NCBI RefSeq assembly: GCF_014192515.1
Contig: NZ_JACHYB010000001.1
Location: 124,001-188,000 of the forward strand
Source: Microbacter margulisiae
Lineage (GTDB): Bacteria > Bacteroidota > Bacteroidia > Bacteroidales > Paludibacteraceae
Length of the DNA: 64,000 bases
Reading direction: 5' to 3'
Of this stretch, positions 1 to 64,000 are shown in pieces. A program made the translations under genes and the position numbers. The notes under the pieces are model-generated. The model was given only the letters and a program-made list of their open reading frames with translations, did not search any database and was not told where the DNA came from. Every line of letters starts with the position of its first letter. Within the stretch, counting starts at the first letter, position 1.

Positions 1-573
1 ATTACTTATTTTGGAGGAAATACGGCTAAAGCTTATGCTGCTGGAATTGACATGCGATTGTTTGGAGAATTTGTTCCTGGCACCGATTCATGGATCAGTC
101 TTTCATTGATGCAATCAAAAGAAAAATTGTTAAAAGGAACGGATAGCTATGGAAATCCCATTTATACGTCTTATATTGCAAGACCTAACGATCAGCGTTA
201 CAGTGTTTCAATGTTCTTTCAGGATTTTGTCCCTTCATATCCGCGTATTAAAGTCAATTTGAAGGTCATTTGGGCGGACGGATTACCGGTTTCTCCACCA
301 CATAATCCATATGTAGCCCCGTTCAGGACACCTCCTTATCAACGCGTTGATATCGGTGCCGCTTATGCTTTGATTGATAAAGACCATCGTCCGGATGCTG
401 CCGTCTGGCATTTTATTAAAGACGCCTGGATTAATCTGGATGTGTTCAATTTGTTAGATATTTACAATGTAAATTCCTATTTTTGGGTGAATGATATCTA
501 TAACCGGCAATATCCGGTTCCGAATTATTTAACGGGACGATTGTTGAATATACGCTTTTCAGTAGACTTTTGA
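1..573 (+). CDS. TonB-dependent receptor, C-terminal part (5' end outside window)
   Basis: The reading frame is open from base 1 and ends with TGA, giving about 190 residues. The sequence looks like the last strands of an outer-membrane beta barrel: alternating aromatic and polar residues, YNVNSYFWVNDIYNRQY followed by a final strand RLLNIRFSVDF that ends in phenylalanine, as barrel proteins usually do. The family imports siderophores, glycans or other large ligands with energy from TonB. The plug and N-terminal domains lie outside the window, so the substrate cannot be named. A short gap separates it from the nitroreductase on the same strand. It could be another TonB-family barrel subtype, but an outer-membrane barrel is well supported. 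Confidence 0.8.
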   Translation: MTYFGGNTAKAYAAGIDMRLFGEFVPGTDSWISLSLMQSKEKLLKGTDSYGNPIYTSYIARPNDQRYSVSMFFQDFVPSYPRIKVNLKVIWADGLPVSPPHNPYVAPFRTPPYQRVDIGAAYALIDKDHRPDAAVWHFIKDAWINLDVFNLLDIYNVNSYFWVNDIYNRQYPVPNYLTGRLLNIRFSVDF

Positions 574-617
574 TGAGTAGTAATTAATTATAAACGAAGA
601 ATATAAATCTTTTTGCC

Positions 618-1364
618 ATGATGGATGTTTTACAAAACCGGACAACAATTCGAAAATATAGTGATCAGTTGATTGCACCTGAATTGTTGAATGAATTGCT
701 GGCAGTGGCTTGCCGGGCAGCAAACACAGGCAACATGCAAGTTTACAGTATCGTTGTTTCCCAGTCGCATGCAATAAAAGAGGCTTTGGCTCCGGCACAT
801 TTTAATCAGCCGATGGTGATCGAAGCGCCTGTTGTATTGACGTTTTGTGCCGATTTTAACCGTTTTAATAAATGGTGTTTGCTACGTGATGCAGAGCCTG
901 GTTATGATAATTTTCTGTCGTTTATGACGGCTGCTATTGATGCACTGTTAGTTGCTGAGCATTTTTGTGTGGCAGCCGAGAGTAACGGCTTGGGTACTTG
1001 TTATCTGGGGACAACTATTTATAATGCCCAACAAATTATCGACGTGCTGCATTTGCCGAAGTATGTGGTGCCAATGATTACCCTGACAGTAGGATATCCG
1101 GCTGAAACGCCCGCTCAGGTTGACCGGTTGCCATTGGAAGGTGTGGTGCATTTTGAAACATATCAACCATATAGCGAGGAGGATATTGATCGCATCTATA
1201 GTTATAAGGAAAGTTTGCCTGAAAGCCTCCAGTTTGTAAAGGAAAACTATAAAACTACGCTTGCACAGGTATTTACTGATGTGCGATATCCGAAGACGAA
1301 TAATGAAACATTTTCTGCCATGTTGATGGATGTTTTGAAGAAGCAGGGATTTCTCAATGATTGA
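618..1364 (+). CDS. nitroreductase family protein (FMN-dependent oxidoreductase)
   Basis: A 248-residue protein with the N-terminal nitroreductase signature (NRTTIRKYSDQLI, residues 6-18), a central segment with AEHFCVAAESNGLGTCYLG and a later P-rich stretch (MITLTVGYPAE), as in NfsA/FRP-like enzymes that bind FMN and reduce nitro compounds, quinones or flavins with NAD(P)H. The C-terminal region carries a tyrosine- and lysine-rich arm used for dimerisation in the family. The start is ATG at 618; ATGATG gives an equally possible start three bases later. The stop codon lies at the first unit of an ATTGAAGG tandem repeat, so the end of the gene abuts repeat DNA. The physiological substrate is unknown. 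Confidence 0.85.
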   Translation: MMDVLQNRTTIRKYSDQLIAPELLNELLAVACRAANTGNMQVYSIVVSQSHAIKEALAPAHFNQPMVIEAPVVLTFCADFNRFNKWCLLRDAEPGYDNFLSFMTAAIDALLVAEHFCVAAESNGLGTCYLGTTIYNAQQIIDVLHLPKYVVPMITLTVGYPAETPAQVDRLPLEGVVHFETYQPYSEEDIDRIYSYKESLPESLQFVKENYKTTLAQVFTDVRYPKTNNETFSAMLMDVLKKQGFLND

Positions 1365-2073
1365 AGGATTGAAGGATTGAAGGATTGAAGGTTATAACTT
1401 CCTTTAGATTGAAGGATTGAAGGTTGTAACTTCCTTAACTTCTTCTTCAATCATTTGGCGTTTAAAAGTCCCTTTAGGGATTTAGGGTAAATTTCAGATT
1501 TTCAGATTTCTACTATATTACTGTCTACCAACTACTACACTACTTGGCAGTTGTCATCTTCTTTAACTTCGTGCTGTTTTTCAGTTATTCAGTTATTTGA
1601 TTCTTCCAACCCCACCCGCTTCGCTCGTCCCCTTTAACCAAAGGGGACAGCACTTGAGCATCATGTTTCGGCAACCATGGTAGCCTTAGCTTGCTTGACA
1701 GATTCCTCTTCCCTTCTGACAAATTGAAGGATTGAAGGATTGAGTGATTGAGGGTTCTAACTTCCCTAACTTCCATATTTTCAGATTTCCATTGTCAACT
1801 GTCAATTGTCAACTGTCAATTGAATACGTCTTCCCGTAACTTCTTTAACTTCTGATTCTCAGATTCCTACTATCTACCGTCTACTAGCTACTAAACTACT
1901 TTGAGGGTTGTCATCTTCTTTATCTTCCGGTTGATTTATCATTCAGTGATTTTGTATACCTTTATGTACTTTTTCATAAGCCGGATATAGTCTGTTTTAC
2001 GGCATAAAATATATTGATTACCAATACTATAGTCTGATTATGGCTTTTCCGGCTTCTATAATTTCAATAAATT
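1365..2073. repeat. 709-bp intergenic region made of dispersed and tandem repeats
   Basis: No gene is seen here. The left part holds four to five tandem copies of ATTGAAGG (about 1362-1392), which recur at 1409-1424 and 1724-1750. Two copies of a roughly 60-bp element with the core CTACTAAACTACTTGGCAG (or a close variant) and GTTGTCATCTTCTTTAACTTC lie at about 1512-1571 and 1862-1925. Further copies occur at 4918-4990 (reversed) and 9139-9190. A GTCAACTGTCAATT tandem lies near 1795-1821. Just upstream of hemN, TATAGTCTG occurs twice, 42 bp apart (1986 and 2028). The short ORFs here are repeat-derived and not believable as genes. Confidence 0.75.
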
Positions 2074-3459
2074 ATGAGCCAATTATTGTTAGATCATGAG
2101 TTAATAAAAAAATACGATCGTCCCGGTCCCAGATATACAAGCTACCCACCGGCAAACTTTTTCAAACCTTCTTTCGATCCTACTGACTATGTGGAGCTGT
2201 TACAAAAATCAAATTGTACGCAGCCTCATAACATGTCGTTCTATTTTCATGTTCCTTTCTGTCCTCAACTTTGCAATTTTTGTGGTTGCAACAGTGAACT
2301 GATGCGGGACAAGGTAAGTGTTGAGCGTTATTTTACCATATTACAAAAGGAATTTGTAACAGTAGCAACTTATCTGGATGCTTCGCGGCCTGTTTCGCAG
2401 ATTCATTGGGGAGGAGGCACTCCAAATGGTGTTCCGATGCATTATATCACTGATGTGATGAATATGGTACGTTCTCATTTTCAATTGTCGTCCGATGCGG
2501 AGGTGGCTATGGAATGCAATCCTGCTTACATGACGATGGAGCAGATTGAGCAGTTAGCGGCGTTAGGCTTTAATCGCATCAGCCTCGGGATTCAGGATTT
2601 TGATTCGAATGTCCTTTCCATCATTCACCGACGTTCTTCAAAACTGCCTGTTGAAGACGTGATAAAAGCCCTGCATGCGAACAGGATGCAGGTGAATCTT
2701 GATTTTGTTTATGGATTGCCGACACAAACACTGGATAAGTTTCAGAAATCGATAGATAAGGCTATTCATTTAAACCCAGAACGTATTGTTACCTTTTCTT
2801 ATGCCCATGTCCCTTGGGTCAAATCAGCTCAGAAGGAACTTGAACAGTATGTTTTACCTTCTGCAAATGATAAGTTGTCGCTGTTTCATATGGCATATGA
2901 ACGTATAACGGATGCCGGCTATGAAGCTATTGGTCTGGATCATTTTGCACGTCCGCAGGATGAAATGGCACAGGCATTACGCAAGCACACCTTACACCGA
3001 AATTTTATGGGGTATTGCACGGTAAATCATGCAGGCCAGGTTTATGCGTTCGGAGCTTCATCCATTACGCAAATTGAGGATGCATATGTACAAAACAATA
3101 AAAATACGGATGCTTACATGGATATTATTGCCCGTCAGGGAATTGCTCCAGATAAGGGATATCTGTTGACGGAGCATGACAAGGTATGCCGTTTGGTGAT
3201 TGAGGAACTGATGTGTAATCAGTTTATCGATCTCGATCAGCTTGCCAAACAATTATCAATCTCTTATGAAGAGCTGCTTAATATTACTACATTTTCTCCC
3301 GAAAAACTGCAATCGATGCTTGATGATCATTTAGTGACCTGGTCGAATCATCAGTTGACTGTTTTACCTCCCGGAAGAATGATTCTGCGGAATGTAGCTA
3401 TGTTGTTTGACCCTTTGCAGCAGGCTGATTCGACCATGCGTTACTCCCGTACACTCTAA
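2074..3459 (+). CDS. hemN: oxygen-independent coproporphyrinogen III oxidase (radical SAM)
   Basis: The 461-residue length matches HemN. It converts coproporphyrinogen III to protoporphyrinogen IX anaerobically, using two S-adenosylmethionine molecules and a 4Fe-4S cluster. The HemN cysteine motif CX3CX2CXC is present as C63-C67-C70-C72 (PFCPQLCNFCGC). It is preceded by RPGPRYTSYPPA and followed by HWGGGTPNGVP, the SAM-binding glycine motif; DFVYGLPTQT and FSYAHVPWVK are also typical of HemN. The start is ATG at 2074 and the family N-terminus (YDRPGPRYTSYPP) follows directly. hemG begins 26 bases after the stop, so the two form a late-haem operon. No upstream promoter matching the Bacteroidota consensus was obvious. 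Confidence 0.95.
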   Translation: MSQLLLDHELIKKYDRPGPRYTSYPPANFFKPSFDPTDYVELLQKSNCTQPHNMSFYFHVPFCPQLCNFCGCNSELMRDKVSVERYFTILQKEFVTVATYLDASRPVSQIHWGGGTPNGVPMHYITDVMNMVRSHFQLSSDAEVAMECNPAYMTMEQIEQLAALGFNRISLGIQDFDSNVLSIIHRRSSKLPVEDVIKALHANRMQVNLDFVYGLPTQTLDKFQKSIDKAIHLNPERIVTFSYAHVPWVKSAQKELEQYVLPSANDKLSLFHMAYERITDAGYEAIGLDHFARPQDEMAQALRKHTLHRNFMGYCTVNHAGQVYAFGASSITQIEDAYVQNNKNTDAYMDIIARQGIAPDKGYLLTEHDKVCRLVIEELMCNQFIDLDQLAKQLSISYEELLNITTFSPEKLQSMLDDHLVTWSNHQLTVLPPGRMILRNVAMLFDPLQQADSTMRYSRTL

Positions 3460-3484
3460 ACTGAAATCAAAAAGAAACACAGAT

Positions 3485-4870
3485 ATGGAATTAAAAACAG
3501 ATATTGTGGTGGTTGGAGCCGGCCTTACCGGCCTTACCACAGCTCATTATTTACAGAAGTATAAACAATCATTTCTCGTTATTGAACAGGCAAAACAAAT
3601 TGGTGGAGCCATACAAACAGGTGAAGAAAACGGCTTTATTTATGAAAAAGGGCCAAGCACAGGAGTAATGAACAATGAAATTGTTCGTGAAGTCTTTGAG
3701 GATGTAAAGGCCTATTGTTCGCTCGAATGGGCTGCTAATAGTGTAAATAAGCGCTTTATCCTGAAAAATAACCGGTGGAGATCTCTGCCTGCAGGCGTCA
3801 TCGGAGGTATAACGACTCCTTTGTTTCGTTTTTCGGATAAAATCCGTTTATTAGGAGAACCCTTCCGCAAACCAGGCATCAATCCAAATGAAACACTGGA
3901 TCAATTGGTGAAAAGAAGGATGGGAAAGAGTTTTCTGGAATATGCGATCGATCCGTTTATCCTGGGGGTTTATGCAGGCGATCCCTCTTATCTGGTTCCA
4001 CGTTTTGCTTTGCCAAAGCTATATAATCTGGAACAGAAATATGGCAGCTTTATTGGTGGCTCGGTAAAGATGCAACTGGAGAAACGGAAATCGGGAGAGA
4101 AAAAGCAACCCAAGCAGCCACACCGGATATTCTCTGCAAAGGAAGGCCTTAGCCATTTAACTCATGCATTAATGCAATCTGGTGGTGCAGAGAAATTTAT
4201 GCTGGGCATACAGAATATTACGATTATGCCTGCCGAAGGCAGCCATTTCAATGTCAAAGGTGTTTTACCTGATGGAGAGGATTTACTGATTCAGGCTCAC
4301 CAGGTCATTACAACAACCGGAGCTTCATCGTTGAATGGATTATTGCCTTTTATAGAACCATCTTTTATTCAAAGTATTACCAATCTGTTGTACGCCAAAG
4401 TTGTACAGGTCGCTGTAGGCTTTAACCGGTGGGAAGGTTCGGTGATTGATGGATTCGGAGGATTGATTCCTTCAAAAGAAGGCAAATTGGTGCTTGGTGT
4501 TTTGTATCCTTCTGCCTTTCTTTCAAAGCGGGCACCTGAGGGAGGTGCTTTGTTATCTGTTTTTATGGGAGGCGTACGCCACCCGGAGGTATATGATATG
4601 GATGACGAGGCCATTTATCAGCTTGTTGAGACATCTTTGCAGGAATGGATGGGTTTGGCTTCTTTTCATCCTGATTTGTTTCGTGTATTTCGTTATCAGG
4701 AGGCTATCCCGCAATATGGCGCTGATTGCGAAGCCCGTTTTATTGCTCTGGACAGGTTGGAACATCAGTATCCTAACTTACACATAGGTGGTAATTTACA
4801 AGGAGGTATTGGTATGGCCGATCGGATTAAACAGGGCAAGCAATTGGCAGAGAAAGTTGCAGGCAAATGA
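3485..4870 (+). CDS. hemG: protoporphyrinogen oxidase (FAD-dependent, HemG/HemY type)
   Basis: A 461-residue flavoprotein that oxidises protoporphyrinogen IX to protoporphyrin IX, the step after HemN. The N-terminus holds the Rossmann FAD motif VVVGAGLTGLTTAHYL with an acidic residue after the second strand (VIEQAKQIGGAIQT). The C-terminus holds the second FAD contact NLHIGGNLQGGIGMADRI. An open frame extends upstream to 3407 inside hemN, but the ATG at 3485 places the FAD motif at the expected distance and avoids overlap, so it is chosen. The gene lies 26 bases downstream of hemN on the same strand. Some Bacteroidota couple this enzyme to other acceptors than oxygen; nothing in the sequence decides that. 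Confidence 0.92.
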   Translation: MELKTDIVVVGAGLTGLTTAHYLQKYKQSFLVIEQAKQIGGAIQTGEENGFIYEKGPSTGVMNNEIVREVFEDVKAYCSLEWAANSVNKRFILKNNRWRSLPAGVIGGITTPLFRFSDKIRLLGEPFRKPGINPNETLDQLVKRRMGKSFLEYAIDPFILGVYAGDPSYLVPRFALPKLYNLEQKYGSFIGGSVKMQLEKRKSGEKKQPKQPHRIFSAKEGLSHLTHALMQSGGAEKFMLGIQNITIMPAEGSHFNVKGVLPDGEDLLIQAHQVITTTGASSLNGLLPFIEPSFIQSITNLLYAKVVQVAVGFNRWEGSVIDGFGGLIPSKEGKLVLGVLYPSAFLSKRAPEGGALLSVFMGGVRHPEVYDMDDEAIYQLVETSLQEWMGLASFHPDLFRVFRYQEAIPQYGADCEARFIALDRLEHQYPNLHIGGNLQGGIGMADRIKQGKQLAEKVAGK

Positions 4871-5098
4871 TTGAATAATAAAATAGCAGAAGTTAAAAAA
4901 GATTATAAGATAATAACCTCAAAGTAGTTTAATAGTTGGTAGACAGTAGGTAGCAGGAAGCTGGAAATCAAAATTTAAAGAAGTTATGAGAAGGTGAGAA
5001 GTTGAGGAAGAACCAGCAGTATTACCAACACATTTCCGGGCTTTCAACTTTACATCTTAAATTTTCAACCGTTGTTCTTTTTCGACTTTTAGTTCCTT
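4871..5098. repeat. intergenic repeats between hemG and the MscS-type gene
   Basis: No gene is supported. Bases 4918-4990 are a reverse-oriented copy of the element seen at 1512-1571, 1862-1925 and 9139-9190 (AAAGTAGTTTAATAGTTGG and GGTAGACAGTAGGTAG). Bases 5043-5080 carry a second repeat type (TTTACATCTTAAATTTTCAACC plus GTTGTTCTT, given here as a pattern) that is found twice more at about 17368-17445. These gaps look like repeat pile-ups and not like leaders with defined regulatory content. Confidence 0.6.
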
Positions 5099-7540
5099 AT
5101 GAAAAAACGGACGATTCTTTATATCATCTTAAGTATGGGGATAATAAGTTGTGTCTATTCACAAACTATTCAACCTCAGAGCACAGCGAACCCATTATCT
5201 CATCTGTCGCATAGCGATAGTGTGCAAAAAAAACATACGGATGCTTTACTGGCATAGAAACGTGCACAGCGTTTGAGGCTGATGTTGGCAGTTGATACAC
5301 TTACCATGAGTGATTACATGATGAGCATGGATCGTGTAAATGATAAATTGAATGATATTGCTGATAGTGCCAGATTGGGATTTGAAGTGGAACGGATGGA
5401 TCATATGCTTGATCTTATAGCAAATAATATCACTCTGATCCGTCTGAATATGGGGCGTCGTCGTTCGGGGACAAACATTAAGAATCTTTATCTTTATCAA
5501 AGCTTTGCGTCCAATTTTAATGCTCAGAATGACAGAATTGAGGCCCGGCTCGATAAGATGTATAACACGGTGTATCGTGCCAAGTTACGTCTCAAAACAG
5601 TTATGTCTGATTCTATTTTCCGTATTTTGTGTGCTGACAGTAGTCTTCGACACACTTTTAGCCAGAAGCTGATTCGTTTGGAACAAAAATGGAGTAGGGT
5701 GGATAGCCTGACTGCAACCGGTGTAAATACATTGAATGGCTTAAAGGTGAAAGTGACCAATAATGCTATTACCTTGTCGGACATGCTCAACTTCATGAAT
5801 TACCGATTGGATAAAGCCGGACAACAACTGTTTGCGAAAGAAACTAATTTCTTTTGGCAAAAATCTTTACCCGATACGCTTGCAACGACGAAGTCCAAAT
5901 CGATTGTCAATATTTTCGAGAGCGAACAAAAAGCGGTGAATTATTATATCAGTCAGACTTCACGGCAGCAAGGTCTGATTGTAACCATTCTGATACTATT
6001 ATTTGTATGGTTGTTTCAGAAACGCAAACAGCTAAAGGCATTCCGGAAAAATGATGAAAAGTTTGCTTTCTTGCATTTACGATACCTTAATACTCATCCG
6101 GTTTTATCCCTTTTTATCGTGGTATTGAGTATTATGCCTTTTTTTGATGCCTATGCTCCAACTTCTTATATCTCAGGTGAATCATTGATCTTATTGGGAG
6201 TGGTTTCAACTATTATGTTTGCAAAATGGGATCGTTCCAAATGGTTTGTCTGGTTGATATTGGTCGGATTGTTTATAGCGGTAGCCAGCTCTGATTTATT
6301 CTTTGCTCCCGCTTTCCCTCAACGCTTGTTGCTGTTATTGCTGCATATTGCTATCGTCATAGCCGGGTTGCGTTTTCTTCGGAAAATGGCAAAAGAAACG
6401 GTTTATTACAGGCTGAGTAAGTTTGCCATCATCGTAGGCATTGTATTAGCATTCCTGGCTATGGTGAATAATATTTTCGGACGGTTTTCCCTGTCGCAAA
6501 TCTTTGGTACTGCGGCTATCTTCGCTATAACACAGGCTATAACGTTGCCGATTTTTCTGGAAATTGTGATTGAAATATTTTTACTGCAATTTCAATCCGC
6601 ACGATTGAAGAAAGGGAATGTCAAGCCTTTTGAGACAACGATTCTGGTTAATAAAATCCGATTGCCATTACTCATCATCCTGAGTATTCTCTGGGTTATC
6701 ATGTTAGCTTCCAATCTTGACATATATCATTATGTTTACAGCACCATTCATGATTTTCTGACAAATCCCAGGGTGATTGGCAGTATCTCTTTCAAATGGG
6801 CAAGCGTCCTGTTGTTTTTTGTGATCATCTGGATGGCTCATATCTTACAAAGACTGATTACCTTTTTGTTTGGAGAGACAGGTTATGATCTGGATGATAT
6901 CACAACAGCAACAAAAGGTCAACATTCGCGCCTGTTGGTTACGCGATTGCTGGTGCTGATCGGAGGATACCTGCTTGCAATAGCTGCATCCGGTTTACCC
7001 ATTGATAAACTGACGATTATTATTGGTGCTTTAGGTGTTGGTGTCGGTATGGGATTACAAAGTATCGTCAATAATTTTGTGTCAGGTATCATTTTAATTT
7101 TTGACGGTTCACTGAAGATTGGAGATGAAATAGAAGTGAATGGACAGGCAGGAAAGGTAAAAGAGATTGGGTTGAGGGTTGTGACTATTAATACAGCCGA
7201 TGGAGCTGAAGTGATGATTCCTAATGGGACCATTCTTTCGCAAAACATTGTCAACTGGACTTACAGCAATGACCAGCGACGGGTGGTGCTGGATTTTTCA
7301 TTATCGGGTAATGAACTGGATACCAATGTTATTAACGATGTTATTAATGATGTCGTCAGCAAATTGCCGAATGTGATTGCAAAAAATAAGCCGGTAATTT
7401 TGTTTACAAAGGTACATCAGGATACCTGTTGGCTTACAATTCGTTTCTGGAGTACCATTACGAATGTGGAACAAGTGAAAAGTGCAGCTATGCTGCAATT
7501 AAATGCTGCCTTTAAGGATAAGAATATAAAAATGGAGTAA
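5099..7540 (+). pseudogene. large MscS-family mechanosensitive channel, interrupted by an in-frame amber codon
   Basis: From ATG 5099 the frame encodes a signal peptide (MKKRTILYIILSMGIISCVYSQ) and a short mature N-terminus. It then meets TAG at 5255-5257 and continues in the same frame to TAA at 7540; without the TAG the protein would have 812 residues. Downstream of the TAG there is a helical periplasmic domain of about 230 residues. A block of roughly ten membrane segments follows, then the conserved MscS pore helix and beta domain (GVGVGMGLQSIVNNFVSG and DGAEVMIPNGTILSQNIVNW). Such channels release solutes on osmotic downshock. A shorter product could start at TTG 5273 or ATG 5282 but would lack the signal peptide. 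TAG is an ordinary stop elsewhere in the window, so this is a nonsense mutation, a sequencing error or, less likely, programmed readthrough. Confidence 0.8.
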
Positions 7541-7611
7541 TGAGGGAATTGATTTGAAAATCTCAGGTTAACCCAGGTTGGGAGCTCCAAAAAATCAACA
7601 TAACCAGAGTT

Positions 7612-7651
7612 AAGAAATCGGAACAATAAAACTTACATATTCCGATTTCTT
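7612..7651. terminator. bidirectional terminator between convergent genes
   Basis: AAGAAATCGGAA (7612-7623) and TTCCGATTTCTT (7640-7651) form a perfect 12-bp inverted repeat with a 16-base loop. It lies 71 bases past the MscS-type gene stop and 35 bases before the end of the oppositely transcribed tviB. The A-rich left arm and T-rich right arm suit an intrinsic terminator in both directions. It would end both the haem/channel block and the polysaccharide operon. Confidence 0.65.
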
Positions 7652-7685
7652 TAACTTGCATATATTCAGATGTATGACTCAGTGA

Positions 7686-8972
7686 TCACAATCGTCCGTC
7701 CACCAGATCAGTATCCAGCATCCCTTTGACGTCATAGATAATGCCATTTTCTTTTACTAACGCTGATAAGTTAAGTGTAGCAAATGAGTTATGCGCAACA
7801 GCCAGAATAATGGCATCATATTTCTGATCAGGGATATCTGTAGAAATAGCTACATGATAAGCTTTCTGTACCTCTTGGGGATCTACCCACGGATCGTAAA
7901 TTGTGACTTGCGCAGAATATTCGTGGAGTGTACGTGCAATATCAATGACTTTCGTATTACGTACATCAGGACAGTTTTCCTTAAAGGTGAATCCCAACAA
8001 CAAAACCGAAGACCCCATCACCTGAATTTTTTTCTTCAGCATTAAATGAACTACCTGGTTGGCAACGTATTCACCCATCCCGTCATTCATCCGACGACCA
8101 GCCAGAATAATTTCAGGATGGTAACCGTACTCCTGAGCTTTTTGTGCCAGATAATAAGGATCCACGCCTATACAGTGTCCACCTACTAATCCAGGCTTAA
8201 AAGGCAAAAAATTCCATTTGGTTGCAGCAGCCTCAAGCACAGCCTGTGTATCAATACCCATCCGGTTGAAAATCTTGGCCAGTTCATTGACAAAAGCAAT
8301 ATTAATATCGCGCTGGGAGTTCTCAATCACCTTTGCAGCTTCGGCCACCCTTATGGATGGAGCTAAATGAGTCCCGGCCACAATGACCGAACAATAAAGC
8401 GCATCCACCTTTGCCCCTGTTTCAGCCGTTGAACCTGAGGTTACTTTTTTAATCCGTTCTACAGTATGTTCTTTATCTCCGGGGTTAATCCGTTCGGGAG
8501 AATATCCGGCAAAGAAATCTTTATTAAAGGTTAGTCCCGAAATTTTTTCAACTACAGGAACACATGTTTCTTCGGTAACGCCTGGATAAACCGTAGATTC
8601 ATAAATAACGATATCTCCTTTTTTGATCACTTTCCCTACTGTTTCACTGGCTTTTACCAGAGGAGTCAGATCTGGATTATTATGTACATCCACAGGGGTA
8701 GGAACGGTAACGATAAAATAGGTACAATCACGGATATCTTCCAGATTGGAAGTGCAGAATAGACCTTTCGATCCCATGGAGGGTGCCTGTGACACCAATG
8801 CTGACTGCAGTATGTTGCTATCCACTTCCAGCGTAGCGTCAATACCATTCATTAAAGCATCTACCCGTGCCTGATTTACATCAAATCCTATTACAGGATA
8901 TTTTGTTGCAAAAAGACGTGCCAGAGGCAGTCCTACATATCCTAACCCAATGATTCCAATTTTAATTCCCAT
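7686..8972 (-). CDS. tviB: UDP-N-acetylglucosamine 6-dehydrogenase (TviB/WbpO type nucleotide-sugar dehydrogenase)
   Basis: A 428-residue member of the UDP-glucose/GDP-mannose dehydrogenase family. The N-terminal NAD-binding motif is [16 protein letters not shown]. The catalytic cysteine sits in [13 protein letters not shown], and the C-terminal domain holds [16 protein letters not shown]. The length and the variant of these motifs fit the TviB/WbpO branch, which oxidises UDP-GlcNAc or UDP-GalNAc at C6 to the uronic acid. The gene next to it encodes a WbpP/TviC-like 4-epimerase, which strengthens the assignment to UDP-GalNAcA synthesis. It is the last gene of the minus-strand polysaccharide locus, followed by the hairpin at 7612-7651. 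UDP-GlcNAc versus UDP-GalNAc preference cannot be read from sequence. Confidence 0.85.
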
Positions 8973-9190
8973 AAAATAATATAATTTTATTCTCCAATAC
9001 CATTAATTTTAGATACTTCGCTTTTTGATTTATTCTGTTATTTGATCCTTCAGTTATTTGATTTCTACCGTCTGTCAACTCTTTTCTACTGATTGATCTT
9101 CTTCCTTAGCTTCCTCCTATTTTATTATTCAGTTATTGGATTCCTCCCGTCTACTAGCTACTAAACTACTTGGCAGTTGTTATCTTCTTT
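8973..9190. repeat. intergenic repeat, overlapping the end of wbpP
   Basis: The gap between wbpP and tviB holds T-rich repeat words (several TTCAGTTATTTGAT variants) and, at about 9139-9190, another copy of the CTACTAGCTACTAAACTACT / TGGCAGTTGT element seen near 1512 and 1862. The copy runs into the coding region, so the TAG stop (9166-9168) and the last few codons of wbpP come from repeat sequence. No promoter with the TAnnTTTG consensus was found here for tviB. Confidence 0.65.
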
Positions 9191-10185
9191 CTACTGGTTA
9201 ATGTCGTTTCATAATACCATTTCACAGCTTCTTTTAGTCCTTCCTGAAAGAAGAAAAGAGGCTGATATCCGAGCAGCTTCTGTGCCTTTTCAATACTGGC
9301 TAACGAATGAGGAATATCTCCGGCACGGTTTTGCCCATGCTGGATAGTGATTGAAGCTATTGCGGGATCATATTCACTTAAATACATCTTCAGATATTCG
9401 GCCAACTGGTTCAATGTGGTTCGTTCCCCGCAGGCGGTATTATACACAGTATTAACAGCATCTGGACGGATAGCTGACATCGCCAGTAAATTCATCAACA
9501 ACACGTTATCAATATAGGTAAAATCACGTGAATAAGATCCGTCTCCGTTGATGACAGGCGATTCATGCTGCATCAGTTGTTTTACAAACAAAGGAATGAC
9601 AGCAGCATAAGCTCCTTCCGGGTCCTGTCTGCGTCCAAACACATTGAAATAGCGGAGCCCTATGCTTTCCAATCCGTAAGTAGTGGCAAACACATCTGCA
9701 TATAGCTCATTAACATATTTGGTAATAGCATATGGCGATAATGGACGTCCAATGATTTCCTCCCGTTTGGGTAAGGATGCTGAATCACCATAAGTTGAAG
9801 AACTGGCGGCATAAACAAAGCGTTTTACTTTAGCATCACAGGCAGCAATCAGCATATTTAAAAAACCTGTCGTGTTGACTTCATGCGTCGTGAGGGGGTC
9901 TTTGATGGAACGGGGAACCGATCCCAAAGCTGCCTCATGCAATACGTACTCAACACCTTCAACCGCTTTTTTGCAATCTTCAGGATTACGGATATCTCCT
10001 ACGATCAGTTCGAAATTGGGATGTTGCAGTGCCGCAGACAAGTTTCCCCAATGGCCTGTACTGAAATTGTCCAGACACACCACCCGATGTCCCTGTTGTA
10101 ATAACAAATCACATAAATTACTGCCGATAAATCCTGCTCCTCCGGTTACTAAAATTACCGTAGGCTCTATATTTGGAAAATTCAT
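9166..10185 (-). CDS. wbpP: UDP-N-acetylglucosamine 4-epimerase (WbpP/TviC type)
   Basis: A 339-residue extended SDR epimerase. TGGAGFIGSNLCDLL is the NAD-binding motif. VYAASSSTYGDSASLPKREE followed by LSPYAITKYVNELYADVFA holds the catalytic serine/tyrosine/lysine with the WbpP-specific context, and RYFNVFGRRQDPEGAYAAVIP is also diagnostic. Such enzymes interconvert UDP-GlcNAc and UDP-GalNAc or their uronic acids. With tviB immediately downstream, the pair would make UDP-GalNAcA, as in Vi antigen and Pseudomonas O6 synthesis. The last residues (TTAK) and the TAG stop derive from an intergenic repeat copy, which suggests that the original C-terminus was changed. Confidence 0.87.
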   Translation of the reverse strand: MNFPNIEPTVILVTGGAGFIGSNLCDLLLQQGHRVVCLDNFSTGHWGNLSAALQHPNFELIVGDIRNPEDCKKAVEGVEYVLHEAALGSVPRSIKDPLTTHEVNTTGFLNMLIAACDAKVKRFVYAASSSTYGDSASLPKREEIIGRPLSPYAITKYVNELYADVFATTYGLESIGLRYFNVFGRRQDPEGAYAAVIPLFVKQLMQHESPVINGDGSYSRDFTYIDNVLLMNLLAMSAIRPDAVNTVYNTACGERTTLNQLAEYLKMYLSEYDPAIASITIQHGQNRAGDIPHSLASIEKAQKLLGYQPLFFFQEGLKEAVKWYYETTLTSRKKITTAK

Positions 10186-10206
10186 TTGTTACTGAACTTA
10201 TGAGTA

Positions 10207-12555
10207 TTATTTTTTTACTTCGTGTGGATTAATTTGATGTTCTTTCCTATAGTGATAACCATACCCATATTGATGATTTTGGGCTTCGATGTCATTCAGA
10301 AGAAGGTACATTGGCTTAAGGGAACCGTCATTGGCAAGACGCTTAATATAATCCATATCTTCCCGATCCGTGTACCCTGATCTACAGATATATAAGGTAA
10401 TATCAGTTATTCGTTGTAGCAACAATGTATCCGACACTGCACCCACTGGAGCGGTATCCACAATGATGTAATCATATTCAGGTTTTAGCGTATTAATAAG
10501 ATTATCAACTTGAGATCTCATGATAAGTTCATTGGGATTTGGTGGAATCATTCCACTGGGTAGGACATCCAGATTTGGGTAATCTGCTAATGGAGTAATT
10601 AATTTATGTACATCGTTCTCATTTCCGATTAAGTATGTTGTTACTCCTTCATCTGTAGACATCCCAAAGAACTTTGTAATTTGGGGACTACGCAAATCAA
10701 ACCCCAATAACAATACTTTCTTGTCTGCCATCGCTAATGTGATAGCTAAATTTGCACTTACTATGGTTTTCCCTTCACCATGTTGCGTGGAGGTTATTGT
10801 AATCACTTTTTGAGAAGGAGAATCGAATACGAATTTTAATTTAGCGCGTAATAATTTGTATAGCTCTACAGTATATTCATTTCTACAGGCAGTCAATATT
10901 TTAGAATCTCCTTGGATGTGTCCCAATTCGGCGAATACATTTATACCAGTAAGGGTTTCCACCTCTTTTGTTGTATGGATTGTTGGATCGATCCAATCTT
11001 TTATTAAAATGATCACAACAGGAATGGCTATACCAATAGCGAGAAATAGGAGCATAATGATAGATGCATGGGGGGTGATCTTCATTGCGTCTTCTGCGCT
11101 GTCGATTACTCTGGCTTTAGGGACTGTCACAGCCATTGTCAACGATGCGTCTTCTCGTTTTTGCAAAAGATATAAATATAATTCTTCTTTCACTTTTTGT
11201 TGACGCTCAATTTCCAGATATTCTCTTTGTTGTCGGGGAATATCTTTAATTCGTGACCCCATGATGGTGTTTTGTTTTCCCAAATCCTGCAGTGTAATCT
11301 GAATACCTCGTCGGGTATTTACAATGCTGGTTAAAATGGCTTTACGCGCATCTTCCACCTGATGATTTAAAGCAATCAGGGCTGGGTTGTTCGACGTAGA
11401 ATTGCGGGCTATTCGTTCTCTTTCAAGAACCAGTTCATCATAAGTATTGATGACTGCGATTAAACCGACGTCCGTTAAGCCCAGGTTGGGAACTAACGCA
11501 TTGTTGTATTTTGGATTCTGGACGAATTTCTCTACATAATCAATCAAATGGAGCTGTGTCTCTGCTGTTACGGTTTGTTGCTGGTAGCTGTTTGCATCTT
11601 GCAAAAAGAGACTGGCTTCCGAATCAATATCGACCAAATTGTTCGCTTGTTTAAAATTTTCAGCCTGTTGTTCTACATCGCTAAGTTCCCCGGTTAATAC
11701 TTTGAGTTGTTCATTGATGAAACTTGCTGTACTTAGTGCGGATTGATTAAGCTGTTCTATTGCATCCTGGTTATAGACGTCTATCAGGGTGTTAAGAATA
11801 TCTTCTCCTTTCTGCATACTTCCTGTCAAGATCGTCAAATCGATTACATCGGTTTGTTTGCCCACGTCTGTTGTTAAGGCTGATGATGCTAAATTTTTAG
11901 CAACGCCGATTGGATTATTAATTTGTATATATAAGCGTTCCGTAGGTAATTCAAATCCAAGACGTTGCTTTAGTATGATTGTTCCAACAGGTGTTTTTAA
12001 AATGACTGGGAACTTTCTGATAGTCCACAACTGAACTTTATTACCATAATGCACTTCAGCCGTTAGCGTATGGTCTGTTGCCGGTGAGACATCAATCAGA
12101 AGTGTCTCGTGAAGATGCTTGAGCAATGTGCTGTCTATTTCTGCAATCAGAGGTGAAGAGATATATAGTTCTTCTTTATGAAAAAATCGATCATGATAAT
12201 AAGTTGTATAAAGCTTAAGACGATAAACCACTTTTTTCATCATGTTACGTGAATGAATTACCTGTTCTTCGTCATTGACCATAGGGGGATTATCTGTTAT
12301 TCCCAGTTGTCCAAATTCATTCACCACAGACATAGCATTCATTTGTCCATTTTTTGATTGATCTATGATCAGGATAGAGGCTGTGCTTTGATAACTGCTG
12401 GGTAAGGTATGTACATAGATATAACCGGCTATTAGAGCGATGATCATTGAACCCACAATCCATCTCCAGTAGCCTATGAGCTTTTGATATAATTCCCGGA
12501 AATCAAAAGGCGTTTTCTGTGTAAATTCGGATGGTTCTTCTGTATATTTTTCCAT
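10207..12555 (-). CDS. wzc: Wzc-like polysaccharide co-polymerase and tyrosine autokinase
   Basis: A 782-residue inner-membrane protein. It has a cytoplasmic N-terminus, a first membrane helix (about residues 32-50), a long periplasmic Wzz domain with coiled coils, and a second membrane helix (about 505-525). A cytoplasmic BY-kinase domain follows: Walker A SSTQHGEGKT-like (ends near 597), Walker A' LLLGFDLRSPQ and Walker B DYIIVDTAPVG. The C-terminal tail carries a tyrosine cluster (YGYGYHY), the usual autophosphorylation site. Wzc controls chain length and, with Wza, export of Wzy-dependent capsule or exopolysaccharide. It lies 60 bases downstream of wza. No Wzb phosphatase gene is seen in the window. 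Confidence 0.92.
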   Translation of the reverse strand: MEKYTEEPSEFTQKTPFDFRELYQKLIGYWRWIVGSMIIALIAGYIYVHTLPSSYQSTASILIIDQSKNGQMNAMSVVNEFGQLGITDNPPMVNDEEQVIHSRNMMKKVVYRLKLYTTYYHDRFFHKEELYISSPLIAEIDSTLLKHLHETLLIDVSPATDHTLTAEVHYGNKVQLWTIRKFPVILKTPVGTIILKQRLGFELPTERLYIQINNPIGVAKNLASSALTTDVGKQTDVIDLTILTGSMQKGEDILNTLIDVYNQDAIEQLNQSALSTASFINEQLKVLTGELSDVEQQAENFKQANNLVDIDSEASLFLQDANSYQQQTVTAETQLHLIDYVEKFVQNPKYNNALVPNLGLTDVGLIAVINTYDELVLERERIARNSTSNNPALIALNHQVEDARKAILTSIVNTRRGIQITLQDLGKQNTIMGSRIKDIPRQQREYLEIERQQKVKEELYLYLLQKREDASLTMAVTVPKARVIDSAEDAMKITPHASIIMLLFLAIGIAIPVVIILIKDWIDPTIHTTKEVETLTGINVFAELGHIQGDSKILTACRNEYTVELYKLLRAKLKFVFDSPSQKVITITSTQHGEGKTIVSANLAITLAMADKKVLLLGFDLRSPQITKFFGMSTDEGVTTYLIGNENDVHKLITPLADYPNLDVLPSGMIPPNPNELIMRSQVDNLINTLKPEYDYIIVDTAPVGAVSDTLLLQRITDITLYICRSGYTDREDMDYIKRLANDGSLKPMYLLLNDIEAQNHQYGYGYHYRKEHQINPHEVKK

Positions 12556-12615
12556 GAGTATAAATGCTACAAATAAAAGTCAGATCAATAATTATTCAAC
12601 AAAACAATAAGTTGA

Positions 12616-13503
12616 TTAATGTTTTGCCAGGGTAACTACTAATGAGGCTAACGAAATCAGGGTTCCGACAATAGAGATCGAAATGGTTTCGGCTGTACTG
12701 AACGCAGACGATCTGGCTTTGGGCTTATTCGGTTGAACATAGAGAATGTCATCTTGTTGAAGAAAGAAATATGGCGATTTTATAATGTTTTTATCGGTTA
12801 AGTTCAATCGGTATGTTTCCCGTTTTCCATTACTATCCTGACGTATCAATAGGACATTGTTCCTTTTCCCGAAGATGGTCATATCGCCTGCCATGGCAAG
12901 TGCTTCAAATACGCTGATTTGCTCATTGTTCACTGTAAATACCCCCGGGTGAGCCACTTCTCCCAGTACGCTGATACGATAATTGGCATAACGCACGTTA
13001 ATAATAGGAATTTCTTTCATGTAGTGAGGGTAAATATCTGATTTAAGCGTTGATTCCAATTCCATTTTCGTCATTCCTTCTGCATGGATTTTCCCGATAA
13101 CAGGAAATGTGATATTGCCATCCAGATCGACTAAATAGGTTTGTAAGGCAACAGCAGTCGTAGCCGAAGTGGTATTTACCATATTGCTTGCCGGCGTCGG
13201 AACCAAAGGTAAATTGAATGGAATGGATAATTCAGGGGTTGGTGTGTTAACGGTAATGATCAATAAATCACCTATCTTAATTTTTTGGGATGGCACGATT
13301 ACCGTGGTGTCATTCAGATTTGGATAACTTCCTGATTTTTGCGCATATACAATCTTTTTTTCAGCATTGCATGAGGTTAGTAGCAATGTAATCAGAAGTA
13401 GACATCCCATTTGCCATTTGAATAACCTTCTACCCTTCAAGTGCGATTTCTGTGTGTATAAAAGCATAGCCTTTTGTGTTGTGCGGTTGTGTTGAGATAT
13501 CAT
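12616..13503 (-). CDS. wza: Wza-like polysaccharide export lipoprotein
   Basis: A 295-residue outer-membrane export protein. The N-terminal region has a hydrophobic stretch and a lipobox LLLTSC. A Poly_export domain follows (LKIGDLLIITVNTP-like), then an SLBB segment (RISVLGEVAHPGVFTVNNEQISVFEALAMAGDM). The C-terminus has a hydrophobic anchor (SISIVGTLISLASLVVTLA), a feature of Bacteroidota Wza homologues. An alternative start at the internal ATG 13467 would shorten the long polar leader before the signal peptide. It pairs with wzc downstream, and a consensus-like promoter lies immediately upstream at 13532-13562. Confidence 0.9.
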   Translation of the reverse strand: MISQHNRTTQKAMLLYTQKSHLKGRRLFKWQMGCLLLITLLLTSCNAEKKIVYAQKSGSYPNLNDTTVIVPSQKIKIGDLLIITVNTPTPELSIPFNLPLVPTPASNMVNTTSATTAVALQTYLVDLDGNITFPVIGKIHAEGMTKMELESTLKSDIYPHYMKEIPIINVRYANYRISVLGEVAHPGVFTVNNEQISVFEALAMAGDMTIFGKRNNVLLIRQDSNGKRETYRLNLTDKNIIKSPYFFLQQDDILYVQPNKPKARSSAFSTAETISISIVGTLISLASLVVTLAKH

Positions 13504-13531
13504 TATGTATATCCTTATTGATTACGTTTTA

Positions 13532-13562
13532 CAAAGGTAACGGTTTCTTATTATGCTCCAAT
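13532..13562 (-). promoter_or_regulatory. Bacteroidota-type promoter for wza-wzc
   Basis: On the minus strand TACCTTTG (13532-13539) matches the -7 consensus TAnnTTTG. A TTG (13559-13561) lies 19 bases upstream, at the usual distance of the -33 TTTG element. The predicted start would be a short distance before wza, suggesting that wza-wzc-wbpP-tviB can be transcribed independently of the genes upstream. Confidence 0.5.
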
Positions 13563-13632
13563 TCAAATTGTCTTTTCCAAATTGATTTTGAGGTCATCTT
13601 TACGTGTTGATCCTTAATTCTCTGCCTTTTGG

Positions 13633-15570
13633 TTAGGGTGTCTCAACCATTTTTTTCTGATCCAGTTGTTCATAAATGGAATTCAAACTGAGGAATTCAG
13701 GCACCAGATCTTTCATTTTTTGTACCACCTGGATAGTTTTCATCTCATACGCCAAAGCAATCAACTCTTCAATCCTTTGTGAAACTTCCTCAAACCGGAA
13801 TTCGGCAACCTGGGCTACCATTATTTTTGGATGGGTAGTAGGTTTGGTTATTTCCTGATTGTTAAGCAGCTCTTCATACAATTTTTCTCCTGGCCTCAAC
13901 CCTGTATATACAATTTCAATATCTTTTCCCGGAATGAATCCTGCCAATTGAATCATATTCCGGGCTAAATCGTCTATTTTTACCGGTTTCCCCATATCGA
14001 AAAGATAGATTTCCCCATTTTCTCCATGTACACTTGCCTGAAGAACCAATCGGCATGCTTCTGGGATAGTCATAAAATAGCGGATAATATTTTTATCGGT
14101 TACCGTTACCGGACCTCCGGCTTCAATTTGTTCCTTAAATCGGGGAATAACTGATCCGTTCGATCCCAATACATTTCCAAACCGGGTAGTGATGAATTGA
14201 GTCGTGCTTTTTTTAGGGTCAATATGTTTAGCTAACGATTGTACATAAATCTCAGCAATTCGTTTGGAGGCTCCCATCACATTACTAGGATTGACAGCTT
14301 TGTCAGTTGAGATCATCACAAACTTCTCGGCGTTGTATTTTAGGGCGCAACCAGCTACATTTTTTGTTCCGAACACATTCGTCAAAATGGCCTCAGAAGG
14401 ATGCCGTTCCATCATGGGAACATGTTTATAGGCAGCTGCATGATATATAATTTCAGGATGATATTGACGGAACAGCTTTTCCATGCATTCATTCCGTTTA
14501 ACATCACCAATGACCGGGATGATATTAATGTCCCGGCAATGATCCGACAGGTAAGTCTCTATTTCATAAAGAGGGGTTTCCGCTATGTCGAATAAAATGA
14601 TGGTTTTGGGTTCAAAGCCGGCAATCTGTCTTACAATTTCACTTCCTATCGAGCCGGCTGCTCCTGTTACCAGAATGTTTTTACCTTTAATGTCATGTTG
14701 TATATCCAACAGGTCGATTTTAATTTCTGTCCTTCCCAGTAAATCTTCAATCTGTATAGGTCGAATGGAGTGCTTGTCTTTTTTTTCTTCCGTCCATATC
14801 TTAGGCGATCGGGCTAACAAAATTTGTAAGTTAAGCAGTATGCCTGCTTGCACCAAACGATCTTTTTCTTCCAATAAATCATTCTGGGTTGAAAAGATTA
14901 ATGACGTCACTTTGTACGAATGAATGATTGATTGCAGTGAATCTTTTTTGGCAAAGAAGATAGGAAGATCCAGAATGCGTTGATTACAGGCATTGGAATC
15001 CGGAGTAATAAAACCGGTTATTTTATAGGGAGATTGACGGTTATTGTTGAGCATCTGGGCTATAGCAACACTATCAGCATCAATGCCGAACATTAATCCG
15101 GCAGAACGGTTGTTTTCATGTGACGAAGCCGTTATGTAATGGTAGATACGGAATATAATATAACGAAAGATGATTAAACTGAAAAAAGTGAAGGTGCTGA
15201 TTTTGATCAGCAGTGAAAATAAAATACCTGAAAGATGATGGGGATAGATTAGCTGCAGAAACAGGTAAAACAATAGATTGGAGATAAAAACTGCTGTAAT
15301 GATACGTCCGATTTCATGATAAGAAGAGTAGCGGATTACCCCATGGTGTGTTTTGAGAGAAATATAAGTGATCAGACATAAAAACAGATATACAAATAAG
15401 GTATAAAACGTCGGTAAAGACGAGTTCTCAAGTGCGTACGTCGTTTGCATGATCCAGAACGAAAACGCAAATGCAAAGGCAGATAGAAAAAGATCAATAC
15501 ATAAAATAATCCATCGGTTAGTATAGCGTGATATCAGTATTTTAGAAATGCGCAATTTGAAGTCATTCAT
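13633..15570 (-). CDS. wbpM: membrane-bound UDP-GlcNAc 4,6-dehydratase (WbpM/PglF/CapD family)
   Basis: A 645-residue protein with four predicted membrane helices in the first 150 residues, then a CoA-binding-like Rossmann domain and a C-terminal SDR dehydratase domain. The SDR motif is ILVTGAAGSIGSEIVRQI. The active site has the family's methionine in place of tyrosine (STDKAVNPSNVMGASKR), and RFGNVLGSNGSVIPRF follows. The reaction makes UDP-2-acetamido-2,6-dideoxy-4-ketohexose, the precursor for bacillosamine/QuiNAc4N and FucNAc. In this locus its product is the expected substrate of the PglE-like aminotransferase at 17458-20055. A promoter-like sequence lies upstream at 15720-15753. Confidence 0.9.
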   Translation of the reverse strand: MNDFKLRISKILISRYTNRWIILCIDLFLSAFAFAFSFWIMQTTYALENSSLPTFYTLFVYLFLCLITYISLKTHHGVIRYSSYHEIGRIITAVFISNLLFYLFLQLIYPHHLSGILFSLLIKISTFTFFSLIIFRYIIFRIYHYITASSHENNRSAGLMFGIDADSVAIAQMLNNNRQSPYKITGFITPDSNACNQRILDLPIFFAKKDSLQSIIHSYKVTSLIFSTQNDLLEEKDRLVQAGILLNLQILLARSPKIWTEEKKDKHSIRPIQIEDLLGRTEIKIDLLDIQHDIKGKNILVTGAAGSIGSEIVRQIAGFEPKTIILFDIAETPLYEIETYLSDHCRDINIIPVIGDVKRNECMEKLFRQYHPEIIYHAAAYKHVPMMERHPSEAILTNVFGTKNVAGCALKYNAEKFVMISTDKAVNPSNVMGASKRIAEIYVQSLAKHIDPKKSTTQFITTRFGNVLGSNGSVIPRFKEQIEAGGPVTVTDKNIIRYFMTIPEACRLVLQASVHGENGEIYLFDMGKPVKIDDLARNMIQLAGFIPGKDIEIVYTGLRPGEKLYEELLNNQEITKPTTHPKIMVAQVAEFRFEEVSQRIEELIALAYEMKTIQVVQKMKDLVPEFLSLNSIYEQLDQKKMVETP

Positions 15571-16032
15571 TGTCTGTGTATGTAAAAGAGCTCTTGTAAT
15601 TTTGAATATGGTTATGCGGTTGTTTCGTTAGCTAGTGGTAAAACGTGTGATTGTTTTGTGCATGCGCACATCTGTCGTACCTATTTTTCGTAAAAGCTAT
15701 TTATGACTTTTCAACCTTACAAAAATAAATCTTCATTTTCAATATTGGTCAATCGTAACTATAATTATAAACTGGAAAACTGATTATATTAAAACTTTAA
15801 TTGCTTGTATATTATGGAGTTGTTTGTTATTGAGAGTGAGAGGATATGGAAATCTGTTATATTTGAATTTTTATGCATATTTTGTTCTGTCTATATAAGG
15901 GATCAAAGTAAATGGATAGGCATTAAAATCTTTTTTCTCCTCCACGTCTAGCTTGGGGGAAAATACAATGGATACTGTTTGTGGTATATGCTTAACGACA
16001 AAAAAAATAGGCGTATGAGTTTATTCCATTTC
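15571..16032. other. 462-bp intergenic region upstream of wbpM
   Basis: AT-rich gap between the outer-membrane protein gene and wbpM. Apart from the promoter-like motif at 15720-15753, I see no ORF, RNA gene or strong inverted repeat. Confidence 0.5.
15720..15753 (-). promoter_or_regulatory. candidate Bacteroidota promoter upstream of wbpM
   Basis: TATTTTTG on the minus strand (15720-15727) fits the -7 element TAnnTTTG. A TTG (15750-15752, minus strand) lies 22 bases upstream, slightly longer than the normal 19-21. It lies 150 bases before the wbpM start, leaving a moderate leader. Confidence 0.4.
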
Positions 16033-16674
16033 TTAATAGCCCTGCACTCCAAAATAGTAAGTAAATCCAAGTGAGAATTTTGTTAAATTATCTATGTAGT
16101 GCAGGTTGTATGTCAGTGAGTGGTCAAAGATAAGATTCTGACTGATTTCACCATTGATTGCAAACTGTTCATTTAAATGAAAATTAAGCACTATTCCCCC
16201 CCTTATTATAGGGGTGTATCCTGCGGCAATATTTACCGTGTGGTTATATGCCAGTTTAGCTCCATATCCTGCCCCCACAAAAAATTGGTAATCAAATAGT
16301 CTGTCAGGATAATATCCATATAAATAATTTTTGAGGTTATACATTAAATCAATATTGGTATGAATCGTTATCATTGAGATTACCCCCGATCCCGGATCCC
16401 ATCTAAGATTTTCCCATCCCAGTTGTCCCCGTATTTCCCATATCGGGTCGATTAAATAGCCGACATCAAAATCGGATTGGAGGCTACAACTTGACCGGAG
16501 AGAGAAAGGAGCCCGAACCAGATGAGGGGTCCCGTCTGTCGTCTGAACATTGTAAGTAGAATAGCTATTTAATCCCGAATATAAAGAAATAGCCCATTTC
16601 GAATCGCTTTGGCTTTTTACAACAGGAATTAGAGTAAGAAGCAAAATATTCAATATAAAGATTTTCTTATACAT
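16033..16674 (-). CDS. outer-membrane beta-barrel protein of unknown function
   Basis: A 213-residue protein with a signal peptide (MYKKIFILNILLLTLIPVVKS) and a mature part of alternating hydrophobic and polar residues. It ends in an aromatic-rich terminal strand (FSLGFTYYFGVQGY). Strand-like stretches such as QFFVGAGYGAKLAYNHTV and QFAINGEISQNLIFDHSLTY support an eight-stranded OmpW/OmpA-like barrel of about 190 residues. Its position inside the polysaccharide locus, between the aminotransferase and wbpM, suggests a surface-polysaccharide role, but no function can be assigned. Confidence 0.65.
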   Translation of the reverse strand: MYKKIFILNILLLTLIPVVKSQSDSKWAISLYSGLNSYSTYNVQTTDGTPHLVRAPFSLRSSCSLQSDFDVGYLIDPIWEIRGQLGWENLRWDPGSGVISMITIHTNIDLMYNLKNYLYGYYPDRLFDYQFFVGAGYGAKLAYNHTVNIAAGYTPIIRGGIVLNFHLNEQFAINGEISQNLIFDHSLTYNLHYIDNLTKFSLGFTYYFGVQGY

Positions 16675-16963
16675 GGAAGTGAAATTTAAATATTATGTAT
16701 GCTTTAGGTATACTTAAAGGGAGGAGTGTAATATAATTAGTTGTCGTAAGAATGGTTTGTGTTGTTTTAGTTTGGTTGTTGAGTTGTGAAATGATATATT
16801 CATTCCAACTGTAAATATAGTAATTTTTTATGTGTGAACTTATCTTGATCGCCCCGCACCCGCTCCCAAAAATGATAAATTCAAGACGGCTTCAATATGA
16901 TGTCTAAAGTCAAATGTATATCTGATGCTTTTCGATCTGCTGTTTGTTATTGGTCTTTCGGCT

Positions 16964-17325
16964 TTAAACCGCCATTTGCCGTTTTTTCTTCAACTTATCA
17001 ATCAGTTTTTGTAGTGCCAATGAAATATTTATGACGCTTTTTTTCAAGGTAGTGGCATCCTTATTGGAACAATAATTCAAGTCCTCACAAAGATAGAGCA
17101 TACTCCGAACTTCTCCACAACTCCCTTTTGTAGTGTACAAATAACGAATAAACAAACCATCTGTCCCTGATTCTGAATCCTCTGCAATGTTATTCATAAT
17201 AGAGACACAGCCCTTTGAAGCTGATCCCTGAATCCATAATCTTTACAATTTACAGTCACAGAATAAACATTTTGTACTAACAATCTGGCATCCTGCTAAA
17301 CTCTTAATTCTTCAAAACATCGCAT
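16964..17325 (-). pseudogene. four-helix-bundle (23S IVP-like) protein, broken by a nonsense codon and a frameshift
   Basis: From the ATG at 17323-17325 the frame reads MRCFEELRV and then TAG (17296-17298), exactly where this family has tryptophan in the VWQ.AR motif. It continues as QDARLLVQNVYSVTVNCKDY and GFRDQLQRAVS. Near 17201-17206 an extra CT dinucleotide shifts the frame, after which MNNIAEDSESG continues to the stop at 16964. The whole is about 120 codons, the normal family size. These helical proteins are common in Bacteroidota, inside 23S rRNA spacers and in accessory loci. An intact relative lies at 50840-51199. Two independent lesions make this a clear pseudogene. Confidence 0.75.
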
Positions 17326-17457
17326 ATTTTAATAGTCTTATTCTTTTGACTGCCGTTTGCTGTTTCTCATTAAACCTTACACCTTAAACTTTCAACCCGC
17401 CGTTCTCATTAAACTTTACACCATAAACTTTCAACCGCGGTTTTCTCCTTTCGCCTT
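17326..17457. repeat. two copies of a short intergenic repeat
   Basis: CATTAAACCTTACACCTTAA followed by ACTTTCAACC and CGTTCT occurs twice in direct order (about 17368-17408 and 17410-17446). A third copy lies at about 5043-5080, upstream of the MscS-type gene. The repeat fills the gap after the aminotransferase. Confidence 0.55.
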
Positions 17458-17862
17458 TCACGCCTGAAGTTTCTCAAACACCTCAACCACTCTATTTATA
17501 TCTTCATCGGATAATACCGGACTGGAAGGAAGACACAACCCTTTTTCAAAAAGCTTTTCAGAAGTACCATCTCCATAAAACGGAGCATCAGCAAACACGG
17601 GTTGCAAATGCATCGGTTTCCAAAGGGGACGGGTCTCAATATTGGCTACCTCCATGGCTAAGCGAAGATCTTCACGTGTGAAACCCGCCTTATCAGCATC
17701 TACCTGAACACACGTAAGCCAGAAATTCGATTGATACTTTTCGGATGGATTTTCAGGCAATGTGACACCACGTATCCCCGATAACCGATCTCGATAAATG
17801 GCATGAATCTCTCTCCTGCGCGCGATATGACTATCTAAAACTGTCATCTGTCCCCGTCCGAT

Positions 17863-19313
17863 CAATGTCATTAAGTTAAGGCCATCAGAAAGTATTTTTA
17901 TTGTTTTTCAGCAACTTCGGTTTACCTCTTTTTCTGTATTTGTCAGTATCTCTTTCAAATCTTCTATTTGGTCGTATTGGTATCGTGTGTTTTTTAAACA
18001 ACGCTTTGAGTTCTGATACTATTTCGTTCATATCCTTTTCCGAGAAAAACAGTAAAATTATCCTGTCTTTGAGAAAGCCGTATGATAAATTGCTATTGAC
18101 TTTGTATTGATATTGATATTTGGTTGATTCTTTGGCTAATTCATCATTTATGTCTCCAACGATTAAACTCTGAACGTTTGACACAAATAAGGCTGCATAA
18201 AAATCCTGCAATATACAATGCTCTGAATAGCCTGAAAAATGTTCTATTTTTATCTTGTTCTTCAATTCATCATAAAACGTTTCTACTCCCCACCTTAAAA
18301 AATACAGTTCTTTAAATAAAGAGACTGGATATTTTTTTGAATCAAACAAAGAAGTTATCAGTATTTCTATTTCTCCATCAGGTAGTTCAACCCGAACCAA
18401 CCGAACTTCTTTGAATGCATTCTTCGAATACGGTTTATCCGACAGTTTTATGTTCTTTCCAGGTTGCATTCGAGCAATAGCTGACTGTAGTCCACTCTGG
18501 TAAAATTCCCGGGTGAGGTTACTAAAATCAGCTTTAACCCGGATGAGAAAATCTACTCCTTTTTCAAAATGCTCATAAATCAAATTGAAAGAAGGATAAC
18601 CTCTATCGTAAATAATCAAGTCGTTAGCTTTTGCAAAAACCAAATGATTCAACGCCAAAACACTCTCTCCAGTTGACAGTGGAGCTAAAACACCATCCAG
18701 GACAAACCGATTCAAAACATCGTACAATACCGATATTCTTGCCTGTACCACTCCTGTTTCAGATTGGTTTTTAGTCCTGCCATAAATGCTTTCCAACTCC
18801 TGAGTATCGGGCAAAACCAATCTTGACCCATCAATAGCCAACAACCTAAATCCATTCCAGAGCTTTATCGATGCATCATTGTCTGTATAAAACTCCTCAA
18901 TCAAACTATCTGAAAGTGATTTAAATACTTCAGGTTTTATTTTTTTTCGATACTGTACAAAAGCACTTTTTGTAATACCATTTATCGAAGCACCAGGCAT
19001 ATTGTACTTTATGAAACTAATAAAGTTAGCTATCTCAACCGAAAGACTTTTAGTGAGAAAATTTATCATAAAGACAATGGTGCTGTGAAATGATTGCTTC
19101 CTGTTTCTTGTAAAATCTGTCTCTAACATTCTGAACTTTAAAACTATTTCCTGCGAAAATACTCTTTTCCTTATCAGTTCCAATATACTTTCCGGCGTTT
19201 TTTTTCATGATAATAACTATTTGATTCTGAAACAAATATACAAAAAATAACTCATATACACAAGCGTTTATTGTTGATAATCAGATAATTATATCGCTAA
19301 CTTAATGACATTG
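17863..19313 (-). mobile_element. IS4-family insertion sequence, 1451 bp, inside pglE
   Basis: Perfect 16-bp terminal inverted repeats CAATGTCATTAAGTTA (17863-17878) and their complement (19298-19313) bound the element. The 10-bp target duplication CCCGTCCGAT flanks it at 17853-17862 and 19314-19323. One transposase gene fills it. The ends share CAATGTC with the second IS4-type element at 24857-26337, so the two belong to the same subgroup. Intact ends and identical target copies show a recent insertion. Confidence 0.95.
17885..19183 (-). CDS. IS4-family transposase
   Basis: A 432-residue DDE transposase. The first catalytic aspartate is in LLAIDGSRLVLPD and the second in LIIYDRGYPSFNLI. The glutamate lies in the IS4 signature Y-(2)-R-(3)-E-(6)-K (YFLRWGVETFYDELK), and the C-terminus is basic. 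The start used here is TTG at 19181-19183; the frame stays open a little further upstream without an ATG (a TGA lies at the start of KKTPESI), so the true start is uncertain. It is transcribed in the same direction as the interrupted aminotransferase. It is about 30% similar by eye to the transposase at 25039-26313, sharing the DRGYPSF and RWGVE motifs. Confidence 0.9.
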   Translation of the reverse strand: MELIRKRVFSQEIVLKFRMLETDFTRNRKQSFHSTIVFMINFLTKSLSVEIANFISFIKYNMPGASINGITKSAFVQYRKKIKPEVFKSLSDSLIEEFYTDNDASIKLWNGFRLLAIDGSRLVLPDTQELESIYGRTKNQSETGVVQARISVLYDVLNRFVLDGVLAPLSTGESVLALNHLVFAKANDLIIYDRGYPSFNLIYEHFEKGVDFLIRVKADFSNLTREFYQSGLQSAIARMQPGKNIKLSDKPYSKNAFKEVRLVRVELPDGEIEILITSLFDSKKYPVSLFKELYFLRWGVETFYDELKNKIKIEHFSGYSEHCILQDFYAALFVSNVQSLIVGDINDELAKESTKYQYQYKVNSNLSYGFLKDRIILLFFSEKDMNEIVSELKALFKKHTIPIRPNRRFERDTDKYRKRGKPKLLKNNKNTF

Positions 19314-20047
19314 CCCGTCCGATGCCGGCGCAAATATTACTCATCCGGTAATTGTATCCTATTTCGGAATGCTGGTAGTGTGGTGCTGCATCCCGGGCTT
19401 GAGTGGCATAAAATTTCGTTTTTTGAGCTTCTTGCTTTGTAGAGCAGACTAACGCTCCTCCTCCGGAGGTAGTAATAATTTTATTGCCGTTAAAGGATAA
19501 ACAGGCAAATTCACCAAAAGTGCCACATTTTTGGCCGTTGAATGTTGACCCCAAGGCTTCAGCAGCATCTTCCAGCACCGGAATTCCGTAATGTGTAGCA
19601 ATTTCCATGATGGTATCCATCTGTGCCGGCATGCCATAAAGATGAACCGGAATAATGGCTTTGGGTTTCTTGCCTGATTGCTTGATCCGCTCTTCTATGG
19701 CTTGTTGCAGAAAATAGGGACTGATATTCCATGTTTCCGGTTCACTATCCACAAAAACCGGTTTTGCACCTAAATAGGCAATAGGATTGGCCGAGGCCGA
19801 AAAGGTAAACGATTGACAAATGACTTCATCACCTGCACTTACCCCCAGTTGCAACAATCCCAAATGAATAGCGGCGGTTCCTGAACTTAGAGCGACTATA
19901 TGTTTATTTTCACCAAGATATTCTGTCAGGTTTTGCTCAAAAGCATCCACATTGGGCCCTAATGGAACAACCCAGTTGGTATCAAAAGCTTCCTGTATGT
20001 ATTTTTGTTCTTCGCCGCTCATATGAGCAAGCGAGAGCCATATTTTT

Positions 20048-20665
20048 TTATGCATTGTTTGTTCTGTCATCTATGGGTACAATTATGGGTCCATGTCCTG
20101 CACAAACCGTTGTGTCGGATTGGATGGTATGTAGGATTCTTGTCAATGATTTTTCAGCCTCTTGTTTATTGCTTTTGGGGAAGGTGGCTACTACTTTCAA
20201 TCCTGGAATATAAGCATCCCCTGTAAAAAGATGCTGATTAACCTGATATGTGAGACAACTCCAGTCGTGCCCTTTTGTCTCCATGACATGAAGCGTATGA
20301 TTGGGAAATAATTCCACAACATCATGCTCTTTCAGGATAGCAACATCATTTGATTGATAAATAAATTCTGTGTGATGATAGCGGGAAAAATTATATTTTG
20401 GTTCATACAGGCTTACCGCTCCATTTTCGGAAGTGAACACATGAATATGTGGGTATTGATCTTTTAATGTATTTAGTCCGTAGATGTGATCAAAATGGGT
20501 ATGCGTCAACAGAACACCTGCGACTGTTTTGTTGTTCTCCTTTAACCATGCTTCCACCTGATAGCTGTCCCCGCAATCAATAAGCCAACAATGGCGTGAG
20601 TCGTGATCGAAAAGAATATAGGTATTTGATTGATATACCGAATTGATAATCTGATGCACCTCCAT
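20048..20665 (-). CDS. metallo-beta-lactamase-fold hydrolase (glyoxalase II-like)
   Basis: A 205-residue protein with the full metal-binding set: THTHFDH (HxHxDH), GHDWSCL, FTGDAYIPG and a final CAGHGP. This fold hydrolyses thioesters and related bonds. ATG 20665 is chosen because it follows the SDR stop by one base; an upstream in-frame ATG at 20695 would overlap the SDR gene. Its place directly after an ACP-KAS III-SDR set and before pglE suggests that it acts on an acyl-thioester made by that cassette, for example as a thioesterase. That role is an inference. Confidence 0.8.
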   Translation of the reverse strand: MEVHQIINSVYQSNTYILFDHDSRHCWLIDCGDSYQVEAWLKENNKTVAGVLLTHTHFDHIYGLNTLKDQYPHIHVFTSENGAVSLYEPKYNFSRYHHTEFIYQSNDVAILKEHDVVELFPNHTLHVMETKGHDWSCLTYQVNQHLFTGDAYIPGLKVVATFPKSNKQEAEKSLTRILHTIQSDTTVCAGHGPIIVPIDDRTNNA

Positions 20666-20666
20666 G

Positions 20667-21431
20667 TTATTTCGCCGTATAGCCTCCATCAACAAATAAG
20701 TTGGTTCCGGTTACCCATTTTGAAGCATCGGAAAGTAGATAAATACAGGCATTTGCTACATCCTCCGTTGTTCCGAGCCCTAGCAGGTGTTGTTTTTCCA
20801 ATGCGGCTCGTTTTTCAGGATCAGCCATGTGGGGCAGGTTTTCATTGATGGGTGTAACAATAGCTCCTGGCGAAATGGCATTTACCCGGATATGTTTGGG
20901 CGCCAGTTCACAGGCCAGAGAACGCACTCCGGCAAGTAATGCTCCTTTGGTCATTCCGTAAAGCGATTTCCCGGTTTCACCTACCGATCCCATGATGGAC
21001 GAAAGAAACACGATACTTCCACCTTCTTTTGCAAAATGTCCCATTTTACATACCTCTTTAGTGAGATGATAGGCGGCAAAGACATTGGTCTGAAAAAATG
21101 TTTCCATCATTTCAACTGTAACCAATTTGAGAGGTTGGGTAGTCGAAATCCCGGCACAGTGAATTACGCCGTCTATCCTTCCTTTTTGTTCCACCATTTT
21201 CTCAACGGCAACGGTTACATCTGCATATTGTGCCAGATCTAGTGGAATAAGCAAATGACGGAGTTTATTTTCCATGCAGGATAATGTTTCCTGTAAACGA
21301 CCTTCATTACGCCCGGTTAGCAACACGTTTGCCCCCATCTTCGCACAACTGATGGCACACTGCCTACCTATTCCAGAAGAGGCTCCTGTGATCAGGATAT
21401 TTTTTCCGGTTAAATCAAAAGGATTGCTCAT
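20667..21431 (-). CDS. short-chain dehydrogenase, FabG-like (hydroxyacyl cassette 1)
   Basis: A 254-residue classical SDR. The NAD(P) motif is ILITGASSGIGRQCAIS, followed by NVLLTGRNEGRL with a basic residue that favours NADPH. Catalytic serine is in IVFLSSIMGSVG and YxxxK in SLYGMTKGALLAG; the family C-terminus is SKWVTGTNLFVDGGYT. It overlaps the KAS III gene by four bases (ATGA) and is therefore translationally coupled. The neighbours make it the probable reductase of 3-ketoacyl-ACP to 3-hydroxyacyl-ACP. A sugar ketoreductase is possible but less likely in this setting. Confidence 0.85.
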   Translation of the reverse strand: MSNPFDLTGKNILITGASSGIGRQCAISCAKMGANVLLTGRNEGRLQETLSCMENKLRHLLIPLDLAQYADVTVAVEKMVEQKGRIDGVIHCAGISTTQPLKLVTVEMMETFFQTNVFAAYHLTKEVCKMGHFAKEGGSIVFLSSIMGSVGETGKSLYGMTKGALLAGVRSLACELAPKHIRVNAISPGAIVTPINENLPHMADPEKRAALEKQHLLGLGTTEDVANACIYLLSDASKWVTGTNLFVDGGYTAK

Positions 21432-22486
21432 ACTTCCACAATGTCACTGACCTTACATTGATTGAAACGAATGACTGCCGAAGCCCATGTCATGCCCACA
21501 CCGAAAGCGGATAATAATATGGTTTTGTCTTCCTGTAACTGATGCTGTAATTCACTGACGATTGTCAACGGTACCGATACTGACGATGTATTCCCATATT
21601 TTTCAATGGTAGAGGGAATTTTTGTGGCGTCCAGTTTCAGCTTTTTGGCCAGATAGGTGTTGATAAAGGTATTGGCCTGATGAAAAACAATATAATCCAA
21701 TTGATCTTTATCTGCACCTGAATAGCTTAGAATATGCTGAATATCGGATGGAATTTCCCGTATGACAAAGTTAAAGACATCCCCTCCTTTCATATATCCC
21801 TGTTCCTCGCTCCGGATATTTCCATACTCATCCACCACTTTTTCTTTTATCGTTTCCGCAGAACTGGGCTTGCGGTAACCGCCGGCTTCAATCTTGATCA
21901 AATCTTCCCGTGAGCCATCTGAATTCAGTGAAAAATAGCTTTTCCCGAACCTTTCATTGCGTTCGATCAGGGTAGCCGAACCAGCATCGCCAAATATAAA
22001 GGCGGTCCGTCGATCCTTAGGGGAATATACTTTTGAGCGGGTTTCGCCGTCCAGTAGTAAAGCCTTACGCAGGCCATGCTGTTGCATAAGTGCATACACC
22101 GTACTCAATCCGTAAAGATAGGCCGAACATCCCAGATTCATATCAAATGCCAGTGTCGATTGCGGAAGTTTCAGGCGTTCCTGCAAAAGAATAGATGTTG
22201 CAGGCATTCGGTAATCAGGCGTCTGCGAAACAAAAATCAATACATCTATTTCAGAGCGGTCTGTTTGATTGTCGGCAAACAGCTTTTCCGCTGCTGCGAA
22301 GCATAAATCGGACGAACAGGTTTTTTCGTCTGCGAAACGCCGCTGAAACACCCCTACCTTATCGACCACTTCCTTCACCTGATCGGCAGGAAAATAATGT
22401 GTATATTCATAATTATTGATAACGGTATGGGGCACAGCCGCTGCCATGGCCGAAATTCCAATGCCGTCAAATTGTAATAGAGCCAT
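21428..22486 (-). CDS. 3-oxoacyl-ACP synthase III-like enzyme (KAS III, cassette 1)
   Basis: A 352-residue thiolase-fold condensing enzyme. The catalytic triad is visible: C120 in FDMNLGCSAYLYGL, H269 in DYIVFHQANTFI and N299 in YGNTSSVSVPLT. FabH-type enzymes condense an acyl-CoA starter with malonyl-ACP to give a 3-ketoacyl-ACP. The protein is longer than housekeeping FabH (about 320) and has the HQAN variant shared with the copies at 26356 and 28142, so it belongs to a specialised branch. It lies between its ACP (22489-22710) and the SDR. The product is inferred to be a short ketoacyl chain for sugar acylation. Confidence 0.85.
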   Translation of the reverse strand: MALLQFDGIGISAMAAAVPHTVINNYEYTHYFPADQVKEVVDKVGVFQRRFADEKTCSSDLCFAAAEKLFADNQTDRSEIDVLIFVSQTPDYRMPATSILLQERLKLPQSTLAFDMNLGCSAYLYGLSTVYALMQQHGLRKALLLDGETRSKVYSPKDRRTAFIFGDAGSATLIERNERFGKSYFSLNSDGSREDLIKIEAGGYRKPSSAETIKEKVVDEYGNIRSEEQGYMKGGDVFNFVIREIPSDIQHILSYSGADKDQLDYIVFHQANTFINTYLAKKLKLDATKIPSTIEKYGNTSSVSVPLTIVSELQHQLQEDKTILLSAFGVGMTWASAVIRFNQCKVSDIVEV

Positions 22487-22488
22487 AA

Positions 22489-22710
22489 CTATTGCTGAGT
22501 TGCTGCGTTATATAAGTCACGAACTGTTCTAAGTTTTTTGAAATCAGCTTCTTCTATTTGAAAGTCGTAGATTTCGTCGAGCATTGCGATCACGGATAGA
22601 TAGGCTAATGAACCCCATTCCGGATATTCTCTGAATTGATCATCCATAAAAATTTCCCTATCCTCAATTTCAAAAACCTCTTTCAGGTCAGTCAAGAATT
22701 TATTTTCCAT
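22489..22710 (-). CDS. acyl carrier protein (cassette 1)
   Basis: A 73-residue acidic helical protein of ACP size. The phosphopantetheine serine is S34 in PEWGSLAYLSVIAMLDEIY, in a WGSL context instead of the canonical DSL. The second ACP (29197-29427) has the matching EWSSL. A dedicated ACP next to KAS III and SDR indicates a pathway separate from membrane lipid synthesis. It ends with a genuine TAG stop two bases before the KAS III start. Loading with malonate would need FabD and an AcpS-type transferase from elsewhere in the genome. Confidence 0.8.
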   Translation of the reverse strand: MENKFLTDLKEVFEIEDREIFMDDQFREYPEWGSLAYLSVIAMLDEIYDFQIEEADFKKLRTVRDLYNAATQQ

Positions 22711-22722
22711 AATAAGCTTGGT

Positions 22723-23367
22723 TTATATGTCTTTTATTATTTTCGCCGGATTTCCAAAATACGTAAACCCATCTTTCGTATTTCGCATCACTACACTATT
22801 AACTCCTATGCGTACCTCGTTTCCAATGTTTAGTCCTTGTAAAACGGTTGACCGGACACCAAAAAAATTACTATCCCCGATTGCGGTTTCTCCTGAAATA
22901 CGTACATCGGGTTGTAGCATATTGAAGTTTTTCAAAGATACATCATGACCTAATGAAACACATCCGTTCAAAAAGTTAAAATTTTCCATTGAGACATCAC
23001 AACTGATCCTGCCCCCAAATCCGATATAATTACCGATTCCAATAGAAAAGGAATCACGATCGAAAAATAATACATTCGGGGCAATGATATTGGGAAAATA
23101 AATATTGGAATTGTTTATTTTACCGGTTAGCAAGGCAATCGTAGAAGGTGATGCGATAGCAAGGATAACTGCTAGTCTTTTATCATGGCTATTTAATGTA
23201 TCCATATTGCCCAGTACCTTGCCGTATCGGTTTGCTGTCCCTGCTTTCACTCCATCATCAAAATAACCGATCAGATGCCATGTGGAATTAATCTTATTTA
23301 TAGCATTAAGTACACAGGCTATCTCCCGGCCAAATCCTCCAAATCCATAAATTGCAATATCTTGCAT
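22723..23367 (-). CDS. pglD: PglD/NeuD-like sugar N-acyltransferase (left-handed beta helix)
   Basis: A 214-residue protein with the PglD layout: an N-terminal Rossmann-like domain (DIAIYGFGGFGREIACVL, GYFDDG) that binds the UDP-sugar, then hexapeptide repeats (IGIGNYIGFGGRISCDVS, NGCVSLGHDVSLKN) and a C-terminal cap. The expected catalytic histidine is in SLGHDV. PglD acetylates the 4-amino group of UDP-QuiNAc4N. It lies beside pglC and directly upstream of an ACP gene, so an alternative donor, a hydroxyacyl-ACP in place of acetyl-CoA, is plausible. That donor is an inference. It would act after pglE, which is interrupted here. Confidence 0.78.
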   Translation of the reverse strand: MQDIAIYGFGGFGREIACVLNAINKINSTWHLIGYFDDGVKAGTANRYGKVLGNMDTLNSHDKRLAVILAIASPSTIALLTGKINNSNIYFPNIIAPNVLFFDRDSFSIGIGNYIGFGGRISCDVSMENFNFLNGCVSLGHDVSLKNFNMLQPDVRISGETAIGDSNFFGVRSTVLQGLNIGNEVRIGVNSVVMRNTKDGFTYFGNPAKIIKDI

Positions 23368-23377
23368 ATAATCCTTT

Positions 23378-23995
23378 TTATTCGTTTCCCGTAAATGGTT
23401 TCATTGTTACGGCTGTCTCTGCATCGATCCCTTCCCGTCGAATCACTTTTTGAATTGTCATTCCTATGATTTTGATATCCAGTAGGAAAGAGATATGATC
23501 CACATACCATACATCATACTCGAATTTTTTCTGCCAACTGATGGCATTCCGTCCGTTTACCTGTGCCCATCCGGTTATACCGGGTTTCACATTATGACGC
23601 CTTGCCTGTTGTTGGTTGTACAGGGGAAGATACTCAACCAGCAAAGGTCGTGGACCTACCAGGCTCATATCTCCCTTTATCACATTGATCAATTGCGGCA
23701 ACTCATCCAATGATGTTGATCGTACAAATTTACCGATTTTAGTGATTCGTTCCTTATCAGGAAGTAATTTTCCAGATGCATCCCGTTCATCTGTCATAGT
23801 TTTGAATTTCATTGCCTTAAAAATCTTCCCGTTTTTCCCGGGTCGATTTTGGATGAAAAAGACACCGGCTTTTTTATTGCTGAAATGCAAAAGGACAATG
23901 AGGAGCATCAGTAATGGAGACAGAATAGCTAAAGCAATAAAAACAACGGCAATATCAAAACTAGGTTTAATGATGGTAGAATACATTTGTGTCAA
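23378..23995 (-). CDS. pglC: PglC-like initiating phosphoglycosyl transferase
   Basis: A 205-residue bacterial sugar transferase with a single N-terminal re-entrant hydrophobic segment (FDIAVVFIALAILSPLLMLL). The catalytic aspartate-glutamate pair is in RSTSLDELPQLINVIKGDMS, followed by LVGPRPLLVEYLPLY and KPGITGWAQVNGRN. The compact monotopic form transfers a phospho-sugar such as diNAcBac or QuiNAc4N derivatives onto undecaprenyl phosphate and so begins the repeat unit. Together with wbpM, pglE and pglD it defines the first sugar. Seven to eleven bases separate it from its neighbours, indicating an operon. Confidence 0.87.
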   Translation of the reverse strand: MTQMYSTIIKPSFDIAVVFIALAILSPLLMLLIVLLHFSNKKAGVFFIQNRPGKNGKIFKAMKFKTMTDERDASGKLLPDKERITKIGKFVRSTSLDELPQLINVIKGDMSLVGPRPLLVEYLPLYNQQQARRHNVKPGITGWAQVNGRNAISWQKKFEYDVWYVDHISFLLDIKIIGMTIQKVIRREGIDAETAVTMKPFTGNE

Positions 23996-24001
23996 ACACC
24001 T

Positions 24002-24829
24002 TTATAATTGAACGATGGGGACCGCTGCCCAGTCTATCGTACGATTTGCAGCTTCAACAGACATAAATTCAAAATCATGAATAAGCCGGGATAATTTCAT
24101 AAAGGCATGCTGTATGCCGTAATAATTTTTGAAATAACGCAGATTCAACATTCGCTTTTGTTCTGCATCGAAATCCCGTATATGGCAATAGCTCATTACA
24201 TAAGGCTCTTTTAGCATAAATGACCGAATGAATGCATAAGGCAACAGGCGTAAATACCCTCCTCCTGAATAAGCAATCTGTTTCCCCAAAACGGAATGGG
24301 TGCTGATGGGAAATTCTTTGATAGCTTTATTATTGTATGATATAATACACGGACTATTTTCCTGAAAACCGGGAAATCCTCCGAAATCTCTGTTGGTAGG
24401 AAATATGGAACAATCATATTCTATCCCCACTTCTTTTAGAATAGGAAGAGCCCATTGCGTGGAACGTCCAATAGAAAAAGCGGGAGCCCGGTATCCCTGC
24501 ACCTTTTTTCCTATAATATTTTCCAGTGCATCAATAGCATTTTTTGTGTCTCTGTAGAATAATTCGGGTGTAAGGGCTGTCACCCATTGATGCTGGTCTG
24601 AATGACATCCGATTTCATGCCCTTGGCGTGCAATTTTTTTGATTACGTCAGGATACTCTTTAGCTACCATTCCCAGACAAAAGAAAGTGGCGTTTAGCTG
24701 TTGTTGCGACAGCATATCAAGCACCTCGTTCAGGTAACGATCTAAGAGGGGCAAATAATAATCTTTTCCTCCTTTTGGGTACAACTGGTAGATGTACCAC
24801 TCTTCAAGATCAAAGGTTAGGATGTTCAT
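24002..24829 (-). CDS. polysaccharide deacetylase (NodB domain)
   Basis: A 275-residue protein beginning with MNILTFDLEEWY, where the aspartate and glutamate are part of the NodB active site. HEIGCHSDQHQW supplies the two metal-binding histidines and GYRAPAFSIG is motif 3. This matches the DUF3473-like deacetylases found with exopolysaccharide operons. It removes acetyl groups from N- or O-acetylated sugars. No signal peptide is evident, so it may act on the lipid-linked intermediate in the cytoplasm. The IS4-type element at 24857-26337 begins 27 bases before its start codon and probably cuts it and the following genes from upstream transcription. Confidence 0.82.
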   Translation of the reverse strand: MNILTFDLEEWYIYQLYPKGGKDYYLPLLDRYLNEVLDMLSQQQLNATFFCLGMVAKEYPDVIKKIARQGHEIGCHSDQHQWVTALTPELFYRDTKNAIDALENIIGKKVQGYRAPAFSIGRSTQWALPILKEVGIEYDCSIFPTNRDFGGFPGFQENSPCIISYNNKAIKEFPISTHSVLGKQIAYSGGGYLRLLPYAFIRSFMLKEPYVMSYCHIRDFDAEQKRMLNLRYFKNYYGIQHAFMKLSRLIHDFEFMSVEAANRTIDWAAVPIVQL

Positions 24830-24856
24830 ATTTGTAAGCTATCAGAAATTGGAAAC

Positions 24857-26337
24857 CAATGTCGTTTAATTAAGAATACCCATCTTAGAGTCTGACAGGA
24901 AATGAATTACCTCAAAGAAAAAGTTGTTTGTATTTTGTAGTGTGAGAATTTCTTCGTATTTTTAAACCATATATTAATGGGGGTAACCCAAGTACTAATC
25001 AAAAAGCGGATTACCGTGGAAATGTATCTAAAAACATAGTGTATGAACTTGATAACGAAGAGTTTAGGGGACGCTCACGAGGTGTCCTTAAAAAAGTATT
25101 TACACGAGATAGAGTACTGACATTCAAAAATTTAATTGTATTGATCATAACATTTAAGTCATCCATACAACGAGAATTAGACGGTTTTTTCAAAGCGGTT
25201 AATCAATCGGATTTTAATATTCGAGCCGTAACAAAAGGTGCTTTTTCGACAGCTCGTTCCAAATTGGATCCATGGGCTTTTGAACGACTGAATGAAGTTG
25301 CTGTGAATACTTTTTATGATGAAGCGCCCTATTATTTATGGGAAGAGCATCGGGTGTTAGCTGTCGATGGAACGCGTTTGGTGCTGCCGAATCACCCAAG
25401 TGTGGTAGAGGAATTTGGGGTGCATGAATTTGGTCCCAAAGCAGATAGCCCACGTTCATTGGCTTTGGGATCGGTGCTGTATGATGTTTTGAACAAGGTT
25501 ACTATTGAAGGGCAATTAGCACCTTATTCAAGCAGCGAAAACAGTTTATTAATGAAGCATTTATCCAAAGTCAAAAAAGGAGATTTATTGCTACTTGATC
25601 GGGGCTATCCAAGTTTCTGGTTGTTGTTTTTACTTCAGGCCGAGGGGATTGAATTTTGTGTTCGCTTGAAAGAGGATTGGTGGTTAAAGGTAAAAGATTT
25701 TACCGAAAGTGAAGAAAAAGAAAGGATCGTAACTTTTACCTTGCCAAAAAAAGACAGAAAGAAGTTGGCTGAATATCCCCACATGCAAGATACAACGATC
25801 ACCTGCCGTTTAGTAAAAATAGGTTTGCCGGATGGAAGCAAAGAGATATTGTGTACCTCTTTGATAGATGCAGAAAAATATAAATACGAAGATTTTGATG
25901 AATTGTATCATCTTCGCTGGGGAGTAGAAGAAGCATATAAGTTGCTAAAAAGCAGAATAGAATTAGAAGATTTCTCAGGTAAAACAGCCATAGCGGTAAG
26001 GCAAGATTTTCATGCAAAAATCTTTTTAATGAGTCTTTGTGCTATTTACGCGCATCCCATTGACGAAAAAGTAAGAGAAGAATACAAGGCTGATGAACAA
26101 AGAAAATACAATCAACAGATTAATCAAACAAATGCTTTATCAATGACTCAAAATATTCTGATACCACTACTGCTTAAACAACAATTTGAAAAAGCAATGC
26201 AGGCATTCGATTCAGTGGTTGAAAAAACCAGAGAAGTCATCCGTCCGGGACGTAGTAACGAACGAAAGAAAAAGCCCAAAAAACTTTACTCCATGAATTA
26301 CAAAAGATTATAGCTTCACCTTAATTAAACGACATTG
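24857..26337 (+). mobile_element. IS4-family insertion sequence, 1481 bp, intergenic
   Basis: Perfect 18-bp terminal inverted repeats CAATGTCGTTTAATTAAG (24857-24874) and their complement (26320-26337) bound the element. The 10-bp target duplication AATTGGAAAC is at 24847-24856 and 26338-26347. It lies between the second ACP/KAS cassette and the deacetylase gene, with its transposase facing against the operon. The end sequences and target length match the element in pglE, but the transposases differ, so these are two related ISs. Confidence 0.95.
25039..26313 (+). CDS. IS4-family transposase
   Basis: A 424-residue DDE transposase. Aspartates are in RVLAVDGTRLVLPN and LLLDRGYPSFWLL; the Y-R-E-K signature is in YHLRWGVEEAYKLLKSRIE. 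The C-terminus is lysine- and arginine-rich. The GTG at 25039 is the start used. The frame remains open further upstream to the left end of the element without an ATG, and an out-of-frame ATG at 24977 ends early, so the start is uncertain or a non-standard codon is used. The gene is complete and the element may be active. Confidence 0.9.
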   Translation: MYELDNEEFRGRSRGVLKKVFTRDRVLTFKNLIVLIITFKSSIQRELDGFFKAVNQSDFNIRAVTKGAFSTARSKLDPWAFERLNEVAVNTFYDEAPYYLWEEHRVLAVDGTRLVLPNHPSVVEEFGVHEFGPKADSPRSLALGSVLYDVLNKVTIEGQLAPYSSSENSLLMKHLSKVKKGDLLLLDRGYPSFWLLFLLQAEGIEFCVRLKEDWWLKVKDFTESEEKERIVTFTLPKKDRKKLAEYPHMQDTTITCRLVKIGLPDGSKEILCTSLIDAEKYKYEDFDELYHLRWGVEEAYKLLKSRIELEDFSGKTAIAVRQDFHAKIFLMSLCAIYAHPIDEKVREEYKADEQRKYNQQINQTNALSMTQNILIPLLLKQQFEKAMQAFDSVVEKTREVIRPGRSNERKKKPKKLYSMNYKRL

Positions 26338-26355
26338 AATTGGAAACACTTAAAT

Positions 26356-27360
26356 TCAAAGAAATTTTAGTATGGTTCCTCCCCACGAATAGCCTACTCC
26401 AAACCCTGCTAATAATACATTATGGTTTGATTGAATGGTGCTATCATGCATTGCTTCCTTTAGAGCAATGGGTATTGTGGAGGATACGGTATTCCCAACT
26501 GATTCAAGAAAATAATAAAATTTATCCTCAGGTATTTGGAGCTTTTTGCGTAAGTAGCTTAACATGTACTTATTTGCCTGATGAAAGATGAATTGATCAA
26601 TTTGTTCCTGTTTCAGATGATTAGCCACTAAGGTATTTTGAATAAGGTTCGGCACTACATCTAATGTGAAATTAAAAATTTCTGTGCCATCCATGTAAAG
26701 ATAATCAGACGATTTGGGGTTATTCTTTTCATCAAATACCAAATTTCCTATTGAGTCAGGATGTCTCATTCCTCTGCTTTTTACAATAAGCCGGTCATAT
26801 CCTCCTCCATCAGTTCCCAATGAAAAGTTTTGTATGGCAGCTATTCCTTCACTTCCAATTAATGTGGCAGAAGCTCCATCTCCGAAAATAGTACGGTTTG
26901 CTTTATCCATCGGATGTAAAAATTTGGAATAAGTCTCTGCTGTCAGTAAAAGAACGTTATGAGCTATGCTTGCTGAAATTAACCCTTTGGCTAATGAAAG
27001 CCCATAAATATAGCCGCTACATCCCAAATTAAAATCGAGTGCCCCGGCATGTTGAGGAATACCCAGGCGTTGTTGTAAAATGCATGCTGAAGTGGGTAAA
27101 AAATAGTCCGGGCTTTGTGTGCAAAATAAGATAAAATCTATTTCAGAAGGTTGGATATTATGTTCTGTAAACAGATTTGTGGCTGCTTTGTAGGCCATAT
27201 CGGCAGATGTCTCATCCTTTGTTGCTATGTGCCGTGTACTGATTCCTATTTTTGAAGCCACTTTTTCTACTGTCCATTCCGGAAATTCCTGAATCAGTTG
27301 TTCGTTAGTAAGTTTATTTTCTGGCAAATAATATGATATGTGCTTAATATAAGCTTGCAT
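26356..27360 (-). CDS. 3-oxoacyl-ACP synthase III-like enzyme (KAS III, cassette 2, second copy)
   Basis: A 334-residue condensing enzyme with C114 (DFNLGCSGYIYGL), H260 (QFIFHQANKYM) and N290 (VGNTVSSTIPIA). It lies downstream of the SDR in an ACP-KAS III-SDR-KAS III set. A second KAS III beside one SDR suggests that one enzyme starts the chain and the other extends it. The gene ends just inside the target-site edge of the IS4-type element (stop at 26356, duplication at 26338-26347), so the insertion spared its coding sequence. Confidence 0.85.
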   Translation of the reverse strand: MQAYIKHISYYLPENKLTNEQLIQEFPEWTVEKVASKIGISTRHIATKDETSADMAYKAATNLFTEHNIQPSEIDFILFCTQSPDYFLPTSACILQQRLGIPQHAGALDFNLGCSGYIYGLSLAKGLISASIAHNVLLLTAETYSKFLHPMDKANRTIFGDGASATLIGSEGIAAIQNFSLGTDGGGYDRLIVKSRGMRHPDSIGNLVFDEKNNPKSSDYLYMDGTEIFNFTLDVVPNLIQNTLVANHLKQEQIDQFIFHQANKYMLSYLRKKLQIPEDKFYYFLESVGNTVSSTIPIALKEAMHDSTIQSNHNVLLAGFGVGYSWGGTILKFL

Positions 27361-27384
27361 GCTATCGTTTTTTGATCATTATAA

Positions 27385-28134
27385 TTATAATAGGGTATAT
27401 CCTCCGTCAATTAGGAGGTTGGAGCCTGTTACCCATTGACTGGCATCAGACAATAAATAAATTACAGCATAGGCCACTTCTTCAGGTTTTCCATAGCGTT
27501 TTAATGGATATTTCTTTGTGTCTTCTTTCAATTGATCCTCGGAAATTACTCCCTCATCAAATATGGATGTTTGAATCATACCCGGGCATACTGTGTTGAC
27601 ACGAATAGAGCGCGTTGCCATTTCTATTGCCATTGTTTTGGCTATTCCATTAATTGCACCTTTGGATGCAGAATAGATGCCTCCGGAAATTGCAGAGCAA
27701 TAAACACCGGATATGGAAGAAATAAAGACAATGGAAGCCCCTTTGTTTAATTTTTTGTTTTTATAAAGTGTCTGGGTAATTAACGTGGGTGATACAAAAT
27801 TCACCTGCATGATAGCTGATAAATCATTGGCATTAATAAACTGAATAGGAAGAGATTTTGTGAATCCGGCACAATGAACCACTCCGTCCAGATTTGGCAA
27901 TGTGTCTATCAGGTGATCTATTTCTGTCTGTTTTGACAAATCAGCTAAAATAAAGCGATGATTTTTGCCGGATAATTGAGCAAACGTCTGTTGCAGCCGG
28001 TTCTGGTTACGACCACTAATAATAAGCTTCGCTCCTAGTTTAGCGCATTCGATAGCAATTGCCCGACCAATTCCGGACGAGGCGCCTGTTACCAGAACAG
28101 TTTTTTCTTCAAGCGAGAAAGGGTTGTAACTCAT
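27385..28134 (-). CDS. short-chain dehydrogenase, FabG-like (cassette 2)
   Basis: A 249-residue SDR: VLVTGASSGIGRAIAIEC, KLIISGRNQNRL, IVFISSISGVY, GIYSASKGAINGIA with catalytic YxxxK, and ASQWVTGSNLLIDGGYTLL. It resembles the cassette-1 SDR in length and motifs. It is flanked by two KAS III genes and follows an ACP, so reduction of 3-ketoacyl-ACP is the likely job. One reductase would have to serve two rounds if both KAS enzymes act in series. Confidence 0.85.
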   Translation of the reverse strand: MSYNPFSLEEKTVLVTGASSGIGRAIAIECAKLGAKLIISGRNQNRLQQTFAQLSGKNHRFILADLSKQTEIDHLIDTLPNLDGVVHCAGFTKSLPIQFINANDLSAIMQVNFVSPTLITQTLYKNKKLNKGASIVFISSISGVYCSAISGGIYSASKGAINGIAKTMAIEMATRSIRVNTVCPGMIQTSIFDEGVISEDQLKEDTKKYPLKRYGKPEEVAYAVIYLLSDASQWVTGSNLLIDGGYTLL

Positions 28135-28141
28135 AGCGTAT

Positions 28142-29197
28142 TTAAACTTCTATAAGATCAGAAATAATTAGATTATCCGTTTCAAAATATACACTTCCCC
28201 AGGAAAGTCCAACTCCAAATCCGCAGGCAATCAGTCGGTTTCTATTATGGTTTAAAGCTTCACGGCATTGTGTTACCATTGTTAGTGGAATGGTAGCCGA
28301 ACTGGTATTCCCAAAATCCTTGAGAGAGTAGAGAACTTTTTCAACAGGAAGTTTGAGCTTTTTTCGAATCTTTTCATTCATAAATAAATTAGCCTGATGA
28401 AAAACGAAATAATCAATTTTTCCCATATCAATATCAAACTTATCAGCCAATTTATGGATCGTTTCCGGGGCCTTATTAATTCCAAACGAAAAAACATCCA
28501 TGCCATTTAAGGCAATATTTAGAGAATTTCTAATAATGTCTTCTTCAATACATTCTTCTTTTAATGAATTGACTGAGTAAGGATTCCGATAGCCTCCTTC
28601 TGGTATAATAATTGCTTCGTACCCACTCCCATCAGTAGCCATATGAAACTGGAATCCTTTATCTCCTTCGTGGTATTCAATAGCAGTACATGTCCCGGCA
28701 TCACCAAATAAAGGCCATGTACTTTTATCTTCAACTGAACACGATTTTAGGACTGTGTCACCTGTAAGCAACAACCCTTTTTTCATATTGCCATTTTGGA
28801 TTAAGGCTCCAATGGTGCTTAACCCGTAAATCCATCCGGAACATCCTAACGATATATCCATTGAGTAACATTCTTCGGATAATCCCAATCTATGCTGTAA
28901 AATGCAAGATGTAGCCGGAAGAATATAATCAGGCGTTTGAGTCACAAAAATGAGGCAATCGATCTCCTCTTTGTTCCATCCCAAATCTGCAATCAATTTT
29001 TCAGCAGCATAATAACAGAGATCAGATGTGGTGACATTGTCTCCAGCAATTCGTCTGCGCTCAACACCCGTTGAAGCCATAAATTTTGCGGCATCCTCCC
29101 CCTGAAACAGTTTTAGATTATTATTTTCTTCGACTGTCGAAGGTACACATACGGATAGACCATGGATTTTGACATTAGGAACAGACAAGAAAGCCAT
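28142..29197 (-). CDS. 3-oxoacyl-ACP synthase III-like enzyme (KAS III, cassette 2, first copy)
   Basis: A 351-residue enzyme with C119 (DISLGCSGWIYGL), H267 (DYFVFHQANLFM) and N297 (FGNTSSATIPLT). It is closer in length and C-terminal sequence (SDLIEV) to the cassette-1 KAS III (SDIVEV) than to the second copy at 26356, which points to duplication between cassettes. Its start codon shares one base with the ACP stop (TAATG), so the two are translationally coupled. Condensation with malonyl on that ACP is the expected reaction. Confidence 0.85.
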   Translation of the reverse strand: MAFLSVPNVKIHGLSVCVPSTVEENNNLKLFQGEDAAKFMASTGVERRRIAGDNVTTSDLCYYAAEKLIADLGWNKEEIDCLIFVTQTPDYILPATSCILQHRLGLSEECYSMDISLGCSGWIYGLSTIGALIQNGNMKKGLLLTGDTVLKSCSVEDKSTWPLFGDAGTCTAIEYHEGDKGFQFHMATDGSGYEAIIIPEGGYRNPYSVNSLKEECIEEDIIRNSLNIALNGMDVFSFGINKAPETIHKLADKFDIDMGKIDYFVFHQANLFMNEKIRKKLKLPVEKVLYSLKDFGNTSSATIPLTMVTQCREALNHNRNRLIACGFGVGLSWGSVYFETDNLIISDLIEV

Positions 29198-29427
29198 TAT
29201 AATCTTGATTTAACGATATTGTACAAATCTTCTACTGTTTGTGATTGACGTATATCATCTCCTTTCAGTTTTACCTGATATGTTTCATCAGCCATAGCTA
29301 TTACCGAAAGAGCCATCAAAGATGACCATTCGTCCAATTCTTTAAATTTTGTCGTTGGTGTAAAAACCGATGCATCGGTATCATCAAACTGTGCAGCAAA
29401 CGTTTGAACGAAATTTTGAATTTCCAT
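29197..29427 (-). CDS. acyl carrier protein (cassette 2)
   Basis: A 76-residue acidic protein with ACP helices and the prosthetic serine S36 in KELDEWSSLMALSVIAMADE. The context EWSSL parallels EWGSL of the first ACP. It is the first gene of ACP-KAS III-SDR-KAS III and overlaps the next gene by one base. It lies 35 bases downstream of the GNAT-like gene, which may use the acyl-ACP as donor. Confidence 0.8.
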   Translation of the reverse strand: MEIQNFVQTFAAQFDDTDASVFTPTTKFKELDEWSSLMALSVIAMADETYQVKLKGDDIRQSQTVEDLYNIVKSRL

Positions 29428-29462
29428 AAGGCATACTTTTTTATTGTTAAATAATGATTCAT

Positions 29463-30449
29463 CTATCTGGCATCGAAATTCAACAAACCGAAATCCCAGT
29501 TTGTTGAATCTGACAATATATGTATTAAATCTGTATGTTTTTCATCTAACAGATTATAAGTCAATGGGAGTTGTTGTGGTTCAAATTTCTTAGGGAGTTT
29601 GAAAAATACATACTGCTTTATATTTAGAGTTCCGATAAACATAATGATATCCGGTTTGTCAGTTTGAATGATATGATTGACTAGCGATGTCAAAGCTTTG
29701 TTTGTTCTACTGCCATTATTTCTAAAGTCCAATATGTAGGCTGTTCTCAACCCTTTTTCTTCCATTATCCGGTAGTATCCTATATTTTCTTTTGAATCTC
29801 TGAAACAATTGATGTTCTTTTTTTTAAACCGTTGCTTTTCAAAATTATCCGAATACTCAATTTTTATTTTTGTATATTCGGATACGATAGGTTTAGTACT
29901 TGATACAAATTTAGCTAAAAAGAGATAAAACCGCAATAGAGGAAAATAGAAAATGTCGATACTTTTTAATAATGATTTTCCTGCAAGGTTTGAAATTGAA
30001 ACGGGTAATACGTAATATGGCAAATCAGCTACATGTTTGGATCCAATAAATTTCACTGCCAACATAAACGAATTCTTATTCGGAACGCCATATAATATTT
30101 TGATATCAAATTTCTTACATTCGTCCATTAATTCATTTAGCATATCTACATACAAAAATGCTTCAGTGCGATATGCTTTTCTTACATATGTTCCCCCGCT
30201 TAATCCGAATAGCATACGTTCTCCTTGAACAATATACCAATATGGGAATAGTGTGGTTTGAGCGATAATGCGGTTCTCATTGTTTCGTGCAATGGCATGA
30301 TACGAGTAACCCAAACAGGAAGAGGTATAATATGCTTTGAATTCATTTACGCTCTTTTTTAGATTAAACGATTCATTAAACCCAAATACAATATCTTCCC
30401 AGTCTGTCTGCGTTAGGTCTGTACTTTTTATGACTGTAATCGTATACAT
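29463..30449 (-). CDS. GNAT-superfamily acyltransferase-like protein
   Basis: A 328-residue protein. The N-terminal half has features of a GNAT fold: NENRIIAQTTLFPYW (strand), LFGLSGGTYVRKAYRTEAF (acyl-CoA pyrophosphate loop region) and LYGVPNKNSF. The C-terminal half resembles a second GNAT-like lobe and has no clear motif. Proteins of this kind occur in Bacteroidota polysaccharide loci. Directly upstream of an ACP cassette, it is a reasonable candidate for transferring the finished acyl chain to an amino sugar. That substrate is inferred from position only. Confidence 0.6.
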   Translation of the reverse strand: MYTITVIKSTDLTQTDWEDIVFGFNESFNLKKSVNEFKAYYTSSCLGYSYHAIARNNENRIIAQTTLFPYWYIVQGERMLFGLSGGTYVRKAYRTEAFLYVDMLNELMDECKKFDIKILYGVPNKNSFMLAVKFIGSKHVADLPYYVLPVSISNLAGKSLLKSIDIFYFPLLRFYLFLAKFVSSTKPIVSEYTKIKIEYSDNFEKQRFKKKNINCFRDSKENIGYYRIMEEKGLRTAYILDFRNNGSRTNKALTSLVNHIIQTDKPDIIMFIGTLNIKQYVFFKLPKKFEPQQLPLTYNLLDEKHTDLIHILSDSTNWDFGLLNFDAR

Positions 30450-30515
30450 GTTACAATTTACAATGTTTTGTCATGAATGCATGAATTGTTTGATACACTC
30501 TCGAAGAATCATAGT

Positions 30516-31649
30516 TTATTCCACAAATTGATTGGCAAGCGAAGCGGTAACGGTCAGCGCATAAGACGTGGATTTCTTTGCATATTGTTCTATTCTCTCC
30601 GGATTATGTTTGCACAAACGAATGAAATGTGCTATTTCGTTAATTTCGTCTTGCTCAAAACATTTTCCTACACCATATTCATTTACTAAGCGATATAATT
30701 CTGAATCTTTCCCTGTAATGCAAAGTAATGCTTTTCCTAATTTAAGGAGGTTATACGTTTTGCTGGGTACACATACCCGTCCCGCTTCCTTTGGTGTTGC
30801 AATGACAGCCATATCAGCAGCGCTTAAGGAATGAGGCAACTGGTTTGCATCCTGATAGGGGAGGAACCGGAAAAGACTTTCCAATTGCAATTCATTTACC
30901 CGGTTTATCAGAGCTGTTTTTCCCCATCCTTCTCCTATAAATAAAAAGAGAAGATTGGATTCATCCCGTAGTTGGTCGGCTACCTCCACAAGGGCTTCCA
31001 AACCCTGCCCTTTGCCGATATTGCCGGAATACATGACAACAAATTGATTGACAAGATGTTCGTTTTGAATAAATTGATTTTCTGCTTTCTGAATGATTGT
31101 GTCGAAAGCGTTACTACTCCATACTGGAACTACGGTTATTTTAGTTGGTGGACAATAGGTAGCAATAGTTTGTGCCATGCCGGGAGTGATCGTAAAAACC
31201 CGGTGTGCTTTTGCATAAAATTGGATAGTACTTTGTGCCCACCAACGGTACAAAATTGATTTTTCGGTAATAAACCCTCCTAATACAGCTCCATCAGGAT
31301 ACACATCATATACCAATGCTGAATAGTGATGTTTCAAAAATGGCGATAAAAAAACAAGCGTAGGTGGATTCGACACGAAAAAGATTTCATAGGTTCGGAA
31401 TTTGAATAGTAATAACAGAAAAACCTGTAGCGTGGCTATTCCCCAGGATAACATTCGTTTAATGGTGGAGCTGCGATGGTATGAAATGATGTTGGTTACT
31501 TTTATCCGGTTATCCAGTGGTATTTTGATGGGATTAATTCGACCTGCTATTAACACGACTTCATCAAATTTCCCTGATTGCACAAAAGCATTTGCAATGT
31601 CTATCATGAGATAGCCGGAACTTTGATTGATAAGGACAATTTTCTTCAT
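30516..31649 (-). CDS. glycosyltransferase family 4 (GT-B)
   Basis: A 377-residue GT-B enzyme resembling WbuB/WcaI-type proteins. It opens with KKIVLINQSSGYLMIDIANAF and has an internal hydrophobic patch (ATLQVFLLLLFKF), often a membrane-association helix. The C-terminal nucleotide-sugar domain holds VMYSGNIGKGQGLEALVEV and VCVPSKTYNLLKLGKALLCI, where the PSK(T/I)Y motif is typical of this branch. The sugar donor cannot be read from the sequence. Its start overlaps the deacetylase-like gene upstream by four bases. Confidence 0.82.
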   Translation of the reverse strand: MKKIVLINQSSGYLMIDIANAFVQSGKFDEVVLIAGRINPIKIPLDNRIKVTNIISYHRSSTIKRMLSWGIATLQVFLLLLFKFRTYEIFFVSNPPTLVFLSPFLKHHYSALVYDVYPDGAVLGGFITEKSILYRWWAQSTIQFYAKAHRVFTITPGMAQTIATYCPPTKITVVPVWSSNAFDTIIQKAENQFIQNEHLVNQFVVMYSGNIGKGQGLEALVEVADQLRDESNLLFLFIGEGWGKTALINRVNELQLESLFRFLPYQDANQLPHSLSAADMAVIATPKEAGRVCVPSKTYNLLKLGKALLCITGKDSELYRLVNEYGVGKCFEQDEINEIAHFIRLCKHNPERIEQYAKKSTSYALTVTASLANQFVE

Positions 31650-32785
31650 GCTTTACGTTTTGCAATAAGGTCTCCCAACTCCATGGAGGTCATAAACTCC
31701 ACTTCGGGCCAGCGTTTGATTATTTCAGACAGTAAAATATCTAATTTCTTTAATCCGTTTGCACGGTTTTCAGAATGGATAGTCCCCATATAATTCACAC
31801 GATGTGAACTTATTGTGGCCGGTTTATGACAATGGAAAGCTATGTCAATTTCTTTCAGACAGGCGCTTACCCAATCCCAATCACGTGCTTGCTCCCAACT
31901 GTTGGGTTCGAAAAAACAATTTCGGGTCAGGTAAATCTGACCGTGCTTGTTACATTTACCTATGTAGCGGAAGTGTTTTTTATACTTTCCATCACCTAGG
32001 GGCTCGCTTTGTATTTTACCCGTACCAATATATTTCACCCCTTCCGAAGCTGTAATCTCTTCGAGTGAATTATTAAACGGGCCGTTGGTGGGAATAAAAA
32101 ACGAAGAACGGTAACCAAACAATTTTTCAAATGCATTCATGCCAGTTATAATCACTGCGTGTAGATATGGCAAATCGTTTGGAGTATCAATATCGAAAGC
32201 AGCCCTCAAGTCAGGCAAACGTTCATCATGCAGGCCTTTACTTAATGCAGACATGCCATACTCAAATGCCAGTCGCACCGTTTCATTCTCTTTCTGCAGT
32301 AGTCGCATCCAGCGTTGTACGTTCAGGTGCTCCCTTCCGTGAAATACCGGTACCAGCAATCGCTCGCGGATACCCTGCTGCCATAAATCGTATATACGGT
32401 CGCATCCGGGAAAATGTTTGGCCGTTTCGGTAAACAATTCGTATTCGTACTTAGTAAATCCATTAGCACTGATTTTTTCGAAATCGGGATTAGCCACCAC
32501 ATTGACACCAGTCATTACCACGGCACGTCCTGTCGCGTCCTTATGATTACGAAGAACATCGAACAGCATTTCCATATCTTCATTCGACTCCAGTGTATCG
32601 TTGTTCACATAATGCGTGGTAAGCGGCACACCCTTAGTTTTCAGAGCTTCCAGCGATTTCTTATCCGGCATATACACCGAGCCCCAGTCATCACTTTCAA
32701 TGACCACTATTTTTCGCTTCGTCCGCCAACCAGGTATGTTACTCAAATAAACCTGTAATTCTGATTTTTTTGTTCCTGTGTACAT
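31646..32785 (-). CDS. polysaccharide deacetylase-like protein (copy 1)
   Basis: A 379-residue protein related to NodB-type carbohydrate esterases but divergent. RKIVVIESDDWGSVYMP has the paired aspartates, PVFHGREHLNVQRWMR two histidines, and KPATISSHRVNYMG a further histidine. A paralogue with the same architecture lies at 41579-42712. Both follow a glycosyltransferase gene with coding overlap, which suggests that each modifies the residue added by its partner. The members of this family in capsule loci are usually described as polysaccharide (de)acetylases; activity is not established here. Start and upstream stop share a base (TAATG). Confidence 0.7.
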   Translation of the reverse strand: MYTGTKKSELQVYLSNIPGWRTKRKIVVIESDDWGSVYMPDKKSLEALKTKGVPLTTHYVNNDTLESNEDMEMLFDVLRNHKDATGRAVVMTGVNVVANPDFEKISANGFTKYEYELFTETAKHFPGCDRIYDLWQQGIRERLLVPVFHGREHLNVQRWMRLLQKENETVRLAFEYGMSALSKGLHDERLPDLRAAFDIDTPNDLPYLHAVIITGMNAFEKLFGYRSSFFIPTNGPFNNSLEEITASEGVKYIGTGKIQSEPLGDGKYKKHFRYIGKCNKHGQIYLTRNCFFEPNSWEQARDWDWVSACLKEIDIAFHCHKPATISSHRVNYMGTIHSENRANGLKKLDILLSEIIKRWPEVEFMTSMELGDLIAKRKA

Positions 32786-33996
32786 TATTTTATTACGGTA
32801 TTAAACAGTTCCACATAGTCCTTATACCGGTCATCCTTTGCAAAAAGCTTTTCTGCACGCTTTCGGCATTTTTCTATGTAATGTATTTTACCACAGGTTA
32901 GCAACTTTTCAACCGCCTCTTTCAATTCTTCCACATTTCCCTTTTCAACAACTATTCCCGTTTCCGCATCCACCGCTTCGGGACTTCCTCCTGTACGGTA
33001 TGTTATCACCGGAGTTCCGCATGCCAACGCTTCGATATTGGTAGTGGGAAAATTATCCACGTAGGTAGGATTTACAAATATCGTAGCTGCCGAGTACAGT
33101 GCTGCCAGCTCTGCTGTATTTTCAGTGCGGTTAATTGCTGTTATTGCTCCTGGTAATTCCAAAGTCTGTTCAGTCGATAAGCCAACCAATACGATTTGAA
33201 TATCTTCTGATAATAATTTTCTTAATGCGATAAAAACATCCAATCCCTTCCGCTTGTCCCAGGTACTGGCCACGCCAAGAATATAAGGCTTTTCGGATAT
33301 ACCGTAATTTTGCAAGATACTAACATCTTTAACAGGGCTAAATATCTCTAAATCCACTCCGTTGTTGATTACTTTTACGGGATAGTTTTGAAGGTATGAA
33401 CTTCTAACATGCTGAGCCAGCCATGCTGAAGGTGTGACTATTGTCAAATTGTTCAACCCGTTGAAAATTTCTTTCTTTCGGTAATAATTTATTTTCGATC
33501 TATCGAAAAACCAGCTTTCGGGATACCCTTTTCGGTTGGGGCAATGATGACACTCTGTTTCCCATTTATGACAATCATAACGGTCGAAAAAACTACAATG
33601 CCCCGTAAACGGCCAGCAATCGTGAAATGTCCAGACTACCGGTATCTGCACACGCTTTAAATAGTCAAATAATAATTTTATATTGATATAATAGCCGTGC
33701 AGATTGTGGATATTGACTATGTCAGGTTTCCAGGCTTCCAGTTGCTTTATCAACACCAGCGTTGCCCGGCGGCTTGCAAATCCATGCGCATCGCAAAGCC
33801 GCGACTTCAGTCCGTGCCAGCGCATATCCCACTGATTGCCAATTTTTATGAGTGGCAACCGGCTGTTTACCGCGTTTCTTCCATAAGCAAACCGCACCTC
33901 GTATCCCGATTGCTGTGCCAGCAATCCTATTTCTTTGGCAATCCGTCCGGTGCTGCCGGTGTTGGCGGAGGTGTTAAGGAGGAGGAGTTTAGTCAT
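32785..33996 (-). CDS. glycosyltransferase family 4
   Basis: A 403-residue GT-B enzyme from ATG 33996 (MTKLLLLNTSANTGSTGRIA). A longer frame to 34020 adds eight residues, but the shorter start aligns with two remnant copies of this 5' end (34982-35024 and 36085-36129). TFHDCWPFTGHCSFFDRYDC and HHCPNRKGYPESWFFDRS are typical of the WcaC/putative colanic-acid-type GT4. The catalytic EX7E region is NIEALACGTPVITYRTGGSPE. It is the only complete gene with this 5' end, in a stretch full of broken relatives. Confidence 0.85.
   Translation of the reverse strand: MTKLLLLNTSANTGSTGRIAKEIGLLAQQSGYEVRFAYGRNAVNSRLPLIKIGNQWDMRWHGLKSRLCDAHGFASRRATLVLIKQLEAWKPDIVNIHNLHGYYINIKLLFDYLKRVQIPVVWTFHDCWPFTGHCSFFDRYDCHKWETECHHCPNRKGYPESWFFDRSKINYYRKKEIFNGLNNLTIVTPSAWLAQHVRSSYLQNYPVKVINNGVDLEIFSPVKDVSILQNYGISEKPYILGVASTWDKRKGLDVFIALRKLLSEDIQIVLVGLSTEQTLELPGAITAINRTENTAELAALYSAATIFVNPTYVDNFPTTNIEALACGTPVITYRTGGSPEAVDAETGIVVEKGNVEELKEAVEKLLTCGKIHYIEKCRKRAEKLFAKDDRYKDYVELFNTVIK
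33953..33996 (-). repeat. 44-bp repeat, copy 1: intact 5' end of a GT4 gene
   Basis: This is the functional copy of a segment that encodes MTKLLLLNTSANTGS. Closely similar segments stand alone at 34982-35024 and 36085-36129. The plus-strand core CTGCCGGTGTTGGCGG is identical in all three. Confidence 0.8.
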
Positions 33997-34049
33997 TTCT
34001 TTTATTTCACAACTTGTCACGTAAAGACGGGAGCGTTTCGTAAGTTTTT

Positions 34050-34860
34050 TTATTTCAGTCTTTTTAGTGTATTACTTTCAAGTAGCGATTGCATTTGGGT
34101 AATGGCCACTTTGTTAAGCTGCATTAAGCGTTCCGGTTGCGAAAGCCCCTGGCGAATTAGCAAGGCGTTAATACTTTCCATATTGCTCAATACCACCAAT
34201 TGCTCTAAAGTAGCCCAATCTCTTATATTTCCTGCTTTTTCTGCATTATTATCCCGCCATTCTTTTGCTGTAACACCAAAAAGAGCCACCTTGAGCAAGT
34301 CGGCTTCGTTGGCATACACAAAACTGGCTTGCGCACGGGTAATTTCTTTTGGTATCAGGTTATCTTTTATTGCGTCGGTATGTATCTGGTAGTTTACTTT
34401 GGCCAATGTACGCTGTAGGTTCCATTCTAATTTCAGTCGGTCGTTTTCATCGTTAAACGTTGAAATTCTTTTACAAGGTATATCTTGAATTGGGGACTAA
34501 TCCACATACCAAACTCAAAAGCAATGTCAGGGTGGGCGTAAGTTCCTCCATATCTTCCAGCTTTAGCTTTAAGTCCAATTGCGTTGGTTTTTTATACCCA
34601 CTCTTTTACGCTTAGCTTGTAACTATTCAGCCTGCCTGAGTTTTAATTATGGTAAATTCGCCATAATTAAATTCTGGATTGTAAACGGATTCCCAAATTC
34701 CGAGATATTCAACAGTGTTACGGTTCCGAAGCCAATCAGAAATAAAGGAATCGCCATCTTTTGCTTTGAGCATATCGGTAAGCGAGATATATTCCTGTTC
34801 TTTATCAAGTATAATTGTAATAATTCTTCCTTCAACTTCTATTTTTGTGTTTTTTGCCAT
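34050..34860 (-). pseudogene. KilA-N domain protein, degraded
   Basis: The N-terminal part (34627-34860) reads ISLTDMLKAKDGDSFISDWL and RNRNTVEYLGIWESVYNPEF, the start of a KilA-N domain. The middle (about 34407-34626) still encodes KAGRYGGTYAHPDIAFEFGM and WISPQFKIYLVKEFQRL, but it is reached only after a stop and frameshifts. The C-terminal part (34050-34406) continues LAKVNYQIHTDAIKDNLIP and NEADLLKVALFGVTAKEW. Together they cover a normal KilA-N protein of roughly 270 residues. These DNA-binding proteins are often phage- or mobile-element-borne. It lies between two copies of the GT4 5'-end repeat, so it probably entered as cargo and decayed. Confidence 0.82.
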
Positions 34861-34964
34861 AAGAATCTTCGTGTGATTGCATTTTTTAAAGCATACTCAA
34901 TTATTATTTTTCGCTAGCTCAACTTATTGTTTCAAATTTGTAACTTTTTACCACCTCTGTTACC

Positions 34965-36049
34965 TCAGCCTCCTGCCGGTACTGCCGGTGTTGGCGGAGG
35001 TGTTAAGGAGGATGAGTTTTGTTTTAATTGAAGTTCATTTATAATTCTTCTGATAACTATATCGGGCTTTAACCATTTATTATAATAATCCTTTGCTCCA
35101 ATCTCAAGCTTTTCCCTTAATTTATGATCTGATAATAATATATTTACTGCATCTATCATTTCACTTTCAGTTTCAACAAAATAAATATTTTCTCCATGAA
35201 CCATTTTTTCAGGCATTTCATTCACAAATGGGGTTGAAATAATTGCTTTTCCCATTGCCAGATATTCACCCAATTTCCAGCCATGACAAGCCCATGCAGC
35301 CGGAGTATTAAAAACAAACGCAGATTTTTTTATGTTTTGCAGATATCCATCGGCCGGATAATATTTTTCTGTGAATACGTCTTTATATTGATTGATTTGT
35401 TCAACAATCCTCCTTCAAAAGTGCATTTTGAATTACTTTTGCAGGTCCGAATGAACATGGCTCGCAGGTTATTAACCAATTCACCATGTTCCTGATTGAT
35501 ATAAAAACCGGAAGCATGAAAAACATAATCCGCTCCAGATTGAGCAGTCTGATAAAAGTCTAATGTTTCTCTTTTCAGTTGCCAGCTATAGCCAGACAAA
35601 AATATTCGAAAATTAATCGGTAAATACTGGATTGACTTCAGGTAATTCAGAAGTAAATACTTTGTTGTATCAAAAGCACTCCAAATCCGTACTCCAAAAT
35701 TTGTTCCGACAGGGATAATGCTGTGTTTCAGTTCTGATTGCAAAATCATAAAATCTGCATCTTCCGGATTAAAATTTACTTTACCGTACAAATCCGCCCA
35801 TTCAACCGCAGAAATATTGATATTACTTTTATCACGATAATCTATCACTATCCGTTCAGTCTTATTTTTTTCATCTTGCAGTACAAAAGCAAAATACTGA
35901 TCGAAACTTTCCTGCGGATTAGTTTGTCTCAAATCGGTAAATGGTTTGATAGAAAACTTTACATTCCGTTTTCCAAACGCTTCCCACAATCCTGTAATAT
36001 AGTAAGAAGCATAACTGATACGGGCTCGGGGATCTATTGTGACTTTCAT
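34965..36049 (-). pseudogene. glycosyltransferase (GT-B), frameshifted
   Basis: The first part (35330-36049) starts MKVTIDPRARISYASYYITG and covers an N-terminal GT-B domain. Near 35405-35415 the frame shifts; the alternative frame continues IVEQINQYKDVFTEKYYP, then FNTPAAWACHGWKLGEYLAM and GKAIISTPFVNEMPEK, the C-terminal donor-binding domain, down to 34965. The tail NSSSLTPPPTPAVPAGG is an out-of-frame reading of the remnant GT4 5' end at 34982-35024, so the original C-terminus has been lost or extended. The single frameshift could be a sequencing error, but the foreign tail argues for real decay. Confidence 0.72.
34982..35024 (-). repeat. GT4 5'-end repeat, copy 2 (orphan remnant)
   Basis: In the original frame this segment still encodes KLILLNTSANTGSTGR, matching the start of the GT4 gene at 33996, but it runs into a stop four codons later. 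It overlaps the end of the broken glycosyltransferase gene in a different frame. Confidence 0.75.
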
Positions 36050-36084
36050 ATTAGTTCGTTGACATTAATATTTTTTTCAGCTAT

Positions 36085-36129
36085 ACTGCCGGTGTTGGCG
36101 GTGGTGTTAAGAAGGAGGAGTTTTGTCAT
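36085..36129 (-). repeat. GT4 5'-end repeat, copy 3 (orphan remnant)
   Basis: The segment encodes MTKLLLLNTTANTGS with its own ATG (36127-36129) and then loses similarity. It sits at the 3' end of the acyltransferase gene 36126-36659, overlapping its last codon and stop. Confidence 0.75.
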
Positions 36130-36659
36130 TTTTTATCAATTTGTAATCCCTGATTTATTCTTGATTTTTGTTTTTCAGCATACTCTTCAATACTACCGAG
36201 AATCTGAACTGGATTGCCCGCAATTACTGAATTTGAAGGAACTCTACCTCTTACAACAGATCCAGCTCCAATTATAACATTATCTCCTATTGTAGTACCG
36301 GGAAGGAGAATAGTATTCATACCGATGAACACATTATCTCCAACAACTATATTCCTCAACATTCCAACATCTGTTTGAGGTTTCTCTCCGATGGCAATAA
36401 GTGCCGTTGTAAGACTATAATCGTGTGTTAGGAAATGAACATTCATTGAAGCTACAAAACGATCACCAATAGTAATTCGATCAAAATCATCAAATCTCAC
36501 ACTTTTTGCTATAAATCGTGGTATTCCGGTAAAATTAATACCGGCTGATTGTAGTAGTTTATGATAGTACTTCATATACCAACGGCTATCAATATAAACC
36601 AAAAAGCCAACTAATGATTTTAAAAAATAGAATTTTACTCGCGAAATTTTTCGTTTCAT
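36126..36659 (-). CDS. hexapeptide-repeat O-acyltransferase (WbbJ/LbH family)
   Basis: A 177-residue left-handed beta-helix acyltransferase. Repeats run through RITIGDRFVASMNVHFLTHD, IVVGDNVFIGMNTILLPGT and TIGDNVIIGAGSVVRG, ending NSVIAGNPVQILG, the usual LbH terminus. The catalytic histidine is likely the one in HFLTHDYS. These enzymes O-acetylate sugars in surface polysaccharides. The stop lies within an orphan GT4 5'-end repeat, and the gene overlaps the upstream GT4 by four bases. Confidence 0.83.
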   Translation of the reverse strand: MKRKISRVKFYFLKSLVGFLVYIDSRWYMKYYHKLLQSAGINFTGIPRFIAKSVRFDDFDRITIGDRFVASMNVHFLTHDYSLTTALIAIGEKPQTDVGMLRNIVVGDNVFIGMNTILLPGTTIGDNVIIGAGSVVRGRVPSNSVIAGNPVQILGSIEEYAEKQKSRINQGLQIDKK

Positions 36660-37747
36660 GACAATAGAAAATTTAAATACTCATCTCCGATTTTATTCAT
36701 TTCGTAATTAAATGCTTTGTTTTTTGCGATTCCACTAAATTGTTCTATCATAGTTTCATTGTTCATTAACTCAATTAACTTTTCACAAAAAGTGTTAGTA
36801 TCGCCTAGATCGACTAAGAATCCATTCTTACCATTATCGATCAAATCAGCAGGACCCGCAATACAATTAAATGCGATAGCGGGTAGACCGGAAGCCATTG
36901 CTTCCAATATAGCATTAGGGAATCCTTCAGAATATGATGTGAATGCGAAGATTTTTGCCTGTGCATACATTTCATGAATTTCTGATTTGTTGCCTAAAAA
37001 AACAACATCATCTATCATCCCTAATGCAAAAGCTTGTTTTTCAAGCAATTTTCTTACTGGTCCATCACCTACAATGCACAATTTCCATTGATGATTATTA
37101 GTTTTAGAAAAAGCATCAATTAAAATATCTATTCGCTTACTATGAATTAGTCGCCCAACAGTTATAACAATATTTTTCCTTTCTGTAATTTTACCTTCTG
37201 AATTAAATTTTGAGAGATCTATTGGGTTTGGTATTACCCTGATATTTTTATGTCCAATTTCTTTCTCTATAAATTTTTTGGCATAGGTTGTTTGTGCTAT
37301 TATTCCCTTTGCTTTGGGATAGAAGATTTTTCGAAGGTTGTTTTGTACAAGCCCCCAATCTTTATCAGGCTTACTTCTGTCAGAAACAAAAATATTCAAA
37401 CCCAATCCAAATGCTGCAATTAGTGTAAAAGTGTTATATGTTTCACCAAAACTCAATACTGCATAGGGTTTTGTTCTTTTTAAACTATTTCTCAAATAAA
37501 GCAGCGATTTTAATGTATATAAAAATTTATTATTATTATAAAATTCCGGTCTTATCTCTTTTACATTTTTATTTAATTTATAAAAGTTCTCTTTATTGGA
37601 AAGATTTATAAGATAACATTTCAAATAATCTTTCCCTGATAAATAATTCACCAACTCGCTCATCACCCTTTCCATGCCTCCTGCATGCAAAGATGGAATA
37701 ACGCAACAAATCGTTTTTTTTGAATCGGTAAGGGATTTGACGTTCAT
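36656..37747 (-). CDS. glycosyltransferase family 4
   Basis: A 363-residue GT4 enzyme. CVIPSLHAGGMERVMSELVNYL is the acceptor-side glycine motif, NIVITVGRLIHSKRIDILIDAF the family strand, and SEGFPNAILEAMASGLPAIAF the EX7E donor-binding motif. The nearest familiar relatives are GalNAc- or galactosyl-transferases of the PglJ/PglH type, but specificity cannot be fixed. The gene overlaps both neighbours. Confidence 0.88.
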   Translation of the reverse strand: MNVKSLTDSKKTICCVIPSLHAGGMERVMSELVNYLSGKDYLKCYLINLSNKENFYKLNKNVKEIRPEFYNNNKFLYTLKSLLYLRNSLKRTKPYAVLSFGETYNTFTLIAAFGLGLNIFVSDRSKPDKDWGLVQNNLRKIFYPKAKGIIAQTTYAKKFIEKEIGHKNIRVIPNPIDLSKFNSEGKITERKNIVITVGRLIHSKRIDILIDAFSKTNNHQWKLCIVGDGPVRKLLEKQAFALGMIDDVVFLGNKSEIHEMYAQAKIFAFTSYSEGFPNAILEAMASGLPAIAFNCIAGPADLIDNGKNGFLVDLGDTNTFCEKLIELMNNETMIEQFSGIAKNKAFNYEMNKIGDEYLNFLLS

Positions 37748-38499
37748 TATATTCGAATATGAGAGACTAACCGTCTGACAAAATCATTTAATTGGACATA
37801 TGCTTTTGTCCCGATGATGGGAACAAGAATCTTCGTCCTTAACAACTCCAATATTTTTGCAAAAACAGAATCCCATGATTTATTCATGTGATGAATCATG
37901 CAGGAATTTTCTGTAAGATGTAATTTTCCTGATACAAAACTTTTTACCTGAAAATAATCATCTGGATAAATAATCAGGCCAAGCTCTTCATTGGTATTGT
38001 GGTTTATCTTATAATGGCTTCTCAAAAGGTTATTCATCACAACATTATTGATCGTCATATCCAATTTTCCGGTAGCCTTTATAAACGACTTATTTTGATA
38101 AATGCTTAAACATTCATTTATGTATGGATGTTGAGGGGTCGCTGCCATAAATGACGTGATGATACCTCCAAATTCATCTGATCCTAAAACCAGTTGGTAG
38201 CTATTCAATAAATGATCAAAAGATCTGAGCATCATAACATCCGTATCTAAATAGATCCCCCCGTATTGGTAAAGCGCTTCCAGTCTTGCAAAATCAGCTA
38301 CAAACGCCCATTTTTTCTGTTCATAGGCTTCTTTCGTGAATTGATAACGACTGACATCAAAGTTAGACTCATTCCAGCATATAAATTGATATTCAGGCTT
38401 AAGAAATTGCCAGGATGTGAGGCATTGCTGAATATTGTCGGGCATTTCATGCTCGCCAAACCAACAATAGTGTAGAATTTTTGGAATGGACGTTGTCAT
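37747..38499 (-). CDS. glycosyltransferase family 32 (OCH1-like, DXD)
   Basis: A 250-residue protein. IPKILHYCWFGEHEMPDNIQ is the GT32 N-terminal motif. ARLEALYQYGGIYLDTDVMM contains the DXD metal/nucleotide-binding site in its usual GGIYLDxD context. Members of this family in capsule loci transfer hexoses or phospho-sugars. It is preceded by an intergenic gap of 64 bases after the ATP-grasp gene. Confidence 0.85.
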   Translation of the reverse strand: MTTSIPKILHYCWFGEHEMPDNIQQCLTSWQFLKPEYQFICWNESNFDVSRYQFTKEAYEQKKWAFVADFARLEALYQYGGIYLDTDVMMLRSFDHLLNSYQLVLGSDEFGGIITSFMAATPQHPYINECLSIYQNKSFIKATGKLDMTINNVVMNNLLRSHYKINHNTNEELGLIIYPDDYFQVKSFVSGKLHLTENSCMIHHMNKSWDSVFAKILELLRTKILVPIIGTKAYVQLNDFVRRLVSHIRI

Positions 38500-38563
38500 T
38501 GTGGATTTACATTATGTCGTAAAGAGAATATTTTTCTGATAGTTTATGGGCGGATGCACATGT

Positions 38564-39634
38564 TTATTCGTTCAAGAGGAATGTGTTGTTTGTTTTTTGT
38601 AAATTATATTGTAAATTTTCCTTAACTGCAAATGACAAATCCTCTACCATCCATCCATATGGATTGAACTTTCCTTCATGCCATGCCATATCGGACGTCC
38701 AATAGCCGGTACATGGATCATATCCTTCTATTGAAAATCCATAACTGATTTCTACAATCAATGGGTCATGATTAACATCAAAAACAAAATCGTAAGCAAT
38801 GCTTTGGCTTTGAAGTCTGTTATTCACTTCAAACGCGATAGAAACACAACGTTCATCAAACTCCTGTTTATCGTATAGAATCATGCCGCTTCCTGATGCC
38901 CTGAAATCATTTTTCCGAACCATTCGCTTTATGGCAAAAGCCTTATTCCCAATCACAATCACTCGTATATCAAAGGCATTGTTCGGAATAAAATCTTGAA
39001 AATAAACGTAACCGCGTTCTTTCCCATGTATTTTAGAATACTGAGTTGGAATAAAGCATCTGGCGATCCGTTTGGTTAGGTCAAACGCCGGGAGTTTCCC
39101 CTGTTGGTATTTTTGATAAGTGTCATGCAAAGAGACAAGGCTTGTATGTTTGAAACCTCTTCCGAAAGCTTGCTTGACTATCCGTTTTGCTTTTTGCTTG
39201 TTTTGAATCAGTTGTACATTGACAGATCCTGCTCCGCCTCGTAGCTTAAATACCTTAGGAAACTGCGTGCGTTCAATCCACTCGTATGCTGCTTGCTCAT
39301 TATAAAAAACGTAGGAGGGAACTAATGGGGCATCAATGCTTTCCAATAAATATTTTTGCCCTACTTTATCATCAAAATGCCACATCGTATTGAAATCAGG
39401 AAAAACAATTTTACCTGATTGTTGTAAAGAATAAAGGAGTTGCCTGGCAAAGAGCGAATCCTTAGCTGAAGCATGATAAAAATGCCACATAAGGGCATCA
39501 CAATCTTGTAATTGTTCGATGATGTCATTTCGGTAACAGTCAACAATTTTATAATCAATCTGTTTTGCCTGGCAATAGGCAACCCAACGATCACTAAAAG
39601 AATTGTTTGTCTTATGAATCGCTATTCTACTCAT
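38564..39634 (-). CDS. ATP-grasp enzyme (RimK-like ligase fold)
   Basis: A 356-residue protein with an ATP-grasp layout. FPKVFKLRGGAGSVNVQLI has the ATP-binding lysine and glycine loop, FQDFIPNNAFDIRVIVIGN a central metal-facing strand, and YDFVFDVNHDPLIVEISYGF the acidic/asparagine site for magnesium. ATP-grasp ligases join a carboxylate to an amine or thiol through an acyl phosphate. Homologues in capsule loci have been proposed to attach amino acids to uronic acids. With UDP-GalNAcA enzymes in this locus, an amidation of the uronate is possible but not shown. Confidence 0.78.
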   Translation of the reverse strand: MSRIAIHKTNNSFSDRWVAYCQAKQIDYKIVDCYRNDIIEQLQDCDALMWHFYHASAKDSLFARQLLYSLQQSGKIVFPDFNTMWHFDDKVGQKYLLESIDAPLVPSYVFYNEQAAYEWIERTQFPKVFKLRGGAGSVNVQLIQNKQKAKRIVKQAFGRGFKHTSLVSLHDTYQKYQQGKLPAFDLTKRIARCFIPTQYSKIHGKERGYVYFQDFIPNNAFDIRVIVIGNKAFAIKRMVRKNDFRASGSGMILYDKQEFDERCVSIAFEVNNRLQSQSIAYDFVFDVNHDPLIVEISYGFSIEGYDPCTGYWTSDMAWHEGKFNPYGWMVEDLSFAVKENLQYNLQKTNNTFLLNE

Positions 39635-40217
39635 CTCCTATATGTTTTATGATGCTTGAAATATCGATGGCTTTAATTCGTTTGGCAGGAACTCCTCCAA
39701 TTAAACTATTTTCCTCCGGAAATGATTTATTGACAGCAGAGTTAGCCGCCATGGCAATATTATTCCCAATCACAATGTCCCCATATATTTTTACTCCCGG
39801 ACCAATATACACATTGTCTCCTAACCGGGGAGCTTTGTCAGAGCCCCCTGATGCTCCAATGCAGGTAGAAGGATGAATCCTACAGTTAGCTCCGACTTTT
39901 GCATTCGCGTTTACTACAATAGTGCCATAATGCACAATCGCTAGTCCGGGGCCAAACACATTCAGTGGTATCGAAAATCCCAATTTCAACGATAATTTTT
40001 GAAAATGATACTGTAAGAATACATATTGTATTTTCCCCAAAATTCCTGATTTGCAATTTTTAGTATATTCCGTTTTTCGTAAAAGCCGTTGAAATTTCCA
40101 GATGTAGTCAGGAAAGAAGATGCCTTTTATGTTATTCATAAGAGACTCTCTTTTTCTGTTGAGCGCTTTCCGATCCGAAGCAATATAATATTGAAAATCT
40201 TTTTTTGATGTTATCAT
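39627..40217 (-). CDS. serine-acetyltransferase-like hexapeptide acyltransferase
   Basis: A 196-residue CysE-like protein. The helical N-terminus is followed by FGPGLAIVHYGTIVVNANAK, with the catalytic histidine, then CRIHPSTCIGASGG, APRLGDNVYIGPGVKIYGDI and MAANSAVNKSFPEENSLIGG. It is shorter at the N-terminus than housekeeping CysE, a pattern usual for capsule O-acetyltransferases. It overlaps the ATP-grasp gene by eight bases. Confidence 0.82.
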   Translation of the reverse strand: MITSKKDFQYYIASDRKALNRKRESLMNNIKGIFFPDYIWKFQRLLRKTEYTKNCKSGILGKIQYVFLQYHFQKLSLKLGFSIPLNVFGPGLAIVHYGTIVVNANAKVGANCRIHPSTCIGASGGSDKAPRLGDNVYIGPGVKIYGDIVIGNNIAMAANSAVNKSFPEENSLIGGVPAKRIKAIDISSIIKHIGDE

Positions 40218-40247
40218 CGAGACATAATATGGTGAGAATTATACCTT

Positions 40248-41582
40248 TTAATTAGCATTTAAATAATCATCCCACCCCGGAGCTGCTGTGGTATGGATAC
40301 TGTATGGTTCTAAATCTTGCAACGTATTAATTTTTTTGTGATCTAAGGTAATCAAGACATTATGTATATCAGTCAATTTCAATGCTGTATGTATTAAAGG
40401 AATTTTATCAGGATGAAATCCCATGAGAGTTGTCATGCATAAATCATTGAGTGCTGAGTCATTTGTAAAACTGACGAAACCGAAAGGGAACGGGTCAGGA
40501 TGAAGGGGGCCATTTCCTTGCCCGCCGATAATCCCATCGCAAAGGCTGTATAACTGCCTTTGCGGTTTATTGGACAAGCTTCCATCTGCTTTCCCATAAA
40601 TGGCAATTTTATTTAAGTCCATAACCATACGCCAGGTAGTGTCGTTGCCATACCATGCAGCTCCAAGATTATGTGTGTTTTTGGGAAATGACATCTTCCA
40701 TAATAAATATGATAATCTATGCAATAGAAGATAATAAGTAGTTCCTTGCTTTTTATTGGCCAAATCAATGAATATTTCGCTAATCCTTCTCAGGATATTA
40801 GATCCCGGATAGCAGTCTCCTCCCTGTTTTGTGCCTCCGACACGGTGATGCGGCAAATAATCTTTATCCCCGTTCAATCCGACAATGTTTTTCAATGCAC
40901 CGGTCATGCCCGTTTTTTGGTGTGTTTTTATTTTGGGCATGGAGATTACAATATCGGCATCAAATAGTGCCCTGGTGATGCAATATTTATGAACTCCTTT
41001 TCTTTGATTTTTAGCTAATTGTTGATAGTCATAATCATTTACCCTGAAATTTCCACCTGAATTCGAGATTGGCTCTAAAAAACTGTTGCTCCCGATATCA
41101 AGAATTACATATTCCGAAATAGGATTACGTTCTGATACAGGTATGTTAGATGCAGGGTTAAATGTCCGGCGCCTGAAATCTTTGATGCCAACGGGTATCC
41201 CTGCCTTTTCGCTTAACTGTTCTATTTGTGCTATAAATGAAGGTGAAATGGCTTTTTCCCAAAGACATCCTTGTATCGGAGCGTCGCCAATGGTAACTGA
41301 AATCGGTTTTTGCGGCAGGATGACTTCCAATGCAGCAATTACCCATTGATCGTTTGTACGCAGGCATAGCTCATCCGTTTCTTTAGAGGAATGTTTTACC
41401 CAATTGGGTTTTAATAAAATTTTTTTGCCGGTAACCGATTCTAAAAAATCATGACCCAAAAGCTCTGTGATCATCGCGGTTAACTTTGCTCTGTCGTCAT
41501 AGATTTTTCCAAGAGAATCAATGTTCCTGTCATTTATATCCTGAAAGCAACGGATAATATGTAAGAATTTTTCTTGGTTCAT
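40248..41582 (-). CDS. DUF362 domain protein
   Basis: A 444-residue protein that I recognise as DUF362. KKILLKPNWVKHSSKETDEL, SVTIGDAPIQGC and ADIVISMPKIKTHQKTGMTG followed by ALKNIVGLNGDKDYLPHHR are its conserved blocks. The biochemical activity of this family is not established, though iron-sulfur or redox roles are suggested for some members. Here no ferredoxin-type cysteine cluster is seen. The family recurs in bacterial polysaccharide clusters next to acyltransferases. It overlaps the deacetylase-like copy 2 by four bases. Confidence 0.75.
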   Translation of the reverse strand: MNQEKFLHIIRCFQDINDRNIDSLGKIYDDRAKLTAMITELLGHDFLESVTGKKILLKPNWVKHSSKETDELCLRTNDQWVIAALEVILPQKPISVTIGDAPIQGCLWEKAISPSFIAQIEQLSEKAGIPVGIKDFRRRTFNPASNIPVSERNPISEYVILDIGSNSFLEPISNSGGNFRVNDYDYQQLAKNQRKGVHKYCITRALFDADIVISMPKIKTHQKTGMTGALKNIVGLNGDKDYLPHHRVGGTKQGGDCYPGSNILRRISEIFIDLANKKQGTTYYLLLHRLSYLLWKMSFPKNTHNLGAAWYGNDTTWRMVMDLNKIAIYGKADGSLSNKPQRQLYSLCDGIIGGQGNGPLHPDPFPFGFVSFTNDSALNDLCMTTLMGFHPDKIPLIHTALKLTDIHNVLITLDHKKINTLQDLEPYSIHTTAAPGWDDYLNAN

Positions 41583-42712
41583 ACTTTGGTATTTGATGCG
41601 ATAACTGAGCCCAGTTGATCGGAAGTCATAAATTCTACATCCGGGTAAAAATGAAGAATGGTTTTAAGCAAGTTGGCAAACAACTTCAGGTTCCGGTCTC
41701 TGTTGGTAGGGTCGATATTTCCGATAAAGTTTAACCGGTGGGTGCTGATAATAGCTGGTTTCCCCCATCTGAATGCGATTTTGATCCGGTTCATGCAATC
41801 ATTAACCCAGTCAAATGCTATATTCTCAGAGGGTTCAAAAAAACAGTTTCTGACTAGATAGATTTGTTCCAGCCGGTTCTTTTGTCCTGTATAATGATAA
41901 TTGTGGGTATATACATTGCCATGATTTAATGTGGGAATAGTTTGCACGGCCATTCCCTGAATAAAGTCAACTCCACATTTCTGAAGTTTGATTTCCAGTT
42001 CTTTACTCCATATATAGCAAGAAGCAATAAATGATTTTGAAGGGTAGCCAAAAAGGGATTCAAAGAGCTGTAACCCGTCGGTTAATATGGTGTTCAACAA
42101 TATGGATTCCACTTCTGTATCGTAATCAAATGAATCCATATAGGCATTTTTATTGTTGGGCGTAATCAAAGAGCTTAGACTTATGGTCTTGTGTTCAAAA
42201 GCTAACCGGGCAGCCGGAATATTTTGTTGTAAATCCCTCATCCATCTGGCGACATTCAAATGCTCCCGTGCATGAAACTGAGGGTGAAATATTTGCTGTT
42301 CTATCCCTTCTTTCCATAACGCAAACGCATGGGTATGATGAGGATATTGAGTCAATGTTTTTATGAATGGTTCATAAAAATATTCAGAAAACCCTGATGC
42401 GGCTATTTTCTCAAAATCCGGATTGGCCACCACTGTATTGGCCGTAATGACAGGATGTTGTTCCCTTTGATTTTTTATGGAAGTCAGTGTATCAAACAAA
42501 GCGGATAAATCCTCTTCACTGGCTAAAGAATCATATCTCTCGTATGAGAGTTGATCCACGTTGTATCCATCTTGTAATAGTTTGTCATACACCTTTTTCG
42601 ATGGCATCCGGATGCTTCCCCAATCATCGCTTTCAATCACTACAATCTTTCGATTTGTGTGCCATCCAGGAATGTTCGGCATGCTACGCCTTAAAGATTT
42701 TAATACCTTCAT
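41579..42712 (-). CDS. polysaccharide deacetylase-like protein (copy 2)
   Basis: A 377-residue paralogue of the protein at 31646-32785. It shares RKIVVIESDDWGSIRMPSKK, FHAREHLNVARWMRDLQ and KPAIISTHRLNFIGN, with the same DD and histidine positions. By eye about 40% of positions are identical along the full length. The pair must come from duplication or from import of two related modules. It is coupled by ATGA overlaps to the GT2 gene upstream and DUF362 gene downstream. Confidence 0.7.
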   Translation of the reverse strand: MKVLKSLRRSMPNIPGWHTNRKIVVIESDDWGSIRMPSKKVYDKLLQDGYNVDQLSYERYDSLASEEDLSALFDTLTSIKNQREQHPVITANTVVANPDFEKIAASGFSEYFYEPFIKTLTQYPHHTHAFALWKEGIEQQIFHPQFHAREHLNVARWMRDLQQNIPAARLAFEHKTISLSSLITPNNKNAYMDSFDYDTEVESILLNTILTDGLQLFESLFGYPSKSFIASCYIWSKELEIKLQKCGVDFIQGMAVQTIPTLNHGNVYTHNYHYTGQKNRLEQIYLVRNCFFEPSENIAFDWVNDCMNRIKIAFRWGKPAIISTHRLNFIGNIDPTNRDRNLKLFANLLKTILHFYPDVEFMTSDQLGSVIASNTKV

Positions 42713-43665
42713 CCTAAATAAAATTGATGGTCACAATATTTCATTTTGAAATAAAACATACAAGCGGGGAAAAAGGATATGATATATAAAACTTTGAATT
42801 TTTTCGAACGAATGATCTTCCATTGACTATGAATGGACTCTTTTACAATAAATCCGGCTATAATGTATTTTATAATAAACTTGATAAAATATAATGGATT
42901 ATAAAAAAAATAATCTATGTTTTCGTCGACAAAATACATGTTATTTACCATGTCATTAATATAATGTCGAGTTTCTTTTCTTCCCCTTAATATACTATTG
43001 GAACCATCCATATAATAAATTCTTCCAATATTATTGATAATTCTAGTTTTGTATGTCCTTCCAATGGCAGACCATAAAATAAATTCGCTAATAAATCGTA
43101 AATATTCCTGTTTCCAATTATATTTGCTTATATTTATGCATTGTTTTAATTTTGATACATTTGTAGAATCAACTAACTCTCTGTGACAATTATGTTTTAA
43201 AACTAATTCGTGCCATGTTCCATCCAGATGATCTATTTGTTGAGGTAATAAAAAATCACCATAGCCGACTAACTGTCCGGATTCATACATTGAAAACATT
43301 TTAACTTGAGCGATTTGATCTTCTAACCCCTTCATTTCAATATTCTTCCATGCCATTTCAAATGTCTCCATTGCCGTACTCGTAAACATATCATCACTAT
43401 CAATCATTTCAATATATTTTGATTCGATACATTCAAGAGCAAGCTGTAAGGCTGTATGCTTTCCTCCATTTTCTTTATAAATATATTGAATAGAAATGAC
43501 ATTTTCTTCAATCCATTTTTGAACAAGTTCTTGGGTGTTATCTGTTGATCCATCATCTATGATTAACCAACTGAAGTTTTTATATGTTTGGGCCTTGATG
43601 GATTCATACAGTCTGGGTAATGTTGTTATCCTATTAAAAGTTGGTGTAAATATGGTATGTCTCAT
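42709..43665 (-). CDS. glycosyltransferase family 2
   Basis: A 318-residue GT-A enzyme. HTIFTPTFNRITTLPRLYES is the family opening, SWLIIDDGSTDNTQELV the nucleotide-binding acidic loop, and KYIEMIDSDDMFTS the DXD site. A hydrophobic stretch near the C-terminus (YFIKFIIKYIIAGFIV) suggests membrane association. Donor and acceptor are unknown. It overlaps the next gene by four bases. Confidence 0.87.
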   Translation of the reverse strand: MRHTIFTPTFNRITTLPRLYESIKAQTYKNFSWLIIDDGSTDNTQELVQKWIEENVISIQYIYKENGGKHTALQLALECIESKYIEMIDSDDMFTSTAMETFEMAWKNIEMKGLEDQIAQVKMFSMYESGQLVGYGDFLLPQQIDHLDGTWHELVLKHNCHRELVDSTNVSKLKQCINISKYNWKQEYLRFISEFILWSAIGRTYKTRIINNIGRIYYMDGSNSILRGRKETRHYINDMVNNMYFVDENIDYFFYNPLYFIKFIIKYIIAGFIVKESIHSQWKIIRSKKFKVLYIISFFPACMFYFKMKYCDHQFYLG

Positions 43666-43674
43666 ATCTTTCGA

Positions 43675-44814
43675 TTATTCACAAAGAGACAGAAATGCTT
43701 TTGTTACATTTTCGATATTATATTGGGCAATATTCTCAACATTGTATTGGTGGGTATAATTCCTTTCAAAAAACTCATCAATTAATTTAGTATTGAGGTT
43801 ATTCGCATCAATTGATAAAATAGGGCGCATTGACAATGCATAATCAATTAATTTACTTGGCATTTGTACTGATGTCCCATTTTCAAGATTTAGTAAAAAA
43901 TCTACTTTACTCATTTGGTAGATTAATTCTTCTCTTTTGATGTAGTCGTGAATTTCTATTTTTTGTCTTAATGCTGAAGAAATATGATCGAAATAATTGC
44001 TTCCTCCACATTTTGTGTAAACAATAAATTTGAAGTTATATTGTTGATTTTCTATATATTGTAGAAATGGAGCGGGTTCTCGTTTATTTGCAAGAAATCC
44101 TCCTGCATAAATAAAAGTTATTACATCATTTTGTATTGGCTTTTCGTATATTTTTATTTTTGCAAAATCTACTCCCTGAGGTATTATGACTAATTTTTCC
44201 CAAAATTCAGGAAAGTATCCTGTTTTTGCTGTAGCCATTGGTATAGAAATATAATCTGCTTTACGAAAACTCCATTTTTCAATATATTTAAAGTAAAAAG
44301 GATGGCTGATTGTTTCGGTTTGCGAACCCATAAAGGGATCTCCACAGTCTGCTACCCATTTATTACAGAGTAATGGTTTCGTTTTTTGATTTATTACACA
44401 TGCACACCCCCAGTGAATTGGGTGTGGTACTGCCACGGATATTAACAAATCGTATTGCTTTCCGATTTCTTGTTTTAGTGCTTTTCTTACTTTTATGAAA
44501 TATTGTATACTTGGATACAGAAATAAATAATCGAGTATTCTATTGACTATATTCAATAGTAAACGAATGAATGGGACAGATGATCGTGAAAACTTCGTGT
44601 TACAAGAGCTATAACTTTTTAAGCTTAGATTGTCTGATTTTTGGATTGCCTGATTTTTAGATTTATTTTCAGTTGCAGAATATAACACAACAGAATGTCC
44701 TTGTTTTATCAATTCTGTTGTTAATTCTATCGTACGCATTGTGCGAGGAGAAGTTGTGTCATAGATATTTGCACTTAGAATCAATATTTTTTTCTTATTT
44801 GACGTGTTTTGCAT
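43675..44814 (-). CDS. glycosyltransferase family 4-like
   Basis: A 379-residue GT-B protein. KKILILSANIYDTTSPRTMR is the N-terminal strand and loop; ADYISIPMATAKTGYFPEFW and VITFIYAGGFLANKREPAPF belong to the donor domain. VQMPSKLIDYALSMRPILSI holds the PSK motif. The serine/lysine-rich stretch near residues 55-75 is unusual but harmless. Substrate is not readable. Confidence 0.8.
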   Translation of the reverse strand: MQNTSNKKKILILSANIYDTTSPRTMRTIELTTELIKQGHSVVLYSATENKSKNQAIQKSDNLSLKSYSSCNTKFSRSSVPFIRLLLNIVNRILDYLFLYPSIQYFIKVRKALKQEIGKQYDLLISVAVPHPIHWGCACVINQKTKPLLCNKWVADCGDPFMGSQTETISHPFYFKYIEKWSFRKADYISIPMATAKTGYFPEFWEKLVIIPQGVDFAKIKIYEKPIQNDVITFIYAGGFLANKREPAPFLQYIENQQYNFKFIVYTKCGGSNYFDHISSALRQKIEIHDYIKREELIYQMSKVDFLLNLENGTSVQMPSKLIDYALSMRPILSIDANNLNTKLIDEFFERNYTHQYNVENIAQYNIENVTKAFLSLCE

Positions 44815-44850
44815 ATAATGTATTTATAGAATTTATATGTAATGCTTTCG

Positions 44851-46119
44851 TTATACCCATTGTTTGATGAGTGTCATAAAGGGAGTGGCATCATTCGTCA
44901 TAAAAGCGGTGACAGGATTTCCAATCAAAGTATTGGGCCCCCAGAATAGCATCCCCGCCCATATTTGAAAAATGATGGCAAAAATTAAAAAGGGCATACT
45001 GAATTGTATTGTTCTTCGAATCAGAGAAATCTCCCGACTGCTTACATGAATGAAAAGCACTAAAAAAGCATACATAAACATGTTGGCTACGGATACAAAC
45101 CGTCCCCCTGAGGGAATCAACGCCAGTATTTGGGCAATGCCGTAGCTGTAAAGAGAATAATTGAACAGCTGTTTTAATCGTAAATGATTATTCAATACAT
45201 CTTTTCCTTTCAACCAAATTGCAATCACCATGATATAAATAAAATAGTGTGCAATATTATTGGCTAAAATGACATGAAAAGCTAAATTTTGATCGGCAAC
45301 TGTTTGATTTTGGATATAATCAGAATTTGTATAGCTTTCTATCCTGGGTGCTAAAAAAGCAGGCATATGGTTCGTGGCAAAGTTAGTAATAGCCCCAATA
45401 TTAATTTCTTTGATAAACGAGGTAAGCAGAAAAAATACAAAATAAAAGGTACTCCATTTTTTAGGCAAGAATTGAAAGCTGAACAAGATTACAACCGGAA
45501 TAAAAAAAGAAAAATGAAACAAAACCGAAGCCACACTCCAATACAATTTCTTCGGATTACCATCCAGTAAATATGGCAAGGCTCCATACACGAATATCTG
45601 TAACGCTGTCCACATCCGGACTCCATTAATATTCCATATAGGGCATACCAATGCATATAAGATCATGATGGGAACCAGATAGAGACGAATATTTCCTTTT
45701 ATTTTATCAAACACATACCACAAAGTACGTGAATAGAAGAATCCGAATACAAGAGCATAACTCAAAAAGAGAAATTGCGGATTCCCGGTGAAGCGGGATA
45801 CTATAAACGTCATCAGAGATTGATAGATATCCAATGTTTTCCCTTCATCGGAATACAATCCTTTCATTACCTCCGATATAGAGGTAATATTGGCCTGATG
45901 CAATTTAACCAATGATTCCGCGTAGCGAGCGCTGTCTGCGCTATTGGGTCCGGTTGCCACAATAAAAGTTAGACCAAAAAAAATACAAAACCACCAAAAC
46001 AAATTCTTAGCATACGGATAACGAAACTCACGTATGCTGATCAACAACCCTCCGAATGGCCATAATAATGACAAGAAAATACGCTGTTTTATTATCGTTT
46101 TGTATAAGTTATGATTCAT
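44851..46119 (-). CDS. wzy: EpsG-family polysaccharide polymerase (Wzy-like)
   Basis: A 422-residue multi-span membrane protein with about ten to twelve hydrophobic helices. GPNSADSARYAESLVKLHQ is the EpsG arginine/aspartate motif in the first periplasmic loop. WNINGVRMWTALQIFVYGAL and ASVLFHFSFFIPVVILFSF are the second conserved blocks. Such proteins join lipid-linked repeat units outside the inner membrane. With Wzx and the Wza/Wzc pair it completes a Wzx/Wzy-dependent pathway. Confidence 0.85.
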   Translation of the reverse strand: MNHNLYKTIIKQRIFLSLLWPFGGLLISIREFRYPYAKNLFWWFCIFFGLTFIVATGPNSADSARYAESLVKLHQANITSISEVMKGLYSDEGKTLDIYQSLMTFIVSRFTGNPQFLFLSYALVFGFFYSRTLWYVFDKIKGNIRLYLVPIMILYALVCPIWNINGVRMWTALQIFVYGALPYLLDGNPKKLYWSVASVLFHFSFFIPVVILFSFQFLPKKWSTFYFVFFLLTSFIKEINIGAITNFATNHMPAFLAPRIESYTNSDYIQNQTVADQNLAFHVILANNIAHYFIYIMVIAIWLKGKDVLNNHLRLKQLFNYSLYSYGIAQILALIPSGGRFVSVANMFMYAFLVLFIHVSSREISLIRRTIQFSMPFLIFAIIFQIWAGMLFWGPNTLIGNPVTAFMTNDATPFMTLIKQWV

Positions 46120-46176
46120 GCCATTAGTTAAATGGTTAATGCACTTGTGAATTATTGAGTCATTATGACGAGCTCT

Positions 46177-47028
46177 TTATTGCGATTCTAAAACTGAATA
46201 TGAAATATGGTAATGTTTCATTAGTTCGTTAAAAATAAGATCGTTTTTCCCTTGCCCTATGTTTTCATCCATCAATCTTTTGTTATCTCTAATAATGATT
46301 GGGGGAAAGAATCGTGAAAACTCTCCAGAAATACTTATTACTGGGGTTTGGTTTAATAAACTCATAACTTTCAGCCAGAGGTCGTCTGCCCGTATAGCCC
46401 TTTTTTGTATCTCTTCTTGATTAAAAGCTTGTTTATTTAGGGAGTTTGCAGGGAATAACGTACCTCCAACTCCAATTGTAAGGTATTTAAAAGAAGGTAA
46501 TGTATTATGCCTGACATATTTCCATTCATTATAAGGAGCTATGTGCTTATTGATAATCGTTATCTCTCTGGTTATGCTGCAACAGATAGCAAGTGGGTAT
46601 TGTAGATGTGTTTTAATCAGCATATGTAATAGATTTGGAGGATAAATCATATCATCATCAATCGTAATTATATTCGCTTTGGGGTATTCCTGCATAGCAT
46701 AGAAATATTTTTTATGAGGCATCAAATTTCCAGAACAAAAGCGGATTTCTAATCCTCTTTTCTGTAATTTTAATAATTTTTTCGGTAAAACAGAGCTATC
46801 ACTAAACTCTTCATTGCTTAGCCATAAAATGATAGCGTCCGGTTTTTTGCTTTGATGAATAATAGATTCTATCGTTATCCATACTTTATTGATACGAGGT
46901 GGAAATGTGGTTAAACTTACAATATATCCGTTTTGCAATGCATCCAATCTTTTGTTTACTGCTAGTTTATAAAATGGAGATGTTAGTTTATAGAATAATC
47001 TGCAGTAATAATTAATAGCTCTTGTCAT
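46177..47028 (-). CDS. glycosyltransferase (GT2-like, polysaccharide locus)
   Basis: From ATG 47028 the protein has 283 residues. NGYIVSLTTFPPRINKVWIT and ESIIHQSKKPDAIILWLSNE mark a GT-A-type family common in capsule loci, and NIITIDDDMIYPPNLLHML holds the DXD-like site. The frame extends to 47100 (24 more residues, hydrophobic), which ends nine bases from the IS630-type element boundary at 47108-47109, so the longer N-terminus may be an accident of the insertion. Confidence 0.72.
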   Translation of the reverse strand: MTRAINYYCRLFYKLTSPFYKLAVNKRLDALQNGYIVSLTTFPPRINKVWITIESIIHQSKKPDAIILWLSNEEFSDSSVLPKKLLKLQKRGLEIRFCSGNLMPHKKYFYAMQEYPKANIITIDDDMIYPPNLLHMLIKTHLQYPLAICCSITREITIINKHIAPYNEWKYVRHNTLPSFKYLTIGVGGTLFPANSLNKQAFNQEEIQKRAIRADDLWLKVMSLLNQTPVISISGEFSRFFPPIIIRDNKRLMDENIGQGKNDLIFNELMKHYHISYSVLESQ

Positions 47029-47107
47029 TATTCTTGTATAAAAGATGTCTATTGATGTGTTTTTTATACAGATGAAATATAGGCTAAAAAAAAAATTCAT
47101 ATTGAAC

Positions 47108-48281
47108 TAGTGTTATGTTAGTACAGAATTGACGGATAAATTCTTTTGAGTTTTATCTGAGCTTCTTCATTTGTAAATTGCCAGTTAATCTTAATATTTT
47201 TATTGCTTCGATGTTCTTGCCACGCCTGAACTTCTTTTTTACTTTCTCTTCCGTTTCAATATAACGATTTAAGTATTGTTCGTTCAGCACATGTGATTCT
47301 ATTTCCGCCATATTTAGCCAACTTTCATGCTTGGGTCCATATATAAATTCAAATCTATCTCATATCCGCTTGGCTTCTGATGGCTCATGGCTCAAATGCT
47401 TCATAAAATGAGGAAGCATCACGTGTCTTGAAATTATCCATCACAAGTTTTATCTTTTTTGCTTGTGGATACATTTCATCTGCTATTCGTTTGACAAATT
47501 TTGCCCAATCCGTTTTCCTCTTAAAGGTTCATTTGCCATAAATATGTTGACCATCCCATGCCTTATGTACTCGTAATCAACTCTGGCCTCTTGACTAGGC
47601 GTCATTGCTGCTCTCGCTATTTGTTCTATCAGTTTTGAGTGATTCATCCATGCAAACTACCGGATATTCTCCTTCGTACGGTAATTTATAAACATCCAAA
47701 CATGTTCCATATTGCAAACAAATTCACTACTCGCTTCTGGTGGAATCACCCAGCCTTTTACTTTCCAAAGCTAAAGTTCGTCTTTTTAAAACCTCTCTCA
47801 CCGTTACACATGAAATATAATCTACATATTCCAATTCAACCATTTTGTCTGACAACAAACGTAAAGACCATCTTGAAAAGCCTTCCGGCGGCTCGCTACA
47901 ACAAAGTGCCACTAATTTCGCTTCTAAATCACCATCTGCTTTTTCTTGTATACCTGGCTTGAGGCTCGTCGTTCTAATGCTTCTTCAAAGCCCTCTTTTA
48001 TAAATCTCTTTTTTACCCTGTCTATTGTCCTTGATCCTACCTTGAGTATCTTACAAATCTCTTCATTGGTAATCTTTGCGTTGTCCGAAAACTCTCCCTT
48101 GTCGCAGTTTAATAAAATATAGGCTGCCCTAAAGGATTGAGAACTATGACTCCCTTTATTTATTATTTTTTTTAATTTTTCAACTTGTTTGGCTGAGTTT
48201 GATTGTGTATAATATCATATGGTGGTTTTTGCTGCAAAGAAAATAAATATATTACGCCGTATCAAATCTAACATAACACTA
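47108..48281 (-). mobile_element. IS630-family element, decayed (about 1.17 kb)
   Basis: Perfect inverted repeats CTAGTGTTATGTTAG (47107-47121) and their complement (48268-48282) mark the ends, with a TA at each border as expected for the family's TA target. Inside, the minus strand still encodes transposase pieces in different frames: KITNEEICKILKVGSRTIDR (helix-turn-helix), MALCCSEPPEGFSRWSLRLL followed by SDKMVELEYVD (47727-47912), and PYEGEYPVVCMDESLK near 47650. Several frameshifts and stops separate them, so the element cannot move by itself. The ends are well preserved, so it could be mobilised in trans. Confidence 0.88.
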
Positions 48282-48308
48282 GCATATCTAATGCTATATA
48301 GTTTGAGT

Positions 48309-49244
48309 TTATTTTGTTATATAAGATAATTTGTTAAATATTGCAGATGGGCTAAATTTATTTCTAAAACGTAAAATTATTCCTGGAATAATTCCCTTAT
48401 TTCCAAGTAGAATGATCAATTTTGAAAAAATATTATTCCATATAATTTCTAATTTATTTATTAATGTGCATTCCTTATAAAGATAATTCCACATAAACTT
48501 ATTTACTGTTAGTTGGAATTGATTGATTAATATTTGTGATGATTTCATGTAGGATACTCCGTCTTGATGTTTTCTGTATTTTACTGTAGGAGATGGTAGG
48601 TAGTGTATTTTATGTCCTGATTTTAACACTTTAAACCACATAGGAGCATCTTCTAACAATGGAAATGTGAGATTATATCCCCCTAATTCACGAAATAATA
48701 CATTTTTCACAAATATACCTACTGTAGAAATGATACGTGGTTTATTTAGATTATTAGAGAATAAAACTAATTGCTCTTGTGCCGTTTTTGATTTTGTGTA
48801 AAATTGGGTATTCCCAGTTTTTCGTTCATATAAAATAGATAAATCATCATTGTAAATGTCTACTATAGAATCAAAGATTACTATGGCTGGATTAGTTTGT
48901 ATGAACTTTATTGCTTGCATTATGCCACTGGAATATAGTATGTCATCTCCTGCAATAAATTTTAGCCATTCTCCTGTTGCTTCAAATAACCCTCGGTTGC
49001 AATTTGCCGGAATTCCGGTGTTTCTATCAGAAGTAATCAGTTTTGTTCTAACAAACCTTCCCTTATTTAAATTCAACCAATTCCTGCAACTTTCAACTGT
49101 TTCGTCCGTAGAGCAATCATCGCTCACTATTAACTCAATGTTTTGATAGGTTTGGGCTTTAGTACTTTCCAGCGTTTCTACTACATATTTTGCCGAATTA
49201 TAGGTAATGACAATAATGGAAACCAAAGGATTTTCCTGATTCAT
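48309..49244 (-). CDS. glycosyltransferase family 2
   Basis: A 311-residue GT2 enzyme. PLVSIIVITYNSAKYVVETL is the opening strand, IELIVSDDCSTDETVESCR the nucleotide loop, ANCNRGLFEATGEWLKFIAG continuing to DD the DXD region, and LLEDAPMWFKVLKSGHKIHY the ED catalytic base motif. It lies 13 bases after the flippase gene and ends 27 bases before the IS630-type element. Confidence 0.88.
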   Translation of the reverse strand: MNQENPLVSIIVITYNSAKYVVETLESTKAQTYQNIELIVSDDCSTDETVESCRNWLNLNKGRFVRTKLITSDRNTGIPANCNRGLFEATGEWLKFIAGDDILYSSGIMQAIKFIQTNPAIVIFDSIVDIYNDDLSILYERKTGNTQFYTKSKTAQEQLVLFSNNLNKPRIISTVGIFVKNVLFRELGGYNLTFPLLEDAPMWFKVLKSGHKIHYLPSPTVKYRKHQDGVSYMKSSQILINQFQLTVNKFMWNYLYKECTLINKLEIIWNNIFSKLIILLGNKGIIPGIILRFRNKFSPSAIFNKLSYITK

Positions 49245-49257
49245 AGTGTAGTTGTTA

Positions 49258-50736
49258 CTATTTATGTAAAATTTGGCTCAGCATATTTTTTAAATCCAGC
49301 CGTTTATCCAGCTCTTTATATGAATACCAGCCAGACAAAATAATTAAAATACTGCCTACTCCATAAGCATAATGTGTTGGCAGCAATTTAACAACGATAA
49401 AACAACCGGAGACAAATAAAAATTGGATAATGAAAATACGAATAAAATCTCTATTAAACGAAAAAGAATACTTTATATGGCTTAATACGTGTACTTGGAT
49501 TAAATAGATAATATATCCTACCATAAAAGATATTCCTAATCCGGTTAGTCCGTCTAAATTATATCCGATAATATTGAAACCAAATACATATAAGTTGGCA
49601 AATAACTCGTTAAAAAAGAACAACTTGGATGCTCCCTTAGCCAATAGAATGAATCCAATGGCCCAACTCGATGCTTTGAACAGCATGCCATATGCTGCCC
49701 ACAAAATCATGTCGTTAATAGGGGTAAACTTATGGGAATAGAGCAATACAACTACCCAGTGAATAAAAACCAGAAAGATGAGGATGATAGGAGCCAAAAT
49801 CAAAATAGCTATCTCAGCTTGTTGATTGATGGCTTCTGTACACAACGCATTACTATGGGCTAAAGCCGATAATCGGGGATAGTAATCCATACTCATTGCT
49901 GTAAAAATTAATCCTACATAGGTATTGATCATGGCGAATCCTGCATTGTATAATCCTACCTGATCTACTCCGCCAGTCCTGCTTAAATAGACCCGGAAAA
50001 GATAAGCGGTTCCGCTTGTGATTAATCCGTTTAAACTGAGCATAAAGCCCATTTTCAACATATCTTTACCTTCCGCTACAGTACGGGCTTTAGATACATA
50101 AACAGGTTCGATTTTGATTTTATGGGCATAATACCATGTCAATAATAACGATGTAACCGATGCAATAATAATACCCGGAACAATCCCTTTTAGGCCAAAG
50201 AAATAGTATAGGGGGATGGTAGTAAATAGTCCCAGAATGCTACCAATCAGACTGGCTTTAGCCATCTCTTTTACTTTTCGCATTCCACGTAGCACTACAT
50301 TTTGGCCGGAACTGATTTGACCTAATAGTAAGGTGATGGAAATCCAGATAAAAGCAAAGGTGTAGTTTTTATTACCAAAAGCAAACTGGCTAAGTAATGG
50401 AGAAAAGCATAAGGTGATGACAGTGCCTAATAATCCTGTAATCCATATCCATCGACGAAATACTTTGACTACTGTTGCCACTCGTTGGGCATTTCCCGTT
50501 CCATATGCGGCCGCAACATCTTTGATGGCGCTTGTTCCTAACCCAAAATCAGCGATACCGGCGATTAGTCCGATTGTGCCGTTTAACAGACCTGCGATTC
50601 CCATTCCCACAGGGCCTAAAAGAACGGCTATAAATTTGGTGCGGATTATTGTGATAATGATGCCGACAACTTGCACTCCTCCAAACAGGGAGGTTGCTTT
50701 CATGATTTGTCGGTAGGAGGACTGAGAATCGGTCAT
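49258..50736 (-). CDS. wzx: Wzx-like O-unit/capsule repeat-unit flippase (MATE/MOP)
   Basis: From ATG 50736 (MTDSQSSYRQIMKATSLFGG) the protein has 492 residues with twelve to fourteen membrane helices of the polysaccharide-transporter family. IKDVAAAYGTGNAQRVATVV and GQISSGQNVVLRGMRKVKEM are typical of the Bacteroidota WzxE-like group. The open frame runs further to 50805, but the extra residues (LPIYKSTNLLIHKSS) are translated from an intergenic repeat, so the shorter start is preferred. It flips the lipid-linked repeat unit for the EpsG-type polymerase. Confidence 0.88.
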   Translation of the reverse strand: MTDSQSSYRQIMKATSLFGGVQVVGIIITIIRTKFIAVLLGPVGMGIAGLLNGTIGLIAGIADFGLGTSAIKDVAAAYGTGNAQRVATVVKVFRRWIWITGLLGTVITLCFSPLLSQFAFGNKNYTFAFIWISITLLLGQISSGQNVVLRGMRKVKEMAKASLIGSILGLFTTIPLYYFFGLKGIVPGIIIASVTSLLLTWYYAHKIKIEPVYVSKARTVAEGKDMLKMGFMLSLNGLITSGTAYLFRVYLSRTGGVDQVGLYNAGFAMINTYVGLIFTAMSMDYYPRLSALAHSNALCTEAINQQAEIAILILAPIILIFLVFIHWVVVLLYSHKFTPINDMILWAAYGMLFKASSWAIGFILLAKGASKLFFFNELFANLYVFGFNIIGYNLDGLTGLGISFMVGYIIYLIQVHVLSHIKYSFSFNRDFIRIFIIQFLFVSGCFIVVKLLPTHYAYGVGSILIILSGWYSYKELDKRLDLKNMLSQILHK

Positions 50737-50845
50737 TAATCGATGAGATGATTTGTGGATTAGTAGATTCGTGGATTTGTAGATTGGTAGATTTAATTTG
50801 CTCATCCTCTCATTAACTAATTAACTAATTAACTAATTGTTAATT
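50737..50845. repeat. short word-like intergenic repeats
   Basis: Variants of GTAGATTNGTGGATTTG recur at 50754-50792, followed by four tandem TTAACTAA units at 50813-50838. The block separates wzx from the four-helix-bundle gene and has no gene of its own. Confidence 0.6.
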
Positions 50846-51199
50846 AGTTAATTTTCGTTTCGTAGCAGCTATAATTGCATTTAATAATTTCTTGATACTT
50901 CCTATTTGGTCAATTAATTTCTGTGAAGAAGGATAAGTTTTTGATTTTAAACAAAGTTGAAGCCAATATTCAGTTTCTTCAGCCTCTTTGGCAGCAATTT
51001 TAAGCTTATGAACAAAATCCATGATACTTTCCGCATTCTGAGCTTCTTTTCCATTTGCTTCGATGGACGTCCCCGATTTCAGCAGTTGATGAGATAATAC
51101 ATATTTCTTATTATTCTCCAGCTCCTCACAATAATGAATGATATCAAGAGCAAATTCAAAACTCAACTCCAACACTTCATTCCTTTTCTCCATATTCAA
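50840..51199 (-). CDS. four-helix-bundle protein (23S rRNA IVP / S23 family)
   Basis: A 119-residue all-helical protein. ALDIIHYCEELENNKKYVLS, HQLLKSGTSIEANGKEAQNA and DFVHKLKIAAKEAEETEYWL are the three recognisable family blocks. The fold is a four-helix bundle that forms pentamers; its function is not known. It is found in 23S rRNA intervening sequences and scattered through Bacteroidota accessory loci, often near repeats, as here. A degenerate relative is at 16964-17325. Confidence 0.85.
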   Translation of the reverse strand: MNMEKRNEVLELSFEFALDIIHYCEELENNKKYVLSHQLLKSGTSIEANGKEAQNAESIMDFVHKLKIAAKEAEETEYWLQLCLKSKTYPSSQKLIDQIGSIKKLLNAIIAATKRKLTN

Positions 51200-51274
51200 T
51201 CCTCAAATTATCACATCCTCACATTCTCAAATTATCACATCCTCAAATCCTCACATTAGCTAATTAGCTAATTC
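51200..51274. repeat. tandem word-like repeat (TCAAATTATCACATCC)
   Basis: Units of AAATTATCACATCCTCA and shorter variants follow one another between the four-helix-bundle gene and the aminotransferase fusion, ending with TTAGCTAATTAGCTAATTC. No coding or regulatory element is evident. Confidence 0.6.
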
Positions 51275-52804
51275 TCATCTTCTCCAATCATTCAAAATTT
51301 CCACCACTCTTTCTATTTCGGAAGTATTCATCACCTGACTTATCGGTAAGCTAAGCACCTCATTGTGTATTTGTTCGGTGATAGGAAATGAAAGAGTATT
51401 CCATTCTTTATACGCTAATTGCTTATGCGGAGGGATCGGATAATGGATAAGGGTTTGCACTCCATTTTCTGTTAAGTATTGTTGCAATGCATCTCTGCGG
51501 GGTGACAGAATGGGGAAGATATGAAATACGTGAGCATTCCAATCTGTGACAACAGGAAGTTTGATATCCGGATGTTTTATATTCTCTAAGTAATAATGAG
51601 CCACGTTGCGTCTTTTCTCATTATCTTCGTCTAAATAGTTCAATTTTACGCGAAGAATTGCTGCTTGAATTTCGTCTAAACGGCTATTGAGCCCTTGATA
51701 ATTATTTACATATTTCTTTTCGCTGCCATAATTAGCTAAAGCACGCACTACACGAGCCAACTCACCGTTATTCGTAGTGACTGCTCCGGCATCTCCCATT
51801 GCACCAAGGTTTTTACCCGGATAGAAACTGTGTCCTGCTGCATCACCCAATGAACCTGTCTTTCTAGGTTCTTGATTCCTGGTTCTTGGTTCTGTATATA
51901 CACATCCATGTGCCTGCGCGTTATCTTCGATGAGCTTCAAATTGTACTTTTTGCAAATCTCTCCGATTTTTTCAGTGTAGGCACATTGTCCATAGAGATG
52001 AACGATCATGATTCCTTTTGTTTTCGGAGTAATTGCTACTTCAATTTTCGTGTCGTTAATCTCCAATGTCTCAATGGAAGGTTCCACTAAAACAGGGACT
52101 AATTTGTTGTCTGTAATAGCAAGGATGGATGCGATATAGGTATTTGCCGGCACAATGATTTCGTCGCCTTCGTGCATGATTCCCATTTCTTTGTATGCAC
52201 GGAGTATTAAACGTAAAGCATCTAATCCATTGGCTACTCCCACACAATAAGTGGTGCCAATATAACCGGCATACTCCTTTTCAAACGTTTTTACTTCATT
52301 CCCAAGAAGATACCAACCACTGGCGAGTACTCGGTCAATCGAGTGTTCAATATCAACTGAATATTTATCATTTATTCTTTTTAGAGATAAAAATTCAATT
52401 TCCCTATGTTCATTGATCAAATAATTAAATGTTTCAACCGGAGTCATCGCCAATTCGGAATTTGCAAGAAATTGCTTATCGGAAGTTATTATTTTTGCAT
52501 TACAGGCTTTAGCGGAGAGCTCTATCAAGTAATCTTCTATATCTATAATAGCTAACTTATGATTCAAGTCAACATAAGAAGGCGTTTTAATTATTCTCAA
52601 CCGAGCTTCAATTTCTAAATAGTCAGCCTCATATTGAGGGTAATTGCGCATAACTACATAGCGCAAATTATGTAATTGGCTTGATGAAATAGCTGCATAT
52701 CCTTTGTCTAACAAAAAATACAATAAATTAAGTTGCAGTCCGAAATTTGACGAACGGCGAGCTATCAGATCAAGTACAAAATTATTATCGAGTATAAATA
52801 GCAT
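51275..52804 (-). CDS. fdtB: PIN-domain / FdtB-type aminotransferase fusion
   Basis: One uninterrupted frame of 509 residues with two unrelated parts. Residues 1-130 look like a VapC-type PIN nuclease: [13 protein letters not shown] with D6, [33 protein letters not shown] with D91, and TSDKQF with D109. From residue 136 ([20 protein letters not shown]) it is a complete FdtB/QdtB PLP aminotransferase: IEDNAQAHG binds PLP, the Schiff-base lysine is in [19 protein letters not shown], and the C-terminus is normal. FdtB makes dTDP-3-amino-3,6-dideoxyhexose from the FdtA product. A 10-residue insert (near EPRTRNQEP) in the aminotransferase part comes from a repeat. Whether the PIN part is active is unknown. 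Confidence 0.85.
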
Positions 52805-53108
52805 TTCTTCTTGGTATGGTAATTAATACACTCATCAATTCATCCATTGAATTGACTGGATTTATATTAAGTTTCTCAAAATAAATAGACTGATAGGATT
52901 CCAAAGACTCTGAAACGATATTTCTTTCCTGTTTTTCAAGGTATCGTTCCATAATCATGGCTCCCCGTAATGCTTTATAGTCCATATTTATAAAGTCTTT
53001 ATCTGTTACGCTTATATCCACCTGTAATTCATTCTTTGGTATATCGCCGTAGCCTGGTAGCTCAATTAAATACCAATCATCATGTTGGTGTATGACTGTA
53101 GTCTTCAT
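52785..53108 (-). CDS. small antitoxin-like protein preceding the PIN fusion
   Basis: A 107-residue protein that overlaps the start of the PIN-FdtB gene by 20 bases. [19 protein letters not shown] is followed by an acidic, helical middle and a basic tail ([12 protein letters not shown]). Small genes overlapping a PIN-domain gene in this order are typical of type II antitoxins. I do not recognise a specific VapB-family motif, so the role rests on size, overlap and the PIN domain downstream. Confidence 0.55.
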
Positions 53109-53374
53109 ACGTTTATTTTTGTTTTATACTAATGTTAAGGATGTATGGAACTCGCCAAAGCAATATCTACTTAAGCATGAATTGTTTGATGGCTTGTTTC
53201 ATTTGTTTTACCATTTATAGATTGTCAAAGGGAAACTATTCATTATGAATTTCCATTCCAAAAACACTTCTGGTTCGCAGCGTTTCTTATTATTTTTTTA
53301 CTGTTAATCTGTATATTAAAAAACAACCTTCTCTTATTAGCTCTGCAATATATTGGGCGTTGATTTGTTGAAGG
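53109..53374. other. 266-bp gap with a possible gene remnant
   Basis: The minus strand carries a 15-codon open stretch (MVKQMKQAIKQFMLK) ending in TAG near 53173, which could be the tail of a lost gene. Nothing else is recognisable. The gap separates the acyl cassette from the antitoxin-like/PIN-FdtB pair. Confidence 0.3.
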
Positions 53375-53923
53375 TCAAGAAATTTTGTCATAAGATTCTA
53401 TCATTGTGTTAATTTTCTCTCTTATCGATAAATAATCCTCTGGAAAATAATGTCCCAAAAGATCTATTTCTGTTTCTCCAATCATTTTTACTCCAAATTT
53501 TTTATGGAACTCAATAACTTTAATATTTTGCTTTCTGATATCCATATGGCAACGCTTAAACCCTAGTGTAAAAAATGCAAAATCATAAATTAGTAAAGCG
53601 CATTCTAAAGCAGCATATCTCGTTTTATTCTCATTTAAGATCCAACTTCCCCAACTAAATGACTCTCTATCACCTATAAAATCATATATTCTAACGGTTC
53701 CAATAGGTAGAGAGTCTGAATTTCGGCAAATTATAAAATAAAACTCTTGTTCTAGTGCTTCTCTTTTTTTATAGTCTGCCAACCAACGCTCTTGTTCTGA
53801 TAAATTATCATCAACTCTTGATAAATACTTGCTATAATTATTATTTATCCGTAAGGATAGTATAAATTCCGCATCAGATTGTTCGACCAAACGCAAAAAA
53901 ATTGTTTTACTTTTTAGTTCCAT
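53375..53923 (-). CDS. GNAT-family N-acyltransferase (RimJ/RimL type)
   Basis: A 182-residue GNAT protein. IFLRLVEQSDAEFILSLRIN is the family N-terminus, GTVRIYDFIGDRESFSWGSW and CALLIYDFAFFTLGFKRCHM hold the central strands, and NIKVIEFHKKFGVKMIGETE is motif B. In fdt/vio-type loci such enzymes acylate the amino sugar made by FdtB. It follows a KAS III-SDR pair and so may use an acyl-thioester from them. It begins five bases after the SDR stop. Confidence 0.8.
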   Translation of the reverse strand: MELKSKTIFLRLVEQSDAEFILSLRINNNYSKYLSRVDDNLSEQERWLADYKKREALEQEFYFIICRNSDSLPIGTVRIYDFIGDRESFSWGSWILNENKTRYAALECALLIYDFAFFTLGFKRCHMDIRKQNIKVIEFHKKFGVKMIGETEIDLLGHYFPEDYLSIREKINTMIESYDKIS

Positions 53924-53928
53924 ATGTT

Positions 53929-54618
53929 TCAGATTAGAGCACCATTAATATCAATAGCTGTGCCATTGACATATTCGGTTTGAATTAAATACTTTGCTGT
54001 ATTATATACTTCCTCTGGGTTACAAAACCTACCGGCAGGTATTTGCGCTTTCATCTTTTCTTGATACGTAATAGGTACATCATTCACTCCCATCCCTAAA
54101 TTTACATAACCTAAATTAATCGCATTTATTGTAATACCTTTCGATGCGTTTTCAGCAGCTAATGATTTAGTTAAACCTAATAATCCTGCTTTGGAAGCTG
54201 CGTACGCACTAACACCTGGTGTTGGTAAAATGGCAATAACCGAAGAAAAATTGATAATCCGGCCATAGCCTTGCTCTCGCATTAAAGGAAGAAGTGCATG
54301 GATCATATTAAAACTCCCTTTTAGATTCACATCTATAACACGTTCCCATTTTTCAATATCAGCCTTATGCGCAAATGAAGTGTATGAGATGCCAGCACAA
54401 TTCAACAAGATAATTTTGGATAAAGACTCCTTAATGGAATCTATCATTGTCTCCACAGCTTTACTATCTGAAACATCCACTTTAAAGTAATCTTGTTTAT
54501 CCTCTTCAAAACCTTTAATTGTGGAATTGTAAGTCCCGATTACATTTTCTCCATCTAGTTTAAACCGGGTAAACAAATATCTTCCTATTCCTTTAGATGC
54601 ACCAGTTATAATTATCAT
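53929..54618 (-). CDS. short-chain dehydrogenase, FabG-like (cassette 3)
   Basis: A 229-residue SDR. IIITGASKGIGRYLFTRFKL is the cofactor motif, GRIINFSSVIAILPTPGVSA the serine, and AYAASKAGLLGLTKSLAAEN the YxxxK. It is shorter than the two SDRs of cassettes 1 and 2. It starts one base after the KAS III stop, and the two are surely co-transcribed. The likely role is reduction of the ketoacyl product; no ACP gene is found in this cassette. Confidence 0.82.
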   Translation of the reverse strand: MIIITGASKGIGRYLFTRFKLDGENVIGTYNSTIKGFEEDKQDYFKVDVSDSKAVETMIDSIKESLSKIILLNCAGISYTSFAHKADIEKWERVIDVNLKGSFNMIHALLPLMREQGYGRIINFSSVIAILPTPGVSAYAASKAGLLGLTKSLAAENASKGITINAINLGYVNLGMGVNDVPITYQEKMKAQIPAGRFCNPEEVYNTAKYLIQTEYVNGTAIDINGALI

Positions 54619-54619
54619 A

Positions 54620-55609
54620 TTATGCCCATTTTATGATGGATGCTCCATATGTCCAACCACTACCTACAGCTGCAAACAACACAATATTCCCTTTTTTTAG
54701 CTTCCCTGATTTATTTACTTCATCCAACAGAATGGGAATAGTTGCTCCAGATGTATTGGCATATTTATCCATATTGGTCATTACTTTCTCAAAAGGCAAC
54801 CCAATAATTTCTGCCGTTTTTTGAAGTATACGAATGCTTGGCTGATGCGGAATCATAATATCTATATCATCAATTGTTAGCCCGGTATCCCGCAATACCT
54901 GATTAATGGCTTTAGGTAAGGCAATAGTGGCTGATGCAAAAACTGCTTTCCCATTCATTTGAAAATATTGTTCATCCATGTTGTCTGGAGTCAAGGGAAT
55001 TTCCGACCCTCCTCCGGGAATGGTAAAGCCCAACATTTCATTGCTTGTATCGGTATATAATCGATAGGCCAGAAAACCTTCTGTTACATTGGCCGATGTC
55101 ACTACGGCCGCGCCTGCTCCATCTCCGAAAAAAATAGCATCCCTGCGCCTCCAATCTGTAATTTTGGAGAAGGTATCAGCTCCAACGACCAAAACGTTAT
55201 TATATACTCCTGAAGCAATATATTGACTGGCAACTGACATCCCAAACAAAAACCCGCTACAAACTGCTGTTAAATCAAATGCGGCTGCATTAAAAGCATT
55301 TAATTTATGTTGCACAAAAGCAGCTGTTGATGGGGCTTTCCGATCCGAAGTTGAAGTAGCAACTATGATTAAATCAATATCCTCACTTTTTAACCCTGCA
55401 TCCTCAATCGCCCGCTGACCGGCTATGGTTGCCAAATCACTCGTCGCCTGTTCCGGTGATGCAATATGCCTTTCTTTTATACCTACATTGTCATAAACCC
55501 ATTGTGCAGTTGTAGGTAGTATCGTTTCCAAATACTCATTCGTGTAAATAGTTTCCGGAACATATGACCCGGTACCTAATATCTTTACGTTGCGAACTAA
55601 TTGTTTCAT
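54620..55609 (-). CDS. 3-oxoacyl-ACP synthase III (KAS III, cassette 3)
   Basis: A 329-residue FabH-like enzyme with C117 (FDLTAVCSGFLFGM), H255 (IMIPHQPSIRIL) and N285 (YANTSGATIPILL). Its motif HQPSIRI differs from the HQAN of the three other KAS III proteins here and is close to canonical FabH, so it is a separate lineage. Lacking a local ACP, it must borrow one from cassette 1, cassette 2 or the housekeeping system, or act on CoA esters. Confidence 0.86.
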   Translation of the reverse strand: MKQLVRNVKILGTGSYVPETIYTNEYLETILPTTAQWVYDNVGIKERHIASPEQATSDLATIAGQRAIEDAGLKSEDIDLIIVATSTSDRKAPSTAAFVQHKLNAFNAAAFDLTAVCSGFLFGMSVASQYIASGVYNNVLVVGADTFSKITDWRRRDAIFFGDGAGAAVVTSANVTEGFLAYRLYTDTSNEMLGFTIPGGGSEIPLTPDNMDEQYFQMNGKAVFASATIALPKAINQVLRDTGLTIDDIDIMIPHQPSIRILQKTAEIIGLPFEKVMTNMDKYANTSGATIPILLDEVNKSGKLKKGNIVLFAAVGSGWTYGASIIKWA

Positions 55610-55620
55610 AATGTCATATT

Positions 55621-56043
55621 TTATAAAATCATATAGTTTTTATATCTTATAAATTCATCATATTCTCTGATATAATCCTCTGCATCATACGCATGTGACG
55701 CTAACACTAAACAGACAGAGCCGGATGAAAATCCTTGCTCTGATGACCAAATACCCGGTGGAACATGTAGTCCGTAGAAAGGTCGGTTTAGTAGGATGGT
55801 ACGTTTGTTTTTGCCATCATCCAAAACCACTTCAAAGCTGCCGCTTGCGGCTACTAAGAATTGATGGCATTGTTTATGGGCATGAGCGCCTCGGGCTTCA
55901 CCTCCGGGAATATCATACGTGTAGAATACCCTTTTTATATCGAATGGAAGATTGATAGTACCATGCACCGGAGTAATATTGCCCGCACGATTTTCTATCC
56001 TGGGTAGTTCAATAATCGAACAATCATATACGGTTTCTGTCAT
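55621..56043 (-). CDS. fdtA: dTDP-4-keto-6-deoxyglucose 3,4-ketoisomerase (FdtA/QdtA, copy 3)
   Basis: A 140-residue cupin. YTYDIPGGEARGAHAHKQCH holds H54 and H56, the FdtA catalytic pair, and FLVAASGSFEVVLDDGKNKR with RPFYGLHVPPGIW forms the substrate pocket. FdtA makes dTDP-3-keto-6-deoxygalactose for FdtB; QdtA makes the gluco isomer. Which isomer is produced cannot be settled. It is the last of three tandem copies. RmlA and RmlB, needed to supply the substrate, are not in the window. Confidence 0.87.
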   Translation of the reverse strand: MTETVYDCSIIELPRIENRAGNITPVHGTINLPFDIKRVFYTYDIPGGEARGAHAHKQCHQFLVAASGSFEVVLDDGKNKRTILLNRPFYGLHVPPGIWSSEQGFSSGSVCLVLASHAYDAEDYIREYDEFIRYKNYMIL

Positions 56044-56046
56044 GAC

Positions 56047-56478
56047 TTATTTGTGTTTTAGAAACTCTTCATAGTCATAAATATAATCTTCTGCATTGTA
56101 AGTTGTTGAAGCAACAATCAAAGCCAATGCATTCGTAGAAAAATTTTCCATTTGTCGCCACAATCCTTTAGGAACATACAAGCCGTAATAAGAACGATTT
56201 AATGAGAATATCTTACGCTCTTTTCCATCATCAAGAATAACATCAAAACTACCGCTGGCAGCAATAACAAGCTGACTAAGTTCTTTATGTGCGTGTGCAC
56301 CTCTTGACTCTCCACCAGGAATGTCATACAAATAATAAACCCGTTTTGTCCCAAATGGAATTGTAATATTATTTTCTACTACTGTAATATTGCCCTTTTC
56401 ATGATGATGCTTATCAAGTTCTATGATCGTGCAATCATATACAGAAGAAAACCTACTATTATTTGTTTCTGAATTCAT
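56047..56478 (-). CDS. fdtA: FdtA/QdtA-like 3,4-ketoisomerase (copy 2)
   Basis: From the ATG at 56478 the protein has 143 residues; upstream ATGs to 56499 lie inside the preceding gene. YDIPGGESRGAHAHKELSQL holds H62 and H64. SGSFDVILDDGKERK and SLNRSYYGLYVPKGLWRQME are nearly identical to copy 1, which indicates a recent tandem duplication or gene conversion between copies 1 and 2. It overlaps the end of copy 1. Confidence 0.83.
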   Translation of the reverse strand: MNSETNNSRFSSVYDCTIIELDKHHHEKGNITVVENNITIPFGTKRVYYLYDIPGGESRGAHAHKELSQLVIAASGSFDVILDDGKERKIFSLNRSYYGLYVPKGLWRQMENFSTNALALIVASTTYNAEDYIYDYEEFLKHK

Positions 56479-56860
56479 CATAATCATAGATATAATCATC
56501 TTTAGAATAGGGTATGGATGCTAAAATTAAAGCCAACGAGTTAGTGGAAAAATTTTCCATTTGCCGCCATAAACCATTGGGAACATATAAACCGTAATAA
56601 GAGCGGTTTAACGAGAATGTTTTTCGTTCTTTCCCATCATCAAGAATAACATCAAAACTGCCGGAAAGAGCTACAATAAATTCCTGATTTTCTTTATAGG
56701 CATGCCCGCCCCGGACTTCTCCTCCTGGGACATCATAAATCCAGTAAGTGCGCTCAATCTTAAAAGGAATCTCTTTCCACTCTTCTATCACGGATAGATT
56801 TCCCCGTCGATCAAGAATCTTGGGAAGGTCTGTTATTTTAGCATCTGCAATAGTTGTCAT
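56459..56860 (-). CDS. FdtA-like cupin with altered active site (copy 1)
   Basis: A 133-residue cupin, the first gene of the minus-strand locus. The motif that is HAH in the other two copies reads GGEVRGGHAYKENQE, so the second catalytic histidine is tyrosine (Y55). Much of the remaining pocket, including SLNRSYYGLYVPNGLWRQME, matches copy 2. It may have a changed stereochemical outcome, bind without catalysis, or form mixed dimers with the other copies. Confidence 0.8.
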   Translation of the reverse strand: MTTIADAKITDLPKILDRRGNLSVIEEWKEIPFKIERTYWIYDVPGGEVRGGHAYKENQEFIVALSGSFDVILDDGKERKTFSLNRSYYGLYVPNGLWRQMENFSTNSLALILASIPYSKDDYIYDYDEFRNK

Positions 56861-57040
56861 GTTTGAAAAATAGATAAGTGAAAAATGAAATGATTTTCTT
56901 GTTATCCCTCTATACCAGGTTCAATGCTATTTTGGTCTAATTTGTAGCGCCCAGTGTTGCCGTAAGGTTTGTGGCAAGTGCCGAAGTTTCAATTCCACTT
57001 TGATCTGATTTTGAGTCACAAGAATTTATAGCATCTGTCA

Positions 57041-57048
57041 CAAATATA
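57041..57048 (-). promoter_or_regulatory. -7 promoter element upstream of the fdtA cluster
   Basis: TATATTTG on the minus strand matches TAnnTTTG exactly, 181 bases before the first gene of the locus. No clear TTTG was found at -33, where the sequence is simply AT-rich. A second perfect match, TATCTTTG, lies at 57424-57431. Either could start transcription of the roughly 49-kb locus. Confidence 0.4.
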
Positions 57049-57144
57049 CACTGATTTGCGAATTATTATAAATATAATGTTGATGTATTGCCTTAAATAG
57101 GAGTAATCATGTGGAGCAAACAGTGATTGATAATCTTTTCTTTA

Positions 57145-57366
57145 TTACTTTTCGACGACAAGGTTCGTCACTCCCATGCTGGAGCAACGAACATCAACCA
57201 ACCCACTATCAACGAGTATGTTAAAAATGTCTTTTCCGCGTTCGTGTATCCCTACACTATCCAATGATTTTGAATTTATTCCGCAAAATTGTGTCAAACA
57301 CCGCTTACAAGCATAATGCCGAATGCAAAGATAAAGTCTTTTTGCCCGTATTTTGTTGCAAAGCTG
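57145..57366 (-). pseudogene. possible zinc-ribbon transposase fragment
   Basis: The frame between two stops encodes RHYACKRCLTQFCGINSKSL and ERGKDIFNILVDSGLVDV, with CKRC and FC spaced as in the zinc ribbons of small transposases. There is no start codon and no neighbouring catalytic domain. The assignment to any IS family is a guess. Confidence 0.25.
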
Positions 57367-57776
57367 TTAAACTATTCATTGCTTAGTTTGGTTTTTCATT
57401 AAGCAACGTTGCATCTATCATGACAAAGATACAAATAAATCTTTATTTTACTTTTAGATGTAGTATGCATTCAATACTTCTGATTTACTTTGATTTGGTA
57501 GTGGCATATGTGTAGAAAAAAATATATTGTTATAGCGCAAATCGTATAATTTTTCGCGTTACCCCTATGGATGAAGTCATGGCAAGAGAAAACAGATGTA
57601 AGAAACGCTATTCTGGTAGATCCAAAATAAGCATACCATAGCAGAGAACCCTTGATCGGAAGAATGGAAGAGTAGGGGCGATAGCATTTTGACCTTTTTG
57701 CTTTTCCTTCTGGGCAATCCAGGCAAGAGAATGTGTAGAATACGTAGCCATCAGCAAACCATAAAAACTCAAAAAC

Positions 57777-58045
57777 GTTCGATGGCTACCCCCACAACAA
57801 TCAAAGGTTGTTCGATAGTCTGCCCCTACATGTTCGGTTAAGGTTCGATAAAAACAGGAAATGGCTCGAGCATACTTCGATAAAAAAGCGGTGTGGCTTC
57901 AACTGACCATTAATGATTGTTCGATGTTTGTTCGATATTCTTCGATGCTTGTTCGATGAAACACCGACAACTTACTGACGGGACATTAACGTTACTTCAA
58001 GCTACCTTCAAGGTTCCTTCGGGGCAACCTCAATGCAACAACGAT
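57777..58045. repeat. 11-bp periodic array of KTTCGAT motifs
   Basis: GTTCGAT occurs at 57777, 57810, 57843, 57919, 57930 and 57951; CTTCGAT at 57875 and 57940. The spacings are 33, 33, 32, 44, 11, 10 and 11, all close to multiples of 11. A near copy GTTCGGT at 57832 and later CTTCAAG, CTTCAAG and CTTCGGG at 57995, 58006 and 58017 keep the same register. The unit is therefore about 11 bp, one helical turn, and lies on one face of the DNA. The 10- and 32-bp steps rule out a coding repeat. Confidence 0.75.
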
Positions 58046-58347
58046 AGCTATTTGAGTGAGGCAAGTGAGTGGAAGAGGCCGAAGGTAAAGAAGCGGAGGA
58101 ACTCTGAAGGTCCAATTATCAATATCTACAGATCCTGCCCCTGTAATACATCTCTTCGTTAACCCAAATATTCCACGGTGTTGCTATGTAACGGGATAGG
58201 GGAAGATGTCGGATGCCAGATGCAAATGACAGAAAAGAAGCTATCCAGAAACTTTTATCCGGGAAACGGGATGGGGTTGCGCTGTTGATTGACATCCATA
58301 GAATTCCTGATGACCGATTTTTAATTTCTGCTTCATATATCTTTAAA

Positions 58348-58560
58348 TCAATCCTTCTTGTCATCAGCAGGCGTTTCATCTCCCAAAATGTTGCTGTCGG
58401 CTATGATGGGTGGCTCAATGACGGGGTGTTCATTGGGATTGATCTCTTCCAGATCGGGCGTGTCCACTGTGATAGTACCTTTCAACTCAGCATCCCGTGC
58501 AATGTTTTCATCAAAGTTGAATGATGAATCTGTTTCCGAAAATTTCTTTTCTGTTTTCAT
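58348..58560 (-). CDS. small acidic hypothetical protein
   Basis: A 70-residue protein, MKTEKKFSETDSSFNFDENI onward, rich in aspartate, glutamate and proline and without hydrophobic core segments; it is probably unstructured. The codon pattern and ATG start look real, but I recognise no family. It lies 73 bases downstream of the SDR stop on the same strand. Confidence 0.45.
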   Translation of the reverse strand: MKTEKKFSETDSSFNFDENIARDAELKGTITVDTPDLEEINPNEHPVIEPPIIADSNILGDETPADDKKD

Positions 58561-58633
58561 AGGAGTATATTTTAGAAGGTTGAATTTATTCGGTTAGCAT
58601 CGCAATCCAAAAGTGTGAGCAAGTGTCTTCCAG

Positions 58634-59452
58634 TCAGATATTCAGTAATTTGAGCATAATGTTGTCAAAGAGACGATCGGGAAGATGCTTGCGCATCCAG
58701 ATCATGAATGAGGCTCCTTTGCCTGCTGCGTAACGGATTTTTGGCTTGCGGGCAAGAATTGCTTTTTCGATGGTTTTGGCGATGACAACAGGCTCGGAGG
58801 AGATTAATTCGTCCGCTTTCTTCAACATAGTAGCGTGTTTTGTAGCCAAGCCTTTGTAAACTGTGTTGCCCGAGCGTTTTATCAGATTGTCACGGGCAAT
58901 GTTGTTCCATTCGCTTTGGATGGCTCCCGGTTCAATGAGCACAACGTGAATGCCAAATTGCTTGAGTTCCATGCGGAGGCAGTCACTCCATCCTTCAACG
59001 GCAAATTTAGTGGCGTGGTACCAGGCACCATGGGGTTGGCTGATGATGCCTGCCACAGAAGAAAGATTGATGATGCATCCGCTCTGCTGAGCCCGCATGG
59101 CAGGCAACACAAGCTGTGTGAGGCGGGCAAGACCGAACAGGTTGACTTCAAACTGATATCTGGCTTCTTCAAGAGGAACATCTTCCACGGCACCGAATGA
59201 GCCATAGCCCGCATTGTTGATCAATACATCGATACGTTTCTCGGTGTCAAGTATCTTTTGCACGCCTTCCACCATCGAAGCGTCATTAGTGACATCCATA
59301 GCCAGCACATGAACGCCTATAGTACGGATATCTTCCATCCTGTCGGTGCGGCGGGCGGCGCCATACACTGTAAATCCCTGTTTAACGAGTCGTATGGCAG
59401 TTTCTTTTCCGATGCCCGATGAAGCGCCTGTGATTAAAATAACTTTATTCAT
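58634..59452 (-). CDS. short-chain dehydrogenase/oxidoreductase
   Basis: A 272-residue classical SDR from ATG 59452 (MNKVILITGASSGIGKETAI). An open frame runs to 59647, but it adds 65 residues with no SDR similarity. IDVLINNAGYGSFGAVEDVP, CIINLSSVAGIISQPHGAWY and YHATKFAVEGWSDCLRMELK contain the NNAG, serine and YxxxK motifs. The C-terminal part resembles the YqjQ-like group with a broad or unknown substrate range. It is not part of the polysaccharide operon. Confidence 0.85.
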   Translation of the reverse strand: MNKVILITGASSGIGKETAIRLVKQGFTVYGAARRTDRMEDIRTIGVHVLAMDVTNDASMVEGVQKILDTEKRIDVLINNAGYGSFGAVEDVPLEEARYQFEVNLFGLARLTQLVLPAMRAQQSGCIINLSSVAGIISQPHGAWYHATKFAVEGWSDCLRMELKQFGIHVVLIEPGAIQSEWNNIARDNLIKRSGNTVYKGLATKHATMLKKADELISSEPVVIAKTIEKAILARKPKIRYAAGKGASFMIWMRKHLPDRLFDNIMLKLLNI

Positions 59453-59503
59453 ATGATTCCCTTTATTGATCGGCAAACTACGCTGATCCGACATTCCTGT
59501 AAA

Positions 59504-59511
59504 CAAAGATA
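59504..59511 (-). promoter_or_regulatory. -7 promoter element for the SDR gene
   Basis: TATCTTTG on the minus strand fits TAnnTTTG, 52 bases upstream of the chosen SDR start. It supports the shorter start, because transcripts from here cannot include the longer frame. No -33 TTTG is visible at the expected spacing. Confidence 0.45.
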
Positions 59512-59797
59512 ATGCAGAAAGAGATGTTTTGTCGTGGTGGGAAGCGAATTTTATTGCATAACTAAAAGGAAAAGAAGCGATGAACATGGGGAATTTAATT
59601 AAGAAGATGGTAGATTGATCCACAGCCAAGTCTACAAGTGAAAGCATTCAGCTTTCGCAAGTTCCAATCAGCCCGGTTGCTTTAGGTTGTTGCGGTTTAA
59701 AACCTTATTTTCTAAGTAGCTGAAGCTTAGTAGCGATGCATCGTATCAGGATCAGGTAACCCTTATTCCCTTATTATATAAAATGAATGTGTAAATT

Positions 59798-59821
59798 GTT
59801 CTTATCCCAGGATAGGAACAT
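59798..59821. promoter_or_regulatory. 24-bp palindrome, possible operator
   Basis: TGTTCTTATCC, CA, GGATAGGAACA: the arms match at 10 of 11 positions with a two-base centre. The short centre suits a dimeric regulator site better than a terminator hairpin. It lies between the divergent SDR and WYL genes. Confidence 0.4.
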
Positions 59822-60226
59822 GTCGGATTTGTGTCCATTACGTTCTTCTCCTAAAACAAATTCTTATTGTATGTCATAAGGAAATTAGGTCGGTTATCAG
59901 GGTGATTATTGTTTCCACTATGGGGTAGCCATGAAAATGAAGTTTCCATGTTAAACGACACAGCGTACATTGCTTTCTGCCTTAGTTGAAAATAACGGGC
60001 AAATGTCTAAAATTTACTATGGGATATTGAATGTTTTTTTAGAGGTGCTACAAAACATGTTTAGTTGTATGGCAAAGATCATACAATTATGAATTGTTAT
60101 TTTATCCTTATCATTAGGCGTTTATGTGGTGTTTTGTGGAAAATAGGAAAGACATGAAGCATGTTTTAGGATAAGAAAAATAAAATAGCATATTTGACAG
60201 AATTAATTTTATTATAGCATATATAT

Positions 60227-60256
60227 TTTGGTATTTGAATATTTTAGTTACTTTTG
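60227..60256 (+). promoter_or_regulatory. Bacteroidota-type promoter, WYL gene side
   Basis: TTTG (60227-60230) followed after 18 bases by TACTTTTG (60249-60256), close to the TTTG-N19-21-TAnnTTTG consensus. The 5' leader before the WYL gene would be about 375 bases. Confidence 0.45.
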
Positions 60257-60639
60257 TTGCAAATAAGAAAAGATTAAAGAGTGCCTAATAGAAGTTGATT
60301 CAGTGTTGGTTAAATATTCAGTTTAATTTACCTGAACACATGCAGGAAGAACCCAATAAAAGGCAATGTGGATATCATTATCCTGCCTAATGATGCCCAT
60401 GGCAATAAGTGGGTGGGGCTCTTTTCTTATTTCTTTTCCCAAGGCATATACACTCTTTTGAAAGAGATGGGTTTTTATTGTTTGAGATGTGTTTGCACCA
60501 GGCATACAAAGCAGGCAGGTTCGCAGCTGGCGGGGTTGACGATGATGGGTTGGAGGATGAGGCGACAGATAGCGCACCGGCTTTTGCAAGACGGAATATT
60601 GTTCGATGTTATACACTAACCATTATATAAAATTCAGCT

Positions 60640-61569
60640 ATGATACAACTGACATTGGAGCATGCCCTGCATTTCATGATGCTGGCCATTGGTACCCGTT
60701 TTTATACCAGGAAAGAGATTGCACAGTACATCAAATGTTCAGAACGCTCTGTCTATCGTTACATCGAAACATTTCGTACCCAGGGGTTTATTATCAATAC
60801 GGAGAACGGTTTTGTGCGTATTGACAAATCGACGCCTTACTTTAAAGACCTCACCAGAATGATTTCATTCAGCAATCCCGAAGCCGGCCTGTTGAAGCAA
60901 GCGTTGGGCGGTGTTCACGATAACAATATGTTGAAGGCGCAACTGATACGGAAGCTGACGCCATACAATTTTAAACAAATTGCTGAGGTGGTTGTCCGTG
61001 AGAAAAATGCACAGATCATCGACCAGCTAAGCGAAGCAATCGATAACCAACAGCAGGTCATTCTCCATAACTACCATTCTGCTAATAGCAAAGAGGTCCG
61101 CGATCGCCTGGTGGAGCCTTTTCAGTTTTCAACCAACTTTATCCAGGTGTGGGCCTATGAGCCGGAGAGCGGAACAAACAAGCTGTTCAAGACCGATCGC
61201 ATCACCAGTGTCACAGTGCTGGATACTCCTTGGAGGCATGCATCGTTACACAAGGCAGATTATATGGATATTTTCCGCATCAGCAGTCCGCAGAGACTGC
61301 GTGTCAGGCTACGGTTGGGATTGCAGTCGGCCAGCCTGTTGAGGGAAGAATACCCTACGTGCGAACAATGTCTTACTAAAATTAACAATAATGAGTGGAT
61401 TCTGGATACCGAAGTATGCAGTTACGATGGGGTCGGACGCTTTGTAATCGGATTATTGCATGACATAGAGATATTGGAAACCAAGCACTTTCATTCATAT
61501 ATAAAAAAAAGAGTTGTTTTATACAACAAAAAGTTGGGTGTGACAAAGGGTGGCACTGTCAGAAAATAA
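60640..61569 (+). CDS. WYL-domain transcriptional regulator
   Basis: A 309-residue protein. The N-terminal winged helix-turn-helix of DeoR/YafY type reads FYTRKEIAQYIKCSERSVYR and YIETFRTQGF. A middle linker helix follows, then a WYL domain (QQQVILHNYHSANSKEVRDR, VEPFQFSTNFIQVWAYEPES) and a C-terminal extension (CSYDGVGRFVIGLLHDIEIL). WYL proteins sense nucleotides or oligonucleotides and often repress accessory or defence genes. It lies between a palindrome-bearing region and a 21-bp periodic array; either could be its binding region, but this is untested. The GGTV end of the protein overlaps no other gene. Confidence 0.85.
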   Translation: MIQLTLEHALHFMMLAIGTRFYTRKEIAQYIKCSERSVYRYIETFRTQGFIINTENGFVRIDKSTPYFKDLTRMISFSNPEAGLLKQALGGVHDNNMLKAQLIRKLTPYNFKQIAEVVVREKNAQIIDQLSEAIDNQQQVILHNYHSANSKEVRDRLVEPFQFSTNFIQVWAYEPESGTNKLFKTDRITSVTVLDTPWRHASLHKADYMDIFRISSPQRLRVRLRLGLQSASLLREEYPTCEQCLTKINNNEWILDTEVCSYDGVGRFVIGLLHDIEILETKHFHSYIKKRVVLYNKKLGVTKGGTVRK

Positions 61570-62355
61570 TTTTGCAATATTGATCAGTCACACAACAGGG
61601 GAGATGCATCTTCAACCGTTGTAAGAAAACCGGATCATAGAGGCTGAGGTGTTGCAAAGGTTCATGGGGCAAAGCAAAAAGAAGATCGAACGGCAACAAA
61701 GGGGAGAGAAGCTTCCGCGAATGGAGAAAAAACAGCATCAAAGGAGAGAGAAAAGGATGCGAACGCAAGAGGAAGAATAAAAATCGTAGAAAGTGGAGAA
61801 AATAATGCAAGAGATTGGATAGCGAACGTAAGAGGAAGATGAGCGAACACGCGAGATTGAAAATCGAACGCAGAAATTTTAGAAAAAATAGGAGAGAAAG
61901 CAAATCAAACGCGAGAGATTGAAAATCGAACGCAAGCGGACGGGAAAAGAACGCAGAAATTGGAGAAAAAATGCAAGAGATTGAACAGCGAACGCAGGTG
62001 GAATGTCTGTATGCACAGAAAAACAGAATCGAACGCAGAAAAAATAAAACAAATGTAAAAACAAACTCCGGACAAGCATGAGCAAGACGATCCCGAAGCC
62101 CGATATCCAGGTGAGGAGCAGGGCAGGGAGGAACACACATACCAAATAACCTATAAACAACAAGTCATTGACAAAACAGACAAATTAAAATAACAAAGAA
62201 AACAGGGCAACCCTGTAGCCGTTGCGCAGAAAACAGCACGCCGGACTACACGGGCAGAAGTGAACGGAAAATGGAATCAAAAGAATAAAGCCGCATGCGG
62301 CAAACGAAAAGGCCATCAAAAGTGGATGGTCTATATTGGATTATTTACAATTTAA
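61570..62355. other. 786-bp region with purine-rich periodic repeats, no gene
   Basis: Long minus-strand frames here (61559-62163) are Phe/Leu/Ser-rich readings of a purine-rich repeat and have no protein features. The repeat itself occupies 61687-62037. A 23-codon ORF starting at 62078 (MSKTIPKPDIQV) has no support. GCCGCATGCGGC near 62291 is a short perfect palindrome. Confidence 0.55.
61687..62037 (+). repeat. about 21-bp periodic CGAACGCA array
   Basis: CGAAC (or CAAAC/AGAAC) occurs at 61687, 61760, 61823, 61844, 61865, 61906, 61927, 61948, 61989 and 62030. From the second copy on, the steps are 63, 21, 21, 41, 21, 21, 41 and 41, multiples of about 20.7 bp, two helical turns. Between cores recur GAGAGATTGAAAAT and GCAGAAATTGGAGAAAAAA. 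The array follows the WYL gene by 118 bases. Confidence 0.7.
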
Positions 62356-63099
62356 ATGTTTAGCGTTATGAATGAGAAAAAGTTTTGGTGTAAAACCGAA
62401 ATGGTTCCTGTAATCGCAGGATTTATGTTGAATAGCCTCCGGGGCGACCTGGCGGACTTCAGTAGTTATTCTTCCATGTTCTCCGAAGAGTATATCACTT
62501 CTGTGGATGCTCAGAAAACTTTGTGCAGCGAGTTGATCAGGTCAAATGCTGTTGTCGGGCAGCTTAAGCTGATCACCCGGCAAATGAATGACAAATCCAA
62601 AGAGTTGCGGATTAAACTCAATCCGCTTGAAGGCTATCTGAAACTTGCCGAGAACGAACTCGACACGCAGGTGGCCGACTTTGGGCTAAAGGCTGTGCGC
62701 AAGCAAATAAGCCGGGGCAACATGGAAGGTTTGATCATGGACCTTACCACAATGGTAGGCGTCCTGAACCGTAACCTTACAGTGTTGCAGGCCAAGGGAA
62801 TGAGTCCTGATTTTCCGGCTGAACTCACTGCCCTGGTAGGAGAGATCAGTGTGTTGAACGAAGCACAGAGCAGCAAGCTGAGCGAGCGCTGCCGGATGAC
62901 GGATACGAATTTGAAGGAGTTTAATAAAATGTGGGGGATGATCTCCATGATTTCCCAATCGGCACAAGCGATCTATCGGGGTGTCGATCCGGTAAAACTG
63001 AAAGACTATACCATCAAGGTGTTGGTGGGCAGGGCTTCTACTTCGACGGCAAAAAGCCAGGCAACTTCCACAACTACAACAGATACTCCTGCAGCATAG
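62356..63099 (+). CDS. helical protein of unknown function
   Basis: A 247-residue, mostly alpha-helical protein with amphipathic stretches such as ITRQMNDKSKELRIKLNPLE and LTTMVGVLNRNLTVLQAKGM. A serine/threonine-rich tail (STSTAKSQATSTTTTDTPAA) ends it. ATG 62356 is used; the ATG four codons later is equally possible. It resembles unnamed Bacteroidota families in which a helical domain of this size occurs alone. No signal peptide or catalytic motif is seen. A hairpin after the gene (63118-63162) suggests a single-gene transcript. Confidence 0.65.
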   Translation: MFSVMNEKKFWCKTEMVPVIAGFMLNSLRGDLADFSSYSSMFSEEYITSVDAQKTLCSELIRSNAVVGQLKLITRQMNDKSKELRIKLNPLEGYLKLAENELDTQVADFGLKAVRKQISRGNMEGLIMDLTTMVGVLNRNLTVLQAKGMSPDFPAELTALVGEISVLNEAQSSKLSERCRMTDTNLKEFNKMWGMISMISQSAQAIYRGVDPVKLKDYTIKVLVGRASTSTAKSQATSTTTTDTPAA

Positions 63100-63117
63100 G
63101 GATCTCAGGTTGGCAAT

Positions 63118-63162
63118 GGCTCCCCGGTGCCGGAATTTCCTGTCGGGGATGCCTTGTTTTTC
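63118..63162 (+). terminator. intrinsic terminator after the helical protein gene
   Basis: GGCTCCCCG (63118-63126) pairs with CGGGGATGCC (63144-63153), with one bulged base and a 17-base loop, followed by TTGTTTTTC. It lies 19 bases after the stop codon. Confidence 0.5.
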
Positions 63163-63344
63163 TGAAACAGAGTGTGAAGCGTTTGCCGGTAAGGGCAGCG
63201 CCTAACAGAAACAAGAGGAATGACGAAAGATTATAAATGGAGACAACATGAATATAAACAGACTTGCAGCAGTGTTGAAATGGCGTTTGAAGAGCGTTTA
63301 AAGGCTGCCGGTCGTAATCTAATACTCTTCTTAAATACATCATT

Positions 63345-63623
63345 ATGAAAAAAATTTTTTACCTGTTTGTCGTGGCTATTGCGCTTACCGCTTGTTCTAA
63401 AAACAATGAACCAGCGGTAACTACGTATCAGATTGTCAATAATGTTTCAGTGTCAACCTCCATTACCGATTTGGATGGGAGTATGTATCAGGTGATTGTA
63501 CTGGGATATAACAATGACAATGAAGTAATCCAAACAGACAATATTGACAAAGTAGCTGCTAACGGAGGTGCAACAGACAAGATGAAAGTGTCTGATAATG
63601 TGACGAAAGAGACTGTAAATTAA
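63345..63623 (+). CDS. small lipoprotein, possibly truncated by the IS256-type element
   Basis: A 92-residue protein with a lipoprotein signal (MKKIFYLFVVAIALTACSKN, lipobox LTAC) and a short beta-rich mature part (YQIVNNVSVSTSITDLDGSM, VIVLGYNNDNEV). It ends KETVN and TAA 55 bases before an IS256-type transposase start, so the 3' end may have been replaced by the left end of that element. No family is recognised. Confidence 0.65.
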   Translation: MKKIFYLFVVAIALTACSKNNEPAVTTYQIVNNVSVSTSITDLDGSMYQVIVLGYNNDNEVIQTDNIDKVAANGGATDKMKVSDNVTKETVN

Positions 63624-63678
63624 ACTGTGTCAGTAAAGAATAAAATAATTTTATAACTTTACAATACAGTTTATTTTT

Positions 63679-64000
63679 ATGGAAGAATTTGATTACAAGG
63701 CTTTTCAAGCCAAAGTTTTAGAACAGATAAAATCTGGCAAACCCCTTTTAGGCAAAGATGGTGCCTTTGCGCCCTTGTTAGAAAATATTCTAAATGCAGC
63801 TTTAGAGGGAGAAATGGATGCTCATTTAGATGAAGATGAGCGTAGTTTAGGCAATCGGCGCAATGGACGTATGTCCAAACAAGTTCAAACCCAATTGGGT
63901 GAAGTCACCGTTCATACACCCCGTGACCGCCATTCCAGTTTTGAACCTGAGTTTATAAAGAAACGTGAAACAATACTTGCAGAAGGTGTTGCAGACCGTA
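63679..64000 (+). CDS. IS256-family (mutator) transposase, N-terminal part
   Basis: The frame is open from ATG 63679 to the window end (107 codons). LLENILNAALEGEMDAHLDE, RRNGRMSKQVQTQLGEVTVH and TPRDRHSSFEPEFIKKRETI are the conserved N-terminal blocks of IS256-family transposases, just before the first catalytic aspartate. The left terminus probably lies between the lipoprotein stop (63623) and the start codon; GTGTCAGTAAAG at about 63627 may be part of it, but the other end is outside the window. Confidence 0.88.
   Translation, partial: MEEFDYKAFQAKVLEQIKSGKPLLGKDGAFAPLLENILNAALEGEMDAHLDEDERSLGNRRNGRMSKQVQTQLGEVTVHTPRDRHSSFEPEFIKKRETILAEGVADR

Follow-up and report, generated by a model that had tools for sequence, protein, structure and literature searches.

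The window analysed here is a stretch of 64,000 nucleotides from the genome of Microbacter margulisiae. Its minus strand encodes, from 29427 down to 26356, the acyl carrier protein ACP1, the condensing enzyme KASa, the reductase SDR1 and a second condensing enzyme, KASb (Table 1). All four reading frames are intact and are spaced by -1, 7 and 24 bp, as the preliminary description had it for both their positions and their tight packing, and their products exceed the Pfam cut-offs for KAS III (PF08545/PF08541), SDR (PF13561/PF00106) and PP-binding (PF00550) domains. The catalytic residues claimed for them are likewise in place, namely the Cys-His-Asn triad in both condensing enzymes and Ser36 in ACP1; this serine, which lies in the motif EWSSL, is invariant in all 20 aligned ACPs, two of them from the window. 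Neither a dehydratase nor an enoyl reductase is found among the four cassette genes, again in agreement with the preliminary description. FabD and one phosphopantetheinyl transferase gene are encoded elsewhere in the genome. A gap of 35 bp separates ACP1 from the preceding open reading frame, that of the predicted acyltransferase GNATp.

Table 1. Features of the window, with coordinates counted from its first nucleotide.
Feature	Coordinates	Strand	Basis
GNATp, predicted tandem-GNAT N-acyltransferase, candidate cassette transferase	29463..30449	-	328 aa, predicted fold
ACP1, dedicated acyl carrier protein	29197..29427	-	76 aa, Ser36 attachment site
KASa, KAS III-type condensing enzyme	28142..29197	-	clade A1, Pfam domains, triad
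SDR1, FabG-like 3-oxoacyl reductase	27385..28134	-	Pfam domains
KASb, KAS III-type condensing enzyme	26356..27360	-	clade B, Pfam domains, triad
IS4-family element between KASb and deacetylase	24857..26337		transposase 25039-26313 (+); 18-bp perfect inverted ends, 10-bp target duplication
CE4 polysaccharide deacetylase with DUF3473, travels with GNATp	24002..24829	-	domain match, co-occurrence
PglC-type initiating sugar-phosphate transferase (name our own)	23378..23995	-	polyprenyl glycosylphosphotransferase family
PglD/NeuD-type sugar N-acyltransferase, second module	22723..23367	-	abuts ACP2
ACP2, second-module acyl carrier protein	22489..22710	-	weak family matches, clear by profile
KASc, KAS III-type, second module	21428..22486	-	clade C
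SDR2, second-module reductase	20667..21431	-	
Metallo-beta-lactamase-fold hydrolase, second module, possible thioesterase	20048..20695	-	
PglE/LegC-type aminotransferase, N-terminal part, interrupted	19297..20070	-	
IS4-family element inside aminotransferase gene	17863..19313		transposase 17885-19183 (-); 16-bp perfect inverted ends, 10-bp target duplication
Interrupted aminotransferase, C-terminal part	17458..17871	-	
PglF-like membrane-bound 4,6-dehydratase-type protein (name our own)	13633..15570	-	all family scores under cut-off
Protein nearest to TviC	9166-10185		354 bits, cut-off 760
Protein nearest to TviB	7686-8972		563.6 bits, cut-off 592
KAS III, third set	54620-55609		
SDR, third set	53929-54618		
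GNAT, third set	53375-53923		

Some 3.6 kb beyond the cassette lies a second, nearly gapless ACP/KAS III/SDR module (22710-20667). The PglD-type gene abuts ACP2 and sits in this second module, together with PglC, KASc, SDR2, the metallo-hydrolase and the aminotransferase. Two IS4 elements interrupt the region. One accounts for all but about 35 bp of the 1,526 bp that separate KASb from the deacetylase gene, and transcription beyond it may be cut. The other splits the second-module aminotransferase gene, which puts a Qui2NAc4N route in doubt for this locus; elsewhere in the genome, the closest counterpart of that enzyme's N-terminal piece shows 38% identity. A third set of genes (55609-53375) encodes a KAS III, an SDR and a GNAT. 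An ACP profile run over this genome found only ACP1 and ACP2, and the third set therefore has no ACP of that kind. Three genes beside it look FdtA-like by eye; the two that were scanned gave no NCBIfam match. The proteins in the locus nearest to TviB and TviC make N-acetylated sugars plausible substrates for the deacetylase.

Condensing enzymes and recurrence of the cassette

KASa and KASb are 35% identical to one another. In a tree of 86 KAS rows they fall into clades A and B, respectively, and KASc falls into clade C (23, 40 and 16 rows with SH-aLRT values of 97, 90 and 95 for A, B and C); every member of the three clades retains the Cys-His-Asn triad. A FastTree phylogeny of the larger survey preserves this division, the best single clade taking 29 of 30 A1, 75 of 75 A2, 80 of 81 B and 20 of 23 C sequences. 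With both Pfam domains and the triad, the cassette enzymes belong to the KAS III (FabH) superfamily, whereas all three KAS III proteins of the cassette and the second module score under the FabH cut-off of TIGR00747 (292.1; KASb 256.1, KASa 210.6, KASc 209.1) and form clades of their own. KASb passes NF006829, an NCBI subfamily of beta-ketoacyl-ACP synthase 3 (280.9, cut-off 249), which KASa narrowly misses at 241.5. Arg249 of E. coli FabH, an ACP contact, is replaced in these enzymes, and the equivalent of FabH position 142 varies by clade among Ser/Thr, Tyr and Arg, a difference that may reflect different substrates. Relatives of KASa number at least 7,846 at E 1e-60, out of 8,000 candidates that were scored.

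The ACP profile found matches in 29 of the 395 phylum genomes, in 77 of 395 for the class and in 88 of 393 for the order, the genome of the window being counted each time; in the genus of Flavobacterium psychrophilum it matched 11 of 160 genomes. Our survey comprises 128 loci, 28 from the phylum profile search and 100 from the order and class searches at E up to 1e-20. It excludes weaker places, five places of the class search with E at or below 1e-20 (two in G935 and one each in G1068, G1027 and G1107), and places collected earlier through KAS searches, which are richer in KASb. KAS genes were counted only within 4.5 kb of the ACP, a limit outside which the second KASa-type gene of L148 lies, and neighbours in relatives were named after their best blastp hit among the proteins of the window, with a threshold of E 1e-3 or, in one comparison, 1e-4, so the counts are rough.

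A single KAS III gene lies near the ACP in 70 of the 128 loci (A2 38, B 15, C 10, A1 5, outlier 2), a figure that is a maximum, because some further genes fall past a contig end or outside the 4.5-kb limit. Two KAS III genes of different clades are found in 47 loci (A2+B 33, A1+B 7, A1+C 7), two of the same clade in 4 and none in 7; an SDR gene is near the ACP in 102. When the places from the earlier KAS searches are included, 155 ACP genes divide into A2 (40), A2+B (38), B (26), C (13), A1 (10), A1+C (10), A1+B (8), none (8) and outlier (2). Two KAS III genes around one ACP are an ordinary state, and one is equally so. Enzymes of the KASa and KASb types each occur also as the lone KAS III near an ACP, and hence each may start a chain and two KAS genes need not mean two rounds of condensation; the earlier argument that two KAS III proteins fit two chain lengths is therefore not compelling. 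A role for KASa as an obligate second-round extender was also considered and rejected, clade A often being the sole KAS III in the larger survey (A2 38, A1 5). The first survey, of 28 loci, had hinted at such a role, with clade A as the lone KAS III in 1 of 10 cases compared with 15 of 25 for B and C taken together (Fisher 0.0098; 0.12 when collapsed by genus).

The order of the cassette genes recurs across other Bacteroidota, distant families included. ACP, KASa, SDR and KASb follow one another in seven of the eight A1+B loci of the 155-ACP set, where L162 and L190 have no gene inserted between them, and also in L265-L268, four of the ten loci from the genus of F. psychrophilum. Loci L106-L109, from g185, belong to that genus as well, for one contig place, C11:113919-114131, turns up both in G253 of genus g185 and in G1201 of the F. 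psychrophilum genus. In L107-L109 and L265-L268 the cassette also contains a gene of 360-362 aa, which in the two cases examined, L107 and L109, is a Rieske oxygenase by Pfam.

A candidate transferase and its deacetylase companion

The fold predicted for GNATp is, over the whole chain, that of a tandem-GNAT acyltransferase of the N-myristoyltransferase (NMT)/Eis type. A conserved N-F/Y-D motif closes all ten aligned GNATp sequences, and the alignment places it against the end of the NMT chains. In contrast to this likeness of fold, GNATp lies in a bacterial glycan locus, is only about 12% identical to NMT/Eis-type enzymes, and matches no NMT family in Pfam or NCBIfam at E 0.001 and no PDB sequence at E 1. 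It falls just under its only Pfam cut-off (24.3 against 25), and three of its relatives have no Pfam match whatever.

The CE4 deacetylase accompanies GNATp in seven of eight genomes, which are not fully independent because G633 and G776 are of one genus; in G760 (L257) no deacetylase lies in the 15 kb covered. The stretches covered around GNATp in L254, L256 and L257 contain no KAS cassette. The best NCBIfam match of the window's deacetylase is the XrtA-system deacetylase, under the cut-off, and members of its family are known in exopolysaccharide loci that lack a cassette of this sort.

The preliminary description assigned acyl transfer to either PglD or the GNAT at 29463. The latter is favoured, as GNATp adjoins the cassette, has a predicted acyltransferase fold and keeps company with a deacetylase; the former is less likely, as PglD adjoins the second module. 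GNATp thus fits cassette transfer better than PglD and is probably the transferase of the cassette, and the chances are even that the CE4 deacetylase supplies the amine.

Proposed acylation route and its alternatives

The cassette is very likely a glycan acyl synthase, and it probably builds a short hydroxylated acid that is attached to a sugar of the bacterial coat. Our best explanation of the whole, offered tentatively, is a reducing type II acyl synthase coupled to GNATp-dependent transfer onto an amine freed by the deacetylase. Our inference as to substrates, sequence of reactions, product length and acceptor is as follows. ACP1 would be modified by the phosphopantetheinyl transferase of the genome and then loaded with malonate by the housekeeping FabD. 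One KAS III would join acetyl-CoA and malonyl-ACP, and SDR1 would reduce the ketone; the other KAS III would extend the resulting 3-hydroxybutyryl-ACP once, and a second reduction by SDR1 would yield 3,5-dihydroxyhexanoyl-ACP. A C6 product falls a little short of an even chance, and 3-hydroxybutyryl-ACP would be a close second. The CE4 deacetylase would expose an amine on an N-acetylamino sugar of the growing unit, to which GNATp, not PglD, would move the acyl group from ACP1. The second module (ACP2, KASc, SDR2) would likewise feed PglD with a 3-hydroxyacyl group, the amino sugar being doubtful with the aminotransferase split. The cassette itself would serve one surface-polysaccharide sugar.

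The core of this pathway, in which two KAS enzymes, one ACP and one reductase lead to 3,5-dihydroxyhexanoyl, is already published for wfpC-F of the fish bacterium F. psychrophilum. The O-polysaccharide of that organism carries 3,5-dihydroxyhexanoyl on Qui2NAc4N, as determined by NMR (PMC6519341; MacLean 2001 cited there), and the same structure is given in PMC3210612. PMC6519341 proposes wfpC and wfpE as ketoacyl synthases, wfpD as the ACP, wfpF as the reductase and the PglD homologue wfpG for acyl transfer, and it associates the acyl-group genes with serotype differences; its O-polysaccharide records are MK214915 and MK214917. The window cassette has the same content as wfpC-F (the R1 group of the O-polysaccharide), that is, two different 3-ketoacyl-ACP synthases, an ACP and a reductase adjacent to one another in a surface-polysaccharide locus, a likeness drawn from gene content, and in the case of L274 from gene order too, not from sequence identity. 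The earlier claim of a dedicated 3,5-dihydroxyhexanoyl cassette is accordingly upheld in so far as the set is a reducing acyl-ACP cassette devoted to a surface glycan, whereas the C6 product is not readable from sequence.

The two systems differ in their surroundings. In F. psychrophilum the PglD homologue is the predicted transferase, its place beside wfpC-F being taken from name order, whereas here GNATp adjoins the cassette and the PglD gene at 22723 abuts ACP2. Both pglE and pglF are present there, whereas here the PglE-type gene is split by IS4 beside a PglF-like one, so the window has no intact pair for UDP-Qui2NAc4N. Locus L274, from the genus of F. psychrophilum, reads PglC, KASb, ACP, a KASc-like KAS, an extra gene, SDR, PglD and PglE, which, the extra gene aside, is the order suggested by the names wfpB-G. 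By eye, the extra gene looks Rieske-like and rhamnose-like genes follow PglE. The draft genome of F. psychrophilum DSM 3660 shows no cassette, its KAS proteins being 31-33% identical only and no match to the ACP profile appearing at 1e-12. We take this strain to be the same as NCIMB 1947T. Strain NCIMB 1947T was typed as type 0 (PMC5601056).

What sets the window apart from the published case appears to be its unusual transfer enzyme and its deacetylase, which suggest an exchange of one acyl group for another. Among the papers listed by our literature searches, none tests as enzymes an ACP/KAS III cassette dedicated to a polysaccharide. The window provides a concrete second kind of cassette, in which the transferase differs and the free amine has a candidate source, and with six purified proteins one could test directly which enzyme does the acyl loading and what the acceptor is.

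Among the alternatives, a single round of condensation survives best, although we consider it unlikely. Its product would be 3-hydroxybutyryl or a branched relative, with KAS III enzymes that are redundant or take different starters. Such an arrangement is in keeping with the lone KAS III gene within 4.5 kb of the ACP as the commonest state of the survey (70 of 128, an upper bound) and with the 3-hydroxybutyryl amides that recur among the O-antigens reviewed in PMC3210612, but it sits poorly with the A1+B set, which keeps its gene order in distant families, and with the clade-specific residue at position 142, which may mean different substrates. Improbable is the view first put forward, that two rounds give 3,5-dihydroxyhexanoyl and that PglD places it on the 4-amino group of UDP-Qui2NAc4N. 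The PglD of the window abuts the other module, the PglE-type gene is split with no closer substitute than the 38% match, and the DSM 3660 draft offers no cassette for comparison with WfpC-F; this outweighs, in our judgement, a gene content equal to that of wfpC-F with wfpG, pglE and pglF, for which the structure is known, the presence in L110 and L274 of two KAS, ACP, SDR, PglC, PglD, PglE and PglF-like genes in one run, and the wfpB-G-like order of L274 with its rhamnose-like genes. Very improbable is a cassette that is built as described but no longer functions in this strain, its transcription unit and the adjacent aminotransferase gene having been broken by IS4. Both elements do have perfect inverted ends and target duplications of 10 bp, but the nearer one lies downstream of ACP1, KASa, SDR1, KASb and GNATp, whose frames are all intact.

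The preferred route, in which an N-acetyl sugar is deacetylated and then re-acylated from an ACP, would by analogy resemble the logic of Nod-factor synthesis. NodB is a deacetylase and the NodE-type ketosynthase is KAS II-like. The roles of NodA, NodE, NodF and NodG in Nod-factor N-acylation are described in PMC9048898. Both systems divide the labour among a deacetylase, an N-acyltransferase, a special ACP, a special ketosynthase and a FabG-like reductase, whereas the window uses KAS III in place of the NodE-type enzyme and does so in a Bacteroidota polysaccharide locus. GNATp matches no NodA family in Pfam or NCBIfam at E 0.001, and the deacetylase, its CE4 domain present, scores 52.4 bits against the NodB model TIGR04243 (cut-off 240). 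The Bacteroidota may possess, and we propose this with reserve, a deacetylate-and-reacylate module in which the CE4 enzyme frees an amine and the tandem-GNAT of NMT-like fold refills it from an exchangeable acyl supplier, here an ACP/KAS III/SDR set making a C6 dihydroxy chain and elsewhere an AMP-ligase set. If true, a Nod-factor-like logic would have been reached with unrelated parts. The acyl suppliers found beside the GNATp/deacetylase pair do vary, being either ACP/KAS/SDR genes or AMP-ligases.

Accessory genes in or beside the cassettes of relatives

In loci fetched from genomes of the genus Flavobacterium (L107-L109 and L265-L268), a gene of 360-362 aa sits within the cassette, and both of the copies scanned against Pfam (L107 and L109) encode a Rieske oxygenase. 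This suggests that in these Flavobacterium loci the acyl group is modified further. Judged by eye, a similar gene also lies in the cassettes of L271 and L274.

A MaoC-like dehydratase gene (L068:14685-15149) adjoins another relative's cassette of ACP, SDR and KASb, the clade B KAS III, and some relatives may therefore make unsaturated chains. By eye, the L110 gene listed in the table resembles a phosphopantetheinyl transferase gene in its motif; it has no Pfam match.

A unit of KASb, ACP, KASa (clade A2) and SDR is widespread, occurring in L070-L074 and in many of L206-L239. Its neighbors in L070-L074, by eye, resemble family-2 glycosyltransferases, GNATs or TPR membrane proteins, and PglCDEF are not among them.

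Other features of the window

Three tandem genes of the third acyl set appear FdtA-like by eye, and no ACP gene of the ACP1 or ACP2 kind adjoins this set. The N-termini of the 379-aa and 377-aa ORFs look alike by eye; a Pfam scan, run on the 379-aa ORF alone, gave no match. The transposases of the two IS4 elements share 34% identity.

Coordinates of the listed features (window positions except for L110)
Feature	Position	Context	Details
L110 gene	L110:7118-7777	between KASb and PglD	
IS4 element	17863-19313	inside the PglE/LegC-type aminotransferase gene, which is split	perfect 16-bp ends, 10-bp target duplication
Second IS4 element	24857-26337	immediately after KASb	18-bp ends, 10-bp duplication
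ORF, 379 aa	31646-32785		N-terminus with IVVIESDDWGS
ORF, 377 aa	41579-42712		N-terminus with IVVIESDDWGS
DegT aminotransferase	51275-52804		long N-terminal extension
Third acyl set	53375-56860		KAS III, SDR, GNAT, three tandem genes
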